Source of the DNA: Strigamia acuminata
Taxonomy: Eukaryota; Arthropoda; Chilopoda; Geophilomorpha; Linotaeniidae
Direction: 5' to 3'
Length of the DNA stretch: 64,000 nt
Assembly: GCA_949358305.1 (NCBI GenBank)
Contig: OX442314.1
Span: 1,395,887-1,459,886, forward strand
A program made the position numbers and the translations under genes. The notes below the pieces were generated by a model. The model ran no database searches. It saw only the letters and a list, made by a program, of their open reading frames with translations, and was not told the origin of the DNA. Positions 1-64,000 of the stretch are shown here, one piece after another (positions within the stretch are counted from its first letter, which is position 1; each line of letters begins with the position of its first letter).

Positions 1-599
1 TACATTAAAGAAAATAAATTACAGAATAAAAACATACACGAAATAAAATCATAATCCACAAAAGTGGGAAAAAACATAAAAATTAAAAATTGGGGATAAA
101 TTTCCCTGCATTGCCCTTTAATTAAATATAAATCAATCTATCGTGCATACGTAAATTAATTACTGCAGCTGAAGTAATTGCATGTACTGTACCTACAATT
201 ATGTCATGAACAAAATAATCTCAAAGGAATTATGATTTATACAATAGTTCAATATTTGAAACTTTTATTATTTTTTATAATGTTTGTGCATTATATAAAG
301 GTTTGTATAGATGTGTTCAAATTTTCTATCCTACAATATTTAAATTTGGTTATGCACATTCACCAAATATTGATAAAAAGGCCCAAAATTCAAGACTAAT
401 AAATTCTTAAATTGGATTAAAGTGTTATTATGTATGTAAAAAATTAAAATTGTGTACGTTAAGTATATCCTGAAGTTGAGAATACAATTCAATTAGAATT
501 CAATTAGCATAAAACTTGCCAATTGCATTAATTATCTAATGACAAAAGATATTTATAATTTTAGTAATTTTAGTCTATTTATTTTTTCATTTCCAATTT
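1..599. other. AT-rich DNA without a recognisable gene
   Basis: Strongly AT-rich sequence with only short open frames. I see no coding signature, terminal repeats or RNA gene. It lies beyond the 3' end of the minus-strand channel gene A. Two isolated copies of the neighbouring 24-bp minisatellite unit occur at its right edge (about 597-650). Confidence 0.6.
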
Positions 600-653
600 A
601 TTTATTATTGTATTTCCTATTCTATTTATTATTGTATTTCCTATTTTAGATAT

Positions 654-1330
654 AACTCCTTGCCAAAAAAATGGCATACTCTATTTTTTGGAACTTTTAA
701 TATTTGAAATTTTTCAGAAAATATTTCTCACAAGTAAAAATGGATTTAGGAGGATTTAAAGGATTGTTAGAGCTATCATTTCTTTAAAAGTTTTTTGAAA
801 AAAATGAATAGTTAAAGAGAAAAATATTAAAAACTCCAAAAAGTGACTATTTAGAATATTTCTCATAACTTGTAAACAGAATGAGATAAAATTAAAAACT
901 AAACAGATTTGAGACCGTCTATATCTCAAGAAACTTTTCTAAATTAGATGTATGGATTTCCAAGGCCCTCAAAAAAAGGCGTAGAGCTATGTAAAGGGGT
1001 AGACAACCACTATTTTTCGAAAAATCGTGGCGAGCACAACTGTTGACGAATCAAGTCATAGCTATAACATGTTATAGTACGACACAATAATGCTTCAATG
1101 CTAAAGTTTCGTTTCGATTCGTCAACATAGTAAATAGTCACTTTTTGGAGTTTTTAATATTTTTCTCTTTAACTATTTATTTTTTTCAAAAAACATTTTA
1201 CGAAATGATAGCTCTAACAATCCTTTAAGTCCTCCTAAAACCATTTTTACTTGTGAGAAATAGTTTCTGTGAAATTTCAAATATTTAAAGTTCCAAAAAA
1301 TAGAGTATGCCATTTTTTTGGCAAGGAGTT
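654..1330. repeat. Palindromic (foldback) element inside a minisatellite
   Basis: The two ends are inverted copies of each other over roughly 200 bases: the left arm starts AACTCCTTGCCAAAAAAATG at 654 and the right arm ends with its complement at 1330. Arms run about 654-855 and 1130-1330. The spacer holds a smaller inverted pair (GTTGACGAATC near 1041 and its complement near 1115). The same 24-bp minisatellite unit is present on both sides, so the element probably inserted into the array. I see no clear target duplication and no coding capacity. Confidence 0.7.
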
Positions 1331-1332
1331 GT

Positions 1333-2232
1333 ATTATTGCATTTCTTATTCTATTTATTATTGCATTTCCTTTATTATTGCATTTCCTATTCTATTTATT
1401 ATTGCATTTCCTTTATTATTGCATTTCCTATTCTATTTATTATTGCATTTCCTATTCTATTTATTATTGCATTTCCTATTCTATTTATTATTGCATTTCC
1501 TATTCTATTTATTATTGCATTTCCTATTCTATTTATTATTGCATTTCCTATTCTATTTATTATTGCATTTCCTATTCTATTTATTATTGCATTTCCTATT
1601 CTATTTATTATTGCATTTCCTATTCTATTTATTATTGCATTTCCTATTCTATTTATTATTGCATTTCCTATTCTATTTATTATTGCATTTCCTATTCTAT
1701 TTATTATTGCATTTCCTATTCTATTTATTATTGCATTTCCTATTCTATTTATTATTGCATTTCCTATTCTATTTATTATTGCATTTCCTATTCTATTTAT
1801 TATTGCATTTCCTATTCTATTTATTATTGCATTTCCTATTCTATTTATTATTGCATTTCCTATTCTATTTATTATTGCATTTCCTATTCTATTTATTATT
1901 GCATTTCCTATTCTATTTATTATTGCATTTCCTATTCTATTTATTATTGCATTTCCTATTCTATTTATTATTGCATTTCCTATTCTATTTATTATTGCAT
2001 TTCCTATTCTATTTATTATTGCATTTCCTATTCTATTTATTATTGCATTTCCTATTCTATTTATTATTGCATTTCCTATTCTATTTATTATTGCATTTCC
2101 TATTCTATTTATTATTGCATTTCCTATTCTATTTATTATTGCATTTCCTATTCTATTTATTATTGCATTTCCTATTCTATTTATTATTGCATTTCCTATT
2201 CTATTTATTATTGCATTTCCTATTCTATTTAA
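1333..2232. repeat. 24-bp minisatellite, about 37 copies
   Basis: A nearly perfect tandem array of a 24-base unit (TATTCTATTTATTATTGCAT plus TTCC). The printed lines repeat exactly every 120 bases. Because 24 is a multiple of three, all three plus-strand frames stay open for about 300 codons; the resulting Leu/Phe/Ile/Tyr-rich peptides are an artefact of the period. The first few units are irregular. Confidence 0.95.
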
Positions 2233-2447
2233 TAATCTTTTTGGTTTTGTGCAAGGTTAATCACCCACCTAAACACTACTCATGGTGAACAAAATAGGAT
2301 AGGATGCTTACTTAGTTTATTGCATTGAAACATTAGTTAATTAAAAGATTTATAGTGTTTTAACACTACAATCAAAGTGCAGGTCTTACACTAAATGTGC
2401 TGTGATTTTATCATGATTTTAAATGGGCAGTACCTTTAAGAGTAAGA

Positions 2448-2826
2448 TTATTTTTTTAAACAATTACTTAGGTTTAAGTAAAGAATTTGCATTATTTCGG
2501 GTATTGCGAATAGAGACAAACCAAGCATCAACCCAAACCCATTTCCCACATCACAAAAAAGAGCATTAAGGCTGTATGATAAAATTTCTTCAAACTTCTC
2601 TATCATGTTATTCATTGCGGTAATGCCAAGTATGTCAGCTATCCATGTTCCAGGCTCTTGAAAATAAAGTTCTGTTGTGACAACGCTTTCTTTGCATGAA
2701 GGTTGGCAATGGCAGACTTCTTTTTTGTTTATATTCATGGAAATGTTAATAAATGTTGCCACAACTTGTTTAGCTTCTGAGGCTGTTGTGCATGGATTGG
2801 TGAGATTGTCATCAGTAAGCGGAACA
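2448..2826 (-). CDS. Gene A exon 11 (numbering with missing exon 1): last exon, TM2 of module 2 and C-terminus
   Basis: Begins after an acceptor reading CACCTAG and ends at a stop. It codes for a cysteine pair of the CHCQPSC type, the approach to the membrane (NNMIEKFEEILSYSLNALF), TM2 with the G-L-S triplet at the pore-filter position, and a very short cytoplasmic tail ending NCLKK. The homologue is gene B exon 12. Confidence 0.85.
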
Positions 2827-5800
2827 CTAGGTGGAAACAAAAATTTAAAAACAGACAAGTTAAACTGTGAATATAATTCGTGACATGAACATAGAAGTGG
2901 AATTAGAAAATCCAGTTGCTTTTACTGTATCTGCAGTCCAAAAGTACAATTGCCTAAATTTACACTTACAAGTTAGTAAATAGTGTTTGTGATCTCACCT
3001 CCTTGGTGTGATGTAGGAGCGTTACGATTACCACACATACCGTATATCTTTGATTTGTAGGCGGGCCTTTAATAGCCCGCGGACCTTATTTAATACGCGG
3101 GGCCGAACTTTTTTTTACAAATAAGGCGCGGGCCTTGTTTAGCGCGTGGGGCCAATTGTTACGTTTCCGAAACGTACCATAATTGTTGTTACGTCTCGAA
3201 AAGTTCCAATTGTAGGCCGAAAATTTTTGAAATGTGCCGAAAAAGGATGATAAATGGAACGTTTTGCATATGTTTCAGTAGAAATTACCGAAACACATGC
3301 AAAACGTTTTATTTATCACACTGTTTTGGTGATTTTTGTCGCAAATTGGCCGATGTTTTTTTCCAATTCGGAATAAACCGCGGGCCTTAAATAGCGCGCG
3401 GACCTCAAATACCACGCGGGTCAAAATATTTTTTTGCAAATAGCGCACGGGTGCACTATTTGCAGATATACAGTAATGATGTAATGAATATAACGGGATT
3501 ATATTATTTTGACACTATTTTCCCTAATTTTGACACTAAAAATCCCTGACTTTTACACTCACTGAGTTTTACACTAAACTTCTGAATACCAACACTATTT
3601 TCCCTTATTTTTGCACTAAAATTTCTGAAAACTAAGGTGACCAAAATTGACCAAAATTGACCAAAATTGACTAAAAATTGGCCGAAATAAACGAAAATTG
3701 GACGAATCGGACGTAAACCGTAAATCGGACGTATACCAGACGATTCGCGTCGCCAAGCGATTTGGACTTGAATCCAAAATGGCGTCAGGTCGCACCTGAT
3801 TTGTTGCGATCAAAATCGCCGACCAAAAAGTACATGCACCAATTACTTTTTGGTCGGCGATTTTGATTGCAACCAATCAGGTGCGACCTGACGCCATTTT
3901 GGATTCAGGTCCAAATCTTTTGGCGACGCGTGTGTCACAAGCATCACATTACATTATGACTTCCCAATTTATGGTGCTTTCTTCGGAAGAGTCTGATACT
4001 GATCCGGATTTCAAAAGCCACAAACTGGCACCCAAACAGCGAAGGAAAGCAGGCCTCGCTTGGGAAAAGAAACAAAGTTTCGATTGTTACGAAGCTGCAG
4101 TTAAATCGCTTAAAGATGAGAAGTCTTGGAAAATGAGAAGAAAGTATTTGTCATCCGAAGGAGAAAAAATTTTTTTACGACTGCAGATTTTCGAATGAAT
4201 GTTCCGCAAAAACGTACTTTTTAGTTACATCTCACAGTGCAAAATGTGATGTTTATATCACTACCAAAATTCATACACACGAAGGACTGGTTGGACCAGT
4301 TCAATGGGGTATTCCGGAAATGACAAAACAAAAACTTCGCGATTTGTATAAAAACGGAGTTACTAAACCAAAATCGATTCTTCGTAAACTTCGAGAGTTT
4401 GGAATAGCAGAACCCAAGACTAAACAGTTGGAAAATTTGTTGACGGTGATTCGTAAGGAAGAAGATGGAGAGACGCTTGTATCGCTAGGACAATTGCAGA
4501 AATGTGTTTCGGATGATTTGATTGTTCCAGAAGACGATGATGAGCCGTTTGTTCTGAAATACGATGTTCATATAAGTGATAATGATAATGAAAGCTATTT
4601 CCGATTCTGTTATACGACCAAGAGATTACAAACGATCAAGGAAAAAGGCAGGCTGTTCGGATTCCAATCGAACATTTCATCCGATTTGTGTCGGTGTTTT
4701 TCAATCGGAAACGGCAGAAGATTTTAAATTTTTTTTTCAAGCATTAGCTATAAAATCATACAAGCCCAAAGCACTCGTTGCTGATTGTGCTGAGGCAATC
4801 ACAAATGCATGTTTGGATGTTTTCGTTAATGAGACATTAAGAATACACTGTTGGGCGCATGTAATCCGAAATGTTGATAAAAAGCTAACAAGTAAGTCTT
4901 ATAACAAACAATGATAGTCGTGCAGAAGTGCGTTCTGACATTGTAGCTTTACAATTAGCCCGCTCTGATTAAGAATTTAACGTTTCCAAGCAGTTATTCG
5001 TGAAGAAATGGAGAGCGGTTGAGTCGGTTTGCACTTTTTTAAATTATTTTGATAATGAATATTTAAATCGTTTTATTGGATGGCATGTTGGTCACTGTCC
5101 TGGCTCTCCGTGTACAAACAATGGTTTGGGATCGATAAATAATACTGTTAAATCCCATTACACTTTTAGAAATCGGCTTCCTCTCCTTCGTTTTTTGGTA
5201 GTTTTAAAAGAAATGGTTCGTAACTGGTCAATTAAGAAAGATCCTAATGCTGTAAACGCAAAATTGTTTGCAACAACATCCATGTTTTTGTTAAATCAAA
5301 TATCAGCAGCGTACCAGTGGAAAAGAGCAAAACCGACCGTAAAAACACGTACAGATGGTGGCAGAATTTTATATTTTATTCAACCACGTGAACAGGCTGT
5401 TTTAGGAGACGTAGATATTAATAAGTATTTGCGGCGGAGTGAATTTAGGAATTGGAGGCGATTTGATACATATTGTCAATCGCTAAAATGCCTGTGGCTT
5501 GTAATAATAGAAAATCAGGAGTGGGAAAAGGGTACTTGCACATGTCCTGTATTTGCTAAAACATACACTTGGGTATAGCGATCATTGAGAAATTATTTGT
5601 TGTACCGCCTGAAGCAAAGACGGTTCCCATTGGGGAAAAAAGAAAGCGGGGTCAACCATCTAAGGCTAAGAAAGCTCTCTTAGTGCAATAATTTAGTGCA
5701 ATATGAATGTAAACTGTATTAAAATCTAATGTAAAAATAATTTTTTAACTGTAAAAAATAAGAAAAATAGTGTGTGTTCTCAATGAAATAGTGTATCAAA

Positions 5801-8800
5801 AAGTGGTGTAAAATTTAGTTTTTTTTAGTGTAAAAATAAGGGAAAATAGTGTCAAAATAAATGGAACCCGAATATAACGCCCTCTAGGGATAACCATTGT
5901 AAAACATTTAGTATGTAACCTTGACATGACAAACTCATCACTCACTAACGTATGAAGTGTAACCTGCTTTCCCTCATCAGTAAAAGCTAGAAGCATTCAA
6001 TCTGGACCCTTTATTAAGCAAATACATAACACTGTGCAAATGGATTAACGAATCCCTTCTACGTAGGTGGAAAACACATGGTCTTGTAAGTTATACCTGC
6101 ATTTGATTGATTCAAGTAGCTTCTTTTTGAAGCAACTGTCTTTGCATTGCTTGTGTTCTTCCATTCCAACACAAGGATTGGATTTTGTTTTCAATGATGT
6201 TTTCTGCATTGAATATTTTTTAATGCGCTAATATTATAGTGAAGCTAATTGTCGTGTTGAACAGGTGCACCAATGAATGGCAGCACACATATTGTAAACA
6301 CCTGGCTAAGGTGTTAAGTCTGTTAAGACAACTGACTTAATAAACAGTTAATTAGGAATTTTTATCCTGTGCACTTCATTGGCTCTAGACACTACACTAA
6401 TGTTGTCGTAAAGCCAAAGAATCATAATTTCAGTTGCAAGAATCATAGGCAAACTACATGCCTCAACTGCGTTTTCTTTAGCCTTAGTTCCTAGACCAGG
6501 GATGGGGAATCTTCGGCATCACATTAGAGGTGAGTTAATTAAATGTTTGATAATTTTTTGTGGCCGTCGATGATGTTATAACTACGTATACAAATGACCC
6601 CTGGCAGAAAAAAATTTTCCCACCCCATCCCTGTCCTAAACAGTGGCAGTTTAGCTTTTGCAATGCCCTCGACAAAATGTTGAAATTATTATTATTCCAA
6701 TGCATAAGAGCGGCGTCACGTTTACGCGTGCATGTAGCGTACACAGGCATGACATCGCGGTATTTGTTCACTTATACTCTGGTTCAACTCAAAAGGTTCT
6801 CCTCCTCCCATTGGCCAAGCCTCATTACTCTTAACTCTAGACCGTATTACTACCACTAGGAGTTTTTATTTTTATTTATTTTTGAGATTATTATGACCAT
6901 TTAAATTGATATAATTTTAATTGTATTTTATTATAAAATGCTATTTCCATTTGGGAAATAAAGTTTTCTGCACATATAAATGTAAAACTCATGTTTGTTC
7001 TGTTTTTGGTTGCTTTGTCTGGAAAGCAAACAATTTTGAAATTTTGGCTGTTACCTAGGCAATCGATTACAATGTCTGTACATTGTAATGCATTTCTGGT
7101 GTTTGGGTCTATTTTTTCGGATCACTACACCACTACACAATCGTTTTGTCAACATAACAATTTGCCTCCCCCAAATTGTTAGGTCATTTTGTTGACGAAA
7201 TAGACCATTTGCTTTTATCGACGAACGTCTTGTCGACGTTTCACTTTGTTCACAAACGTCAAATTGTGTTTCTGGCATCTATTTACATGGGTGATAGTGT
7301 GGAACATGAATTTACACATGTAGGGATGGTTAAAGTGTGTAAATGAATATTTGCATGGCAAAAACCTAACCCAATCTGACCTAAACCAAGTTAACATAAT
7401 CTGACCTGAACCAACCTAATCTAACCTGATTAGAACCAACTTACCCTGACTAAACGTTTACGGTTTTGTGCCAAATATTGCATTTTATGGTAAAAAATTA
7501 TGCTTAGCTAAAAACCTACCGTAGAAGATTAACGCAAATTTCTATATTGCGCGAACACATATTTTTTGTCGGCGTAACCGCGATGTCACGCGTACGCATT
7601 TAGTGTTTGGCGTGCATATGCGTAAGTGCGACGTACCAATGTCGCACTTACGAATGTTGGATCACCACTGGTTGAAGTGGGCAAAAAGATAAAATTCAAA
7701 TTTCTGCAGTTTGTGAATAATACTGTACTTCAAGAAATGAAAATCTGAGGATTGAAACAGCAGTCTGTAGAATGTTTCGTTTACTCGTAAGAATAGAATA
7801 TTTTTCAGCTCCTTCTGGACGAACGTATAACTATAAAAAAAATACAAAAGATGAATCGAACCGTATGCAATCCAAAAAGGTCAAATATACAACTGATCCC
7901 ATAAAGAACTGGATGGAAATAATTAGGGTAACGAGAAGTTTATATAATATTTGTATATGGTACTGATACAAAGATACCATATAGGTTTGGTTTGACTGTG
8001 AGCAAAGCACGACAGAGAAGAATAAGACTGAGCCACATCAACTGTAACTATGTTAAAACTCTTGTAGGATAACATGGAGATTTTGAACACACATTACACA
8101 TAACAGGGAAATTTTGGAATACAGACGTTACTGAGTTACCTGAAATAACCCATCAGTGCAATTGATACACACAGGTCTTTTGATAACGAGGAAAAATGTA
8201 GATGTAGTTCCGGCATATTTCATTTGGTCTGTAATAAAAGACATTTGAACGGATTACTGGCACAATTATTATTCTATTTGGGTATACTTATTTTTATATC
8301 CAAACATGTTCCTGTGTGCATGTAAATACTTTTATCCATGTAGCTTTTCTCACCTTCCAGGTTCAAGAAACCTGATCCCTACAATCGAAAAGCAAACAAT
8401 CAAAATTGTTCTATCGGAGTATTAAAACTGGTAAATGTTTAATTTGAAAGTTAAAACTAAAACAAATTTTGTCATATGTGGAATTGGATACTCTATATAG
8501 TAATAAGTTTAAATTACTATAACTATATATTATATATATGGTAATTATAATTATAAATATATAACTATAATTATAAATATATAATTATAATTATAAATGT
8601 ATAATTATAATTATAAATATATAATTATAATTATAAATATATAATTATAATTATAAATATATAATTATAATTATAAATATACCGTATACCGTAAGTATAA
8701 TTGTAAATAAATAATTAATATAGTTATATAGGAGAGGAAATGATGTCATTTTTGTTTTAAAATTGAAGTAAAACACATTATTTTAATTTTTGAATGCTAG

Positions 8801-11800
8801 CTAGATTCAAGAAAATCCAGTAAAATAAGAAATTTTTTTTATTTTTCTCACAAAAATATCAAATTCTTATTCAACACTAAAGCAACCAGAAAAGAATATT
8901 GTGGTTTTGAGGGGGTTAGACCACATGTGCGCAAATCAATTGCGGTTGACCACTTGTGAACACTTTCGAAAAAGATACGGTAATTATCTCTCTGCAGTCA
9001 CACACCTCGGCAAATTTATTCATTACGGATGTATCCACTTTTGGCTTCTGAGAGTCCCACAATTTTTTTAGCGTCAGTACAATCTTTGAAGTGTTCAATA
9101 AATCAATAAAATGAATAGTGCAATGATCTCCGCCGATTTTGTTAGCAAGTTTTATTCTTAATGAAGTCATCATATGGCTATCTCCACAAGCAATTATATC
9201 GGGCAAGTACAGAGTGCTATTTTCCACAACTGTGACTACCATTTTTGTAGGTTCACTATAGTACAGTTGTACTTTCATCACTGCCAAAATAGTTGCAAGT
9301 ACGGTGCTCACAACTAACACAATTAAATGGGCAAAACGTTCAATGGTAAATTCGTTGCTTGCACTAGTGTTGGTGGTTTGGATTAATATTTTCTCATATA
9401 CTTTCTGTATTCTAGTTGTAATTTTTTTGTTTGATTGAAAAGCACGACGAGAATTTGATGGTCTGATCGCTGCCCAAAGCCGACGAGTTAAAGTTTGTCC
9501 TATTGCCATTAAGGATAACAAAGATAGTCCCAATGAAAATCCCAGATTTCCTCCGAAATCTATTAACAATGCAATTTTGTCATAAGTATACTCTTCAGTC
9601 AGAAGCAGATATGTTTCTTCTGTTTGTAACGCATATAATACGATTTTATTTTTGTCTTTTGGTGGTAATTTCTCTACAGCGATTCTTGTCATGTACATGT
9701 GCTTCGTGCAAGGTTTTAGGCACCCACAATCTAAAGTTGCCACGGTTGTTAGTTCACGTATGTATGCGTTGTTATGAATTTCAAAAACTTTGCTTTTGTT
9801 TTTAAAATCACTGCAATCTGGAATGCTGCTATTATATTCCATGTAGGGTAACCTAAAATTGAGAGTAAAGTCTGTATATTTTAGTCTCTGATTGGTGACC
9901 ACACATGAATTTTTGCTCGTAATAAGTTAATGCTTTTCTTTCCTACAATGTCACAGAATTTGTTCCGACAGCTCATAGGTCTAGTTAAAAACAACCAGTA
10001 AGAGCAACGTTTCTGTTGTATGGTTTTCAGTCCAGAATACTGGTAAATGCCTAACTATGGATGTGTTAGATTATTTCGCTTTTGTGCCTGATGTACGACC
10101 CGCACCCATGTGTATTAGGCCACTTGTATTTTTTTATGTTAAAAAAAATAAAATTGTAAAATTCGAACCCTAAAAAATGTTTCTAATCAAAATAAATAAA
10201 TGAAACTTATAGAACAAATATTGGGCTTTATTTTTTAAAAAAAATGAAATTTTAACTTAAATGGGACAAAAGTTATGACCATTTGATTTGAATTTGGGCT
10301 ACTTGGCACAAGTGTATTTGGCCACCACGCTAATTGCCTCAAGTGAGTTGGGCCGGCAGAAAAAGCTTAGCACCACATTCAAAAAAATCACAAAAAAAAA
10401 GGTTTCTTCAGAAAATCATTGATTATTTGAACAATACATTTCAATACTTTGTTGAATAACCAAAATTTTGTATGTGATTGTGCAGGCAAAGTCAAAACCT
10501 ACATGTGATGGGTTTGGAACACTGAGCAATTGACTTGACTTAATGCTTAGAATCATTTTTTTGCTGAAAAATCCCTGTCAAAGGCAGTTTATCATCTGCA
10601 AATTGAAGCGTAACAATCCTACAACACTTTTTTTATAAGTATATTGGTCCATGATATTCTTAATTTAATGTTGTGGACCGATACACGTACAGGAAACCAT
10701 CCCCAAGCCATCCCAATAGTAAAATGGCTGTAAAAATAAAGCGTAAGTTGCATTTATTTATTTTGATTAGTAACATTTTTAAGGGTTTGAATTTTCGATT
10801 TTATTTCTTTTAACATAAAAAAATACAAGCGGCCCAATACACATGGGTGCGGGTAGTAATTTAATTTTTGGGTTTTAAGAAGAAATAGCATTTAAATTCA
10901 TTTATTTTTATTCAATCAACGAATTATGACCAATTTCTTATAACACAATCCTGTATTAACTCACATTTTTGAGGGCAGGGTTCAAATTTGCGCGAATCAA
11001 ATTTGCGCGACCCGAATTTGCGCGACCCAGTAAAAAAAATCCCAAGTTCGCGCAAATCAAATTTGCGCGATTCAAATTTGCGCGATTCAAATTTGCGCCG
11101 ACCCAAATTTGCGCCGATCCAAATTTGCGCCGACCCAAATTTGCGCCGATCCAAATTTGCGCCGACCCAAATTTGCGCCGATCCAAATTTGCGCCGACCT
11201 AAATTTGCGCCGACCCAAATTTGCGCCAATCACTTCGTCACCCAATCTGAATTTTTTTGGGCATTTTTTCTGTCGTTTTTTTGCCGTTTTATGATGCAGT
11301 TTGGCCGTAGTTTTGAAAGTAGGAAATTGTGGCATTGAAAGTTGTTTGAAGCAGCGATTGAGTTTTTGCAATTGCTTCTTCGATGACAAAACAATTTCCA
11401 TGCATAATAAGTTTAAATGAGCATTTCCATTGTTTCGAATTCGATGCACAAATATTGTATAACTGACGTTTAAAATAAATAAATTGATGGCAAAATTATT
11501 CAATTTGGGTTGAATTCCTTCACCAAGAGATGTGAGTCGATGAAACTATTGCCGATGAACTGAGTGGCGATGAAATGATACGCCAAACAAAAAATGTAAA
11601 ATTAGTCACTTTTTTTCTATATGGCGACGGAAAAATCGGCGACAAAATGATACGACTTCGTTTGTAAGAGTTGTTTTTGTATTTTAGTTTCTTATAAGTA
11701 ATTTAATTAAGTGTTTGCAAGTGTGCCCAATTTTGTAATCTATCAAATGGGTGATATTAAATATTGAACCTTAAAAATTCAAATTTTTTATTTATAAATG

Positions 11801-14800
11801 TTGTTATACAAGTTAATGTTTAAATCAGGGGTCGGCAAGTAATTTTAAGTGGGATCTGGAAAAATTGAAAATTTTAATTGAGGTCCAGAAAAAGACAACA
11901 AAATAAAAGGAAAAGAACACAAAAAACACCAAAAAACACCAAAAACACCAAAAAATACCAAAAACACCAAAAAGAAACCAAAAAAAATCCAAAAACATCA
12001 AAAAAAAACCAAAAACACCAAAAAACACCAAAAACACCAAAAAGAAACCAAAAAAAACCCAAAAACACCAAAAATACCAAAATAATATATGTATAATAAA
12101 AAATATCTGGCGGTCCAAGTTTCGACCTTCCGCAGTCCGTATCCGGACCACGGTCCGCCAGTTGCCGACTGCTGGTTTAAATAATGAAAAGCCTGGTCAA
12201 GTCTCTGCGCTCTGTCATCACAGCTCTGCACACATGACATTTTAGTTCCACCGAAAATTGCACACTGGTTCTAATGCAAGCAGCACAAGCCATGTGACCA
12301 CACTTGTAAGCAATGTTGCTTCGTGTGGTACTACACAGCAAACAGGTGAGTTCATTTTGCTCCTGTTGCACGACCAAGTTTTCGCTTGCTTCTGTAAGCA
12401 ATTCCACCAATTCCGTTGCCAAGACGTGTACCTCAGCTGGTAACCGAGCTATATACTGCAGCCTTTGACGCTCACGCATGTCATCCCAGTCATCAGGTGT
12501 CACACCGTAATCCTCATCGTCGTCCAACTCCACCACAGCTTGAACGCGGGTGGCAAGCAAGGTGGCAATGTTCCTACGAGTGTGGCGTCGTTGAGGAGGG
12601 GGGAGTTGCTGATCAGCATCCGCATCTGGGGATCGGCGGTGGCGCAAACTTCGCCTGAAGGGTTGCGCTGGCTCTGTCACAGGTTCCAGCAATGGCTCGT
12701 CTGGCACAGGTTCCGGTAATGGTTCTTGTGGCAAAGGACATGTGCGCGGACGACCACGCGGCCGACGAGGCACATCCGGATCACGCACTGGTGCAGTGTG
12801 GATCATGCGGCGTCTTGCAACAGCAGGCTGGTTTCTGGACTGAGTGGCAGCTGCAATAGCATCATCCAGGTTGAAACTCGGAGGATCTACGGGAGGAGTA
12901 GGGGGCTGGTAGCGTCCTGTCGTATTAACTGTGGGAATCCGCGGGATGACCGTTGGTGCCGCCAGCAAGCCATTTGGTATAGCGACGCCATTGCAGTCCA
13001 AACTGATACCGCCGCCCATGTTGGATACGCGATACGCCACCGACTTCAAAAATTCAAACTCGTTGATGAGGTTGCTGCTGTAATTCGCCATAAAACGCCG
13101 TATGCATGAGTCATTCATCAAGCAGTGCCTGTTGGGACACTGTTGCGTATCCAGGCCGCGCATCTCTTGTGCGAAGCTAACAGTTGCCGTGTGGTCCACC
13201 TGCGACAGTGCAACAACAAAGTGGATAGGTAAAGTGTGCTTTCCAAGTGTTGCGGGCAATGAGGAGTGCCATGACTCCAAGCTGTTGTTTGTACGATGGG
13301 GCAGTTCAAATACACTCATCCTGGCCGCAGTCACCTCCATCAGCCACTGTTCGCGAAAATACCGAAAAAACTCTGCCATTAGCTCAGCTACTTGTCCCTC
13401 ACGTGATGCAGCATGCCAGTATGTTTCAACAATCTGGAATCCATCTTGCACCTTAGACGCAGGTAAATACACCAGAGCCATCACAAGGTGTATGACTGCC
13501 CATGCGTACTCATCAGAACTATAGAATGGTTGCAGTCCCAATTGCATGGCTTTACGTCGAATTGCTTCGCAGAAATGAAAACTGCAATGTACTATGTTGC
13601 ACGAAGGAAAAGCCTCTTCCAGAGATTTAAACATGGCCGTCTCATAGTCTGTCATGAAAGTCGTGCCCGTTTCGATAATGGTCAGAGTAGATGCCAAATG
13701 ACTGAATACTTTGTCATATGCAATGCGTGACTTTCTTGTCATTAGGCAGTAGCAAAAAGGTATTAGTTTGCTACCAACCATGCCCTGAACAGTTAGAAAT
13801 TGGTAAAACTGAGAGCCACCATCAGCAAACTTTGGCACAACCTTAAAAGTTGCATCGACATGGAACTCCCTGCTTTTACTTTGGAGCTCTGTGCACATTT
13901 CATGGTTGATGAAGAAAACAGAGACCGATCCATCCTCACCAATCAGGGTCGCGTCGTAAATGAATGAAAGGCGTTCGTTCTGGGCAACAGTATTTTTTTG
14001 CAATTCAAGAAAGGCATAAAAAGAGTTCAGGCTGTCCAGTTTAGGAATGTCTTTCTTGCATTGCCTGTTCAAAGTTGACTTAAAACTTATATAAGGACGT
14101 TGCAATGCCACATCCGGATACTTTATGCACAGTTTATTATATTCCGGTTTCTTGGGTGCTGATGGATTTAACTTGCGGCAATTGGCAACTAGCTCGTAAG
14201 CAAACAGCTTGCAATTGACATTAAAAGAGGTAGTTCCATGCTCATGAGGGGTGCATAGTTGAAATGCATTCGTCAACATGTTCAATTTACCACGGCATCG
14301 GCAAGTCGCCACAATGCACCGCATCCACATGGTGTCTGGATTTGCAGCGCATTGGCGATCTTCCCTGTAGATGTATTTCAGTTCATCGTACCACTGGCGT
14401 TTATCCAATTTCGAGTGACTGGGCAACTTGATCAGATTCGATTCCATTTCGATTCGGTTAGTATGAATTTTGAATTCGTTTGTTGCGAACGTGCGTGTGC
14501 AGGCGTGTTTCGTGCGTCGAACGTACGGGTGTCGGCGTCGAACGTGCGTGTGCGGGCGTCAACTTGCGTGTGCGGGTGTCGGCGTAGAACGAGCGTGTGC
14601 GGGCGGCAACTTGCGTGTGCGGGCGGCAACTTGCGTGTGCGGGCGTCAGCTTAGAACGTGCGGGCGTCGGCGTAGAACGAGCGTGTGCGGGCGGCAACTT
14701 GCGTGTGCGGGCGTCGGCTTAGAACGTGCGGGCGTCGACTTAGAATGTGCGGGCGCCGGCTTAGAACGTGCGGGCGTCGGCTTAGAACTTGCGTGTGCGG

Positions 14801-17487
14801 GCGTCGGCTTAGAACTTGCGTGTGCGGGCGTCAGCTTAGAACTTGCGAGCGTCGGCGTCGAACTTGCGTGTGCGGGCGTCGGCTTAGAACTTGCGTGTGC
14901 GGGCGTGTTTCGTGCGCAGGCGAGCGTGTGGTGCTTGTGCGTGAATTTTTTAACTTCAACTAGTTATTTTTACAAAATTGAAGAAAACAATGGTAAGGAA
15001 GGACTCTCATTGGTGAGAGATAAGCAAATTCAAAGAACTCAGAATTTGTGGGTCACAACAGGTCAGGGCCCTGCCGACCTATGACGCGAAGAGGCGGCCG
15101 CCTCTTGGTTTCATGGGTCGGCATGGTCCTGCAACAAGTGATGGCCAGATGTGACAAATTTGCGCAAATTTGGACCGGCGCAAATTTGGGTCGGCGCAAA
15201 TTTGGACCGGCGCAAATTTGGGTCGGCGCAAATCTCGGTCGGCGCAAATTTGGTCCGGTGCAAATTTGCGCCGCGCAAATTTGGTCCACTTTGCGCCAAT
15301 TCGGGTCGGCGCAAATTTGAGCCAAAATAAACACGGCGCAAATTTGGGTCGCGCAAATTTGGTGCTGGCCGCATTTTTGATAGTAAATTGTATTAAATAT
15401 TTTTGAAATACCGTATGCCGATACTGGTACCACTGATAAAAAAAACCAAAAGGATAGTGTACCGAGTCGCGATACATTTTTTCGAGTACTGGCCCAACAC
15501 TGGTTAATAATGATAATATTGGATTTATTTTATTTACTTCACCACTTATATTCATCCAGTCTGACGTAGTTATAACTTCAGTGTACTCTATTACTATGTT
15601 TACATGCACGGAATATTTTGAGTGGTGAATAATTCGTGTGTTGAAATAATCAAATTGTTGTGTTTATATGCAGACAATAATTCATGATTACTTTCCGTTT
15701 TCGACCAATGGGGAAGTGCTGGAAGCGATGCGCGCATGCACAATAAAAATAATTGGAGTTCACTCGAATTAAGCAACCTTCTGCGAGGGATTATTCACTA
15801 CTCGAATAATCCTCGAATAATCCGAATAATCCTGTTTAAACAACAGTTGTGCACACAGAATATTTCATCTCACTCGAAATATTCTGAGCACATAGTATTG
15901 GTAGACTAGACATTGGACGGGTCCCAGAAAGTTGTCCAGACCAACTGTCCCGATGACAGAGATGATTTATCATCGCCGGATATAAATCGGGACTGCCAAA
16001 CCTGTCCGGACGGCGTTATGTCGGTCTACACAGAGTACACTGTAGACCTGTAACCTGGTGCTGAGTCAATTGCATAATATATTCAATTATGATTGGAAAT
16101 AAATGATTACAAACCGACATTCGCTCCTTTCCAATCTTGCTAAACATTCTTGGTAACACTTAATCTGAGTTTCTTTGTCTGATTCACAATGAAGTTCGTT
16201 TTTTGGTAAAAAACGATACTGCAAATTTAAAAAGATAAAATAAAATGTTTTTTTTTTATAAAAAAAAATATAAATTACCTGTCGCAGAAAGAAAACAAAT
16301 GAGGCCTTATTGCCTACTGTAACCGGTAATGCATATTGAAACGGCATTATAGGGTTGTCAGGTGCCATCTAGATGAAAAGAAAAAAACGTGGGATAACCA
16401 TATTCATGAAGTCATTTAAACTGGTTTATCTTTTGTAAACAACTCTAGATGTCAAATTTTACATTTAGATTTAGATTATGAGAACCTGCATTCCATAAGT
16501 CATTTAAACTGCTTAACTGGGGATTGTCCGAATACCGAATTTAACTTAAAAAATGGCGGCTGATTTTGTTTGCTTTCAGTCGCAGTGGGCGTGCTCACAG
16601 CATTTAAACAGCAAAACATGTTGATTCTAATTTTAAATTAACTTTTCAAATGCAGTTAGTGAATTGTACATCCTGCATTGTGGTGACTACACTCTTCTGA
16701 TCATTATGCTGCCCTACCCAATCACAAGCTTTTGATTAAGAGAGCACTTCGTAGCTAAATAACAGTACTCTGAAATATTCCTCAAAGAATTTGTGCAAAA
16801 CATAGATTTAATAGGAAGTGTATGTTGTAAACTTGACCTTGGTGTGGGGAGATAATAACGGTGATTAAGATAAATATTGTAATGGATAACAATGATGAAA
16901 ATGCGTGAGACATATATTATAGAAATTGAGATGTAACCAATAGTAACCGAATAAAAGAGCCAAGTAGTTTTGGATATCAATGTGAGTGAATGTGTTTATT
17001 TATCGCTGAGGCTGCATGAAATATAAAGACTATTTGAAAATAGTACAGTGAACCCACCAGTATGCCACTTTGATCGCAGTATCCATCTGTATGTAATCCA
17101 ACATTCCATTCAGTTCCTTGGCTAAGGAAATAGGCTAAAAAAAAATACATTAATTTTGCGTGAATGTTAAAGATCGAGTGATCAGAAAACATTTCTCATT
17201 TTTCATTTGCTTCCCATTCTAATTTGGCTAAATTATTCCACTTTTCCATATTATTGTATGTATGGACATAAAATTAAAATACAAAGCAAGCAAATTACTG
17301 CAAAAGACCAAAGAGGCGGAAACTGCACACCTCATCAGTCTTTTGGTTGTCAAATATTACCTCCATCGACAACCAATGATGTTCCCATTACAGTTTTCTT
17401 TTCATAAATGTCAAACATTGATGGATTTTTTGTGACGTATGTAAGATTGCCATCATTTCCAGTCATATTAAAGATTTTGTATTTGTA
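2448..17487 (-). CDS. Gene A: two-module DEG/ENaC-family cation channel, first exon not found
   Basis: Known family role: DEG/ENaC/ASIC subunits are plasma-membrane cation channels with two helices (TM1, TM2) around a large cysteine-rich ectodomain. I assembled ten exons on the minus strand, in order: 17361-17487, 17058-17134, 16279-16368, 16115-16218, 9006-9852, 8288-8378, 8173-8228, 7729-7830, 6097-6203, 2448-2826. Phases agree at every junction and the sum is 1980 bases (659 residues plus stop). The chain holds ectodomain 1, TM2 (DFGGNLGFSLGLSLLSL), a basic linker, TM1 of module 2 (FAHLIVLVVSTVLATILAVM), ectodomain 2, and TM2 (GNGFGLMLGLSLFAI). By comparison with gene B one 5' exon of about 160 codons, with TM1 of module 1, is missing; I could not find it in 17.5-38.9 kb, so the gene may be incomplete or that exon divergent. 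Introns carry many transposons. Family assignment is firm; channel activity is inferred. Confidence 0.85.
3040..3473. mobile_element. MITE flanked by TA, CCGTATATCT termini
   Basis: Ends are inverted (CCGTATATCT at left, AGATATACAG at right) and flanked by TA on both sides, as for Tc1/mariner-type elements. The interior is GC-rich near the ends (words such as GCGGGCCTT and CGCGGACC) and has no transposase. It lies in the gene A intron between exons 10 and 11. Confidence 0.7.
3746..3930. repeat. 185-bp near-perfect palindrome
   Basis: Two 87-base arms (3746-3832 and 3844-3930) are inverted copies with only a handful of mismatches, separated by an 11-base spacer. The arms include AATCCAAAATGGCGTCAGGT. 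It lies just upstream of the start of the broken MULE transposase and would form a stable hairpin. Confidence 0.9.
3956..5691 (+). pseudogene. MULE transposase pseudogene (FLYWCH/WRKY-type finger, SWIM-like end)
   Basis: Reading across frames shows: an acidic N-terminus from the ATG at 3956; a zinc-finger segment of the FLYWCH/WRKY-GCM1 kind with C-x5-C and a downstream H-x-H (about 4174-4290); a transposase core with VADCAEAITNACLDVF and CWAHVIRN; a later segment with NNGLGSINNTVKSHY (the N..E..H region, here without the Glu); a SWIM-like CTCPVFAKTY (second half lost); and a basic tail KRKRGQPSKAKKA. A frameshift lies in a T run near 4170, the stretch that should carry the first catalytic Asp is deleted near 4700, and there are stops near 4912 and 5578. 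It cannot make an active transposase. Confidence 0.85.
5880..6096. other. Intron sequence of gene A
   Basis: Unique-looking DNA between the dead MULE and exon 10. I see no terminal repeats and no additional coding segment. Confidence 0.5.
6097..6203 (-). CDS. Gene A exon 10: cysteine-rich ectodomain segment of module 2
   Basis: 107-base exon after an ATGCAG acceptor, ending before GTATAAC. It codes for a P-C then K-Q-C-K-D-S-C pattern and ends in K-C-R, matching the DEG/ENaC segment with paired cysteines before the second ectodomain part. Gene B exons 5 and 11 are also 107 bases. Confidence 0.85.
6497..6633. mobile_element. Short hAT-type MITE
   Basis: Starts CAGGGATGGGGAA and ends with the inverted form CCACCCCATCCCTG. 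It is flanked by 8-base repeats TCCTAGAC and TCCTAAAC (7 of 8 identical), the hAT target-duplication length. There is no coding capacity. Confidence 0.65.
6640..7380. other. Intron DNA without recognised features
   Basis: Part of the intron between gene A exons 9 and 10. Only short frames are present; I see no coherent protein similarity and no clear repeat boundary. Confidence 0.5.
7381..7445. repeat. Degenerate CCTAA/TGACC-type short repeat
   Basis: Loose repetition of words such as CTGACCTAAACCAA and AACCTAATCTAACCTGA. It resembles a decayed array of the arthropod-type telomere unit (TTAGG/CCTAA), seen again in the other orientation near 47.65 kb. Confidence 0.5.
7621..7652. repeat. Perfect short hairpin
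   Basis: CGTAAGTGCGAC and its exact inverted copy GTCGCACTTACG are separated by 8 bases. It is probably a remnant terminal repeat; I see no terminator-type context. Confidence 0.6.
7729..7830 (-). CDS. Gene A exon 9: ectodomain segment of module 2
   Basis: 102 bases, phase 0 to phase 0, after a pyrimidine-rich acceptor ending TATAG. It begins L-Y-V-R-P-E-G-A-E; the homologous gene B exon 10 (also 102 bases) begins L-Y-I-R-P-E-G-A-Q. Confidence 0.8.
8173..8228 (-). CDS. Gene A exon 8: small ectodomain exon of module 2
   Basis: 56 bases after a TTATTACAG acceptor. It codes for QMKYAGTTSTFFLVIKRP. Gene B exon 9 has the same length and the shared K-Y-A-G then T-FF pattern. Confidence 0.8.
8288..8378 (-). 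CDS. Gene A exon 7: ectodomain segment of module 2
   Basis: 91 bases after a GATTGTAG acceptor, phase 0 to phase 1. It contains the word MHTGTC, which is also present in the homologous gene B exon 8. Confidence 0.78.
8541..8680. repeat. 20-bp AT-only tandem repeat
   Basis: About seven copies of ATAATTATAATTATAAATAT. It lies in the short intron upstream of exon 7 and has no coding meaning. Confidence 0.9.
9006..9852 (-). CDS. Gene A exon 6: junction exon joining module 1 TM2 to module 2 TM1
   Basis: A single 847-base exon, open throughout. After the acceptor (ATTTTAG) it reads LPYMEYNSSIPDC, the CGCLKPC cysteine motif, TM2 of module 1 (LLIDFGGNLGFSLGLSLLSL), about 46 mostly basic linker residues, then TM1 of module 2 (FAHLIVLVVSTVLATILAVM) and the post-TM1 motif Y-x-E-P-T followed by LYLPDIIAC, the counterpart of the family F-P-A-V-T-I-C. 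It ends before GTGTGT at the same position as in gene B exon 7. Unlike gene B, no intron separates the CGCLKPC part from TM2. Confidence 0.9.
9853..10095. other. Intron DNA
   Basis: Short unique stretch between exon 6 and the MITE at 10096. I see no further exon. Confidence 0.5.
10096..10856. mobile_element. MITE with long inverted ends, TA-flanked
   Basis: About 130 bases at each end are inverted copies (left CGACCCGCACCCATGTGTAT; right ends with the near-complement ending GGGTGCGGGTAG), flanked by TA. The interior is AT-rich and non-coding. It is of mariner-like type by its target duplication. Confidence 0.8.
10979..11226. repeat. Left terminal tandem-repeat array of the MULE
   Basis: Roughly 15-base units with the constant core CAAATTTGCGC and variable four-base joints (GACC, GATC, GATT). 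The arrays keep all frames open, so the frames seen here are not genes. Confidence 0.88.
11826..12174. mobile_element. hAT-type MITE at the stop codon of the MULE transposase
   Basis: Starts CAGGGGTCGGCAA and ends TTGCCGACTGCTG, flanked by exact 8-base duplications GTTTAAAT (11818-11825, 12175-12182). The middle is an A-rich run of ACCAAAAACACC type. A related copy is at 38085-38399. The right-hand duplication contains the transposase stop codon. Confidence 0.9.
12177..14447 (-). CDS. MULE-type transposase with AT-hook and C-terminal RING finger
   Basis: 756 residues, intact. Residues about 44-70 form a FLYWCH-like finger (C-x-C then H-E-H). The MULE transposase core follows: HVDATF with first Asp at 198, MTDYETAMF with second Asp at 267, then the C-S-F-H pair at 288-291, and HRTNNSLESWHSSL with Glu at 391 completing a DDE triad. 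Residues about 540-660 are Pro/Arg-rich with an AT-hook (RRPRGRPR) and an acidic patch (ELDDDEDYG). The end (about 700-745) is a C3HC4 RING: C-LLC, C-G-H, C-AAC, C-HVC. RING domains usually act as ubiquitin ligases; whether this one does is unknown. Its activity would be cut-and-paste transposition. The stop codon lies in the target duplication of the hAT MITE. All catalytic residues are present and near-symmetrical ends exist, so it may be recently active. Confidence 0.92.
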   Translation of the reverse strand: MESNLIKLPSHSKLDKRQWYDELKYIYREDRQCAANPDTMWMRCIVATCRCRGKLNMLTNAFQLCTPHEHGTTSFNVNCKLFAYELVANCRKLNPSAPKKPEYNKLCIKYPDVALQRPYISFKSTLNRQCKKDIPKLDSLNSFYAFLELQKNTVAQNERLSFIYDATLIGEDGSVSVFFINHEMCTELQSKSREFHVDATFKVVPKFADGGSQFYQFLTVQGMVGSKLIPFCYCLMTRKSRIAYDKVFSHLASTLTIIETGTTFMTDYETAMFKSLEEAFPSCNIVHCSFHFCEAIRRKAMQLGLQPFYSSDEYAWAVIHLVMALVYLPASKVQDGFQIVETYWHAASREGQVAELMAEFFRYFREQWLMEVTAARMSVFELPHRTNNSLESWHSSLPATLGKHTLPIHFVVALSQVDHTATVSFAQEMRGLDTQQCPNRHCLMNDSCIRRFMANYSSNLINEFEFLKSVAYRVSNMGGGISLDCNGVAIPNGLLAAPTVIPRIPTVNTTGRYQPPTPPVDPPSFNLDDAIAAATQSRNQPAVARRRMIHTAPVRDPDVPRRPRGRPRTCPLPQEPLPEPVPDEPLLEPVTEPAQPFRRSLRHRRSPDADADQQLPPPQRRHTRRNIATLLATRVQAVVELDDDEDYGVTPDDWDDMRERQRLQYIARLPAEVHVLATELVELLTEASENLVVQQEQNELTCLLCSTTRSNIAYKCGHMACAACIRTSVQFSVELKCHVCRAVMTERRDLTRLFII
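14470..14930. repeat. GC-rich minisatellite in the MULE 5' region
   Basis: Irregular repeats built on GCGTGTGCGGGCGTCGGCTT and AGAACTTGC, directly upstream of the transposase start. The array keeps other frames open, giving false cysteine/arginine-rich peptides. It may act as subterminal transposase binding repeats (inference). Confidence 0.85.
15153..15368. repeat. Right terminal tandem-repeat array of the MULE
   Basis: Units of GGCGCAAATTTGGACC and GGCGCAAATTTGGGTC, the inverse of the left array. Some units have degenerated (CAAAGTGG, AAATTTGAGCC). Confidence 0.88.
15381..16114. other. Intron DNA with a weak inverted repeat
   Basis: Between the MULE and exon 5. Words such as GGAATATTTTGAGTG (about 15610) and CACTCGAAATATTC (about 15872) suggest a decayed terminal-inverted-repeat element, but I cannot fix its borders. 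No gene is visible. Confidence 0.4.
16115..16218 (-). CDS. Gene A exon 5: cysteine-rich ectodomain segment of module 1
   Basis: 104 bases after an ATTTGCAG acceptor. It codes for YRFLPKNELHCESDK then IKCYQECLARLERSECR, the typical DEG/ENaC C...C...C pattern. A phase-2 end joins to LPYMEY of exon 6; the donor that fits is GTTTGT. Confidence 0.82.
16279..16368 (-). CDS. Gene A exon 4: ectodomain segment of module 1
   Basis: 90 bases after a TTTTCATCTAG acceptor, ending before GTAATT. It codes for APDNPIMPFQYALPVTVGNK then ASFVFFLRQ, equivalent to the family region preceding the YLPPP-like motif. Gene B exon 4 is also 90 bases. Confidence 0.82.
17058..17134 (-). CDS. Gene A exon 3: ectodomain segment of module 1
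   Basis: 77 bases after a run of T ending TTAG, donor GTGGGT. It codes for AYFLSQGTEWNVGLHTDGYC then DQSGIL. Gene B exon 3 has exactly the same length and phases. Confidence 0.75.
17361..17487 (-). CDS. Gene A exon 2: ectodomain segment of module 1
   Basis: 127 bases after a TATTTATAG acceptor, donor GTAATA. It codes for YKYKIFNMTGNDGNLTYV, continuing to TSLVVDG. It aligns with gene B exon 2 (121 bases, same phases, G-N-x-L and N-x-N-S-L-I-L-D). This is the most upstream gene A exon I could find. Confidence 0.72.
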
Positions 17488-18609
17488 CTATAAATACACA
17501 ACAAACCTTTTTTTTAAAAAAGATTATTACATAATGTATTATGATATGAATTGTAAATTTTATTAAACAGTAGTAGGTGCATTCAAAAACTCTAAAACGA
17601 GTTGAATGCAGCTATATTAGGATTGTTGAATTTTAATGAGTTTCTCAAGGTTTTTCTTTCCGTTTTAAGTTTCTTTGATTTTACGTATGTTAAAGTCGTC
17701 ACGCGTCTTGTTCAAGTTGAATAAATGTGCTTATTCCTGTTCCCATTGTTTAAACTCCCTAAATCATTTGTTTTGTTTGTCATCCAATAAATCTAATCCT
17801 AATTTTTTTGAATTTCCTGTTTGTTTGTTTCACATCCTGAGTTTTGACTTTGTCCTAACTTTGATTTTGTCTATCTGTCACTCCAGTCTGGTTTTGGACT
17901 TGAGTGATTGATTTTGACAATTTCGACCGGTCTATCTGATGTTTTACTCTTGTTTCCCCCTCGTTTATTTTTTACTTTCTCCAATTTAATTTACATTTGG
18001 CTTGTGATGCATTGAATGACTCAGCTCATCATTATTCACCAACATGTCTCATTGGCTACTCTAACTGTCACTGATTGGTCCTTCCATCCTGACCCAAGTT
18101 GATTGCAACCTTCTACAGGGTATATGGCACAGAATTAGTTTGCGCTTTGACTTGTTAAGGGCTCTCTTCTTGAGTAGCCAGAGTCTCACAAGCCTCTTTT
18201 CTCCCCTAGGTTTACCTCTCACATCTTTGTCGATTCCTCCCATTGTGGACTTCTAATTAGCCCTCTGAGTTTTGTTATAATCATGCGTTTAGATACACAA
18301 GTTTTATTTTTTTGCATTCCTCTTTTTATTCCCTTTTTTGTATATTTTAATCACGCCATTGAGATGTATCTGGAGCCAAATTGGATTAATTGGCCATTAG
18401 TATATTTATTTGATTGTCTCAGCACGTTTCATTGCGCTTAAGCTTGGTGTGGTCGCTCCTCCATTCTGGGGCCCAAGCCAGATTCTGCATCTTTTCTATA
18501 CCTTCGAAGCATTGGAACGACGTCACGCGTATGCCAATAGCCTGTGTTGCTGCTTTTCATTTAGCTCTTTAATGTGCCAGTATTTTGAGATTCAAGGAGA
18601 CCCGTGCTA
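17488..18609. other. Pyrimidine-rich spacer, no gene seen
   Basis: Begins with a fragment of the TAGGYGCATTC terminal-repeat family (about 17572). The rest is T-rich with scattered polyadenylation-like words. I looked here for the missing TM1 exon of gene A and did not find it. Confidence 0.5.
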
Positions 18610-18769
18610 TTAATTGTCTCATGTCGACCACTTGGAAATTGTGCCACCACCCTTTGGCATAATTTCGAAGACGGGCAGGTGCTCCGGACCAGCTCTGCGA
18701 GTTGTTGTGATCCCAAAGTGTTCACATAATTTGGGTGAAATTTCCGTATTTTTTGCCGTGCACCTGTTG

Positions 18770-20316
18770 CGCTTTTGGGCAATTGGCCCAGAAGCTGTAA
18801 CGGCTGCCCTGGCATTTTATGCCCTGGATTGGGGCGTTGCTTTGTCTATCCCGAATTTCTGCACCATTGCTAGGGCTGAAGCGTGCCTTGGCACACGCCA
18901 CGCCTGCGCACTGGCCGTTTTCCGGCCCAATTCCGAGCAATAATTTGAGTTATTGCTCACTCTTTGCATCACACTCATACCGTTCACACCGACACAGCTT
19001 TGTTCAACCCAAAAACACTGTTTTGTCAGTGATCCGTGAGGTTGCCAAGTTTCAACTTGATTTGTCTGAGCCATCGTTCAGACGAATCCGTTCCGGACGC
19101 CGAAGACGAAGCGCAACGGTCCGAACCAGCGTTGTTTCCGCCGCCGCCCGAAGACCAACGAGCGACAGCCGCCGAAGATCGATGCCAGCCAGCCGCCGAG
19201 GACAGCAGAGCTTCCGCCGCTGCTCCTCGACCTGTTGACGACGATACCGATACAGTTTGCAGTGGATCTCCAGTCAGGTTTTAACAATCGGCGGTACCCG
19301 CCGTTTGACTACTTGCCTTCGCCGGGAATCTCCCGCTGCAATCTAGGGTTTAACTCAAGATTTCCCGTTTGTTCAGGCTTAACCGCCGGACCCGTCCGTG
19401 AAGTTATTAGGCTTCACACTTCCTTTCCAACTTCGCAGAGTTTGCGCGGCATCGAGTCGCCATTTCTGCATTGTTTTTTCCCGCCCGCCGAAATCCCACG
19501 CTGTTTTGAACACGTCGCCTTCTACGTGGACGACATAGTACTGATAGAACCTATATTATTATCATTATCTTCAATTGAACCTTGTATTTCACTTAATTAA
19601 TAAACTTGAACTTCGTTTTAATTGATTATAATTAGTTTAGCCTTTATTTCGAGAATATCTCTCCAGACACGTTTAACGGCTAAAATACCCCGATAGAAGA
19701 CTTTTACGGCATTCAACTGCTTTCCGTAGATGAACGCCGGGATCTCTTGCTTAGGGGCCATCCATAAATTATGTAACGCCCGGAGGGAGGGAGGGGGTTT
19801 CAAATTTTATTACGGGTTGTTACGACGGGGGGGGGGGGAGAATTCTTAAAAATTTAACGTAACAAAAAGTAAAATTTTTACTTTTATTGTTTCAATTTAT
19901 TATTATTGTGAATTTTAAATTTTTGTAAAAAAATTTAAATTTTTCAAAATTTTTTTTACATTTTTGAATTTTTTTTTACATTTTTGAAATTTTTTTTCGA
20001 TTTTTTTCAATTTTTGAAATTTTGTTGAAATTTTTGTAAAAAATTTAAAATTTTGTTGAAATTTTTGTAAAAAATTTAAAATTTTTGTAAAATTTTGTAT
20101 TATAAGCTTGTATTAAAAGTTTTTTTTTTTTGGGGGGGGGGGGGGATGGTAAGTTTTGTTACGTAATATTCTACCTTGTTACGGGAGAGGGGGTCTAAAA
20201 ATCAAAAAATCAGCTTTACGTAATTTATGGACGGCCCCTTATAGAAAATCCCTTGTTTGACAAATATAAATTTAGTGTTGAGTAAAAATACCAATTGGAT
20301 TCGCAGGAACGCAACA
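18770..20316 (+). repeat. Dispersed LTR-like repeat, copy 1 (interrupted)
   Basis: Similar in order to 55318-56537: a GC-rich start with TGCGCACTGGCC and TTTTCCGGCC, TTACTCACTCTTTGC-type words, CACCGTTCACACCGACACA, TTTGTCAGTGATCCGTGAG, a run coding-like in several frames with CCGCCGCCC, AATAAA near 19600, GATAGAAGAC and GGCATTCAACTGCTTTCC, and a final CAGGAACGCAACA at 20316. A PIF-like MITE (19754-20238) splits it. The layout suggests an LTR or 5' leader of a retroelement; the start is uncertain and I see no stable coding frame shared by both copies. Confidence 0.5.
19754..20238. mobile_element. PIF/Harbinger-like MITE
   Basis: Inverted ends GGGGCCATCCATAAATTATG and (complement) GGGGCCGTCCATAAATTACG, flanked by TTA on both sides. 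The interior is AT-rich with two poly-G runs (about 19830 and 20131). It is inserted in LTR-like repeat copy 1. Confidence 0.8.
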
Positions 20317-20453
20317 GAGTGTACTCAAAACCGTGCAAAATTCAAAACGCGTTTAACTTACAACTAAAACAAGCGGTTTATTTATTATATATTTTCTTAT
20401 TTTTCTCAAAAGTGCATTTCGAAAGTCTATTTTCATCTTCACAGAAATATATA

Positions 20454-20722
20454 CCGTATTTTAACGATTAAGAGTCGCCCTTGAATTGTAGCCGTCCTCG
20501 AATAGTAGCCGCGGCTGAGTCACCAAGAATACCGTATGTTTGAAAAAGTACAGTATTGTTTCCGTATTAAACCTCACGAACGACGAACGTACGCTTCGTT
20601 CGTGACTTCAGACTTCGTTTGTTACATTAAACAAATGTAACAAACGAAAAATCGAAATTGTAATTGCTGACAAAAATGGCAGTTTTGAATTTGAGCCGCG
20701 GCTTTTAATCCATAAAATACGG
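20454..20722. mobile_element. TA-flanked MITE, CCGTATTTTA termini
   Basis: Begins CCGTATTTTAACGATTAAGA and ends with the inverted TTTTAATCCATAAAATACGG, flanked by TA. The interior contains GTAGCCGCGGCTGAG and GAGCCGCGGC near the ends. It is related by its CCGTA terminus to the elements at 3040 and 43863. Confidence 0.75.
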
Positions 20723-20939
20723 TAATTCATGACTTAAAACAGCTAAAATTAAGTTAAATTAGATACTTGCCCTATTCACGTGCATAATGTCAAAATTTTT
20801 CATTAAGCTTGATTCCTCCCACAGTTGAGTGTAATTTGAAATATTAACTTTTAAATTGAAAAGTCCTTTCAGTGCCAATGCACAACATTGAAACTTAAAT
20901 ACAGCGTTTTCAAAATTGTCAAGTTTTGGTTTTTGTTTC

Positions 20940-21145
20940 TGTAGTTTTTAGTGTCGAAGGTTGGGACAATGATAAGACGCGTGGTTAGGTTTAACAGCAA
21001 ATGACTAACTTTATTCTAATTGCTAACACATTATATACAGGTGCGCTCAACCCTGATTGGTTTACGCCAAGTACGTCATCTGGACGTCGTGGGTGCGCAG
21101 GTGAAACGTTCACCTGGCGTGAAGACTGGGCACTCAAAACCAACA
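20940..21145 (-). repeat. 3' LTR of the copia element
   Basis: 206 bases, TGTTGG...CTACA on the minus strand. Near-identical to the 5' LTR. Confidence 0.92.
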
Positions 21146-21154
21146 CTTCCCCTG
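21146..21154 (-). promoter_or_regulatory. Polypurine tract
   Basis: CAGGGGAAG on the minus strand, directly abutting the 3' LTR, the expected primer for plus-strand DNA synthesis. Confidence 0.75.
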
Positions 21155-21282
21155 AGTGCCAGTCACCACATATTCCAACATTTTTACATCTCAAAAGTTA
21201 AAATAATTAAAAACACTTTTCTTAAACAATTCAAATATTAAACATATTTTTCTCAAACAATTCAAATATTTTGTTTTACTAA

Positions 21283-23169
21283 TTAATACTCTTCATATCG
21301 AATTCTTCCTGGTGGTTTTCCATTTCGATTTGAATACAGCCTCCGAGTTCTCGAAGATTGTCGCGGAGGCGCTCGTACGTTTTTGATCTGGAGAGTTTCG
21401 ACTTCCCCTTGTTCAGTCTCGTTCTCGACTTCATCATTGATCTTGATTTCGACTTCCCCTTGTTCCGTCTCGTTCTCGAAAATTTCTACTTCGTTCTCGT
21501 TCTCGGAAATTTCAACTTCGTTCTCGTTCTCGGAAATTTCGGCTTCGCTCTCGTTCTCGGAAATTTCGGCTTCGCTCTCGTTCTCGGAAATTTTGACTTC
21601 GTTCTCGTTCTTGTCTAGTTCCACACTTGATTCCTCACTCGGCTGCAAAATCATATATTGCGCCATTTCCATTAATGTTTGACTTATCTGTTCTGCAAAG
21701 TCGTTTTTCAGTTTCTTCAAAATTGATTCGTATTCGAGCTTCTCGTGCCATTCGCGAATTTTTACGTTCTCGGTTCTAGTCTTCTTGACTTCCGCAGCTG
21801 TTTTCTTGTTTTCGGCTCTCGTCTTCTTGACTTCCGCAGCTGTTTTCTTGTTCTCGGTTCTCGTCTTCTTGACTTCCGTACTTGCTTTTTCGGTCTTCAT
21901 GTTCCCGGTTCTGACTTCGATTTCCATTGCGGTCGCAGCATCCTCGGTCTTGTCGACGATGTAATATAATCCGTTTCTTTTTTCGGCGGTGAATACGATT
22001 TCTCCCTTCGGGCTTATTATTTCTGCTGATTTATTGTCAAAAATCACCTTGTGTCCCCGCTCTGTGATCTTTCCGACTGACATCAAATTCGTTCGCAAAT
22101 CCCGTACCAAGAGAGTCTCCGTCAAATCCAACTTCATATTTCCGTCTCCAGTTTTGACGACGATTTTCGCGGTTCCTTTTCCGTCGATGTTCGTACTCGC
22201 TTTACTGGCCAAATTCAATTTCTGGTTCTTCAGGAATTCGATCGTTGAAAATGTTGAATTGCTCGAGCACATGTGGGAACTTGCGCCGCTGTCCAAACAC
22301 CAATTTCTCGGCCGTGACTTCTCGCATTTCAATGCTGTCTCGTTTTGTTCGCAGAAAAATAATTCGTACTTGGACTTCTCGGCTCTCGATGCGCTTTCCT
22401 TCTTGCTTTTACTTCGGCAATCGGCGATTTTGTGGCCGATTTTTCCGCAACCGTGGCACTTGAACTTGAAAGTCGGCTTTTCATCAGAATCCGATTCATC
22501 GTCGCCGTTCTTCGGCTGCCTCCGTTTTTGGAACGATTTCTTGGCCAACATTGCGTCGGATACTTCTTCTTTATCTTTTTCTTGAGAAATTGCTGCGGCT
22601 ATAATTTTAGCTTTTAGCGCTTCCAGCGTCGGCAATGTGTCTCGCGATTCCATCGTGATCTTGAACGTATCGAATGATTTCGGCAAACTTTGCAACAGCA
22701 GCGTCCCAGTAAGTGTCGGATGGATTTCCATATCCATGTCGAGTAGCTTATCAACCGCTTCAAAAAATCCCTTCAGATAGTCACGCACGTTTTCGTTCTC
22801 AGCCATTTTGTTTCCGCAAATTTGTTTCAGCAACATGCCCATATTTGCCGGTCCTTTCGCTTCGTAAATTTCGTCCAATTTTCTCCATAATTCGTTTGAG
22901 GTTTTACAGTTTTTCAACAATCGAATCTCCGACTGTTTTACGTGTAGCAAAATATCGTATCTCGTGTTTCTGTCTCTCACGTCCCAATTTTCGGCGGCTT
23001 TCTTGGTGTTATTGTTGCTTGGATCAACTTCTGGTCGCTTCAATGTTCCGTCCGCGTACTTTAAGAGATCGTTCTTCCCCAAAATTGCTTCCATTTGGAC
23101 TTTCCAGGCATCGTAGTTTTCTTTCCCCAGTGGTTCGATTCTAGCCGAAATTCCGCCTGCATTCGCCAT
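21283..23169 (-). CDS. Copia Gag with zinc knuckle, protease motif and glutamate-rich tail
   Basis: 628 residues. Residues 1-200 look like a copia-type Gag (ENYDAWKVQMEAIL; LWRKLDEIYEAKG; LLLQSLPKSFDTF). A CCHC knuckle C-x2-C-x4-H-x4-C lies at 238-251 and the aspartic protease motif LDSGASSHMC at 292-301. A pre-integrase segment (NGLYYIV, then REWHEKLEYES) follows. Where the integrase core would start, the chain passes into repeats of KKTRTENKKTAAEV type and an acidic region of SENESEAEI-type repeats, and ends with an Arg-rich NVRAPPRQSSRTRRLYSNRN. The enzymatic pol domains are absent, not frameshifted. It probably forms virus-like particles and relies on a helper polymerase (inference). Confidence 0.92.
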   Translation of the reverse strand: MANAGGISARIEPLGKENYDAWKVQMEAILGKNDLLKYADGTLKRPEVDPSNNNTKKAAENWDVRDRNTRYDILLHVKQSEIRLLKNCKTSNELWRKLDEIYEAKGPANMGMLLKQICGNKMAENENVRDYLKGFFEAVDKLLDMDMEIHPTLTGTLLLQSLPKSFDTFKITMESRDTLPTLEALKAKIIAAAISQEKDKEEVSDAMLAKKSFQKRRQPKNGDDESDSDEKPTFKFKCHGCGKIGHKIADCRSKSKKESASRAEKSKYELFFCEQNETALKCEKSRPRNWCLDSGASSHMCSSNSTFSTIEFLKNQKLNLASKASTNIDGKGTAKIVVKTGDGNMKLDLTETLLVRDLRTNLMSVGKITERGHKVIFDNKSAEIISPKGEIVFTAEKRNGLYYIVDKTEDAATAMEIEVRTGNMKTEKASTEVKKTRTENKKTAAEVKKTRAENKKTAAEVKKTRTENVKIREWHEKLEYESILKKLKNDFAEQISQTLMEMAQYMILQPSEESSVELDKNENEVKISENESEAEISENESEAEISENENEVEISENENEVEIFENETEQGEVEIKINDEVENETEQGEVETLQIKNVRAPPRQSSRTRRLYSNRNGKPPGRIRYEEY

Positions 23170-23269
23170 CGTTTCTGATTTTGTTTCTCGAAACGGTTCG
23201 TATCAAAAACGTTTTGACTTCTTCGATCGTTTCGTCCCAAATCTCGATATTATCCGCAGTGGAAGCGTG

Positions 23270-23283
23270 CTGGGCCCATAACC
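23270..23283 (-). promoter_or_regulatory. Primer binding site for half initiator-Met tRNA
   Basis: On the minus strand the bases after the 5' LTR read GGTTATGGGCCCAG. This is complementary to the anticodon-loop part of initiator tRNA-Met (CTGGGCCCATAACC), the half-tRNA priming known for copia of Drosophila. Confidence 0.85.
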
Positions 23284-23489
23284 TGTAGTTTTTAGTGTCG
23301 AAGGTTGGGACAATGATAAGACGCGTGGTTAGGTTTAACAGCAAATGATTAACTTTATTCTAATTGCTAACACATTATATACAGGTGCGCTCAACCCTGA
23401 TTGGTTTACGCCAAGTACGTCATCTGGACGTCGTGGGTGCGCAGGTGAAACGTTCACCTGGCGTGAAGACTGGGCACTCAAAACCAACA
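23284..23489 (-). repeat. 5' LTR of the copia element
   Basis: 206 bases, partner of 20940-21145. The single clear difference is a T for C in AAATGATTAAC. Confidence 0.92.
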
Positions 23490-23676
23490 ATCTTTTTAGC
23501 CTAAAAATTGATATCTTTTTAGCCTAAAAATTGATATCTTTTTAGCCTAAAAATTGATATCTTTTTAGCCTAAAAATTGATATCTTTTTAGCCTAAAAAT
23601 TGATATCTTTTTAGCCTAAAAATTGATATCTTTTTAGCCTAAAAATTGATATCTTTTTAGCCTAAAAATCGATGTT
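23490..23676. repeat. 23-bp tandem repeat, eight copies
   Basis: Unit ATCTTTTTAGCCTAAAAATT plus GAT, repeated perfectly and abutting the copia 5' LTR. Decayed relatives of the word GGCTAAAAATCGAT occur near 39.5 kb and 59.4 kb. Confidence 0.92.
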
Positions 23677-24087
23677 TTGTCCGCAGACCGGACTACCTTC
23701 GCCTTCAAATATGATTTGGTTTGTAAAGTGAATAAATAATAATTAATAATTAAACTTTTTCAATTATTACCAAATTTTGTCATTGGGTGTGCTGGCGCTT
23801 TTGATTTTCAGCCGTTGTATGGAACCACGGATCAACGAAAGCATATTGAGTCCATCTATCCAAAACACTAAGGAAAATATTTTTTATAAATTATAAAATC
23901 ATAGATCAATTCAAGAATCTGAACTGAAAACAACTTACCGAAATTTTGACACACAAACACCTACTTGTAAGATCGTAGACAGTGGACACGGTGATTACGT
24001 CAGAAATCACTACGTTCTTAAGTGGTTACCACAAATGATAAGGCGCTGCTCTCGAACTTTAGTTTCATATTTTGACAGTAGGGAAAC

Positions 24088-24368
24088 ATGGTTTCGGCGG
24101 ATTCGCAACCGTTTTCCGTTGATGGTTTGCTTGCGCTGCTGACGAATAGAATTAAACACAAGTTAGTTTACCGATTACGTTCAAGTACTTGTATTTTCAT
24201 AAATTGATGAATAAGTTTATATTTTTCTCACAAAGCCTCACCAATCTCGAGCGATGCCTATATCTTTCTATTTTACCATACCGAGGCCACAATCCTGTGT
24301 GTACTCAACTGTACTCAACTTGTGTTAACGAACTGAATGACAAAGAAGTATTATTATTTGTGATTTAA
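24088..24368 (+). CDS. Possible small two-exon gene (68 residues), unknown function
   Basis: An ATG at 24088 opens a 74-base exon (MVSADSQPFSVDGLLALLTN) ending before GTTAGT at 24162. An acceptor TTTTTCTCACAAAG precedes 24236, and reading continues in phase to TAA at 24366-24368 (VCTQLYSTCVNELNDKEVLL). The joined length is 207 bases. I do not recognise the protein. The non-repetitive context, sensible splice signals and amino-acid make-up favour a real gene, but there is no homology to lean on. Confidence 0.35.
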
Positions 24369-24405
24369 TGTTTAGTTCTGTCGTTACCAATAACTTATAA
24401 GTTTT

Positions 24406-24567
24406 TTATTCTCCGAAAGGTTCAACACCAAGCATGAATGAATGTCTGAGACACACGGCATTGGATGTCACCACGAACAACATGAATTGGCCAACGTCAA
24501 GTTCTAATCGCTGAAGTCCTTCATTTATCACGTAAATCACGAATTTTCTATTAATATTTTCCTTCAT
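24406..24567 (-). CDS. Possible short ORF or terminal exon (53 residues)
   Basis: Open from an ATG just after an acceptor-like GCATTTAG to a TAA, with a soluble-protein composition (VINEGLQRLELDVGQFMLF; ending GVEPFGE). It is convergent with the small gene at 24088-24368. I do not recognise it; it could be the last exon of a minus-strand gene. Confidence 0.25.
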   Translation of the reverse strand: MKENINRKFVIYVINEGLQRLELDVGQFMLFVVTSNAVCLRHSFMLGVEPFGE

Positions 24568-24974
24568 TGTCTAAATGCGGTGTGAGTAGCCTCCTGGTTG
24601 TTTACCTGTTATTTAGAATGTAAATATTGCCACTTACGATGCATCTATATTGAAATTAAGTTTGGTATAAGCATCAGACGACCGTGTAAATGGTGGGGTA
24701 TGTACATTTTACAGTAGGCGCATTCGAAAAGTCATTAAAACGAGTGTAAACGTGTTTACACTCGTTTTCACACGACATTTACACGAATTAATTCGTGTAA
24801 ATGTCGTGTAAACTGGTTAAACGGAAACGGCCTGTACGCCACGTTTCCGTTTAAAATCTCCGTGCAACGAGTTTTCTCCTTCAAATCGGGTCTTGCTGGC
24901 AGCCATCTTGGATTTTTGTTAGATCGGTTCCAACGATTTCAATGGTAAGAACAATTTTGTAGCAGTTATTAGCC

Positions 24975-25290
24975 GCATCTGTGAGGTCGAATGTGGCCAT
25001 TGTTCGGCCTCATTTGTGCAATCGAATGCGGTCGATGTTCGGCCGCATTTGTGCGATCGAATGTGGCCGAACACCGACCGCATTCGATCGCACAAATGTG
25101 GCCAATGTTCGGCCGCATTTGTGCGAACATTGGCCACATTTGTGCGATCGAATGCGGCCGGTGTTGGGCCACATTTGTGCGATCAAATGCGGCCAGAATT
25201 CGGCCGCATTTATGCGATCGAATGCGGCCAGTATTCGGCCGCATTTGTGCGATCGAATGCGGCCGACGTTCGGCCGACGTTCGGCCAATT
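24975..25290. repeat. Palindromic tandem array of about 30-bp units
   Basis: Repeats of TTCGGCCGCATTTGTGCGAT followed by CGAATGCGGCC occur in alternating orientation. All six frames remain open over this stretch, so the many His/Cys-rich peptides here are not genes. Confidence 0.85.
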
Positions 25291-25408
25291 CCCCGTTCTT
25301 AAATAAGTAATAATACAAAAAATAATTTAAATAACATTACATTTATAATTATAACCAAGTTTTTATAATTTTACAAGTTGAAATTGAACGCGCCTGTTTT
25401 TTAAGAGT

Positions 25409-27165
25409 TGTGATGATTACAAATCCGTATTTATCAATGTTCACAATAGATGGCGCTGTTTACCAAACGCGCGTAATTCAAACTCGATAAAACTAAAAAA
25501 GGTGTGATAAATAATTATTTAGACACGGTGAATAAAAATATAACTATTTTATTCGACATAAATTAAGTATTATTTACTTGACAAGTTGATTCTATCGAAT
25601 CAATATCCACGCTACTTACCTGTCGAAGGGAACCAACTGGACCCTTCCGGACCCCAACTGGGCCCATCTGGACATAGTCATATATTAGGTCCGGACTAGT
25701 GACCCACGAATCCGCCGATTCGTACGCTGATTGGCTGTCGCCAATTTAGTAGTTCTACAGAACTATATAAGCTCCAGTTTCTCACCCACTAACCCCCCTG
25801 GCTTGATAACTGAACTTGTATATTGTCTGTAGTTGAATTGTTATTGTTTGATTTCATTATTCTCTATCGACACATCAGGCCACCTCAGCTCTCCACAGTT
25901 AGTATTCATTACTATTTGTTATTGCTGTTGTAGGGCTATTTCGGGAAGGCTAACTCCGGTAATAGACATGCATTCGCATGAAATGGCCCCGTAACGTTAG
26001 CCAGCTGTTCTACGGGACAGTAGGACTTCGTACGGTGGCTTAATATAACGGTCGTATACAGTACGACCTTGCTAAATGAAAGTAGGTCCCTCAGCTAACT
26101 GGCCACAGTCTGCTGCAGGATGGTTGTTGTAAACAGCCCACGCAGGTTCCCGTCTTTCTACGATTGGTCCTTCCGCTCGTTAAAAGTCGGTAAAGGCCTA
26201 ATACACAGGTAACACGCCGGGTTGGTAGCCCGTGAGTAATATCTAAAGATGTTGCGATAAATAACTACCTGGATAATGGTAATCCAACGGCAGTGGCCGA
26301 TTAATATTTTACCCGGTGCTCGATCTGCTGATCCCGTCATCGTAAGGCATGCTGGCGGATGGAGGAGTCAAATCCTCCCGCGATGGTTCTCCCGACCGTC
26401 GTGACGGTCCCCGCCCCATCGTACCCTCCGGGTTAGTAACCCGTGAACAGGAGTTGAACAACACTGTGCTAAACAAATTACTCGGGCATTGGTAATCCTG
26501 TATTGGCAATATCTTTTAAACCCGGTAAGTCCATAGAAATGTTTACCTGGTGGTTGGTACCACCGATAGCGAACTAAAGCGTACAATTAAATACTCGGCG
26601 CCTGATCACGAGATCTTGTCGTCGTAAGGCATGCTGGCGGATGGAGTCTCAACAACTCCCGCGACGTTCTCTCAATTGTCGTGACGGTCCCCGCCCAATT
26701 AATATTTATATAACAATTCATTTGTTGTATTATTTTAATCACTTGACTTTTATTCATTTGAAACAATGGAATATTCTGCCGAATATTCCTGTTTATGCGT
26801 AGGACTCTTCGCATATTTAGATAAACGATGCTGCGGACCAAATACGTCTCCGTAGCGATATTTGTGACGATGCCGCAAGTCAGCCGTATCCCTCTGGCTT
26901 CGCCCGGATCCTCAACCAGTTGATGCCGCCGTTTACACGCGTCAAGAACCCACCATTTTGTTATTGTTATCATTCAGTAATAAATATGTTATGTCACACT
27001 AAAAACTGTAAGTTATTTCTGCTCAGCCATGAATTCCTATTTTTACACAGACTTCTGTAAGCTTATCTCGGTTAGGTTGTTGCTACTCCTAGCAACGTCT
27101 TGTTTAAACCGATTGTTTACCTATTTTAAATGGCTATTAAATCAGCCAAAAGTAGAATCGTCACA
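25409..27165 (+). repeat. 5' LTR of the gypsy element
   Basis: 1757 bases. It contains AACTATATAAGC (TATA box at 25764-25770) and several hairpin-like repeats (GGGTTGGTAGCCCGTGAGTA and GGGTTAGTAACCCGTGAACA). Antisense open frames here recur in the 3' LTR simply because the LTRs are duplicates. Confidence 0.94.
25764..25770 (+). promoter_or_regulatory. Probable TATA box in the 5' LTR
   Basis: TATATAA within AACTATATAAGCTCCAG, the only good TATA context in the LTR. The 3' LTR has the same word at 35495-35501. Confidence 0.6.
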
Positions 27166-27167
27166 AG

Positions 27168-27185
27168 TGGAGGTTCTACTGAGAT
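27168..27185 (+). promoter_or_regulatory. Primer binding site
   Basis: TGGAGGTTCTACTGAGAT begins two bases after the 5' LTR, with the TGG expected for the complement of a tRNA 3' CCA end. I cannot name the tRNA with confidence. Confidence 0.65.
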
Positions 27186-28308
27186 AAGGCTGCAAAAATT
27201 CAAATGAATTTTGAGTGTGTGTATTTATAAGAATTCAGAAATGTGCTTACGGTGATAAAATTTCAAATGAAATTTTTTCTGTGTGTAAAATAAATTTCGA
27301 ACGAAATTTATATTTGTATTTAATATATTTTATTCTGTTTTAGAACTTCTCGCAAGAAAATAAGTGTAATTCCCTTTATTCCGATTCTCCGCCGTGGAAA
27401 TTATACGTTTTAACAAAAAAAAAATAATTTCTACCGCGTGGTCAGGCCTAAAGGCCCAACCCGAGAATGGGAGTCTTGCCCGAACTTGTTGAAGTTGGTT
27501 CCGTCCGGATAACGTCATTTTGTCATCGACAATCTGACAAAATCACGCGGTCGGGCCTAATTCTGAAAAGTTGACTTTTGATGGAATTCTTAAAGAATTC
27601 TATCAATTTAACAGTTGTTTTAATTTTAGAAATATTTTTTTTTCACATGTATTTTGCTTGAGACTTCAAGTTAAACCTAAATTTATTTGCCTAAATAAAT
27701 TAGAAAGAAAATTGACGTTTTTCAAAGGAATTAAAATTTATATTTTATTTCAAAGTGGGTTTTCCTTATTTTACAGACTTGATCTACATTAAAATGTTGG
27801 TTAAAAATCGTGATCTCAAGTCATTGAAATCGAACTTGACGAATGGAATACCATTCGAATTTTAGCGAAGAAGAATTCTTGCTGTTGGGTTGCCTAGCAA
27901 CCCGCGTTGTGCAGAAAAGCCGTCGATTCAAACGAATCGGCGCGACTTTTGAAATTACGAGTTTTAAAAACTTTAAAAATTCCATAAAGGTGATCATTCA
28001 TTTATTAATAAATGCGGTGATATTTTAAAATACTTTGAAAAGTATCCATTTTGTTTAGTGACTACGTCATAACACTGGAATCTGACAAGATTACGGGTCC
28101 ACGAACTTGATGATTTCCACCAATCTCGGACGAGATTGGACTCTCGCGAGACTAGCGTTGATACTTGACCAATCAGAGAGGTGTATCGAAGTACCCTTAC
28201 TTCCTTTCGAACTAGTGTGACCACTGCTTCGTTTGCGATCCTTCTGAACGTTTGCAACTTCACCGTTATCTCTCAGACTTAGGAAATTTTCTTAGTTTAA
28301 GTTTAGTT
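27186..28308 (+). other. Gypsy leader region
   Basis: Non-coding AT-rich leader between the primer site and Gag. A stretch near 27880-28000 (CTAGCAACCCGCGTTGTGCA, then an AATCGG word) resembles 34940-35010 before the 3' LTR. Confidence 0.6.
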
Positions 28309-29007
28309 ATGACTAATAACCAACATCACATGAACACCCGTGGTAAGGAAAGAACTTGTTTGACCGGTGGAATGAATCTATCCGGGTTTATACCTGTTCC
28401 TAATGGAACTGAAGAAGTGGAAAACCACGCGGTCCATAATGGCGTTTCAAATGAAACAGCCGGACCATCTGGAGAGAATAGGGCTCCACGTGAACCTACT
28501 CCGCCTGGAGAAGAGGAATGCATTCCTGAAGGTTCTCATTTAGGCCGAGGCGGTCTATTATTTTGTCAGGATCACGGTTTGAACCCAAACCAATTTAGAT
28601 CTTTGACCGAAGTATTAGATTTTGTGCACGCGCGTCGTGCTACGTCGGAGCAACCTAATTCCCCAGCCAGCCAAAGATTAAATAATTTTAGTCCCACTCC
28701 TTCGACGCCTATTTCTAGATATAGAAATAAAAATGCACAACCTCCTCGTCAAGATCAGTCGAATTTGACACCAGGAGATTTCAATCGTGCTTTCCAACAA
28801 CGATTACGAGCGAATAACTTCGCTCGCAACCAACAAAGAGGATTTACAAATCCAGAGAACTTTGAGAATACGTTCAACGCCAAACGGCCCTTATCAATTT
28901 GTGCGAATGCCGTTCGGCCTTTGCAATGCGCCTTGTACTTTCCAGCGTCTGATGGAAGGCATTTTAGGCTCAGCTTTACAAGACTACGCGTTAGTTTATT
29001 TGGATGA
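28309..29007 (+). CDS. Truncated gypsy Gag N-terminus
   Basis: Starts MTNNQHHMNTRGKERTCL and continues as a polar, Pro/Ser/Asn-rich chain (about 190 residues) to FENTFNAK. From about 28885 this frame passes over sequence that is RT in the next frame, so its last 40 residues are meaningless. No zinc knuckle and no protease remain: an internal deletion fuses gag to mid-pol. Confidence 0.75.
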   Translation: MTNNQHHMNTRGKERTCLTGGMNLSGFIPVPNGTEEVENHAVHNGVSNETAGPSGENRAPREPTPPGEEECIPEGSHLGRGGLLFCQDHGLNPNQFRSLTEVLDFVHARRATSEQPNSPASQRLNNFSPTPSTPISRYRNKNAQPPRQDQSNLTPGDFNRAFQQRLRANNFARNQQRGFTNPENFENTFNAKRPLSICANAVRPLQCALYFPASDGRHFRLSFTRLRVSLFG

Positions 29008-31834
29008 CGTAATTGTATATTCAGATAATTGGGATGATCATCTCAAACATGTTCGAGATGTTTTGGAAAGGCTTAACCAAGCCAACATGACAATAAATAA
29101 AGCGAAATCTCGTTTTGGGCGTACAGAATTAAAATTCTTGGGCCACTGGATTAAACCCGAAGGTCTCTTCGGTGATCCCGATAAAATATCGGCGATCATG
29201 AAATTTCCCACCCCCACGTGTGCTAAAGACATTCAGCGCTTTCACGGCATGACTAACTTCTTCAGGAAGTTTGTTCCAAATCACGGAACTATTGCCGCAC
29301 CATACACACGTATGATGAATGAGAAAACTCCATTAGAATGGGGAGATGAGCAGACAGAAGCTTTTAATAAAATTAAAGAGCTACTTTGTGGTGACAACTG
29401 TCTACACAAACCAGATATGACTTTGCCATTTGTTGTCATGACTGACGCTTCTCATGAAGGCTTAGGAGCTGTCCTTTGCCAAGACGTCGATATATTCGAT
29501 GAAAAGAAGCAGAAAAACATTTCTGTACCCAGACCTGTAGCTTATGCAAGCAGAGTTTTACGTGGAGCAGAGAAGCGTTATACAACGCCGGAACTCGAAT
29601 GTCTCGCAGTCGTGTGGGCTATTGATCGATTTAAACCATATCTCGAATATGGTACGTTCACTTTAGAGTCAGATGCAGAAGCACTGAAATGGTTGATGCG
29701 AACGCCTGAACCATCTGGGAAATTTGGCCGATGGGCCTTAAGAATCCAATGTGGAAATTTTAAAATTGTTTTTTGAAAAGGTGCTGCTAACCAAGTTGCA
29801 GATGCACTTTCTAGAGCCCCACTAACAGAGGAAGACATTCCTCTTCGTGATCATGTGGAACCTGTCGAAATTAAACAATATTGGCCTGAGTGGGACGGAA
29901 ATCCTTCTGTTTCATTAAATCGTGCCCCAGAAAAACGAGAATATTTGGCTAGTGCGCGTTCCTATTTTTCAGAAAATTCTAAAGAATGTTCTGAAGAAAA
30001 GGAGGGGGAGGAAGTACAAGAAACCTTGTACAGTGCGTTGACTGAAGTACTTAAAGAAGTCCCTCCTACAAGGAGAGAAATAATAGATGCTCAGTTACTA
30101 GATACTGAATGCAAACGCATTCGGGAATATTTATTGAATGACAAGGTTGTTGGGATACCACAATCTGAAATAAAAGAATGGAAAAACAAAGTCAAGAACT
30201 ATTGTTTGGACAAAAAAGAAGTTGATGGTGATCAAATGATCATCTATTTTAACCCTTCGTTCGAAGAGGAATTAAACGATTCGGGAAACGGCTTTAAAGC
30301 CGTTGTACCCAGTTCACTCGTAAAACGAGTACTCTTCGCTTGTCATGGCCACCCCCTAAGCGGTCACGCTGGGATGAGTAAGACGCTTGAAAAAACGCGT
30401 TTAATATATTTCTGGCCTGGTATGAGTAGAAGTGTCAGGAACTACGTCAAAAGCTGCACGCACTGTGCTCAGTACAAGCCTATTCAACAGAAAAGGCACG
30501 CAGCTCCTTACACACCACACAACATGACCAATCCTTGGGAATGTATTAACATGGACTTGATGGGCCCGAAACCCGCGGGAAGGTCCCAAAACCAGTATAT
30601 TTTTGTCATTATTGACAATTGTACCAAGTTCGTTGAAATAAAGGCTTTGACCAAAGCCACGAGCGCTAACTGCGTTCAAGAATTAAGATCTGTTACAAAC
30701 AGATGGGGACACCCCAAAAAGATTGTGAGCGATAACGGAAAACAATTTGTTTCCGATATTTACAATGAGTATTGCGAAATGTACAACATTCGCCCGTCCC
30801 ATACAAGCACGTATCATGCCCGGGCGAACCCGACAGAGCGAGCCAATAGAGATATAAAGACGATGCTGGCTTTGTACACAGATGTGCACACGCAATGGCC
30901 ACGATATTTAGACGAATTCGCGTTCGCGATGAGAAATAATGTCTCAGCGGCAACGGGCTCAAGCCCGATGCTACTTAACACGGGGAGAATCGTAACATTA
31001 CCCTTCGACCCAAGGATTATCAAACATGCCAATCCATTTGACAAAGAAAATCCAGAGAAATATGTCAGAGTACTATTGGATGTATTGCGCAGATCGCATC
31101 AAGAGATGCATCGCAGAATTCAATTGAATTTTGAACGGCATAGAAAAATACACGAACAAAAGTTCGTAATTACGGAGTTCGAAGTTGGAGATTTAGTTTG
31201 GAAACAAACTCACATTCTCTCGTGCGCAGATAAAAATATTTCTGCTGGTTTCGCGGAGAAGAGAGATGGTCCGTGGGAAATTACTAAAGTACTTCCAGGC
31301 GGAGCGTATAAATTACGCAAATTATCTGATGGTTCGATTGAAAAATCAGTAAATATTAAAGCGTTGTATCCCTATACTCCGTCGTACCCGATTGAGACTT
31401 GGAAAATAGGACAAAAGTCCGCCTCTTACTCGCCTCAAGAAAATCCTAAATGGATGGACGAAAGTAATCAACTTCCGGATGCTGAAGAAATGGAATTAAT
31501 TCCTGAAACTTCTTCAGAAATTCCAATGGAATTATCCGACTCAACTTCGGTGCAAATTGACAAATCTGCGCCCATTAAGTCTAAACATAGACATAGACAA
31601 CGATTAACTGCTATAGAAAAGAAAGCGGCGTTGAAAAGAGGTGAAACTCCAAAGAAACCACCTCGAAAACCCCGCAAACCCCAACCGGTAGTTCCACGAA
31701 CTAGCACTCGTCCACGACGAGAACGAAAACCAAATCCTAAATATGCAGATGAAAATTTCGTGCGAAACATCACTGCAGTATTTAAAAAACCATACCAACA
31801 ACGAGGAAAAGCCTCAAAGTTCTGTTGGAATTGA
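28885..31834 (+). pseudogene. Gypsy pol: partial RT, RNase H, integrase, with one in-frame stop
   Basis: The open frame begins inside RT (PYQFVRMPFGLCNAPCTFQ), keeps the catalytic YLDD, and goes through RNase H (TDASHEGLGAVL; YTTPELECLAVVW; SDAEALKWLM). A single TGA at 29774-29776 interrupts the end of RNase H; the frame resumes with ADALSRAP. Integrase follows: zinc H-H-C-C (GHPLSGHAG, then CTHCAQYK), the catalytic core (INMDLMGP; VSDNGKQF; the Glu region NPTERANRDIK) and a GPY-type C-terminal module (KRDGPWEITKVLPGGAYKLR). The tail is basic and Pro-rich. The RT half with the first catalytic Asp, plus protease, is deleted. Confidence 0.92.
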
Positions 31835-31906
31835 TAAAGTTTTATCCAAAACTTGAAGACTGTAATTATTCACATGTCTGACAGGTGTAGTGATTTATAA
31901 TCTCAA

Positions 31907-31916
31907 CACCGGGGGA
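31907..31916 (+). promoter_or_regulatory. Internal copy of the polypurine tract
   Basis: CACCGGGGGA just after pol is identical over ten bases to the start of the tract at 35128. Either it is a second plus-strand priming site or it marks where the extra ORF cassette was inserted. Confidence 0.5.
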
Positions 31917-32284
31917 CAAGATATTACGATATTTATGGAAATTTATATTAAAAATATGAATTTGTTGCGATGAATTAAATATTCGGTAGAATATTTTAAT
32001 TTTTTGGTCGTATTTACATGTATTTTAACCAAAATACAGAGAATTACTTTGAAAAGTGATAATCTCGCGTAATTACGAAGGTACGAGACTTACGAGGTGT
32101 GATTAAACCTCGAACCCGACAATTAATAGGGAATAAAATTCCCAGGGTTCATTGCACACAAACACTTCGTTAAACACACGGATACTAGTGACTTCGTCCC
32201 TTCAACCGTCTTCGCTTTTCGACTTGAGAATTTCGACGCTAATTCATTTAGCCGACTTCAAACCCGGAAAACTAGCTTCTAATT

Positions 32285-32886
32285 GTAAGTAGTTTTCGTT
32301 AATATTCTTTGACTAAAGAATTAGAAAATTGTTCGCAACAATTGAAAATATCGGCGTCCCGATAAAAGTTATAAATTCACGTGCTGTTATAAGCGTGAAT
32401 CGGCATTAAATCACTCTGGAAGTTTAGCTATTCAGTCGAATAGTTGGGTTAAATTTAATAATTATTTATTGAGTTTAAGTACGTGGGCACTAATTATTTA
32501 AATCAAGTCGCGGTCGAGGCTTGCATAAATTATTTAGCGGTGAATTTTCGATTTGAGATATTTATTAGACTAAGTGTTAATTAATTAATACGAAAGTTAT
32601 CTTTGATATTCGAAAAGTTGGATTAAATAGTTTAAAGAAACTAAAAGGATTTTTCTTTTGAAAAATCAACAAGTTGCGATTTTTCGATGAAAATCTTTGC
32701 CGGCGAGTCCATTCTCGTGTCATAAACACAAGGGGAATGTGACTCATTAGTGTCACGTGTTAAGGGTTATAAATAACTCGAGTTGTGTATTTTCGTTGCG
32801 AACAATACGTTTTAATTCTTTGGACTCAAGGAATGACTATTTAGTGTGGAATTATTTTTAATAAAATAATTTATTTGCGTCTGCAG
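32285..32886 (+). other. Probable intron upstream of the gypsy third ORF
   Basis: A strong donor AATTGTAAGTAG (GT at 32285) and an acceptor TTTGCGTCTGCAG ending at 32886 bracket 602 non-coding bases. The acceptor is followed immediately by the ATG of ORF3. Splicing would place a short 5' leader (about 32100-32284) directly on the ORF. Confidence 0.55.
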
Positions 32887-34404
32887 ATGGGAAGTGGAAA
32901 ACACTGTTCAAAACGGAGTCATCGACGACACCGTCATGAAAGCTCCAGCTCGTCCACCTCGTCTAGTGACGAGCAACGTCGTTCGGCCGAGCGCGCTTAT
33001 ATGAGGGCCCAACCGATACCGACGGCGCCCGCCTCGATGTACGCCCTGACGCCGTTGCAACTCGCAACGCTAAACTGGCTGAGCGTCCATCCGGACGGAC
33101 TTCCGCTCGACTTAAATGCAATGATGCAGGCCCCATCCACGTCTGCACAGCCAACCGTTTACGAGTCGGCGCAATTGACCCCGCTGGCCCAGGTGGCGTA
33201 TCCGCCCGCGAACGTTATCAACGTCCCGTTGGCCCCGCATTCACCCGAATTTCGGCCGCCAACTGCAAGCGTGGCGTCCACCGTCGCCAACACGTCGAAT
33301 GCGGCTGCACCGACTGTGACGGGACAATCATCGTCTGCTATGCATCTTCCTGCTGGTGCTGAGTCTTCTGCGTCAGAATACGGATGGAATGAGCCGCCGC
33401 CGGGCGCTTTGCGCTATTCGGAGCCTGTTTCTCGCAACCGCGAGTACCGAGCGGCCAACAAAGCCAGAAAGAAGGACGAGAAGGCCCGCCTGCGCAAGGA
33501 GCAGTGCGAACGAGACATGGCAGCCGGAATACCTCACGATAACATCGTGACGGACCAGGCCACGGAGACGATCTGCCCATTTTGCGTCGGCTGTGGGTGG
33601 TGCTGCGGTGCATCCGCAGGTTCTTCTCTAATGCGTTGTCCAAACTGCCGTGGAAGGAAAACGCGACCGCGTTCGGAGCCGTGGCGCAAGGAGGTTCAGC
33701 CCCACGTGGTGAAAGGCATTAAGCCTAACGAGAAGCGATGTTGGGCTCACTGCCCCAAGTGCCGATTGTTTCTAAACAGCCGCGGCGAGGCTGTGTACAT
33801 CGACCCGCGTTTCCTCACCTGGACCCGCGCTGAAGCCAACGCTGGTGTAAGAGTCGAACTCTTTCGACAGTCGCCACCGCCATCCGAGGACTCCGAAGTT
33901 TCTACTGAAACTGTCCAAGCTGTCGAAAGCGCCGGAAGCGAGGTACAAGAGGAAATCGTTCGACCAAGAACGATGTCGCGTGGTCGAGGCTGTCTGACGC
34001 TCGACCGAGCGAGAGAAATCGCCAAGGTTCAACGAACCAACATCTTGGCACGAGGGCGAGCTCGTAAGCTTCAACAGGCCGTGGAAGCGTCGTCCAAACC
34101 CGTGGAGGATCCTCCAGTGGCCGAAACCGACGTATCCAGCGCCCCTCCAGCGTCTAAGTCCGAGACTTCGGACGACGCTCAGTTTGAGGACGTCGAAGAG
34201 TTGCTTTCCGTCGTCGATTTCGTGGCGGAGTTGCTCGAGGATCTACCGTTCCCACCTCCGAGCCCAGAGGAAATTGAAGCGTCGGAGGAAGCCGTGTTTT
34301 CCGCCGTCTCGACAGAGGCGACTGAAGAGTCGGATTTTCTGACTTCTGCTGAAGTCGAGAAAAAGGAGGAGAAAGTTTCGACTGACGTCGAAAAGAAGGA
34401 TTAA
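32887..34404 (+). CDS. Gypsy ORF3: cysteine-rich protein of unknown function
   Basis: 505 residues from the ATG right after a CTGCAG splice acceptor. The N-terminus is basic and Ser-rich (SKRSHRRHRHESSSSSTSSS). A Pro/Ala-rich middle follows, then a Lys/Arg stretch (KARKKDEKARLRKEQCERD). A compact cysteine cluster occupies about residues 230-253 (CPFCVGCGWCCG, then CPNCRGRK), with a second one near 285-292 (CWAHCPKC); both look zinc-binding. The C-terminal third is acidic and Ser/Glu-rich with no membrane segment and no signal peptide. By position (between pol and the 3' LTR) it resembles an env gene, but nothing in it is envelope-like. It could be a regulatory or RNA/DNA-binding accessory protein (inference). 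Its GC-rich codon use differs from gag-pol, suggesting separate origin. I do not recognise the family. Confidence 0.85.
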   Translation: MGSGKHCSKRSHRRHRHESSSSSTSSSDEQRRSAERAYMRAQPIPTAPASMYALTPLQLATLNWLSVHPDGLPLDLNAMMQAPSTSAQPTVYESAQLTPLAQVAYPPANVINVPLAPHSPEFRPPTASVASTVANTSNAAAPTVTGQSSSAMHLPAGAESSASEYGWNEPPPGALRYSEPVSRNREYRAANKARKKDEKARLRKEQCERDMAAGIPHDNIVTDQATETICPFCVGCGWCCGASAGSSLMRCPNCRGRKTRPRSEPWRKEVQPHVVKGIKPNEKRCWAHCPKCRLFLNSRGEAVYIDPRFLTWTRAEANAGVRVELFRQSPPPSEDSEVSTETVQAVESAGSEVQEEIVRPRTMSRGRGCLTLDRAREIAKVQRTNILARGRARKLQQAVEASSKPVEDPPVAETDVSSAPPASKSETSDDAQFEDVEELLSVVDFVAELLEDLPFPPPSPEEIEASEEAVFSAVSTEATEESDFLTSAEVEKKEEKVSTDVEKKD

Positions 34405-35127
34405 AAGGGACAAAATTAACATTCGTTATTTTTTCTGAGTGGAAATATTTTTGACTAAAAATATTCCAAGTGTTTTGTTGTGTTTGCGATTTTTCCAGTA
34501 TTCTCATGAGTAGTGTGTTCAGTTTTTATTTAAAATTAGAACTAATTATTTAAATATTCTAACGAATATAGTTGATTAAAAATTGGATTCAATTTAATTG
34601 TTCTTTCCGAATTCAATTTGATTTTGTTTGAACTAATCATATTAATATATGTTTGTTTGATTTATTTACAAATTTCATAATTATTTGTGGAAATTTTGTG
34701 TTTATTTTGCTTTGTTCAAAGTGTTGAAGAATTTCAAGTTGAAATTCGTTAATTTTTTATGACAATCGTAATAAAAAATTAGTAGTTTAGATTTTCGATA
34801 AATAAAGTTTTGCATAAATTTATTTTTATCTTGTTGATTAATAAGCTATAAAGAAGTTTATTTGATGGAGAAAATAAAATTTCTATCGAAATTAGTTTTC
34901 TCGAACATGTATCCATGTTCGGACGAGTTCATTTCCGTCGCTTAGCAACCGGGAGTTGCGCAGTACAGGGAAGCCGATTAGTCTAATCGGGTGACGAAGT
35001 TTCTGAAAGAAATAACGTGATTAAGTTTAATAAAATACTTACCCAGTGGATTAATTCGATAGAATTGGGTGAACATTTCTTATACATTAAGAATGACAAT
35101 TGAAGAGTTAGTAAACTCTACGCTTGT
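34405..35127 (+). other. Gypsy 3' non-coding region
   Basis: AT-rich DNA between ORF3 and the 3' polypurine tract. The part near 34940-35010 (TTAGCAACCGGGAGTTGCGC) is a diverged duplicate of the 5' leader near 27880. Confidence 0.55.
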
Positions 35128-35139
35128 CACCGGGGGATG
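35128..35139 (+). promoter_or_regulatory. Polypurine tract of the gypsy element
   Basis: CACCGGGGGATG directly before the TG of the 3' LTR. Confidence 0.75.
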
Positions 35140-36896
35140 TGTGATGATTACAAATCCGTATTTATCAATGTTCACAATAGATGGCGCTGTTTACCAAACG
35201 CGCGTAATTCAAACTCGATAAAACTAAAAAAGGTGTGATAAATAATTATTTAGACACGGTGAATAAAAATATAACTATTTTATTCGACATAAATTAAGTA
35301 TTATTTACTTGACAAGTTGATTCTATCGAATCAATATCCACGCTACTTACCTGTCGAAGGGAACCAACTGGACCCTTCCGGACCCCAACTGGGCCCATCT
35401 GGACATAGTCATATATTAGGTCCGGACTAGTGACCCACGAATCCGCCGATTCGTACGCTGATTGGCTGTCGCCAATTTAGTAGTTCTACAGAACTATATA
35501 AGCTCCAGTTTCTCACCCACTAACCCCCCTGGCTTGATAACTGAACTTGTATATTGTCTGTAGTTGAATTGTTATCGTTTGATTTCATTATTCTCTATCG
35601 ACACATCAGGCCACCTCAGCTCTCCACAGTTAGTATTCATTACTATTTGTTATTGCTGTTGTAGGGCTATTTCGGGAAGGCTAACTCCGGTAATAGACAT
35701 GCATTCGCATGAAATGGCCCCGTAACGTTAGCCAGCTGTTCTACGGGACAGTAGGACTTCGTACGGTGGCTTAATATAACGGTCGTATACAGTACGACCT
35801 TGCTAAATGAAAGTAGGTCCCTCAGCTAACTGGCCACAGTCCGCTGCAGGATGGTTGTTGTAAACAGCCCACGCAGGTTCCCGTCTTTCTACGATTGGTC
35901 CTTCCGCTCGTTAAAAGTCGGTAAAGGCCTAATACACAGGTAACACGCCGGGTTGGTAGCCCGTGAGTAATATCTAAAGATGTTGCGATAAATAACTACC
36001 TGGATAATGGTAATCCAACGGCAGTGGCCGATTAATATTTTACCCGGTGCTCGATCTGCTGATCCCGTCATCGTAAGGCATGCTGGCGGATGGAGGAGTC
36101 AAATCCTCCCGCGATGGTTCTCCCGACCGTCGTGACGGTCCCCGCCCCATCGTACCCTCCGGGTTAGTAACCCGTGAACAGGAGTTGAACAACACTGTGC
36201 TAAACAAATTACTCGGGCATTGGTAATCCTGTATTGGCAATATCTTTTAAACCCGGTAAGTCCATAGAAATGTTTACCTGGTGGTTGGTACCACCGATAG
36301 CGAACTAAAGCGTACAATTAAATACTCGGCGCCTGATCACGAGATCTTGTCGTCGTAAGGCATGCTGGCGGATGGAGTCTCAACAACTCCCGCGACGTTC
36401 TCTCAATTGTCGTGACGGTCCCCGCCCAATTAATATTTATATAACAATTCATTTGTTGTATTATTTTAATCACTTGACTTTTATTCATTTGAAACAATGG
36501 AATATTCTGCCGAATATTCCTGTTTATGCGTAGGACTCTTCGCATATTTAGATAAACGATGCTGCGGACCAAATACGTCTCCGTAGCGATATTTGTGACG
36601 ATGCCGCAAGTCAGCCGTATCCCTCTGGCTTCGCCCGGATCCTCAACCAGTTGATGCCGCCGTTTACACGCGTCAAGAACCCACCATTTTGTTATTGTTA
36701 TCATTCAGTAATAAATATGTTATGTCACACTAAAAACTGTAAGTTATTTCTGCTCAGCCATGAATTCCTATTTTTACACAGACTTCTGTAAGCTTATCTC
36801 GGTTAGGTTGTTGCTACTCCTAGCAACGTCTTGTTTAAACCGATTGTTTACTTATTTTAAATGGCTATTAAATCAGCCAAAAGTAGAATCGTCACA
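35140..36896 (+). repeat. 3' LTR of the gypsy element
   Basis: 1757 bases, identical to the 5' LTR except for about three transitions (in GTTATCGTTTG, CCGCTGCAGG and GTTTACTTATT). It is followed by the GAGT duplication. Confidence 0.94.
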
Positions 36897-37070
36897 GAGT
36901 AAATAATTTCGACTATGGTTATTATTTGGGCTGATTTATTTACACTTGAATTTACACTGAAATTTGCACAGAAATTTATTTTTACATTCGAAAAGTGGGT
37001 CGTTTAACTTGACATTTACACTATCAGTTGCACTGGTCGTTTAGTGCAAATTACTTTTCGAATGCGCCTA

Positions 37071-38084
37071 GTGAGCTGAAAAAAATAATCGGACACCCGA
37101 CTTGTGTGACGTGCTTGTCACTAAATACTTTTCTAATGCCCAAAAAGGGTCGTAAGCCTTATAGAAACTGCCTATCTTCAGAATCAGGTAGAACTGGCCT
37201 AGAGCTTCTTATTAAAACCTTTGGTTTTTAGAAAATCATGAATTTAACCTCAGAAATTGGACTACTGGTAAATATCAACCCCCAGAGAAAAATGTACGAA
37301 AAAATTAACCGGACAATATCATTTTCCATCCCAAAAAATTGATTTCACAAAATTAACACGTTGTTGAGCCTTTTTTGCCTTGATAACATCTTGGTTATCA
37401 GATTTAGTTGTTTAGCTATTTTATTTTTGAACTAAATCAGTGTAAAATAATGTGTGAATTATGTTGGTACAGTAAGCAAATAATCGCCTTATGGCAAATA
37501 GCTACAGATTCTGTTAAATAGTATCACAATAAATATCTGATTTCGTGGAGTCTTCAATATATTACAGATTATGACTTTTATTGATTTATTGATGTTGGAA
37601 ATGGAAGTTGAACATGCTAATTAATGGACATTTTCGATTATCATTGATTGACATCCAAGAAGTCTACCTTGAGAATGTCATTATCATTTATTGGTCTAAT
37701 TTTTCTACATTATGCAAATTTCAAAGTTGTACATATCAAGAAATGCTTTAGTACTTTTAAACATATGTTAACATTTGGTGTTAATGATTAAAACTGCTAC
37801 AACAAAATTGTTATTTTAAGTAGTTTAAGGATTAAGAACAAATCTTTTGTGAAATTATTTCATTACATTAATTTATTTAGAGTTAAGTATTCAGTTACAT
37901 CATTTATTTGTGTAATTTTTTAGTGGTGTTTGAAGTTGAAGTTACAAATTATGCCGCAATTTATGCATAGTAGCTGCATTCGAAAAGTGTGTTTATGATT
38001 GTAGTTAAACACGTTTTGTTGTGTGTGTGCGCGTGTTTAACCTCGATGTTGATCGCTGAGATGTTGGCTCAAAGATGTCTAGAT
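37071..38084. other. Spacer without a recognised gene
   Basis: AT-rich DNA between the split transposon and a hAT MITE. A fragment of the GCATTCGAAAAGT terminal family occurs near 37978. I searched both strands for the missing gene A TM1 exon and saw none. Confidence 0.5.
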
Positions 38085-38399
38085 CAGCGGACCGCAGTCT
38101 GGATACGGACCGCGGAAGGTCGAAACTTGGACCGCAGTGACGTTTTAGCGACGTTTTTCCGTTGGTTTCATTGGTTTTTCGGTGTTTTTTTCTTGTTTTT
38201 TCTGTTTTTTTCATGTTTTTTAGGTTTTATTGGTATTTATTGAGTTGTGTGTGTGTTTATTGGGGGGTTCATTTGGTTTTTAGTGTTTTTTTCCATTTTC
38301 TTAGGTTTTTAGTAAGGTTTTGAAGTGTTTTTTTTCTGGACCTCGATAAAAATTTTCAATAGTATCCGGACCCCACTTAAAATTACTTGCCGACCCCTG
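38085..38399. mobile_element. hAT-type MITE, relative of the copy at 11826
   Basis: Flanked by exact 8-base duplications GTCTAGAT (38077-38084, 38400-38407). It ends TTGCCGACCCCTG; the left end keeps CAG but has lost part of the terminal repeat. CGGACCGC and GGTCGAAACTTGGACC words match the other copy in inverted order. Confidence 0.85.
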
Positions 38400-38407
38400 G
38401 TCTAGAT

Positions 38408-38916
38408 TTAGCTTGACAGTAATGAAAGTTTGTCGTTGCTCTGTATTGCATCGTAAACTATCTTTTTGACAGGTTGATCTTTACATAGGTAACATTTTTA
38501 TCAATATTGCTTTCTGCAAAATTAAGTACGGTACTCATATTATTTTTTTGACGGATGTTAGTTTCTTTGTCGGTAAAAGAAGACAAATAAAACATTTTAC
38601 AGAATTAAGAAACATCGAGGATATAAATAGTTTAATCAGGAAACTTTATTTTGCTATTTACGGTAATTAATGTTTTTAGTTTTTATTATCGAGCAGATAA
38701 AGAGACTATGAAGTGACTCGTGAATTGATTATAACTTAGCGAATGGTGTGAGAAACATGATTTCATAATATTTAAAAAAAAAATAATTTTTCTTTTTCTG
38801 TATTATCTTTTGTAATTTGTATTTTTACTGTTTGAAAGCTTGGCAGGTGGTGTTCCTTCAGTTCTTCGAAATTTATTTCTTCGAAAATTCCGAAAAATGA
38901 TTCATTTCTTCGACAC
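38408..38916. other. AT-rich 3' flank of gene B
   Basis: No gene is seen. Short microsatellite-like A/T runs only. Confidence 0.5.
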
Positions 38917-39313
38917 TCAGTACTTCAAAACCGAATTCTTAGCTTTAAATGAAATGTAATACAAGTAGATATCTTGTAATAGTTGTGGGATGGCAAGAAT
39001 AGAAAGACCAATCATTAGTGCAAAAGCGTTTCCAATATCGCAGAACAGTGCAGTGATAGCATAGGAACGAATTTCAGTGTAATTTTCTATTATATTATTC
39101 ATGGGAGCTATGCCGAGAAAGTTGATAGGAATAGTTTCATTATGTTGGTACGTAACAGTGATTTCGTAAACTTGTTCTTCGCACGGTGGATGACAATCAC
39201 AATCTTTCTTTAAATCAGTTTGCAGAGATATCTTTACAAATGATGACATTGAAGTTTTAGCATCTTCAGCATTGGCGCATGGGGTCAAGGTGGTCTCGTC
39301 CATGAATGGCAGT
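38917..39313 (-). CDS. Gene B exon 12: TM2 of module 2 and C-terminus
   Basis: After a CTGTTAG acceptor it reads LPFMDETTLTPC, a CDCHPPC motif, NNIIENYTEIRSYAITALFC, then TM2 with G-L-S at the filter position and a 20-residue tail. It is clearly homologous to gene A exon 11. Confidence 0.88.
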
Positions 39314-42300
39314 CTAACAGAAAAAACCAAAGTTCTAGGAGTTATCTTGAAATTTACTGTTATGTATGAATTATGATGTAATTTTTACGTTCATTTTCAA
39401 GCTAAAATACATGATTTTCGATGTTAGCTGAAAAATCGATGTTTTTTGTCTGAAAATCAACGTTTTAGCCCAATAACAGAGCTTTTAGGCCAAAAATCGA
39501 CATTTTCTTCTAAATAACGTCGCGCGATGATTATTGGTCTATAAAAAGTTTATTTTCGGGCTAAAAACATGGTTTGAGGCTACAAGCATCGATTGTCGGG
39601 CTAAAACCATCTGTTTTTGAGCTAAAAGATCTAAAGTAACCTAGCGGTCGCATCACAGCCGCTTGATGGCGCCACCCTTGTGTACTACGTGAAACGATTG
39701 CCATGAGAACAACGGGAAATGGGGAGAGTGCCGCCTCTTATACTATTAAATGGCTTTCAGCCAATGGGAATGCTGTGTGTCACATTAGCCAATAGAAGGA
39801 TTGCCACACTTGCATTGAAACAGGCTTTAGTAACTTTGAAGGCCCTGATATCAGTAACTGTAGCTTGTACTCTTTTTAACGAATCGCAAGGGAGTGGAAA
39901 AATCGATTCGTTATAACGAGAATTCGTTAAAACGAATTAGCTGAAAAAAATAAAATTTCATCATGAACAACATTATTTATTCAAAATATCATGTTAATTT
40001 TATCCCAATTCTTAAAAATTGTTGAAATTGTAAAACGGGTCAAATTAAACTCAACTGCTACAATTGATAGCTTCTTGCCATTGTCAATGGCATTAAAAAT
40101 GTTCAACTTGTTCTGAATAAAAATTTCCTTTCGTATGGCAGCCATTTTAAAACAGAAAATTTTTCATTTTTTTAAAATGTGTTCCTAACATGGGCATAGG
40201 ATGTTGTGAGTTACCTATGTGATCAGTTTTGAAAATTCGTTATAACAAGGGCTTGTGGGTATTACAGTGTATGTGAAAACTTGTTTCTTACAACGAATAA
40301 TTGGTAATATTGAAATTTGTTATAACGAATAATTCGTTATATTGAAATTTGTTATAACAAATAATTGGTTATATTGAAATTCGTTATATTGAAATTTGTT
40401 ATAACGAATAATTCGTTATATTGAAATTCGTTACCGGTATAACGAAAATATTTAACATGGTGTTCTATGGCTGGCCAACCAAGTCATTCTTAACAATTCG
40501 TTCTTTCGATAATTTGTTATATCGTGATTCATTATGAAGAGTTTTGACTGTACTACTAAGGTATGCAGTGTTGTATCGAACTAGAACTAATAGTTCGCGT
40601 TCGCGAACTTAGTTCGTAGTTCGCGAACTAAGAACTGTGGTGATTCCGAATCACCTGAAGATAAATTGATAAGATTTATCGTGTTGATGAATCCGACCGC
40701 CAGGAGCGCTACTAGAAATAGACTAGATTGACTAGTCTCGCATTTCTGCGGATCTGAATAATCAGAATAATTTATATATGACGTCACTTCCGGTCAGTAT
40801 ATAAGACCGAGGCTTGACCGGAAATGACACTACAGTTACCAATCTCAGCAAGAGCACCATTTTCCTCACCTTTCAGGCCGTTTCATCGGATTGATCGAGG
40901 ACCGGTGCCCGCTGATAAAATCAACTGTAAGCAACAAGCCGCATTTATTTAACGTGGCCAATCCACGTTAGAATAAATATCCGAATCTATCGTTTAATTC
41001 GCACGAAGCGAATTCCCGCGTGTTTGTTCGAAAACACGTGTCAACCGAACATAATTTCGGGACTAATCCACGATCGATACGAATCGCCAATCGATCGCCG
41101 AAGAAAATCACGTACGCCACGTGTTCCGCAAGACGTATTCCACACGAAACGGATCTCGTTTAGTTTGGGCTCACCGAACGCATTGGCGAAAGAATTCTGC
41201 GCACCACGCGTACGGAACAAGACGGATTCAGTTTGGATTCAACCTAACACTTTGGCGGTAATTAACACGCGCGCCACGCGTCCCAAACGAAGTAGGCCTC
41301 GTTTGATTTCACATCCAAACTGCTAAGCGAATTGAGACTGACTCGATTCGCGAAGTGTAAAAAATATAACCCTAGACAACAACAGAAGCCACGTGTAAGT
41401 CTAAACAATTGAGGGCTAATTGTTTAGCAACAACTCGTATTCGCAACAGGATCCGAGACCATCAATCATACATTTATCTGACTGTATTAATTATTCCTAA
41501 GTTAATAATAAAGTGTATTGCTTGTCCCGACAAAGTATTTGTATTTCTTAACCACAAAGTCGAATCACGACAGAACGCGAACTAGTTCACCTTTTTTAAA
41601 GAACTTAAAAAACTAACAAAGTTCGTTTTTTTTACGCGAACTACGTTCTAGTTCGTTAACTAGTTCGTTCTTCCGACGTTATATGTCACGGCCAATCACA
41701 GACGATGATTCCATTCGTTTTTAGTTTTAAACAAGTCGAATCATTGAAAAGTGTTCGTTTCTTTCATTTGACTTGCCGGGAAGTCGACTGTTAAGTATCG
41801 GCGGTGCTTTTGCGCGTGTCGCTTGTTGCGACCGTGCGGCTTGCCGAAGAAAACTTGTCATTGTTCCGGGTAAGAAATGGTGTTTCCGTTCGATTTTTCA
41901 GGTACTAGAATGATTTGTGGTAATTTTCCACTCATTGCGAACCCAATTCATCGATTTAACGTTGTTTTTCGCCAAAAAAGGTTGATTTTTGCAGCAAAAT
42001 TTCGGAAAATTTCGGAAAAAACTCAATTTTTCTGGTAAATATGTTTCGTCGAAGGATTTCTATAATTGTAACCATAATTTTTAAATAAAAACATGTCATT
42101 TCGCTATAAAACGTTCGGTTGTTTTCGATTTCTCAAAAATTCGGGATTTTCTTGTTTTCATGGTAAAAAAATATCCATTTTTGGTCGAATTTATTTCCTG
42201 TAAACACTAATAATTTAATAATTTTTACAGTAAATTAATGTCTTATTCCAGTATAAAATGGTGTAAATAAAAATTTGAATTCACAAAAAAAAAGTTTGTA

Positions 42301-45300
42301 AAGTGAACTGAACTAGAACTGAACTAGAACTGAACTAGAACTGAACTAGAACTTAGTTCACTTTGAGATTTCGGGGTGAACGGGAACTAGAACTAGTTCA
42401 GTAAATTGAAAATGGTGATGAACGAGAACTAGAACTAGTTCGCGATTTAGTGAACTAGATACAACACTGAAGGTATGTAACTTGTATTGCAAGAGCACTA
42501 CCACCTCATACCTGCAAGTCAGAGATTCACGAAACTTTTTTGTATAGCAATTGTTGTGGCATTTTTTGTATTCATTTTTTCCCAAACATGGACGTAATTT
42601 TGCGTTGAATCTGATATTCTACAAATATGATTGTACAGTAATGAGCTGATATTTAAATACTTACACTTGGAGTACTTAGTTGTTGATTTTCTAAATCCTA
42701 CTTACATTAAACGACTTAAAATAGGCCATTGTATAAGAGGTACCCAATATATTAATCTGTCTACTGAGAATTGAGGCAATTTGAGCGCCTTCTGGTCTTA
42801 TATAAAGCTAAAAAAAAATGTTAGAATCATGGTTTAAAATATTAACTACCTGACAGAAATGGTGTCACATTCTTGCTGCAAGAACAATATACCGAATTTG
42901 ACCATTTCTAAAAATTTTGTGAAATTCTCAAATATACAGTATTACAGTAATTTCAATATGAAATTATTTTATCTCAGTACAGCCCTAATTATTTTGAACA
43001 CCTTTCTAAATCTCACTTCCATCATTTGTTGCGACCTGCAGTGTGTAATGATTGATCCAAATTTGAAAATTTTAAATGTTTTGATTATTCCTCATTTTTT
43101 TTAGAGCATGTTTCTACCTCTTAAAATCTATTTTAATTTATTGGATTATATATTATTGACATGCCATTAAAAGTGAAAAGAACCAGTTATAGTGGCTCGC
43201 CCTAAAATTCGCATCAATACACGATGATGATTATTAATAATTTTTATATACAGTACAGTAGGCGCATTCGAAAAGTCATTTGAACTAAACGACCAGTGTA
43301 ACTGGTAGTATAAATGTCAAGTTAAACGACCCAATTTTCGAGTGTAAATAAATTAGCCCAAATGCGGCCGAACATCGGCTGCATTCAATAGATTAAAGTC
43401 TGCCAAATACGATCACACAAATGCGGCCGAACAACAGCCGCATTCGATCGCACAAACGTAAATCATTGAAACCGATCTAACGAAAATCCAAGATGGCTGC
43501 CAGCAAGACCCGAATTGAATGAGAAAACTCGTTGAACAGAGATTTAAACGTAGCTTGCAGGTAGTTTCCGTTTAACCAGTTAACACGACATTTACGCGAA
43601 TTAATTCGTGAAAATGAGTGTAAACACATTTACACTCGTTTTGATGACTTGTGGACAAAAAAACTTCCCTGCAGTTTAGCTGTTTTAAGTTCATCTACCA
43701 GGTAGCATAAAAATCCATTGAGATTTAATGACATCAATGGTGACCCCGGTCTCTTGTCTTGCCCTAACAACAGTATTAAAAGATAAGCTGGCCAAACAAT
43801 GATGTCATTGGTTGGATTTTATACAAGAACAGCCAAAAAACAGCGAAGTACGACTGTACATACCGTACTGCCTCATTTAAACGCCCGGATTCATTCGGAC
43901 GCCGGGCCCTTATAACGCCGGGCAGTCGTACACACAAAAGGTTATAGACGCCAGCCCCGTATTAACGCCGGGTTTCAAATTAGCGCCGGGCAAACGGGGA
44001 ATGGCCAATTACGGCTACAAAACGTTTCGGAAGTGCTGCTCAAAAACGCTGCTGCAATTTTTGGCACTTCAAATCCGGGTGCCTTTGCTGTTTCTGATCA
44101 CTTTTTTACTTAATGGGATGTGTAGATGATTGCAAAATATAAAAATAAAAATTTTTTTCAAAAAAAATTTTTCATTTGCTATTTTGTTTTTCCGAAAATT
44201 TATTTTGGACTATTTTTCTGGTTAAACGCCTGGTTCGAATAAACGCCTGGTTTTAAATTACCGCCTGGCGGGTTGGCCCAAAAACATTAAACGCCCGGGC
44301 GTTTAAATGAGGCAGTATGGTAAGCCTAATGTCCAATTATGCAAACAAATCGGTTTTATAAGCACTCATGTCTCCAGATTAATCATGATATCTTATTACC
44401 CTGCTTTAAACCCTATGCCAATGTCCATGGGTTTACCAGCTTGTTGGAATTTCAGTCAAACAACATTTACTGGCATGATGATGAAATTTTTTTTTAAATT
44501 AAAAAAGCCCAGATGAATAATTATGTAGGAATGTAAGCATTAAATAGGAGTTTTCTTGATATTCTGAAGGGTATTACTACTATTTGAGTCAATTTATAGG
44601 AATTGAACGCACCTGTTGAAAAAATTTCACACTCACTTACATTGGCATGCCGGTGAAAACGGGGTTTATCAGCATGCTGGTAAAACTCGCACTTTACCGG
44701 CATGCGGCTTAAAGTGGGGTAATAGGGAAATTGGTGTTCTATACTGTATACAAGAGATGAGTATTGTGTACCCGTACCCGTAACCATTACCCTACCCGCC
44801 TAGAACCGGGTACGCGCTGGTTACATGGTGCTAACGTCGTAAATTAAATATGTACGATGTACGTACTGTGTATTTACAATGTTAGCACCACTTTGAGAAT
44901 TGAACACATCAACACAACAAGCATGCACATGCAGTGTCTTCCTCGTCGTCGTCGCCCAAGCCCCATATTGTTAATGCTTTTAAGGTATGGGTACGGGTAA
45001 GTAGGGTGTGGGGATGCCCGGGTACGGGCGGGTACGGGTACAGAATTTTATTGCAGGCGGGTAACGAGTACGGTTTTAACGCCAATGCTCATCTCTGCTG
45101 TACACGTTTCACATGCAGAAAATGGGATTTGGTGGGTAAATTTGGCATCAAAACAATAGGTGTAGACTGTGGAATCGTGTCTTTGTACAGTATTACCTGA
45201 TAAAGATGGTCAGTACAATTACTTAACGGTACTGTTTTCCGTAAATTAAAGAAAATAGTTGTAACGTGTCCAGCATATTTTGCAGGTGCTATAAGAAAAA

Positions 45301-48300
45301 ATCAAATTTATGTAAATTTGGGTAGAATACATTTTTCTTTTCAATTCCAAAAGTATATTTTTCTATTGACCAGTTCAATTTCGCTCTAGGGAACTTGTTC
45401 AGTGTTTACCAATAACAGATTTCCAGCATGTTCCTGTGTGCATTTTCAAAGGAGTCCAGTCTGCTGTGAAGTCTAATCCAAACACCTGTAAAACAAAACA
45501 CTTTGTATTTTATTTTAGGCCGGATACCTACTGTAGAAGAAACGTGGCAACTTGCAACCAACTAACCAAAATATATAATTATATGCTATTCTAACTAGTC
45601 CATACCTTTCCAGCAATTTTGATTAATACTTTATCTACTATCGGTGTTTGATATCTCCACAAATCTTCTAATGACAAATTTTGCGATCCGAATTTTTCGT
45701 TCATTAAATCCAGAAAATTGATCTTGCAGGATTCTTTGCGTTTTTTCTTGGCATGTGTTTGCATGTAGTTTGCCATTATAGGTCCAGTGCCACAGGCAAT
45801 TAAATTAGGCCAGTGTATTGTGTCATTTTCTTGGATGGTTACTACAAGTCTTGTTGGTTCACTCAAGAAAAGTGAAATTTTGCATTTTGATACGTAAGAA
45901 GCCAATGCAACAGATGTGCACAGTATGATCGTGTAAAATATTTGATACACAATGTTGGTTCCAACTGATCCTGATTTACCAGTCGTACTCCTTTGGCGCA
46001 TCAACGCGTTCACTTGTTTTGTGATTCGTTGTTTGGTTTTTATATCAAGACGAACAGGTTTTATGTATTTGTAAGCAATAAATCCTGCTAATTGTACAAT
46101 TTTGATCAAAGATAAGAGAGAGTAGCCTAATGAGAATCCCAAATTTCCACCAAAGTCTATCAATAAGTCTGAAAAGCCGTATATGAATTCCTCGGTCATT
46201 TGTACATATACAGGTTCTGGTTCTCTAAATCTCCAAACCAATAGATCACGATCAGGTTCTACAAAATAATGATAAGGAGAAATGTATAATAGTACATATA
46301 AAAAACATATACGGAATTTATGACATAGCATTAAGTTTACTAATTTATATTTATATGTGTAGGAACATCATTTCACTACATTTAGTGTAAGGTAAAAGTG
46401 GGTTGCGGTTGAAGTTTTTAGTTATAGTTATAAAATTTGAGTCAACCTTATACTAGTACATGTCACGTGATTACCGAATTAGTAATGTCTCATTCGCATA
46501 AAAATAGGGATTTCCTGTTTTTAACTGTTGCAATACAATGCTGCAACTTTATTATACTGTATGTGAATTTAAAGGGATCAAAAGCACAAACAATTAGATA
46601 AACTATAACATGTGCGGGGTGGCGCTACTGTCGCGAAATAATATATCGCAAATCCAGAAATCGCGATTTTCGCAATTACAAATTTTGAAAAAATGTATCG
46701 CGAATGACATATATCGCGAATGAAATATATCGCGAACAAGATATATCGCGAATAATCAAATCGCGAAAAGAAGAAAACGCAAAAAAAAGAAAACGCAAAA
46801 AAAAAGAAAATTTGAACGATAAAAAGAAAAAGAAAACGCGAAAAAAAAGAAAATTCGAACGAGAAAAAGAGAAAAAAAACGCGAAAAAAAAGAAAATTCC
46901 AACGAGAGAAAGAAAAAGAAGACGCGAAAAAAAAGAAAATTCCAACGAGAAAAAGAAAAAGAAAACGCGAAAAAAAAGAAAATTCCAACGAGAAAAAGAA
47001 AAAGAAAACGCGAAAAAAGGAAACCATCCATTACTTCGAGACCAGCAGTCAAAGTCAAAGTCGCCGAGCAGGTCGGCTAGCAACGTCAACTCTCGCTCGC
47101 GCCGCTTATTTGGCGTTTTCGTTATGTGCAAGCTCGAGAATTAAACGCCTTCGCCGCCGAGCCAAAATAAATCGGAATGTCGAATAAAACAGTCTACGTT
47201 CACATGATCACCGGAAATTCGACTTACTCACCACTGGCGGTGCCGAGCGTCGAAGCAAACGTTGCGGATGGTTGTTTGGAGTTCAGGTTTTTGTTTTTAT
47301 TCCAATTTCACGTTTTCTTTTTTTTTTTCGTGATTTGTTTTTTCACGATACACAAATTCGCGTTCCATCAGATTCGCGTTTTGCGATTCACGGATTCGCG
47401 GTACGTCAGATTCGCGTTATGCTGTCTAACAGCAAATAAAATCGCGATTTCTAGATTTGCGATTCCTTTTTTCGCGACTTCAAATGCGCCCCACATGTGC
47501 TCCCCCATGAATGAAGCGGAAAATTCAAAATGGTGGCGAAAGAGGTCAATGCTAATCCAAATTTCTAGTCAGTGACGTAAACGGATTCCTTTACTTTAAC
47601 GACGCCCGTTTTAGCGACGCCGTGTTTAAGCTGCTTAGATTCAGCTAGGTTAGGTTAGTTTAGGTCAGGTCAGGTTAGGTTAGGTTAGGTTAGGTTAGTT
47701 TAGGTCAGGTTAGGTTAGTTTGGTTAGGTTAGGTTAGTTTGGTTAGGTTAGGTTAGTTTGGTTACGTTAGGTCAGGCTACGTTAGGTTTAATTAGGTTAA
47801 GAAACGGCATTGCTAAAACGGGCATCGCTAAAGTGAAGTATACAGGGTGAATAAAAAGTCTGGTTCTCTACTAAATATTTCTGAAAGTGCTGACAATGCA
47901 TCTAATTCAATGATGGCAAAGTATTAAAGTTGGTTGGGACAATCTTTTGATAACTCGAAATTTGACCTTGAGATGTTCCTTCAAGGTTATTTGAAAATTA
48001 TCTCAGAAATCGTTAGAGATAGACAGAAATTTCCAATTGTAAACTTGTAGAGCAACATATGTTTAGTCTAAAAATGACTAATTCTCAAATCTTTTGTACT
48101 AAAAAATTTTAAGAAAATCGCAATTCCAGTTATCATTTCAACAACTTTATGGCATTGTCTACCCCAGTGGTTTCCAAACATTTTTGGTTCAAGGCGCCCC
48201 TGTAGGTGGTTCAGCGTTCCTGTAGGCCCGCCGTGGTACTCAGTTTGGGAACCACTGGTCTACCCAATGACTTGAAGATGCTCGTTTTGACAAATAGGAA

Positions 48301-51300
48301 TCGTTTCATCAGAGACAAAGCGATAGCTGAATGTGGATAGTGATCTCGAGGAACTCCTCTCACTATAGGGGATTTGGACTTTTTTAAGAAAAAATGTCGA
48401 AAATATTTTAAATTTTGTTCAATTTTCAACAAAAAATTCAAAATTTTTATTAAATGTATTTGTAAAGATTCGGGGATTCGGAACGGGATTCGAAAGCCCA
48501 TGTCAGAGATTTGGTTGAATGTCGTACTCCCTGATTGAAACTATTAATTGTATTTGTGATTTTATAACTAGTATTTATGATTGCATGTTGAACTGTTGAT
48601 GTACAATTGTTGATAAAAAAATTGTCGCCTTATCCCAAAGGACAATTGTGGCCATGGTATGTTTTGACTTTTGTAACTTTTTATCAGAGTCAGCAAGGGA
48701 GGAGAAGACCTAATTTCTGCAAGCCTTCTGTTATGTTTAGGGAAAAAAAGGCGACAATTCTTTTGTCCACAATTGTACAATTAGTTGCATTATGTAAATG
48801 GGTAAAACTCACCTTTGAAAGTTTGCTGTAGAACAAATAAAGCACGTGTTTGACAAGGTCTTAAGCATTTACAGTCCGTTGTTGCCGATGTAGACACTGC
48901 AGCTTTAAATGAATCTTCAAATACTTCACTAACAAGTGTTTTGTTTGTTTCCAGACTACAGTCTAATTGTTTTTTTGTACTCATCATGTATGGCAATCTA
49001 ACAACAGTTTGCTTTTACTCATCAAAGAACTCTTTAACCCTCGGAGGCATAAGGGTAAAATGTGCTGTTTTGGTATATGGCATTCCGGATTTATGGACAA
49101 TTTTCAGGTCCATTGGTCAAAGCACAATTTAGTTTTTTTGTAGTTCTCTACTAATTTTATAGAGGGTGCAATATGTTAAGGCAATAATAATGAAATTTGA
49201 ACCATCTGGTGGTGGTTTTAAACACTACTGCAAAAAGGCTGCGAACTGGAGCGCTCTTTACTAAGCTTGTTAACGGATCGGATTGGATCGGATTTCTGGC
49301 CAATCCGCATCCGATCCGAAATAGTGCGGATCGGAAAATGCGGATCCGATCCGATCCGCATTCCCAGATCAGCCAATCCGATCCGATCCGATCCGATCCG
49401 CAATCAATCCGCGGATTGCGGATCAATCCGCAGATTTTTTCGTCGATACCCGATGAAAAACGGGGTCCGACGCCCTACTGTCGAATGTCGCGGTCGTCGA
49501 TTATCGGGCGTCAGCCGTTGACTGTCGGGCGTTAGCTGTCGATTGTCGGCCGGACGTTTTCGGATCTCGCGCCCGTCAACCGTCGATTGGCGGGCGGACG
49601 TTTTTGGCTCTCGTGCCCGTCGATTGGCGTAAATAACAGTTTTTTAAATTATATAACATTATTTTATTTACGAATTATAAAATCATCAAATAAAATAACA
49701 TTAAACATTAAATGACGGGCGCGAGAGCCAAAAACGTCCGCCCGACAATCGACGGTTGACGGGCGCGAGAGCCAAAAACGTCCGCCCGACAATAGACGGT
49801 TGACGGGCGCGAGAGCCGAAAACGTCCGGCCGACAATCGACAGCTAACGCCCGACAATTTGATTGTTTTTTTCCGAATAACAACGGAATTACAAGTGTTT
49901 ACAGTACAATTAACAATAACTTATTGCTAATTGTATTGTAAACAGTTGTAATTCCGTTGTTATTCGAAAAAAAAACACGTTAAATTTATTTTTTTTTAAA
50001 TGGCGGATCGCTCGGATCAATCCGCGGATTCGCCCAATCCGATCCACGGATTGATGGCTCGGATTGGTCACCCATCCGATCCGATCCGATCCGCAGGCGG
50101 ATCAGTCAAAAAACCATCCGCATCCGATCCGAGCGGATCAAATCCGCGGATTGGCGGATCGGATCGGATCGGGTTAACAAGCTTACTCTTTACTGAACCA
50201 GCAAAGCCAGTTTAAAAGTTATGCTGGAGCTTTAAGGGGCTGAAAATTTCAATTCAGAATAAATAATTAAATAAACAACTAATACATACAACTTATTTCA
50301 TATGAATCAAAGTCTGACACTACAGGGTGTCCTAAAAGTCTGTACCCCTCCAAATATTTCCTGAGCAATTGCATCTAGGTCAACTTTGATGAAGCGATCG
50401 TATAGGAAGTTGGGTGCGAGCAATCCAATGACGTCATCTGATTTGACCTTGAAGGCCATTTTCAAGGTCATACACGTGCTAACTTCTAAACCAATCAGGT
50501 TAGAGCAAAAAAGTCAATTACAAAGTTGTAGAGCACCATCAAATTAGTACTATCCAATTGATGTTAGTCATCTTAAGTGAAATGTTTTCTTTTTAAAAAG
50601 GAGACAAATCAGCTGAAATAAAGCCAGCCATTGTGACAAAACTTAAATTGCTATTAGAAAAATACTGAATTACTTAAATAAACGTATTCAAATGTGCATT
50701 ATTATGCAAGTAAACAAGAAAAACCACTGCTTTTTTTTAATGCCTCAATAATTATTTTATCACAAGAATAAAAAATTTCACTTTGCGGATTTTTTTTCTG
50801 ATTTGCCTCCTTTTTATGAAGAAAACATTTAACTTAAGATGACTAAAATAAGTTGGATAGTACTAATTTGATGGTGCTCTACAACTTTGTAATTGGAAAT
50901 TTTGCTGTATCTTAAACGGTTTAAAAGTTAGAAAGTGAATGACCTTGAAAATGACCTTCAAGGTAAAATTTGATAACGTCATTGGATTGCTCTCACCCAA
51001 CTTCCAATATGATCGCTTCATCAAAATTGGCCTAGATGCAATTGCTCAGGAAATATTTGGAGGGGTACAGACTTTTAGAACACCCTGTATAAACAAAAAC
51101 ACAAATTTTCTGCAAAAAAAAATGGATAGGGAAAATATTTTCCCATTAAAGAAACAGCTTGTCCATAAATCCGTATACCCTTATGCCTCCGAGGGTCAAA
51201 GTAAAATAGTACGGAGTAATAAATAACAATCTCAAAAGTTTAGTTCTGTCGTTTCTGCGTGCTTTACTTCTTGAAACCACTACTCGTTTCTTGTGGTCAA

Positions 51301-54300
51301 TATATTGCATAGTATAATTGACGGTGATCACAAGTAGCCGATTAGCCAGGTTCTGAAGTTAGGGGGAGCGAACACGTAAAAAGGCACCATAACACACAAT
51401 TTAAAAAGGCAGCATGACTTTTTTGATAAATTTCCAATGAAATTTGAGAATTTTCAATAAAATTTCCAGCAAAATTTGACAATTTTTAAGATAAACTTTT
51501 TATGCATTTTTATCAAATTTGATAATTGTTAGATAATATTGAACGAAATTTTATAAATAGCGGTGCCTGGTGTGCCCTTCGTCTCTTTTGGGTTTTGAGT
51601 TTTTTTAGGGAGTTTATTGGAGTTTTTGCGGGGACGGATGATGTGTGGGGTTTGAGGCGGGAAATTGTTGACTTGTTGCTGTCAAGAGTTTTGCAATTTC
51701 TGTCGAGAAGAAAAAGTTGAAATTCGGTTCCCAAAAAAATTTTTAAAATCTTTTTAGATGAAATAATTAAATTTTGACTAAAATTGAACATAAACTGACC
51801 AGAAACTGACCGAAAACCAAATATAAATGATTATTTTTCAAATTATCGAAACCCCTTTTTTGAAAAAAATGCAAAAAAAAATTTTCAAAGGAAAAAACTA
51901 ATGAAAACACATTTTTGACCTCAAACAGACCCCGAACTGACCAGAAAGCCAAAAACAATTACTCCGTAATTTTTTTTAATTTTCAAAACCCCATCCAATA
52001 AATCAAAACAAGCTGGGATTTGTAATGCAGGGAAGCATTACATATTAGACTTCTAAACCCTGTCCTTTTGTCCCTAAATAAAACACCGAAATAAAAGAAA
52101 ATAAAGTAATTTTAAAAAAAAAATTTTTTTTGCCAATATAAAGCAACAACAAACAAAATCCCACCAAAATTTGATATGATATGCTGCGGAATTGTTGCAT
52201 CTGGGGTTTGCTACAATCGGGAAATAAATCGCGCGGAAAACGTATCGCAACGTATGGCTTACGGCAGGGTTTCCCAAACGGTGAGGCGCGCCTCACTGGT
52301 GGGGCGCGAGCTGATTATTGGTGGGGCGCACCCATTATACATGCTTAAATAAAACAAGCTTATTTTGCAAACTTTTGTAAATTTTTAACCAAAAGTATAT
52401 AAAATTATACAAAGTTTTATGCAAAATTATATAAAAATTAGTATATTTTTAAAAATTTAATGCACTGGTAGATGAAGTGGGGCGCAGAAGATCGCCCTGC
52501 TTAAAAAGTGGGGCGCGATGCTAAAAAGTTTGGGAACCCCTGGCTTACGGGATCCGCCAGGTGGCGCTAGTACAATGTTACAACTTCCGATGCGCGGACG
52601 GAAGTAGTATTATTTGACGGCTAAAAGTGTACAAAATCGTGTTTATTAATTCAACTGGAGGTTGGAAAATTTCGAAAAGTTCCTAGGATACCAATACAGG
52701 TACGCTGAATTTATTGCCGTTATCTGTTTATCTCCACCTGCTATAGATTTTGAGATATGGATGCGTACGGACAGACAGACAGACGGACAGAACCGTTTCC
52801 TGAGACTCTCTAAACATCAGGTTTAGAAGTCTAAAAACACCAAATTTATGAGTCATAATTTGTATTACTTCATTTCGTCATTGTGTCTTTTCATCGCCAG
52901 GGTTTTTTCATCTCGTCGCCCTTCATTTTGTCGCCGTGTTTTTTCGTCGCCAAAAATGGCGACGAAGTGAAGGGCGACGAATTGAAAGGACATAATCAGA
53001 AACGAACCACAAGAACTTTTCGTATTATTTGTAATGTGGATAGTGTCTCACTTGCAATGTCTCTCCTCATCCTTTCTTACCAAACAATCTTCATAGCATT
53101 TGATGATTTGATGTTTGTTGGGCTCGCAATAAGGGTGTCTTGTGGCCAAAAAATTGTACTGTAAATTGAAATTTAGTTTAATTTAGACATCAGTCAACTC
53201 TGTAATTTGTGACAGTTTGTTTACTTTACGTAAACTGAGCTGCATGTCAGCTCTAATTCCCGCTTGTACAGCACGTGTATCACGGAAAGGTTTTATGTAA
53301 TCATAAATGAACGTCTAAAATATATTTTTTTTACAAAGCATTAAAATCAGAATCGACATTTGTTTTTAAATTTATGTTTCAATTATTGTATAGATTCTTA
53401 CGGCAACAATAGATAGCTGGCATGTACCATTCTTTCTAAATCTTAGGCTGAAAGTTGTCCTTTCATCTGCTGGTATATCTTAGAAGGAAAATAAATATGG
53501 AATAATTTGACATAATACGACAACATATTGAGTTAATACATTCGGTGCATTCAATCTCAAAATGTAAAAAAAAAACGATTCTAAAAACTTGATTATAGAA
53601 TTGGTTTTTAACTTTGACCGAGTTAAATTTAACTCGTTCAAAGTAAAACTTAAGCATGCGTAGTTCTGATTTAAGTGTTCTGGAATCAAGTTCTCTTGAT
53701 CCCAGAACTAGTTCTGAACAGAAAATGGTATCCAGGAAAAAAAACAAAAAAATACCGGCTGTATTCGGTGGGATGAATGCGGCCTAAATATTTTTGAATT
53801 TGTTATTTGTATATGAACTATAAGCTGTTGTATTGACCTCAGCAGAGCTGTTTGGATGGCATTTGTCCGGTTCACACAGCACTAACTAACTCTACAGGTT
53901 TATTTACCAAAATCAAGAATCAGTGAATTTCCGTTTATCAGGTTTTCCTGGGTCATCCGAACGCCATCTCCTTTTAGTGATAATATATTTCCATTGTTTA
54001 ATGTGATATTGTAATAAATGTTTTTGCCCTGAAAATGAATTATTTAAAGTTTAGTTAGTTGACATGTAAATTTTTTAAATTTATTTTATGGGGCTTTGGT
54101 CATATCGTATATGGCCGTGGTGGTTCCCAAACTTTGGAGCGCCGTGACTGGCCTACAGGGACAGCGCGAGATTTGAACAGATGGGTAGTGTACAACAGGT
54201 TCATCTGTCTAACTAATTGATGCCATAAATAAATTATCTACGATTTTTGTGATAATTTTTTATGAATAATCGCACCAGGTCACTGCAACTGTCAGATGTG

Positions 54301-57300
54301 TGTAGGCTAGTTCACATGCATGCGTTGCTGCATCAGCTTCAATGACAAGCATGAAGCACAATGCGCAAGCATATGCCATCGCGCGTTATCAATGCTGCAA
54401 CGCAAAACCAGGGCTGGATTCGGTACAAATTTAGTACCGGGAAATCTGGATGGGTTGGGCCACAGGGAAAGGCTACGGGGGGCTGTAACGCACAAATTCA
54501 CAACACATTTTGGCCAACGCACATTGGTGATGCAAACGTAACGGAAATGTAACGGTAATGTAACGATAACGGTAACTTAGCTAACTAAAATGTAACGGTA
54601 ACGGTTGGTAACTAGTTACTTTTTTTGCCAAGTAACGGTTGGTAACTATACTCTGTCTGACCTTAAGAATAAAGAAAAATTCCCCCCTTTTGAGGCCTTT
54701 TCACTGGTGTAGTGATACGGAAAAGTAGAGCAATATACCAGGTTTTAATAAATGTTTTAATAAATGTTATTTTGTATTTTGCCATGGTATTTTGTATTTT
54801 GCTGTGGTATTTTGTATTTTGCTATGGTATTTTGTATTTTGCTATGGTATTTTGTATTTTGCTATGGTATTTTGTATTTTGCTATGGTATTTTGTATTTT
54901 GCTATGGTATTTTGTATTTTGCTATGGTATTTTGTATTTTGCTATGGTATTTTGGGACAGTATTTTGGTACTGTATTTTGGTACCGGTACGGTATTTTAG
55001 TACGGTATTTTGGTATGGTATGTTGGTACCATTGGAACCAAATATGTTTTGGTACAAACATATTTGGTTCCAATGTGTTGTGACCTCAAATGTTCCTTTT
55101 ATTTGGAATATTTGGAGTATAAGAAATTAATAATTTAATCTATTTAATGTGTTAAATAAATTGTTTTACATTCCCTTTAATTATATGGAAATACTAGAAA
55201 TTGGTAATTTGAGGAATCAATTTATTTTAGTGTTTTTAATGAATTATTTGTTAAAATAATTACATATTTTTGCTTGCTTGTGCAAATAAAATACTCATTT
55301 TATTTGCAATTGCCAAGTGCTTTCGGCTGTTAAACAGAAGCCGTTAGGACTGCTATGGCAACCTAACTGCCAAATTGGGGGGTTGCTATGGCCAGCTCCT
55401 AATTTGCACCGTTGCTGGGCACGAAGTGTGCCAGGTGCATGCCACGCATGCGCACTCGGCCGATTTTCCGGCCAAAGTTTGAGTAATAAATTCGTTTATT
55501 ACTCACTCTTTGCCTCCTCCTCACACCGTTCACACCGACACAACTTTGTTCAACCAAACCAACACTGTTTTGTCTGTGATCCGTGAGTAATTGCAAAGTT
55601 TCAACTGATTTGCTTGATGCCAATCCACATCAAGTGACTCCTTCCCGGACGACGAAGTCCGAGCAACCGTTGTTTCCGCCGCCACCCGAAGATAAACGTA
55701 CACACGCCATCGTAGACCGACGCCTGGAAGACGCCAAGCCGACGAGGGACGACGCGCGCCAAGCCGACGAAACCTCGACGCTAGCCACCGACGACGGTAA
55801 TTCGAGTGATATATGTTGAAGACAGACGCCAGCCAGCCGCCGAGTTGACGAGGGACGACGCGCGAAAGCCGACGAAACCTCGTCGCTCGACCTACTGACG
55901 ACGGTAATTTACCGAGAAGAAACGGACCTGAAGACCGAATTCGACAGTGCGAACCACGCCATTGGATTCGTGAGTCTTCAACGGAGAATTTCCCGTTTCC
56001 AATCGAGGGTTCACATCTCGTATTCTCCACTTTGGCCTGGCTATCTAGCTGGCCACGATTCTGGCTCCACAGCCGAATCACTTTGCGAAATCTCACGATT
56101 TCGCGCCCATTTGTGTGCATTTGCACCAATTTTCACGGCGATCCGTTGCCGCCATTTTCCAAACTTATTGTTTCCGCGCGCGCGAACAATTCCATTGTTC
56201 TCGCGCCTTTCTCTTCTTTCCTTGTTTAACTTTAGCAATATTCACTTAATTATTTATTTATCCCTTGTATTCATATTACTCCTTAATTTTAACATTAATA
56301 AAACCATTTTTTAAATTATTTGTTATTATTGCATTTGCTACCAAAAAACCCCTAGACACAAAAACCACAGCCAAAATACCCCTAGACACCAACTTAACTG
56401 CCAAACCCGATAGAAGACCTTTTGCGGCATTCAACTGCTTTCCACAGGTTGAATACCGGGACCTTTTGCATTGAATTAGATTAATATTCTGTGCAATTAT
56501 TATTATCATAATTTTGGGAACATCCAGGAACGCAACAAATGGTACCAACATACTGTAACCAAAATACTGTAACAAAATACCGTACCAAAATACCGTACCG
56601 GTACCAAAATACAGCACCAGAATACTGTCCCAAAATACCACACCAAAATACAAAATACCATACCAAAATACAAAATACCATACCAAAATACAAAATACCA
56701 TACCAAAATACAAAAATAACATACCAAAATACCAAAATACCATTGTATATTTACTTTATTTTAGGATTATCAGGCTTAATAAAACCTGAGTTTTTATTAA
56801 AAGCTGGTGTATTGCTCTACTTTTCCGTATCACTACACTAGTGAAAAGGCCTCAAAAGGTGGGGGATTTTTCTTTATGCTTAAGGTCAGACAGAGTATAG
56901 TTACTTTTTTTGCCAAGTAACGGTAACGGTAACTAGTTACCAAATTCAAGTAACGCACACAACACTACAAACAAATTATTACATTGCAGTTCTTTACGAG
57001 GTACTGTACCTCGTAATGAACTGCAATGTAATGATTTTTTTTTTAATAATAAATGATTAAAAATAGCTTGGTTGGATGGTTGGCAATAGAAAACAATGTT
57101 ATAAAATTTTGATACAACAAACTTTCGTTATAACGAACAGATATTTTGGGTCCTTTGCGATTCGTTATAACGAAGCTCGACTGTATTCAGGTTTTGTGAT
57201 TTTGAAACTTGATCTACAAGAAGAACACAATAATGTAAATACCTTCTTTATGTGCATTGATTGTAGATTCACTGTTAAATTAGATTGCAGCCAGAAACGA

Positions 57301-57722
57301 TTGTAATCGGTAATATTAGTTTCCATATTTATAAGTCCTCGAACTACATTCGAACAGCTTTTAGTCATTCGTTCGAATGCGATTAAGCCCGACACTCCGT
57401 ATTGCGCCCAGTACTCACTCAAACCTGGCGTATCCATTGCGGAAAACATTATTTTCGGTAACGAAGTCGTATGAATTTCCATGAATTCAACTTCCACTTT
57501 GATCGGTTCATCAAGATAAAAGATTATTCTGTCTGCCGTTTGGTAGCAGCAGATGCCGATACAAGCAAGGAAAGTAACTAACCAAATTACACGAGAACAA
57601 TATTTTTCTTTGTTCAAAACATTGTCTAGAACTTTCAATTCTTCCTTATCGATCAATGATGCTTGTATTTCTCGTTTCACATAAAGTTTAATATTTTTCA
57701 TTCGTTCAGCAACTGTATTCAT
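38917..57722 (-). CDS. Gene B: complete two-module DEG/ENaC-family cation channel
   Basis: Twelve exons on the minus strand: 57243-57722, 53908-54028, 53402-53478, 53225-53314, 53052-53158, 48813-48997, 45606-46258, 45410-45485, 45233-45288, 42706-42807, 42512-42618, 38917-39313. Every junction has GT/AG borders and matching phase, and the total is 2451 bases, exactly 817 codons. Predicted layout of 816 residues: N-terminus; TM1 at about 46-66 (VIWLVTFLACIGICCYQ); ectodomain 1; TM2 at about 384-415 (DFGGNLGFSLGYSLLSL); basic linker of about 40; TM1 at about 456-477; ectodomain 2; TM2 at about 768-802 (DIGNAFALMIGLSILAI); short tail. Each module is near 400 residues, shorter than usual DEG/ENaC subunits (about 500-700). 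The family's conserved cytoplasmic His-Gly before TM1 is not seen in either module. The start ATG follows a possible acceptor, so a 5' UTR exon may exist. Ion selectivity, gating and assembly are unknown. Confidence 0.88.
39420..39625. repeat. Degenerate repeat of GGCTAAAAATCGAT type
   Basis: Loose repetition of AAAATCGATGTTTT, GGCCAAAAATCGACATTTT and GGGCTAAAA words, a decayed relative of the array at 23490-23676. Confidence 0.55.
39862..40550. mobile_element. Probable TA-type element rich in TTCGTTATAACGAA
   Basis: The right end reads CATTATGAAGAGTTTTGACTG followed by TA. The interior repeats ATTCGTTATAACGAATAA many times. The left border is set only by a weak match to the right end. A related end lies at 57183 (CTTCGTTATAACG, then CGACTG and TA). 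Confidence 0.4.
40566..42469. mobile_element. Non-autonomous hAT element carrying a solo LTR
   Basis: Starts CAGTGTTGTATC, ends GATACAACACTG, flanked by exact 8-base duplications AAGGTATG (40558-40565, 42470-42477). Subterminal regions repeat GAACTAGAACT and TTCGCGAACTA. There is no transposase. A 937-base solo LTR is nested inside. Confidence 0.88.
40636..41572 (+). repeat. Solo LTR nested in the hAT element
   Basis: Begins TGTGGTGATTCC, ends CGAATCACGACA, flanked by a 4-base duplication GAAC. It holds GTCAGTATATAAGACC (TATA at 40799) and AATAAAGTG near 41506. The TGTGRTGATT start and 4-base duplication resemble the gypsy LTR at 25409, so it may be a related family. Confidence 0.8.
42512..42618 (-). 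CDS. Gene B exon 11: cysteine-rich ectodomain segment of module 2
   Basis: 107 bases after ATATTTGTAG, donor GTATGA. It codes for LRPCLGKNEYKKCHNNCYTK and ends L-T-C-R. The pattern matches gene A exon 10. The hAT element starts only about 40 bases past the donor. Confidence 0.85.
42706..42807 (-). CDS. Gene B exon 10: ectodomain segment of module 2
   Basis: 102 bases after a T-run acceptor, donor GTAAGT. It codes for LYIRPEGAQIASILSRQINI and continues to YFKSFN. Same length and phases as gene A exon 9. Confidence 0.82.
42808..43255. other. Intron DNA of gene B
   Basis: AT-rich; a Leu/Ile-rich plus-strand frame at about 42859-43104 has no support. Nothing else is seen. Confidence 0.5.
43256..43655. 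mobile_element. Truncated copy of the TAGGCGCATTCGAAAAGT element
   Basis: Starts CAGTAGGCGCATTCGAAAAG. It includes GTGTAAACACATTTACACTC and AATGCGGCCGAACATCGGC words shared with 24715-25408. The right terminus breaks off after GACTTGTGGAC. Confidence 0.65.
43863..44320. mobile_element. TA-flanked MITE, CCGTACTGCC termini
   Basis: Ends CCGTACTGCCTCATTTAAAC and the inverted GTTTAAATGAGGCAGTATGG, flanked by TA. GCGCCGGGC, AACGCCGGG and GCCCGG words crowd the arms. Confidence 0.85.
44752..45097. mobile_element. hAT-type MITE
   Basis: Inverted ends AAGAGATGAGTATTG and (complement) CAGAGATGAGCATTGG, flanked by CTGTATAC and CTGTACAC (7 of 8). Subterminal GGGTACGGG/CCCGTACCC words are inverted between the two halves. 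Confidence 0.75.
45233..45288 (-). CDS. Gene B exon 9: small ectodomain exon of module 2
   Basis: 56 bases after TTTTTCTTATAG. It codes for PAKYAGHVTTIFFNLRKT, matching gene A exon 8 in length, phase and the K-Y-A-G word. Confidence 0.8.
45410..45485 (-). CDS. Gene B exon 8: ectodomain segment of module 2
   Basis: 76 bases after GTTTTACAG, donor GTAAAC. It codes for VFGLDFTADWTPLKMHTGTC then WKSVI. The MHTGTC word is shared with gene A exon 7. Confidence 0.78.
45606..46258 (-). CDS. Gene B exon 7: junction exon joining module 1 TM2 to module 2 TM1
   Basis: 653 bases, open throughout, after TATTTTGTAG and before GTATGG. Order: pre-TM2 region (MTEEFIYGFSDLLIDFGG), TM2 with G-Y-S at the filter position, a linker of about 40 residues rich in Lys/Arg (IKTKQRITKQVNALMRQR), TM1 (IVYQIFYTIILCTSVALASY), then FLSEPTRLVVTIQEN and WPNLIACG, the post-TM1 family motif. 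This exon is physical proof that the two modules share one chain. Confidence 0.9.
46259..46607. other. Intron DNA of gene B
   Basis: No exon or repeat border is seen. Confidence 0.45.
46616..47492. mobile_element. Unclassified DNA element with GGGG...CCCC ends and 8-bp duplication
   Basis: Exact 8-base flanks ACATGTGC (46608-46615, 47493-47500). The left end reads GGGGTGGCGC, the right end GCGCCCC. Inner arms share GTCGCGAA, TCGCAAATC and GAAATCGCGATTTT in inverted order. The middle is a run of A-rich units (GAAAAAGAAAACGCGAAAAA) that keeps long lysine- or phenylalanine-rich frames open; these are not genes. The terminus does not fit hAT; a Merlin-like or unknown family is possible. Confidence 0.72.
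47640..47800. repeat. Interstitial TTAGG-like repeat
   Basis: Runs of GGTTAGGTTAGGTTAGGTTA alternate with TTAGTTTAGGTCAGG variants. The unit is the arthropod-type telomere repeat, here degenerate and inside a gene B intron. Confidence 0.8.
47848..48156. mobile_element. Fragment of a TACAGGGTG-type element
   Basis: Starts TACAGGGTGAATAAAAAGTC and continues with AAATATTTCTGAAAGTGCTG and GACCTTGAGATGTTCCTTCA, resembling the left arm of 50323-51087. No right end is seen. Confidence 0.5.
48165..48257. mobile_element. 93-bp hAT-type MITE
   Basis: Starts CAGTGGTTTCCAAAC, ends GTTTGGGAACCACTG, flanked by exact 8-base duplications GTCTACCC (48157-48164, 48258-48265). A relic of the same family is near 54120 (GTGGTTCCCAAACTTTGGAG). 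Confidence 0.9.
48266..48812. other. Intron DNA of gene B
   Basis: No gene or repeat border is recognised. Confidence 0.45.
48813..48997 (-). CDS. Gene B exon 6: ectodomain segment of module 1 before TM2
   Basis: 185 bases after CTGTTGTTAG, donor GTGAGT. It codes for LPYMMSTKKQLDC then CKCLRPC, homologous to the first part of gene A exon 6; here an intron follows that gene A lacks. Confidence 0.85.
49262..50185. mobile_element. Foldback element with GATCCG-rich arms
   Basis: Inverted ends TAAGCTTGTTAAC with 8-base flanks CTCTTTAC (49254-49261, 50186-50193). Arms are filled with GGATCGGATC/GATCCGATCC repeats. Inside, GGCGGACGTTTTTGGCTCTC-type units on the left face GAGAGCCAAAAACGTCCGCC units on the right, and a further inverted pair (AACAACGGAATTACAA / TTGTAATTCCGTTGTT) sits at 49877-49973. 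There is no coding capacity. Confidence 0.82.
50323..51087. mobile_element. Long-arm TA-flanked MITE (CAGGGTGTCC termini)
   Basis: Starts CAGGGTGTCCTAAAAGTCTG, ends CAGACTTTTAGAACACCCTG, flanked by TA. The inverted arms extend about 250-300 bases (GGTCAACTTTGATGAAGCGA and its counterpart). Of Tc1/mariner/IS630 type by termini. Confidence 0.85.
51208..52264. other. Intron DNA, AT-rich, no gene seen
   Basis: Contains runs such as AAAATTTGACAATTTTTAAG. TTAGACTTCTAAACCCTG near 52045 faces an inverted ATCAGGTTTAGAAGTCTAAA near 52816, suggesting an older element around the hAT MITE; borders are unclear. Confidence 0.45.
52265..52542. mobile_element. hAT-type MITE (GGGGCGCG family)
   Basis: Starts CAGGGTTTCCCAAAC, ends GTTTGGGAACCCCTG, flanked by exact 8-base duplications GCTTACGG (52257-52264, 52543-52550). 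GTGGGGCGCG words occur at both sides. Confidence 0.9.
52912..52981. repeat. Hairpin of CGTCGCC type
   Basis: TCGTCGCCCTTCATTTTGTC faces an inverted GGCGACGAAGTGAAGGGCGA across a short loop, just past the donor of gene B exon 5. Probably a small foldback element. Confidence 0.6.
53052..53158 (-). CDS. Gene B exon 5: cysteine-rich ectodomain segment of module 1
   Basis: 107 bases after CAATTTACAG, donor GTGAGA. It codes for YNFLATRHPYCEPNKHQIIK then CYEDCLVRKDEERHCK, matching gene A exon 5. Confidence 0.85.
53225..53314 (-). CDS. Gene B exon 4: ectodomain segment of module 1
   Basis: 90 bases after a TATTTTAG-like acceptor, donor GTAAAC. It codes for TFIYDYIKPFRDTRAVQAGI then RADMQLSLRK. Same length and phases as gene A exon 4. 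Confidence 0.82.
53402..53478 (-). CDS. Gene B exon 3: ectodomain segment of module 1
   Basis: 77 bases after TTCCTTCTAAG, donor GTAAGA. It codes for IPADERTTFSLRFRKNGTCQ then LSIVA. Same length and phases as gene A exon 3. Confidence 0.8.
53908..54028 (-). CDS. Gene B exon 2: ectodomain segment of module 1
   Basis: 121 bases after CATTTTCAG, donor GTAAAT. It codes for GKNIYYNITLNNGNILSLKG and continues to NGNSLILDF. Confidence 0.8.
54786..54955. repeat. 20-bp minisatellite in the left arm
   Basis: Eight to nine copies of GTATTTTGTATTTTGCTATG. The right arm carries the inverse, less regular array (ATACCAAAATACAAAATACC) at about 56640-56720. Open frames here are artefacts. Confidence 0.88.
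55030..55075. repeat. 46-bp perfect palindrome
   Basis: CATTGGAACCAAATATGTTT, TGGTAC in the centre, then the inverted arm. Confidence 0.88.
55318..56537 (+). repeat. Dispersed LTR-like repeat, copy 2
   Basis: Shares with 18770-20316 the ordered words ATGCGCACTCGGCC, CACCGTTCACACCGACACA, TTTTGTCTGTGATCCGTGAG, TTGTTTCCGCCGCCACCCGA, AATAAAACC, CGATAGAAGACC, GGCATTCAACTGCTTTCC and the final CAGGAACGCAACA. The CA end fits an LTR 3' border. The start and any target duplication are unresolved, and no conserved ORF is seen. Confidence 0.5.
57243..57722 (-). CDS. Gene B exon 1: N-terminus and TM1 of module 1
   Basis: Starts MNTVAERMKNIKLYV; TM1 is VIWLVTFLACIGICCYQ; then FYLDEPIKVEVEFMEI and LPKIMFSA, the post-TM1 motif; it ends at donor GTATTT. 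The cytoplasmic stretch is Lys/Glu-rich and lacks the family His-Gly pair. A TA-type element end (CGTTATAACG) lies 60 bases past the donor. Confidence 0.85.
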
Positions 57723-57835
57723 TTTGCTCTATAATTGATGAATATTATTAAGTGCTTTTACTTTCATTTCTCTAAGTAATTTTTTTTTCTTACAAACATA
57801 TTTTGCCTTTCTGTGGCACCAAACCCTACCTTTCT

Positions 57836-58359
57836 GAACAGCCTCGTTGCAAAACACTTTGTCCAATAAATAATTTTACAAGCGTTGACAATATCAACTC
57901 GAATTTCGAGAACTGCGTAATCCAAAGAAACCACTAATGCATCTCGAGCTCTTCAAAGTGCAGAAACTATGGCAATTAAAAAAATACATTTTTTGTTGTG
58001 CTAGTGATTAATGAAATTAGTATACTATGCACACATTTTCATGTCACTCAAAAAACACTTAGGTTTATTAAAAATGTAAGTTTTAATTTTGCTAAGTGAA
58101 CAGCCTCGTTGCAAAACACTTTATCCAATAAATAATTTTACAAGCGTCGACAATATCAACCTGAATTTCGAGAACTGTGTAATCCAAAGAAACCACTAAT
58201 GCATCTCGAGCTCTGCAAAGTGCAGAAACTATGGCAATTAAAAAATACATTTTTTCTTGTGCTAGTGATTAATGAAATTAGTATACCATGCACACATTTT
58301 CATGTCACTCAAAAAACACTTTGGTTTATTAAAAATGTAAGTTTTAATTTTGCTAAGTG
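57836..58359. repeat. 262-bp tandem duplication
   Basis: Two abutting copies (57836-58097, 58098-58359), both starting GAACAGCCTCGTTGC and ending GCTAAGTG, with a few substitutions. They lie upstream of gene B; no function is apparent. Confidence 0.92.
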
Positions 58360-59762
58360 TTAATTATCAAAAAAATGTTTGTAAAGTATCATGAATAATA
58401 CATCTGTGCTGAACATTACGGTACATCTATAATGAAATTAGAACATTCTCACTTCTGTCATTTCATGGTCACGCAGGCAGTCAATGGCGTTTTTTATTGA
58501 CAACTTTCTCATTTTATGTTCTCTCCCCAAGAGAATGATAGAGAACGGATTGTTCCCCATGCGCCGGTTCCTGTTCCATAGGTTCCAGGTCCACAGGCAC
58601 CTCCGGAACCGCAGCTCTACCTTAGGATGAGGAGCTGCAACAGGACAGCATGATCATTACAGCAGTGGGGCAGCCGGTCATAAAATATTTTGCCATTTCT
58701 AGGGAACTTCTGGCAAATGACATTCTTGCCAAAAGAAATTACTTTGACAAAAATCATTTGAGAATTAAAGAAATATTTTTTTAGTGCAGTAATAGTTCTA
58801 TACTCAAAACCGGTACAACGTTGTTTTAACTCTTACGTGTATTGGTGGAGCCGGATTACGCCTAACTGTGGACTGTGCTCTACTACGTAGAAAAGTAGTT
58901 CTGTTTATTTTCAATGAACATCAGTGTCAAAGTGATTAGAATGATGGATTTTATTTATTTGATAATAAAATGTTTATTTTATTTGTTAAATAAGCTTTTC
59001 CCCCATTTTAATCAATCAAACATTGTTAGCATCGTAGTTTGTTGGTTTCTTTCAAACAAAGGTTTAGCTTTTTATTGGTTGTTTTGCCTAGTTAGATTAC
59101 AATTCTGGTGTTGTGAGCTACTTTTTTGTGCCACTACACCAGTGAGATGGCTCAACCAATAGGAGTTAGGACAACGTTGAACCGGTTTGGTGTACACACG
59201 CAACTTACAGTATCAACGATTGTGCATTAACTCTCCCCACCCCAACCTAGGGTCAATTTTGACCCCGAAAAGTGTTTTTTATTTTTTTTTCTATTAAAAA
59301 AAAAGTTTTTCATTCTGATTTTTTTTGTTTATTGCTTTTTTATCATTTAAAACAATAAAAAAAATATGAGAACTGAAAATTTAAAAATATTTTTTTTTGC
59401 TAATATGTTCGATTTTGGGCTAAAAACAAAATTTTAAGGTAAAAAATGGTATTATTTGGTCCAAACTAATTTTTTTTTTTACTAAAACCATCGTTTTTTT
59501 TACTAAAACAATCAATTATATTACAGCTTAGGCAATAAATGTTGTTAACTATAGGCTTGTCCAATTATTAAAATAAATACTAGTACTTTAAAGAAAAAAT
59601 ACCAGGTGGAGGGGTTGACCCCTACTTATGGTCTAGCCCGAGACCTGACCCCAGTCCAATTTTACTAGCCAAGTTTTTTGCACGCGTTTTTGCGCGTCCA
59701 AGTTTAAATTTGGTTATTCTTTGGTTTTTTCGCTTTTTTGCATCGTTTACCTTCATTTCACG
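58360..59762. other. AT-rich spacer, no gene seen
   Basis: Includes low-complexity T/A runs (59280-59520) with a decayed GGGCTAAAAACAAAATTTT repeat. The part at about 59620-59762 may be the leader of the DIRS-like element. Confidence 0.5.
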
Positions 59763-61376
59763 ATGGGTCCTACTAAACCGAGAGGTAAGAAGCCATCCAA
59801 TGAATCCAGTGATGTTTCCAACGCCAAAAAAGCACGGGAACCGCGTGGACGCTTGCCCACAGCTAAGCCTAACGTCGTCACGACACGCGCTGATGTTCAT
59901 CGCGATCCCGTCGCATCTCCATCCTCATCGAGAATCCTATTAGATGGGTCCATCGTCAACGTTCCGTCAGGCGAGGAGATCGAGCAGTTAGATGAACGTT
60001 TCAACGACGTACGGAATTCGATCGGGGCCGAATTTACCGACTCGCAAGCCGCGAAAAATTCGGCGCCCGTTACCGACTTGGGACTGTCGTCCCAAGCAAT
60101 CGAGAAGCTCATATTTATGGCTTTCTCGCAAAATCAGGCAGGTGGGGCTCCTCTTCAGCGGGAGGAGTCTACCGAGCGATCCGAAATGTCTCGATCTCGT
60201 AGAGACGAGTGGGGGTCGACTCAGTCTGTAAATCACGTAAGTAACCTTTTTTGAAAATATAAAAGGATTGTTTTTAAAAATATTCACACTCTCGTTTCTG
60301 ACTGGTTGTAGTCGGATGTTTTAGAGTACGATTCGGACTCCACTTCTCGCTCTAGCTCGTCGGATGAAGAGCGACCGATTACCGCAAAATTGTCCCGAAA
60401 GGACCGTGAAATCTTGCGTCTTAAGCGGGAGCTTGACAAGAGAGGAAAACAGTCCGTTTCCTCGCGCACAACTCCGTCCCATTTAGACGGGGACTCAGAA
60501 CGTTCGTCGGACGATTCCGATAACAACGACGAGGATGCGCCTTTTCTCCACGAAGCGTCGGCCAAAGAAATTGTGCGAATTTTAAGCAAACCGACTTCAA
60601 CGGCCAAGAATAACAGCTTTAAAGCCGATTTTCCCTGCCCAACTCGTCAGGTTCCCTTTTTGAAGAGGAAGAAGATGGACGAAGATGTGGAAGCCTACGT
60701 GGGGGCACGAAACACGTCCTTCTCCATTCCGCGAGAACGTTTTTTGCGTCGATTAAACGGCATGATGGCGCGTGTTGGATCGATTACGGCCAGAATCTAC
60801 GATCGTTCGTCAACAAACGACCCCATGAACAAAGAAGAATTGCTTTACGCCAACAAAGCCATTTTCCAACAAGTTCGAAACGCTATGAATGCAATTAGCG
60901 ACGAACGACGGTTTAATGTCGTTCAGGGTTTGGGCACAAAGAAATCCGACATGGTGAAACATTTCCGAAATTCGGAGGGCGATACCCTTTTTCAGGGACA
61001 ATTTTTCGAGAGATTCAGTAATCCATATTATCGATTTTGAAAAATATTCAAAAAGCACTTTTACAAAACTTTTTGTTTTTTCCTTTTAGAAAAGCAAGCC
61101 GATCAATTCGCATCGGTGGATAGAGCCAGGAGTAAAAACCCCGCCAAGGGTACGCGCCGCGATAGTCGAATCCGTCGTAATTTTAGTCGCCCCGTCGAGA
61201 ATTTTCAGCGCAGAGATTATTCCCACGCACGACAGGACGACAGGGATCAGAGTAGAAGCTTCCATACCCCGGATTACAACAAAGGGCAACAGCAGCCCTT
61301 TCGTAAAAGCCCCTTCCCCAACAACCGGGGAAGGGGTCGTGGCGGCTTCGCTAGAAACGGTAACGGCCTGGTGTAG
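59763..61376 (+). CDS. DIRS-like retroelement gag, three exons
   Basis: The ATG at 59763 opens exon 1 (to 60236, donor GTAAGT). Exon 2 is 60312-61017 (acceptor GGTTGTAG, donor GTAATC) and exon 3 is 61090-61376 (acceptor TTCCTTTTAG). Phases agree and the total is 1467 bases, 488 residues. The N-terminus is basic and polar, the middle has an acidic Ser/Asp tract (DGDSERSSDDSDNNDEDAPF), then a helical region (RFLRRLNGMMARVGSITARI; IFQQVRNAMNAISDERRFNV), and the C-terminus is Arg/Gly-rich (NNRGRGRGGFARNG), a likely nucleic-acid binding tail. I call it gag from its position directly before a DIRS-type RT start. Introns have been reported in some DIRS-like elements, so splicing fits. It could alternatively be a domesticated gene. 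Confidence 0.72.
60237..60311 (+). other. Intron 1 of the DIRS-like gag
   Basis: 75 bases, GTAAGTAACC to GGTTGTAG, phase 0. Confidence 0.7.
61018..61089 (+). other. Intron 2 of the DIRS-like gag
   Basis: 72 bases, GTAATCC to CCTTTTAG with a T-rich tract, phase 1. Without splicing the frame ends at TGA near 61038. Confidence 0.68.
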
Positions 61377-61660
61377 CCACTTTTCCTTCCCCGACGTCTG
61401 TTTCTCATCTGGACGTTTACCTCTTTGTCACGACACTTGGTCCTTTATCACTTCAGATTCTTGGGTCCTCGATACGGTCAAAGGGATAAAATTGGAATTT
61501 TTAAATACACCTGTTCAAACAGAATTTTGTACACCGATTTTCGACCGGGTTAAACATGAATTGATCAGAGAGGAAGTTGAGGCCATGATCCTTAACCTTC
61601 GGAAGCGAGTGCACCCGCAAAATCCGCACTTTGGGAGTGACTATTCCTCGGATTCCGGCC
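61339..61660 (+). pseudogene. Truncated DIRS-type pol (start of RT domain)
   Basis: Overlaps the last 38 bases of gag in another frame. FSSGRLPLCHDTWSFITSDS and WVLDTVKGIKLEFLNTPVQ followed by LIREEVEAM match the N-terminal segment of DIRS/PAT reverse transcriptase. After about 61600 the similarity stops: no catalytic motifs, RNase H, methyltransferase-like domain or tyrosine recombinase follow, so pol is truncated. Confidence 0.75.
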
Positions 61661-61899
61661 GGACCAAACTCTTCCGGAAAATGTCCGGGGGAATGCTGAG
61701 AGTGCCGATAGACGACATTCGATTTTATGTCGTGGATTTTTGTGCGGTTTGCGCCGTGTTTATTATTCGTACGAGATTTGGTATTTTCGCAGGGTTGTTG
61801 TCGCGCGAGATTCATCGGGGTAAAGCGAGTTCATCAACGACCTCGCCGGTGAATGTTGCTAAAAATCTGTGCAAGTGTTGTCAAATATTGCCGTGATTC

Positions 61900-62460
61900 G
61901 ATGGAATTTTTGTCAGACATTGGGAAATTTTTTTTGACTTGTCCAACGCGCCAGTAAATCGAGCGTCCACACGCGCCCACATGCGTGAACAGTGCACTCG
62001 CCCTCCGCGCCCCGTCGGCGTAGGCGCCGGCCGTCCCCCCTTTCTCTCTCTCTCTCTCTCTTCCGCCCGGGAATCGCCCTTCCGCCCGTCACCGAATTTT
62101 GTCAATATCTGATAAATTTCCACAGAATTGCAGCGACATTGTACGGGATATTTCTGCCCGATTTGACGGACTTATGTAAAACATTGTTGAAATTCCGTGG
62201 AAATTTATAAAATATTGACAAAGGTTGGTGACCGACCCACGGCGCGTTGCGGCGCGGTCGGAGCACGCGACCCAATCCCCCCCTCCCCCCGTCCCCAAAA
62301 AACCACGCCCCGAGGAACCCCGAGGTTCGGTTTCCGACCGGGTCGCCTCTTGATCCGACCCGGGGCGCGTCACGGCGCGGTCGGAGGACGGCCCTCGCCC
62401 CCAAAAACCACACTCCGGGTCACGTGGTCTCGCACCCGACTCTCTCAGTTATCCCGTTAC
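61900..62460. other. GC-rich spacer with a (CT)n run and an inverted repeat
   Basis: A CT microsatellite lies at about 62041-62062. GTGGAAATTTATCAGATATTG on the minus strand (up to 62123) faces GTGGAAATTTATAAAATATT at 62198, arms of about 35-45 bases (62085-62130 and 62190-62243). The rest is C-rich with no gene. Confidence 0.6.
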
Positions 62461-64000
62461 GGCCCTTGGCCGTAACGGGCCGTTACGGGATCGTGACGGG
62501 ACCGTCGGCGGCCCGTTAACGGCCCGCACGGGCCGTGACGGGATCGTGACGGGACCGTTGGCGGCCCGTTAACGGCCCGCACGCGCCGTGACGGGACCGT
62601 GACGGGACCGTCGGCGGCCCGTTAACGGCCCGTACGACTCCATGCGGGCCGTTGACGGGCCGTTAACGGGCCGTTAACGGGCCGTTAACGGCGTAAATCG
62701 AAAAAATCAACAACCGACAACACGTACGTGAAAACGCGTACAACATTCATAGACATTAATCTCGAATCCTGTTTTTGGTTTTACGCCGTTAACGGGCCGT
62801 TAACGGGCCGTTAACGGCCCGTTAACGGCCCGTTAACGGCCCGCGTGAGGTCGTACGGGCCGTCGGCGAGCCGAAGTCCGGGAACGAAGGCCGTGACGGG
62901 ATCGTGACGGGACTGTCGGCGGCCCGTTAACGGCCCGCACGCGCCGTGACGGGACCGTGACGGGACCGTCGGCGGCCCGTTAACGGCCCGTGCGGGCCGT
63001 TGCGGGATCGTGACGGGATCGTCGACGGCCCGTTAACGGCCCGTGCGGGCCGTTGCGGGCCGTTGACGGGCCGTTGACGGGCCGTTAACGGGCCGTTAAC
63101 GGGCCGTTACGGCGTGAATCGAAAAAATCAACAACCGACAACACGTACATGAAAACGCGTACAACATTCATAGACATTAATCTCGAATCCTGTTTTCGGT
63201 TTTGCCCCGTTAACGGGCCGTTAACGGGCCGTTAACGGGCCGTTAACGGCCCGTGCGGGCCGTTGCGGGATCGTGACGGGACCGTCGACGGCCCGTTAAC
63301 GGCCCGTGCGGGCCGTTGCGGGATCGTGACGGGACCGTCAGCGGCCCGTTAACGGCCCGTGCGGGCCGTTGCGGGATCGTGACGGGATCGTCGACGGCCC
63401 GTTAACGGCCCGTGCGGGCCGTTGCGGGATCGTGACGGGACCGTCAGCGGCCCGTTAACGGCCCGTGCGGGCCGTTGCGGGATCGTGACGGGATCGTCGA
63501 CGGCCCGTTAACGGCCCGTGCGGGCCGTTGCGGGCCGTTGACGGGCCGTTGACGGGCCGTTAACGGGCCGTTAACGGGCCGTTACGGCGTGAATCGAAAA
63601 AATCAACAACCGACAACACGTACATGAAAACGCGTACAACATTCATAGACATTAATCTCGAATCCTGTTTTCGGTTTTGCCCCGTTAACGGGCCGTTAAC
63701 GGGCCGTTAACGGGCCGTTAACGGCCCGTGCGGGCCGTTGCGGGATCGTGACGGGACCGTCGACGGCCCGTTAACGGCCCGTGCGGGCCGTTGCGGGATC
63801 GTGACGGGACCGTCAGCGGCCCGTTAACGGCCCGTGCGGGCCGTTGCGGGATCGTGACGGGATCGTCGACGGCCCGTTAACGGCCCGTGCGGGCCGTTGC
63901 GGGATCGTGACGGGACCGTCAGCGGCCCGTTAACGGCCCGTGCGGGCCGTTGCGGGATCGTGACGGGATCGTCGACGGCCCGTTAACGGCCCGTGCGGGC
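62460..64000. repeat. GC-rich palindromic satellite with higher-order structure, running off the window
   Basis: Built from GGGCCGTTAACGGCCC palindromes: 11-base runs of GGGCCGTTAAC, and 53-base units of the form CGACGGCCCGTTAACGGCCC followed by GTGCGGGCCG, TTGCGGGATC and GTGACGGGACCGT. A constant block of about 92 bases (GAATCGAAAAAATCAACAAC to GAATCCTGTTTTCGG) recurs at about 62694, 63116 and 63591; the last two are 475 bases apart and the sequence between is almost identical, defining a higher-order unit. CpG-rich, non-coding. Confidence 0.92.

Follow-up and report, generated by a model that had tools for sequence, protein, structure and literature searches.

A centipede gene family predicted to carry two DEG/ENaC channel modules in one covalent chain

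A single gene on the minus strand of the window (the whole 64,000-nucleotide stretch of Strigamia acuminata DNA analyzed) appears to encode two complete DEG/ENaC channel modules in one covalent chain, a reading that its sequence supports well and that we consider very probable. Every DEG/ENaC subunit known to us has one module and is trimeric, while here two modules share one open frame, which is a departure from the norm of the family and not from a sequence feature that defines it. Combined with the pore proposed below, in which such a chain would occupy two of three places, the reading as a whole has a probability of roughly 0.4.

The gene (gene 1, 57722-38917) consists of 12 exons with AG/GT at every border and agreeing phases, and splicing gives 828 residues without a stop. 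Exon 1 (57243-57722) provides the start codon, the N terminus, the first membrane helix (TM1) of module 1 (about 57590-57534) and the beginning of ectodomain 1, which continues in exon 2 (53908-54028); exons 3 (53402-53478), 4 (53225-53314) and 5 (53052-53158) follow, and exon 6 (48813-48997) encodes the Cys-rich end of this ectodomain. Exon 7 (45606-46258) is a fused exon containing the second membrane helix (TM2) of module 1, the linker (45945-46079; residues 414-458), TM1 of module 2 and the start of ectodomain 2. After exons 8 (45410-45485), 9 (45197-45288), 10 (42706-42807) and 11 (42512-42618), the gene ends with exon 12 (38917-39313), which comprises the end of ectodomain 2, TM2 of module 2 (about 39039-38962) and the stop codon. 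The first-pass annotation had proposed one two-module DEG/ENaC polypeptide from 12 phase-consistent exons, which the stop-free spliced frame bears out, although its length of 816 residues was slightly short. The four membrane helices it described correspond to four hydrophobic segments by hydropathy, and the two separate ASC profile hits (PF00858) that it expected were obtained in both halves (46.3 and 47.8 bits; 83.2 bits for the whole chain) above the curated cut-off of 23.6 bits. Hydropathy and alignment to the Scolopendra channels BRTNaC1 and PDPNaC1 place two membrane helices around a large ectodomain in each module of gene 1. The N-terminal HG motif, which is common but not universal in DEG/ENaC proteins, was found neither N-terminal of module-1 TM1 nor in the linker of gene 1; because it is also absent from stretch 5-86 of PDPNaC1, it was not treated as defining.

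The second gene of the window, the genome-wide family, the common intron plan and the single-module relatives in centipedes all lie beyond what had been noted for this DNA before. Gene 2 (20893-2448, minus strand) is co-linear with gene 1 (35% identity over 705 columns, E = 4e-137), and its modules score 46.7 and 46.9 bits against PF00858. It comprises the 3' part of exon 1, with a GC donor (20771-20893), exons 2 (17361-17487), 3 (17058-17134), 4 (16279-16368) and 5 (16115-16218), and a fused exon equivalent to exons 6 and 7 of gene 1 (9006-9852) that spans TM2, the linker (about 9482-9342) and TM1. These are followed by exons at 8288-8378, 8140-8228, 7729-7830 and 6097-6203 and by the last exon with TM2 of module 2 and the stop codon (2448-2826). 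The 5' part with TM1 of module 1 was found neither in the window nor among the 150 scored exon-1 matches in the genome, and without this first helix gene 2 may be a dead gene.

In gene 1, TM2 of the first module and TM1 of the second share one unbroken, stop-free exon (46258-45606), and profile scans of the open frames of the window detected no alternative TM1 for module 2 and no alternative TM2 for module 1. The gene 1 linker is stop-free, basic and 45 residues long; among 20 aligned proteins linkers range from 33 to 58 residues and are basic, with a mean net charge of +8.0, as would be expected of a cytosolic linker. The frame through the linker stays open in divergent copies, while base-shuffled versions of 15 linkers were open in just 6% of trials. 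Structure prediction for the fused exon alone (282 gene 2 residues aligned with the gene 1 exon; two sequences) placed helices where TM2 and TM1 were expected, but with a mean pLDDT of 36.2, a pTM of 0.25 and no residue above 70 the model is of too low a quality to be relied on.

All four modules of the window have introns in phases 0,1,0,0,2 at positions within 5 columns of each other, and the agreement seen in gene 1 was matched by none of 1,000,000 random placements. Since positions as well as phases agree between modules, the modules descend from one gene plan. Two single-module genes arranged in tandem and sharing the five introns could have been joined through the last exon of the first and the first exon of the second, most probably once, after which the fused gene would have multiplied to at least 431 places; one main fusion event is likely. 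Neither a fusion of recent date nor an error of prediction agrees well with the second gene, the common introns and the 431 places, and both readings were rejected; the co-linearity of gene 2 together with the recurrence of the fused-exon match likewise indicates that the two-module gene is not due to chance.

In the same genome (237.5 Mb), at least 431 distinct places contain a fused-exon match spanning TM2 to TM1, a lower bound obtained with four queries that do not saturate the search (581 search rows gave 444 places, 13 of which were left out for not spanning TM2 to TM1). No match contains a stop in 416 of the 431 places. The places are clustered in tandem, with 244 of 418 neighbor distances within 50 kb, and in one region (C1:27.39-27.52 Mb) matches to exons 1, 7 and 12 alternate (9, 10 and 10; read by eye). 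A fused exon lies at most 20 kb upstream of 122 of the 150 last-exon matches (median 2,865 bp), and none was found within that distance for the other 28. Two-module models running from start to stop without an internal stop were obtained for 15 of 20 sampled regions, in which the small exons of the variable ectodomain part are uncertain, while four of the 20 models start inside ectodomain 1. The fused exon was in one piece in 19 of the 20 sampled regions and in 4 of 7 further ones. One locus (L026) read as single-module genes with gene 1 as template, an interpretation that was rejected after a closer template yielded one fused exon. Arrays of apparently single-module DEG/ENaC genes (C10-type) also seem to be abundant in this genome; they are classed as single-module from a single locus (L034), where the first coding exon lacks an ATG, and from the lengths of open frames. 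Comparison of the fused exons with viral and genome contigs revealed no relative, and Rfam gave no match above gathering scores. Protein-database searches returned nothing at E <= 1; as they retrieved no animal ASC protein at all, the database is uninformative on absence.

With few exceptions, both modules retain the Cys scaffold, the gate Asp and the G-x-S pore motif. The alignment of 20 proteins includes gene 2 without its first TM1 and excludes L015, L018, L019, L021 and L027 (of L009-L028) because their models contained a stop, lacked a start or were short, as well as L029 and L031, which gave no clear model, L032 (double) and L034 (of L029-L035). Twenty ectodomain columns, ten per module, have Cys in at least 16 of the 20 proteins. 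The G-x-S pore motif is present in module 1 of all 20 proteins, and in module 2 the Gly is kept in 19 and the Ser in all 20; the gate Asp of module 2 is found in 18. One gate position separates the modules, being Gly in all 20 first modules and Asn (17) or Ser (3), never Gly, in the second. Four diverged pairs (dS about 1) have dN/dS values of 0.28-0.37 in module 1 and 0.26-0.34 in module 2, and both modules are thus under purifying selection in these pairs. In seven closer pairs the whole-chain dN/dS is 0.44-0.78, a single first module reaches 0.93, and the value for one linker is 3.26 on a dS of only 0.034; selection is therefore not strong everywhere.

That the family consists of pseudogenes or reflects an artefact of the assembly would be compatible with the places that score equally and may be duplicates (C4:3.02-3.05 Mb), with the stop in at least one match at 15 of the 431 places and with the lost 5' end of gene 2, but we consider it extremely improbable, given that 424 of the 431 places are on contigs C1-C11, that dN/dS is near 0.3 in both modules of the four diverged pairs and that three quarters of the sampled regions (15/20) yield start-to-stop models. 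Such genes could also yield two separate single-module products if their transcripts were alternatively spliced, translation began internally or the chain was cleaved. The gene 1 linker contains a donor-like site at 45980, whose score of 8.0 is inside the range of real donors, and a Met at residue 440, so that partial products are possible for this gene; gene 2 has a donor-like linker site as well, and a linker Met is present in 14 of the 20 proteins. The sites of the two genes, however, differ in place, the one in gene 2 is weaker (5.5), six of the 20 linkers have no Met, and the fused exon has remained open in 416 of 431 places although few shuffled linkers do, which together make separate products very improbable.

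The first-pass annotation had raised an assembly puzzle, two modules per chain set against a trimeric pore, and this puzzle is real. We tentatively favor a solution in which one chain would supply two subunits of an otherwise ordinary trimeric pore, creating a fixed pair of module 1 and module 2, while a single-module DEG/ENaC subunit would take the third place and the pore would be asymmetric by design. Three double chains might instead build two pores, one from the first modules and one from the second, tied together by the linkers. Such an arrangement requires no partner, agrees with a divergence of the gate that looks as if each module lined its own pore, and could be spanned by linkers of 33-58 residues, which by our estimate may reach a neighboring pore; we nevertheless regard it as unlikely, as the apparent single-module subunits of the same genome mean that a partner is on hand, and we know of no DEG/ENaC twin pore. 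More doubtful still is a homotrimeric pore made of one module with the other attached as a non-conducting or regulatory unit. Module 2, which lacks Gly at the gate position in all 20 proteins, may be an altered partner of this kind, but it has kept the Ser and, with one exception, the Gly of G-x-S, 18 of the 20 proteins retain its gate Asp, and in the four diverged pairs its constraint matches that of module 1 (dN/dS 0.26-0.34). To our knowledge, neither the favored two-plus-one assembly nor a twin pore has been described for trimeric channels.

The large tandem arrays of divergent and mostly intact genes resemble a chemoreceptor repertoire. Other DEG/ENaC families known to us comprise tens of genes. 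In the parts of the reports covered, a C. elegans screen included all 30 (PMC10424705), and the enriched functions of the lineage-specific duplicates in the Strigamia maritima genome include sodium transport (PMC4244043). The S. acuminata genes could form a lineage-specific sensory channel repertoire, probably for contact chemosensation, in a blind soil centipede, and a chemosensory role is somewhat favored. So large a family points to a repertoire of sensory receptors, perhaps an overlooked one, in an eyeless animal. It is conceivable, if short of an even chance, that a single fusion in a centipede lineage gave rise to more than 400 covalent two-module subunits acting as sensory receptors with asymmetric pores, either two-plus-one or twin; no other set of such channel genes known to us would be as large. 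As a two-module chain cannot be a simple third of a DEG/ENaC channel, the family poses a clean question of stoichiometry. Its genes are natural concatemers, and their module-specific gate residues point to differences between neighboring subunits that evolution has preserved.

Pickpocket, ASIC and ENaC subunits share the PF00858 fold, two membrane helices per module, the Cys-rich ectodomain and G-x-S with the chains described here but have one module per chain. The best PDB match of the whole gene 1 chain (E 1.2e-15) and of its module 1 alone (E 6.2e-11) is BRTNaC1, the Scolopendra broad-range thermal receptor (8YMR, 8YMW, 8YMX), which likewise has a short module but differs in being a one-module chain of 431 residues whose pore tract aligns as G-I-C and not as G-x-S; it is described as trimeric in the part of its report covered (PMC12804983). 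Module 2 alone best matches PDPNaC1 (9JF7; E 4.8e-13), this centipede's proton-dissociation sodium channel, which has the gate Asp and G-x-S like the two-module chains. The passages covered of the PDPNaC1 report give one module of 421 residues, a homotrimer, a location in antennal neurons and nine exons, not the six expected of a single module here (PMC12714832). Two trees, both built on the C-terminal block with PDB chains in part, conflict on its placement: with six sequences it groups with BRTNaC1 and the second modules, and with 44 sequences it joins the first modules at a support of 100 and nests among them at 28, while the modules of L034 group with the second modules (94). The portion of the open-access literature covered names no two-module DEG/ENaC. 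Channel modules have been multiplied within one chain in the two-pore (TPC) and four-repeat (Nav, Cav) channels, where the repeats sum to the four-fold symmetry of the pore; unlike in these channels, the two repeats found here do not fit a three-fold symmetry. Engineered ASIC1a concatemers, which conduct according to the sections covered of PMC5449180, likewise combine DEG/ENaC modules in one functional chain, but they contain three modules and are man-made.

The first-pass annotation had described the first DEG/ENaC gene of the window (gene 1, 57722-38917, minus strand) as twelve exons with agreeing phases, and this structure was borne out with AG/GT borders throughout, while splicing gave a stop-free chain of 828 residues instead of the 816 it had reported. 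The four membrane helices proposed were recovered as hydrophobic segments ordered TM1, TM2, TM1, TM2, and the two separate hits to Pfam ASC (PF00858) suggested as a check were obtained, since the halves scored 46.3 and 47.8 bits and the whole chain 83.2 bits (cut-off 23.6). Decisive for the presence of two modules (TM1-ectodomain-TM2 units) in one chain is exon 7 (46258-45606, minus strand), a single open frame containing TM2 of module 1, a linker of 45 residues (46079-45945, minus strand) and TM1 of module 2, referred to below as the fused exon. TM1 and TM2 profiles run over the window's open frames detected TM1 at three sites and TM2 at four, every one belonging to gene 1 or to a second such gene (gene 2), and in gene 1 no alternative TM1 for module 2 or TM2 for module 1. 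Intron 1 of gene 1 carries a foldback-type element (54642-56904), a long inverted repeat with longest arms of 158 nt at 92% that is partly built of GTATTTTGGTATG-like minisatellite.

Gene 2 (20893-2448, minus strand) comprises eleven exons encoding 711 residues and is co-linear with gene 1 across 705 columns (35% identity, E 4e-137). Each of its halves alone exceeded the Pfam cut-off, and its fused exon (9852-9006, minus strand) is likewise unbroken. The first TM1 is missing and was found neither upstream within the window by profile nor among the best 150 genome matches of exon 1. A copia-type element (20939-23489, minus strand) with Pfam gag and Pol_BBD domains (gag ORF 21283-23202) lies next to the truncated 5' end and adjoins the 3' part of exon 1. 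Its LTRs (20939-21145 and 23283-23489) are 99.5% alike, and no target-site duplication was seen at the element. At its 5' end, gene 2 may be defunct.

Other features of the window included two ORFs encoding a pol that we named gypsy-like (28769-31834, plus strand; reverse transcriptase, RNase H, integrase zinc-binding domain and core) and an open frame of 793 residues encoding a MULE transposase domain (12177-14558, minus strand), whose C-terminal Cys/His pattern appeared RING-like by eye. Several frames were open on both strands of a tandem array at 1257-2288 with a repeated IIAFPILF-like peptide, and a dispersed repeat is represented by a 128-residue open frame present in two identical copies (26587-26973 and 36318-36704, both minus strand). 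The photolyase/cryptochrome FAD domain PF03441 was not found in the window's genome by a search that an intron-cut domain could escape and that matched 7 of 14 control genomes, the seven named all being bacteria or archaea. The same absence applies to Strigamia maritima, a blind geophilomorph centipede reported in the excerpted text of PMC4244043 to be missing both photolyase and cryptochrome.

When the window's own genome (237,517,015 bases, 157 contigs) was searched with the fused exon of gene 1, 149 of the best 150 of 967 candidates scored spanned TM2 to TM1. Three further queries from divergent copies listed 147, 139 and 145 matches, and the 581 rows of all four merged into 444 distinct places, at least 431 of which were spanned from TM2 to TM1 by one match. 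These 431 were stop-free in every match at 416 places and located on contigs C1-C11 in 424 cases; because 311 of them were seen with a single query only, the count is not saturated, and a few places of equal score may be assembly duplicates. Matches to exons 1, 7 and 12 (9, 10 and 10, read by eye) alternated in an array at C1:27.39-27.52 Mb. Among the best 150 last-exon matches, 122 had a fused exon within 20 kb upstream at a median distance of 2,865 bp, and none was found within that distance for the other 28.

Gene models were made with a purpose-written spliced aligner which, as a control, retrieved exons 6-11 of gene 2 from the gene 1 protein with one donor wrong and inexact outer ends. 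All 20 sampled regions yielded models containing parts of both modules, four of them starting within ectodomain 1 (L015, L019, L021 and L027), and 15 regions gave start-to-stop models free of internal stops. The fused exon was in one piece in 19 models, the exception being L015, where it was whole in the first model and split in the refined one. Seven further regions picked from last-exon matches comprised four double, one single-looking (L034) and two without a clear model. L034 contains two tandem copies, each ending in FLKK followed by a stop, which are likely single-module; the canonical GG gate motif is present, the second copy has a first coding exon without its own ATG, and the aligner was also able to splice both copies into one. 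Last exons of this type occurred in large arrays, chiefly on contig C10 (best 150 of 1,458 candidates scored), and their open frames were mostly of insufficient length for a fused exon. On C10, extensive arrays of DEG/ENaC genes that appear to be single-module were noted at about 2.05-2.99 and 4.6-5.0 Mb. Other ASC exons were widespread (best 93 of 2,095 candidates scored), and among 14 control genomes the same profile search matched only that of Thermotoga maritima.

In four pairs with dS near 1, dN/dS was 0.28-0.37 in module 1 and 0.26-0.34 in module 2, and the linker gave 0.33-0.83. Whole-chain values of seven more closely related pairs were 0.44-0.78, with extremes of 0.93 for module 1 and of 3.26 for a linker in which silent changes were very scarce. 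Across 20 proteins the linker measured 33-58 residues and its net charge averaged +8.0 (range 1 to 13), with Met absent from six; base-shuffled versions of the 15 linkers used were open in 6% of trials. The residue preceding the gate Asp, which we take to be the degenerin site, where bulky residues keep channels open, was Cys in all but one of the 20 second modules, and in first modules Ile (12), Thr (4), Cys (3) or Ser (1). The lower gate of PDPNaC1, a single-module centipede channel of solved structure, is Gly375 (PMC12714832), and the matching position was Gly in all 20 first modules but Asn (17) or Ser (3) in second modules.

Among channels of solved structure, BRTNaC1 and PDPNaC1 from centipedes were the best relatives of both modules. 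A tree built on the C-terminal block placed all 20 second modules in one group (support 97) and all 20 first modules in another together with PDPNaC1 (support 100), a pattern that would fit one main fusion event; the block is short, and the position of PDPNaC1 inside the first modules had a support of only 28 and differed in a smaller tree. Over the block running from the Cys-rich region to TM2, gene 1's module 1 was closer to its gene 2 counterpart (70 of 169 columns alike) than to module 2 of its own gene (33 of 165), from which we infer that the double form predates the divergence of the two genes. The introns of modules 1 and 2 fall in matching alignment columns (within 5) with phases 0,1,0,0,2 in both genes, an agreement matched for gene 1 by none of 1,000,000 random placements. 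Each module therefore resembles what was once a single-module gene of six exons, and the final exon of one copy was apparently joined without an intron to the opening exon of the following copy, even though the nine exons reported for the centipede PDPNaC1 gene (excerpted text of PMC12714832) speak against so simple an origin. Between exons 6 and 7, only gene 1 of the window's two genes has an intron. This phase-1 intron was observed in nearer relatives of gene 1 (e.g. L009-L014 and L028) and was absent from gene 2 and the divergent copies L016-L026, and so looks like a gain within one subclade.

The assembly puzzle raised by the first-pass annotation stands, as a pore has three places and a chain with two modules cannot fill it alone. 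Both ends of each module would be cytosolic, so that tandem modules fit the membrane, and engineered ASIC1a concatemers conduct (excerpted text of PMC5449180), so that a covalent link is no obstacle. The best explanation, to which we assign a probability of roughly 0.4, is a covalent two-module chain in a pore that would combine one double chain with a single-module subunit. The main rival is a complex in which three double chains would form twin pores; the two-plus-one pore is favoured over it because the genome apparently abounds in single-module genes and because the two modules differ at the gate in a fixed way. The apparently single-module genes of C10 and L034 are possible partners in such a two-plus-one pore. 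A structure predicted for just the fused exon was of unusable quality, with a mean pLDDT of 36.2. Family size and clustering, together with the expression of PDPNaC1 in the antenna (PMC12714832), suggest that the double chains may be sensory receptors.

Each module is unremarkable for the DEG/ENaC family in its profile match, its Cys scaffold and its pore motif. Searches of open-access papers turned up no two-module DEG/ENaC protein; we know of no earlier example of such a chain, and to our knowledge the number of genes is far above known family sizes. What appears to be new here is the presence of two modules per chain and the gene number, while the modules themselves are of a known type.
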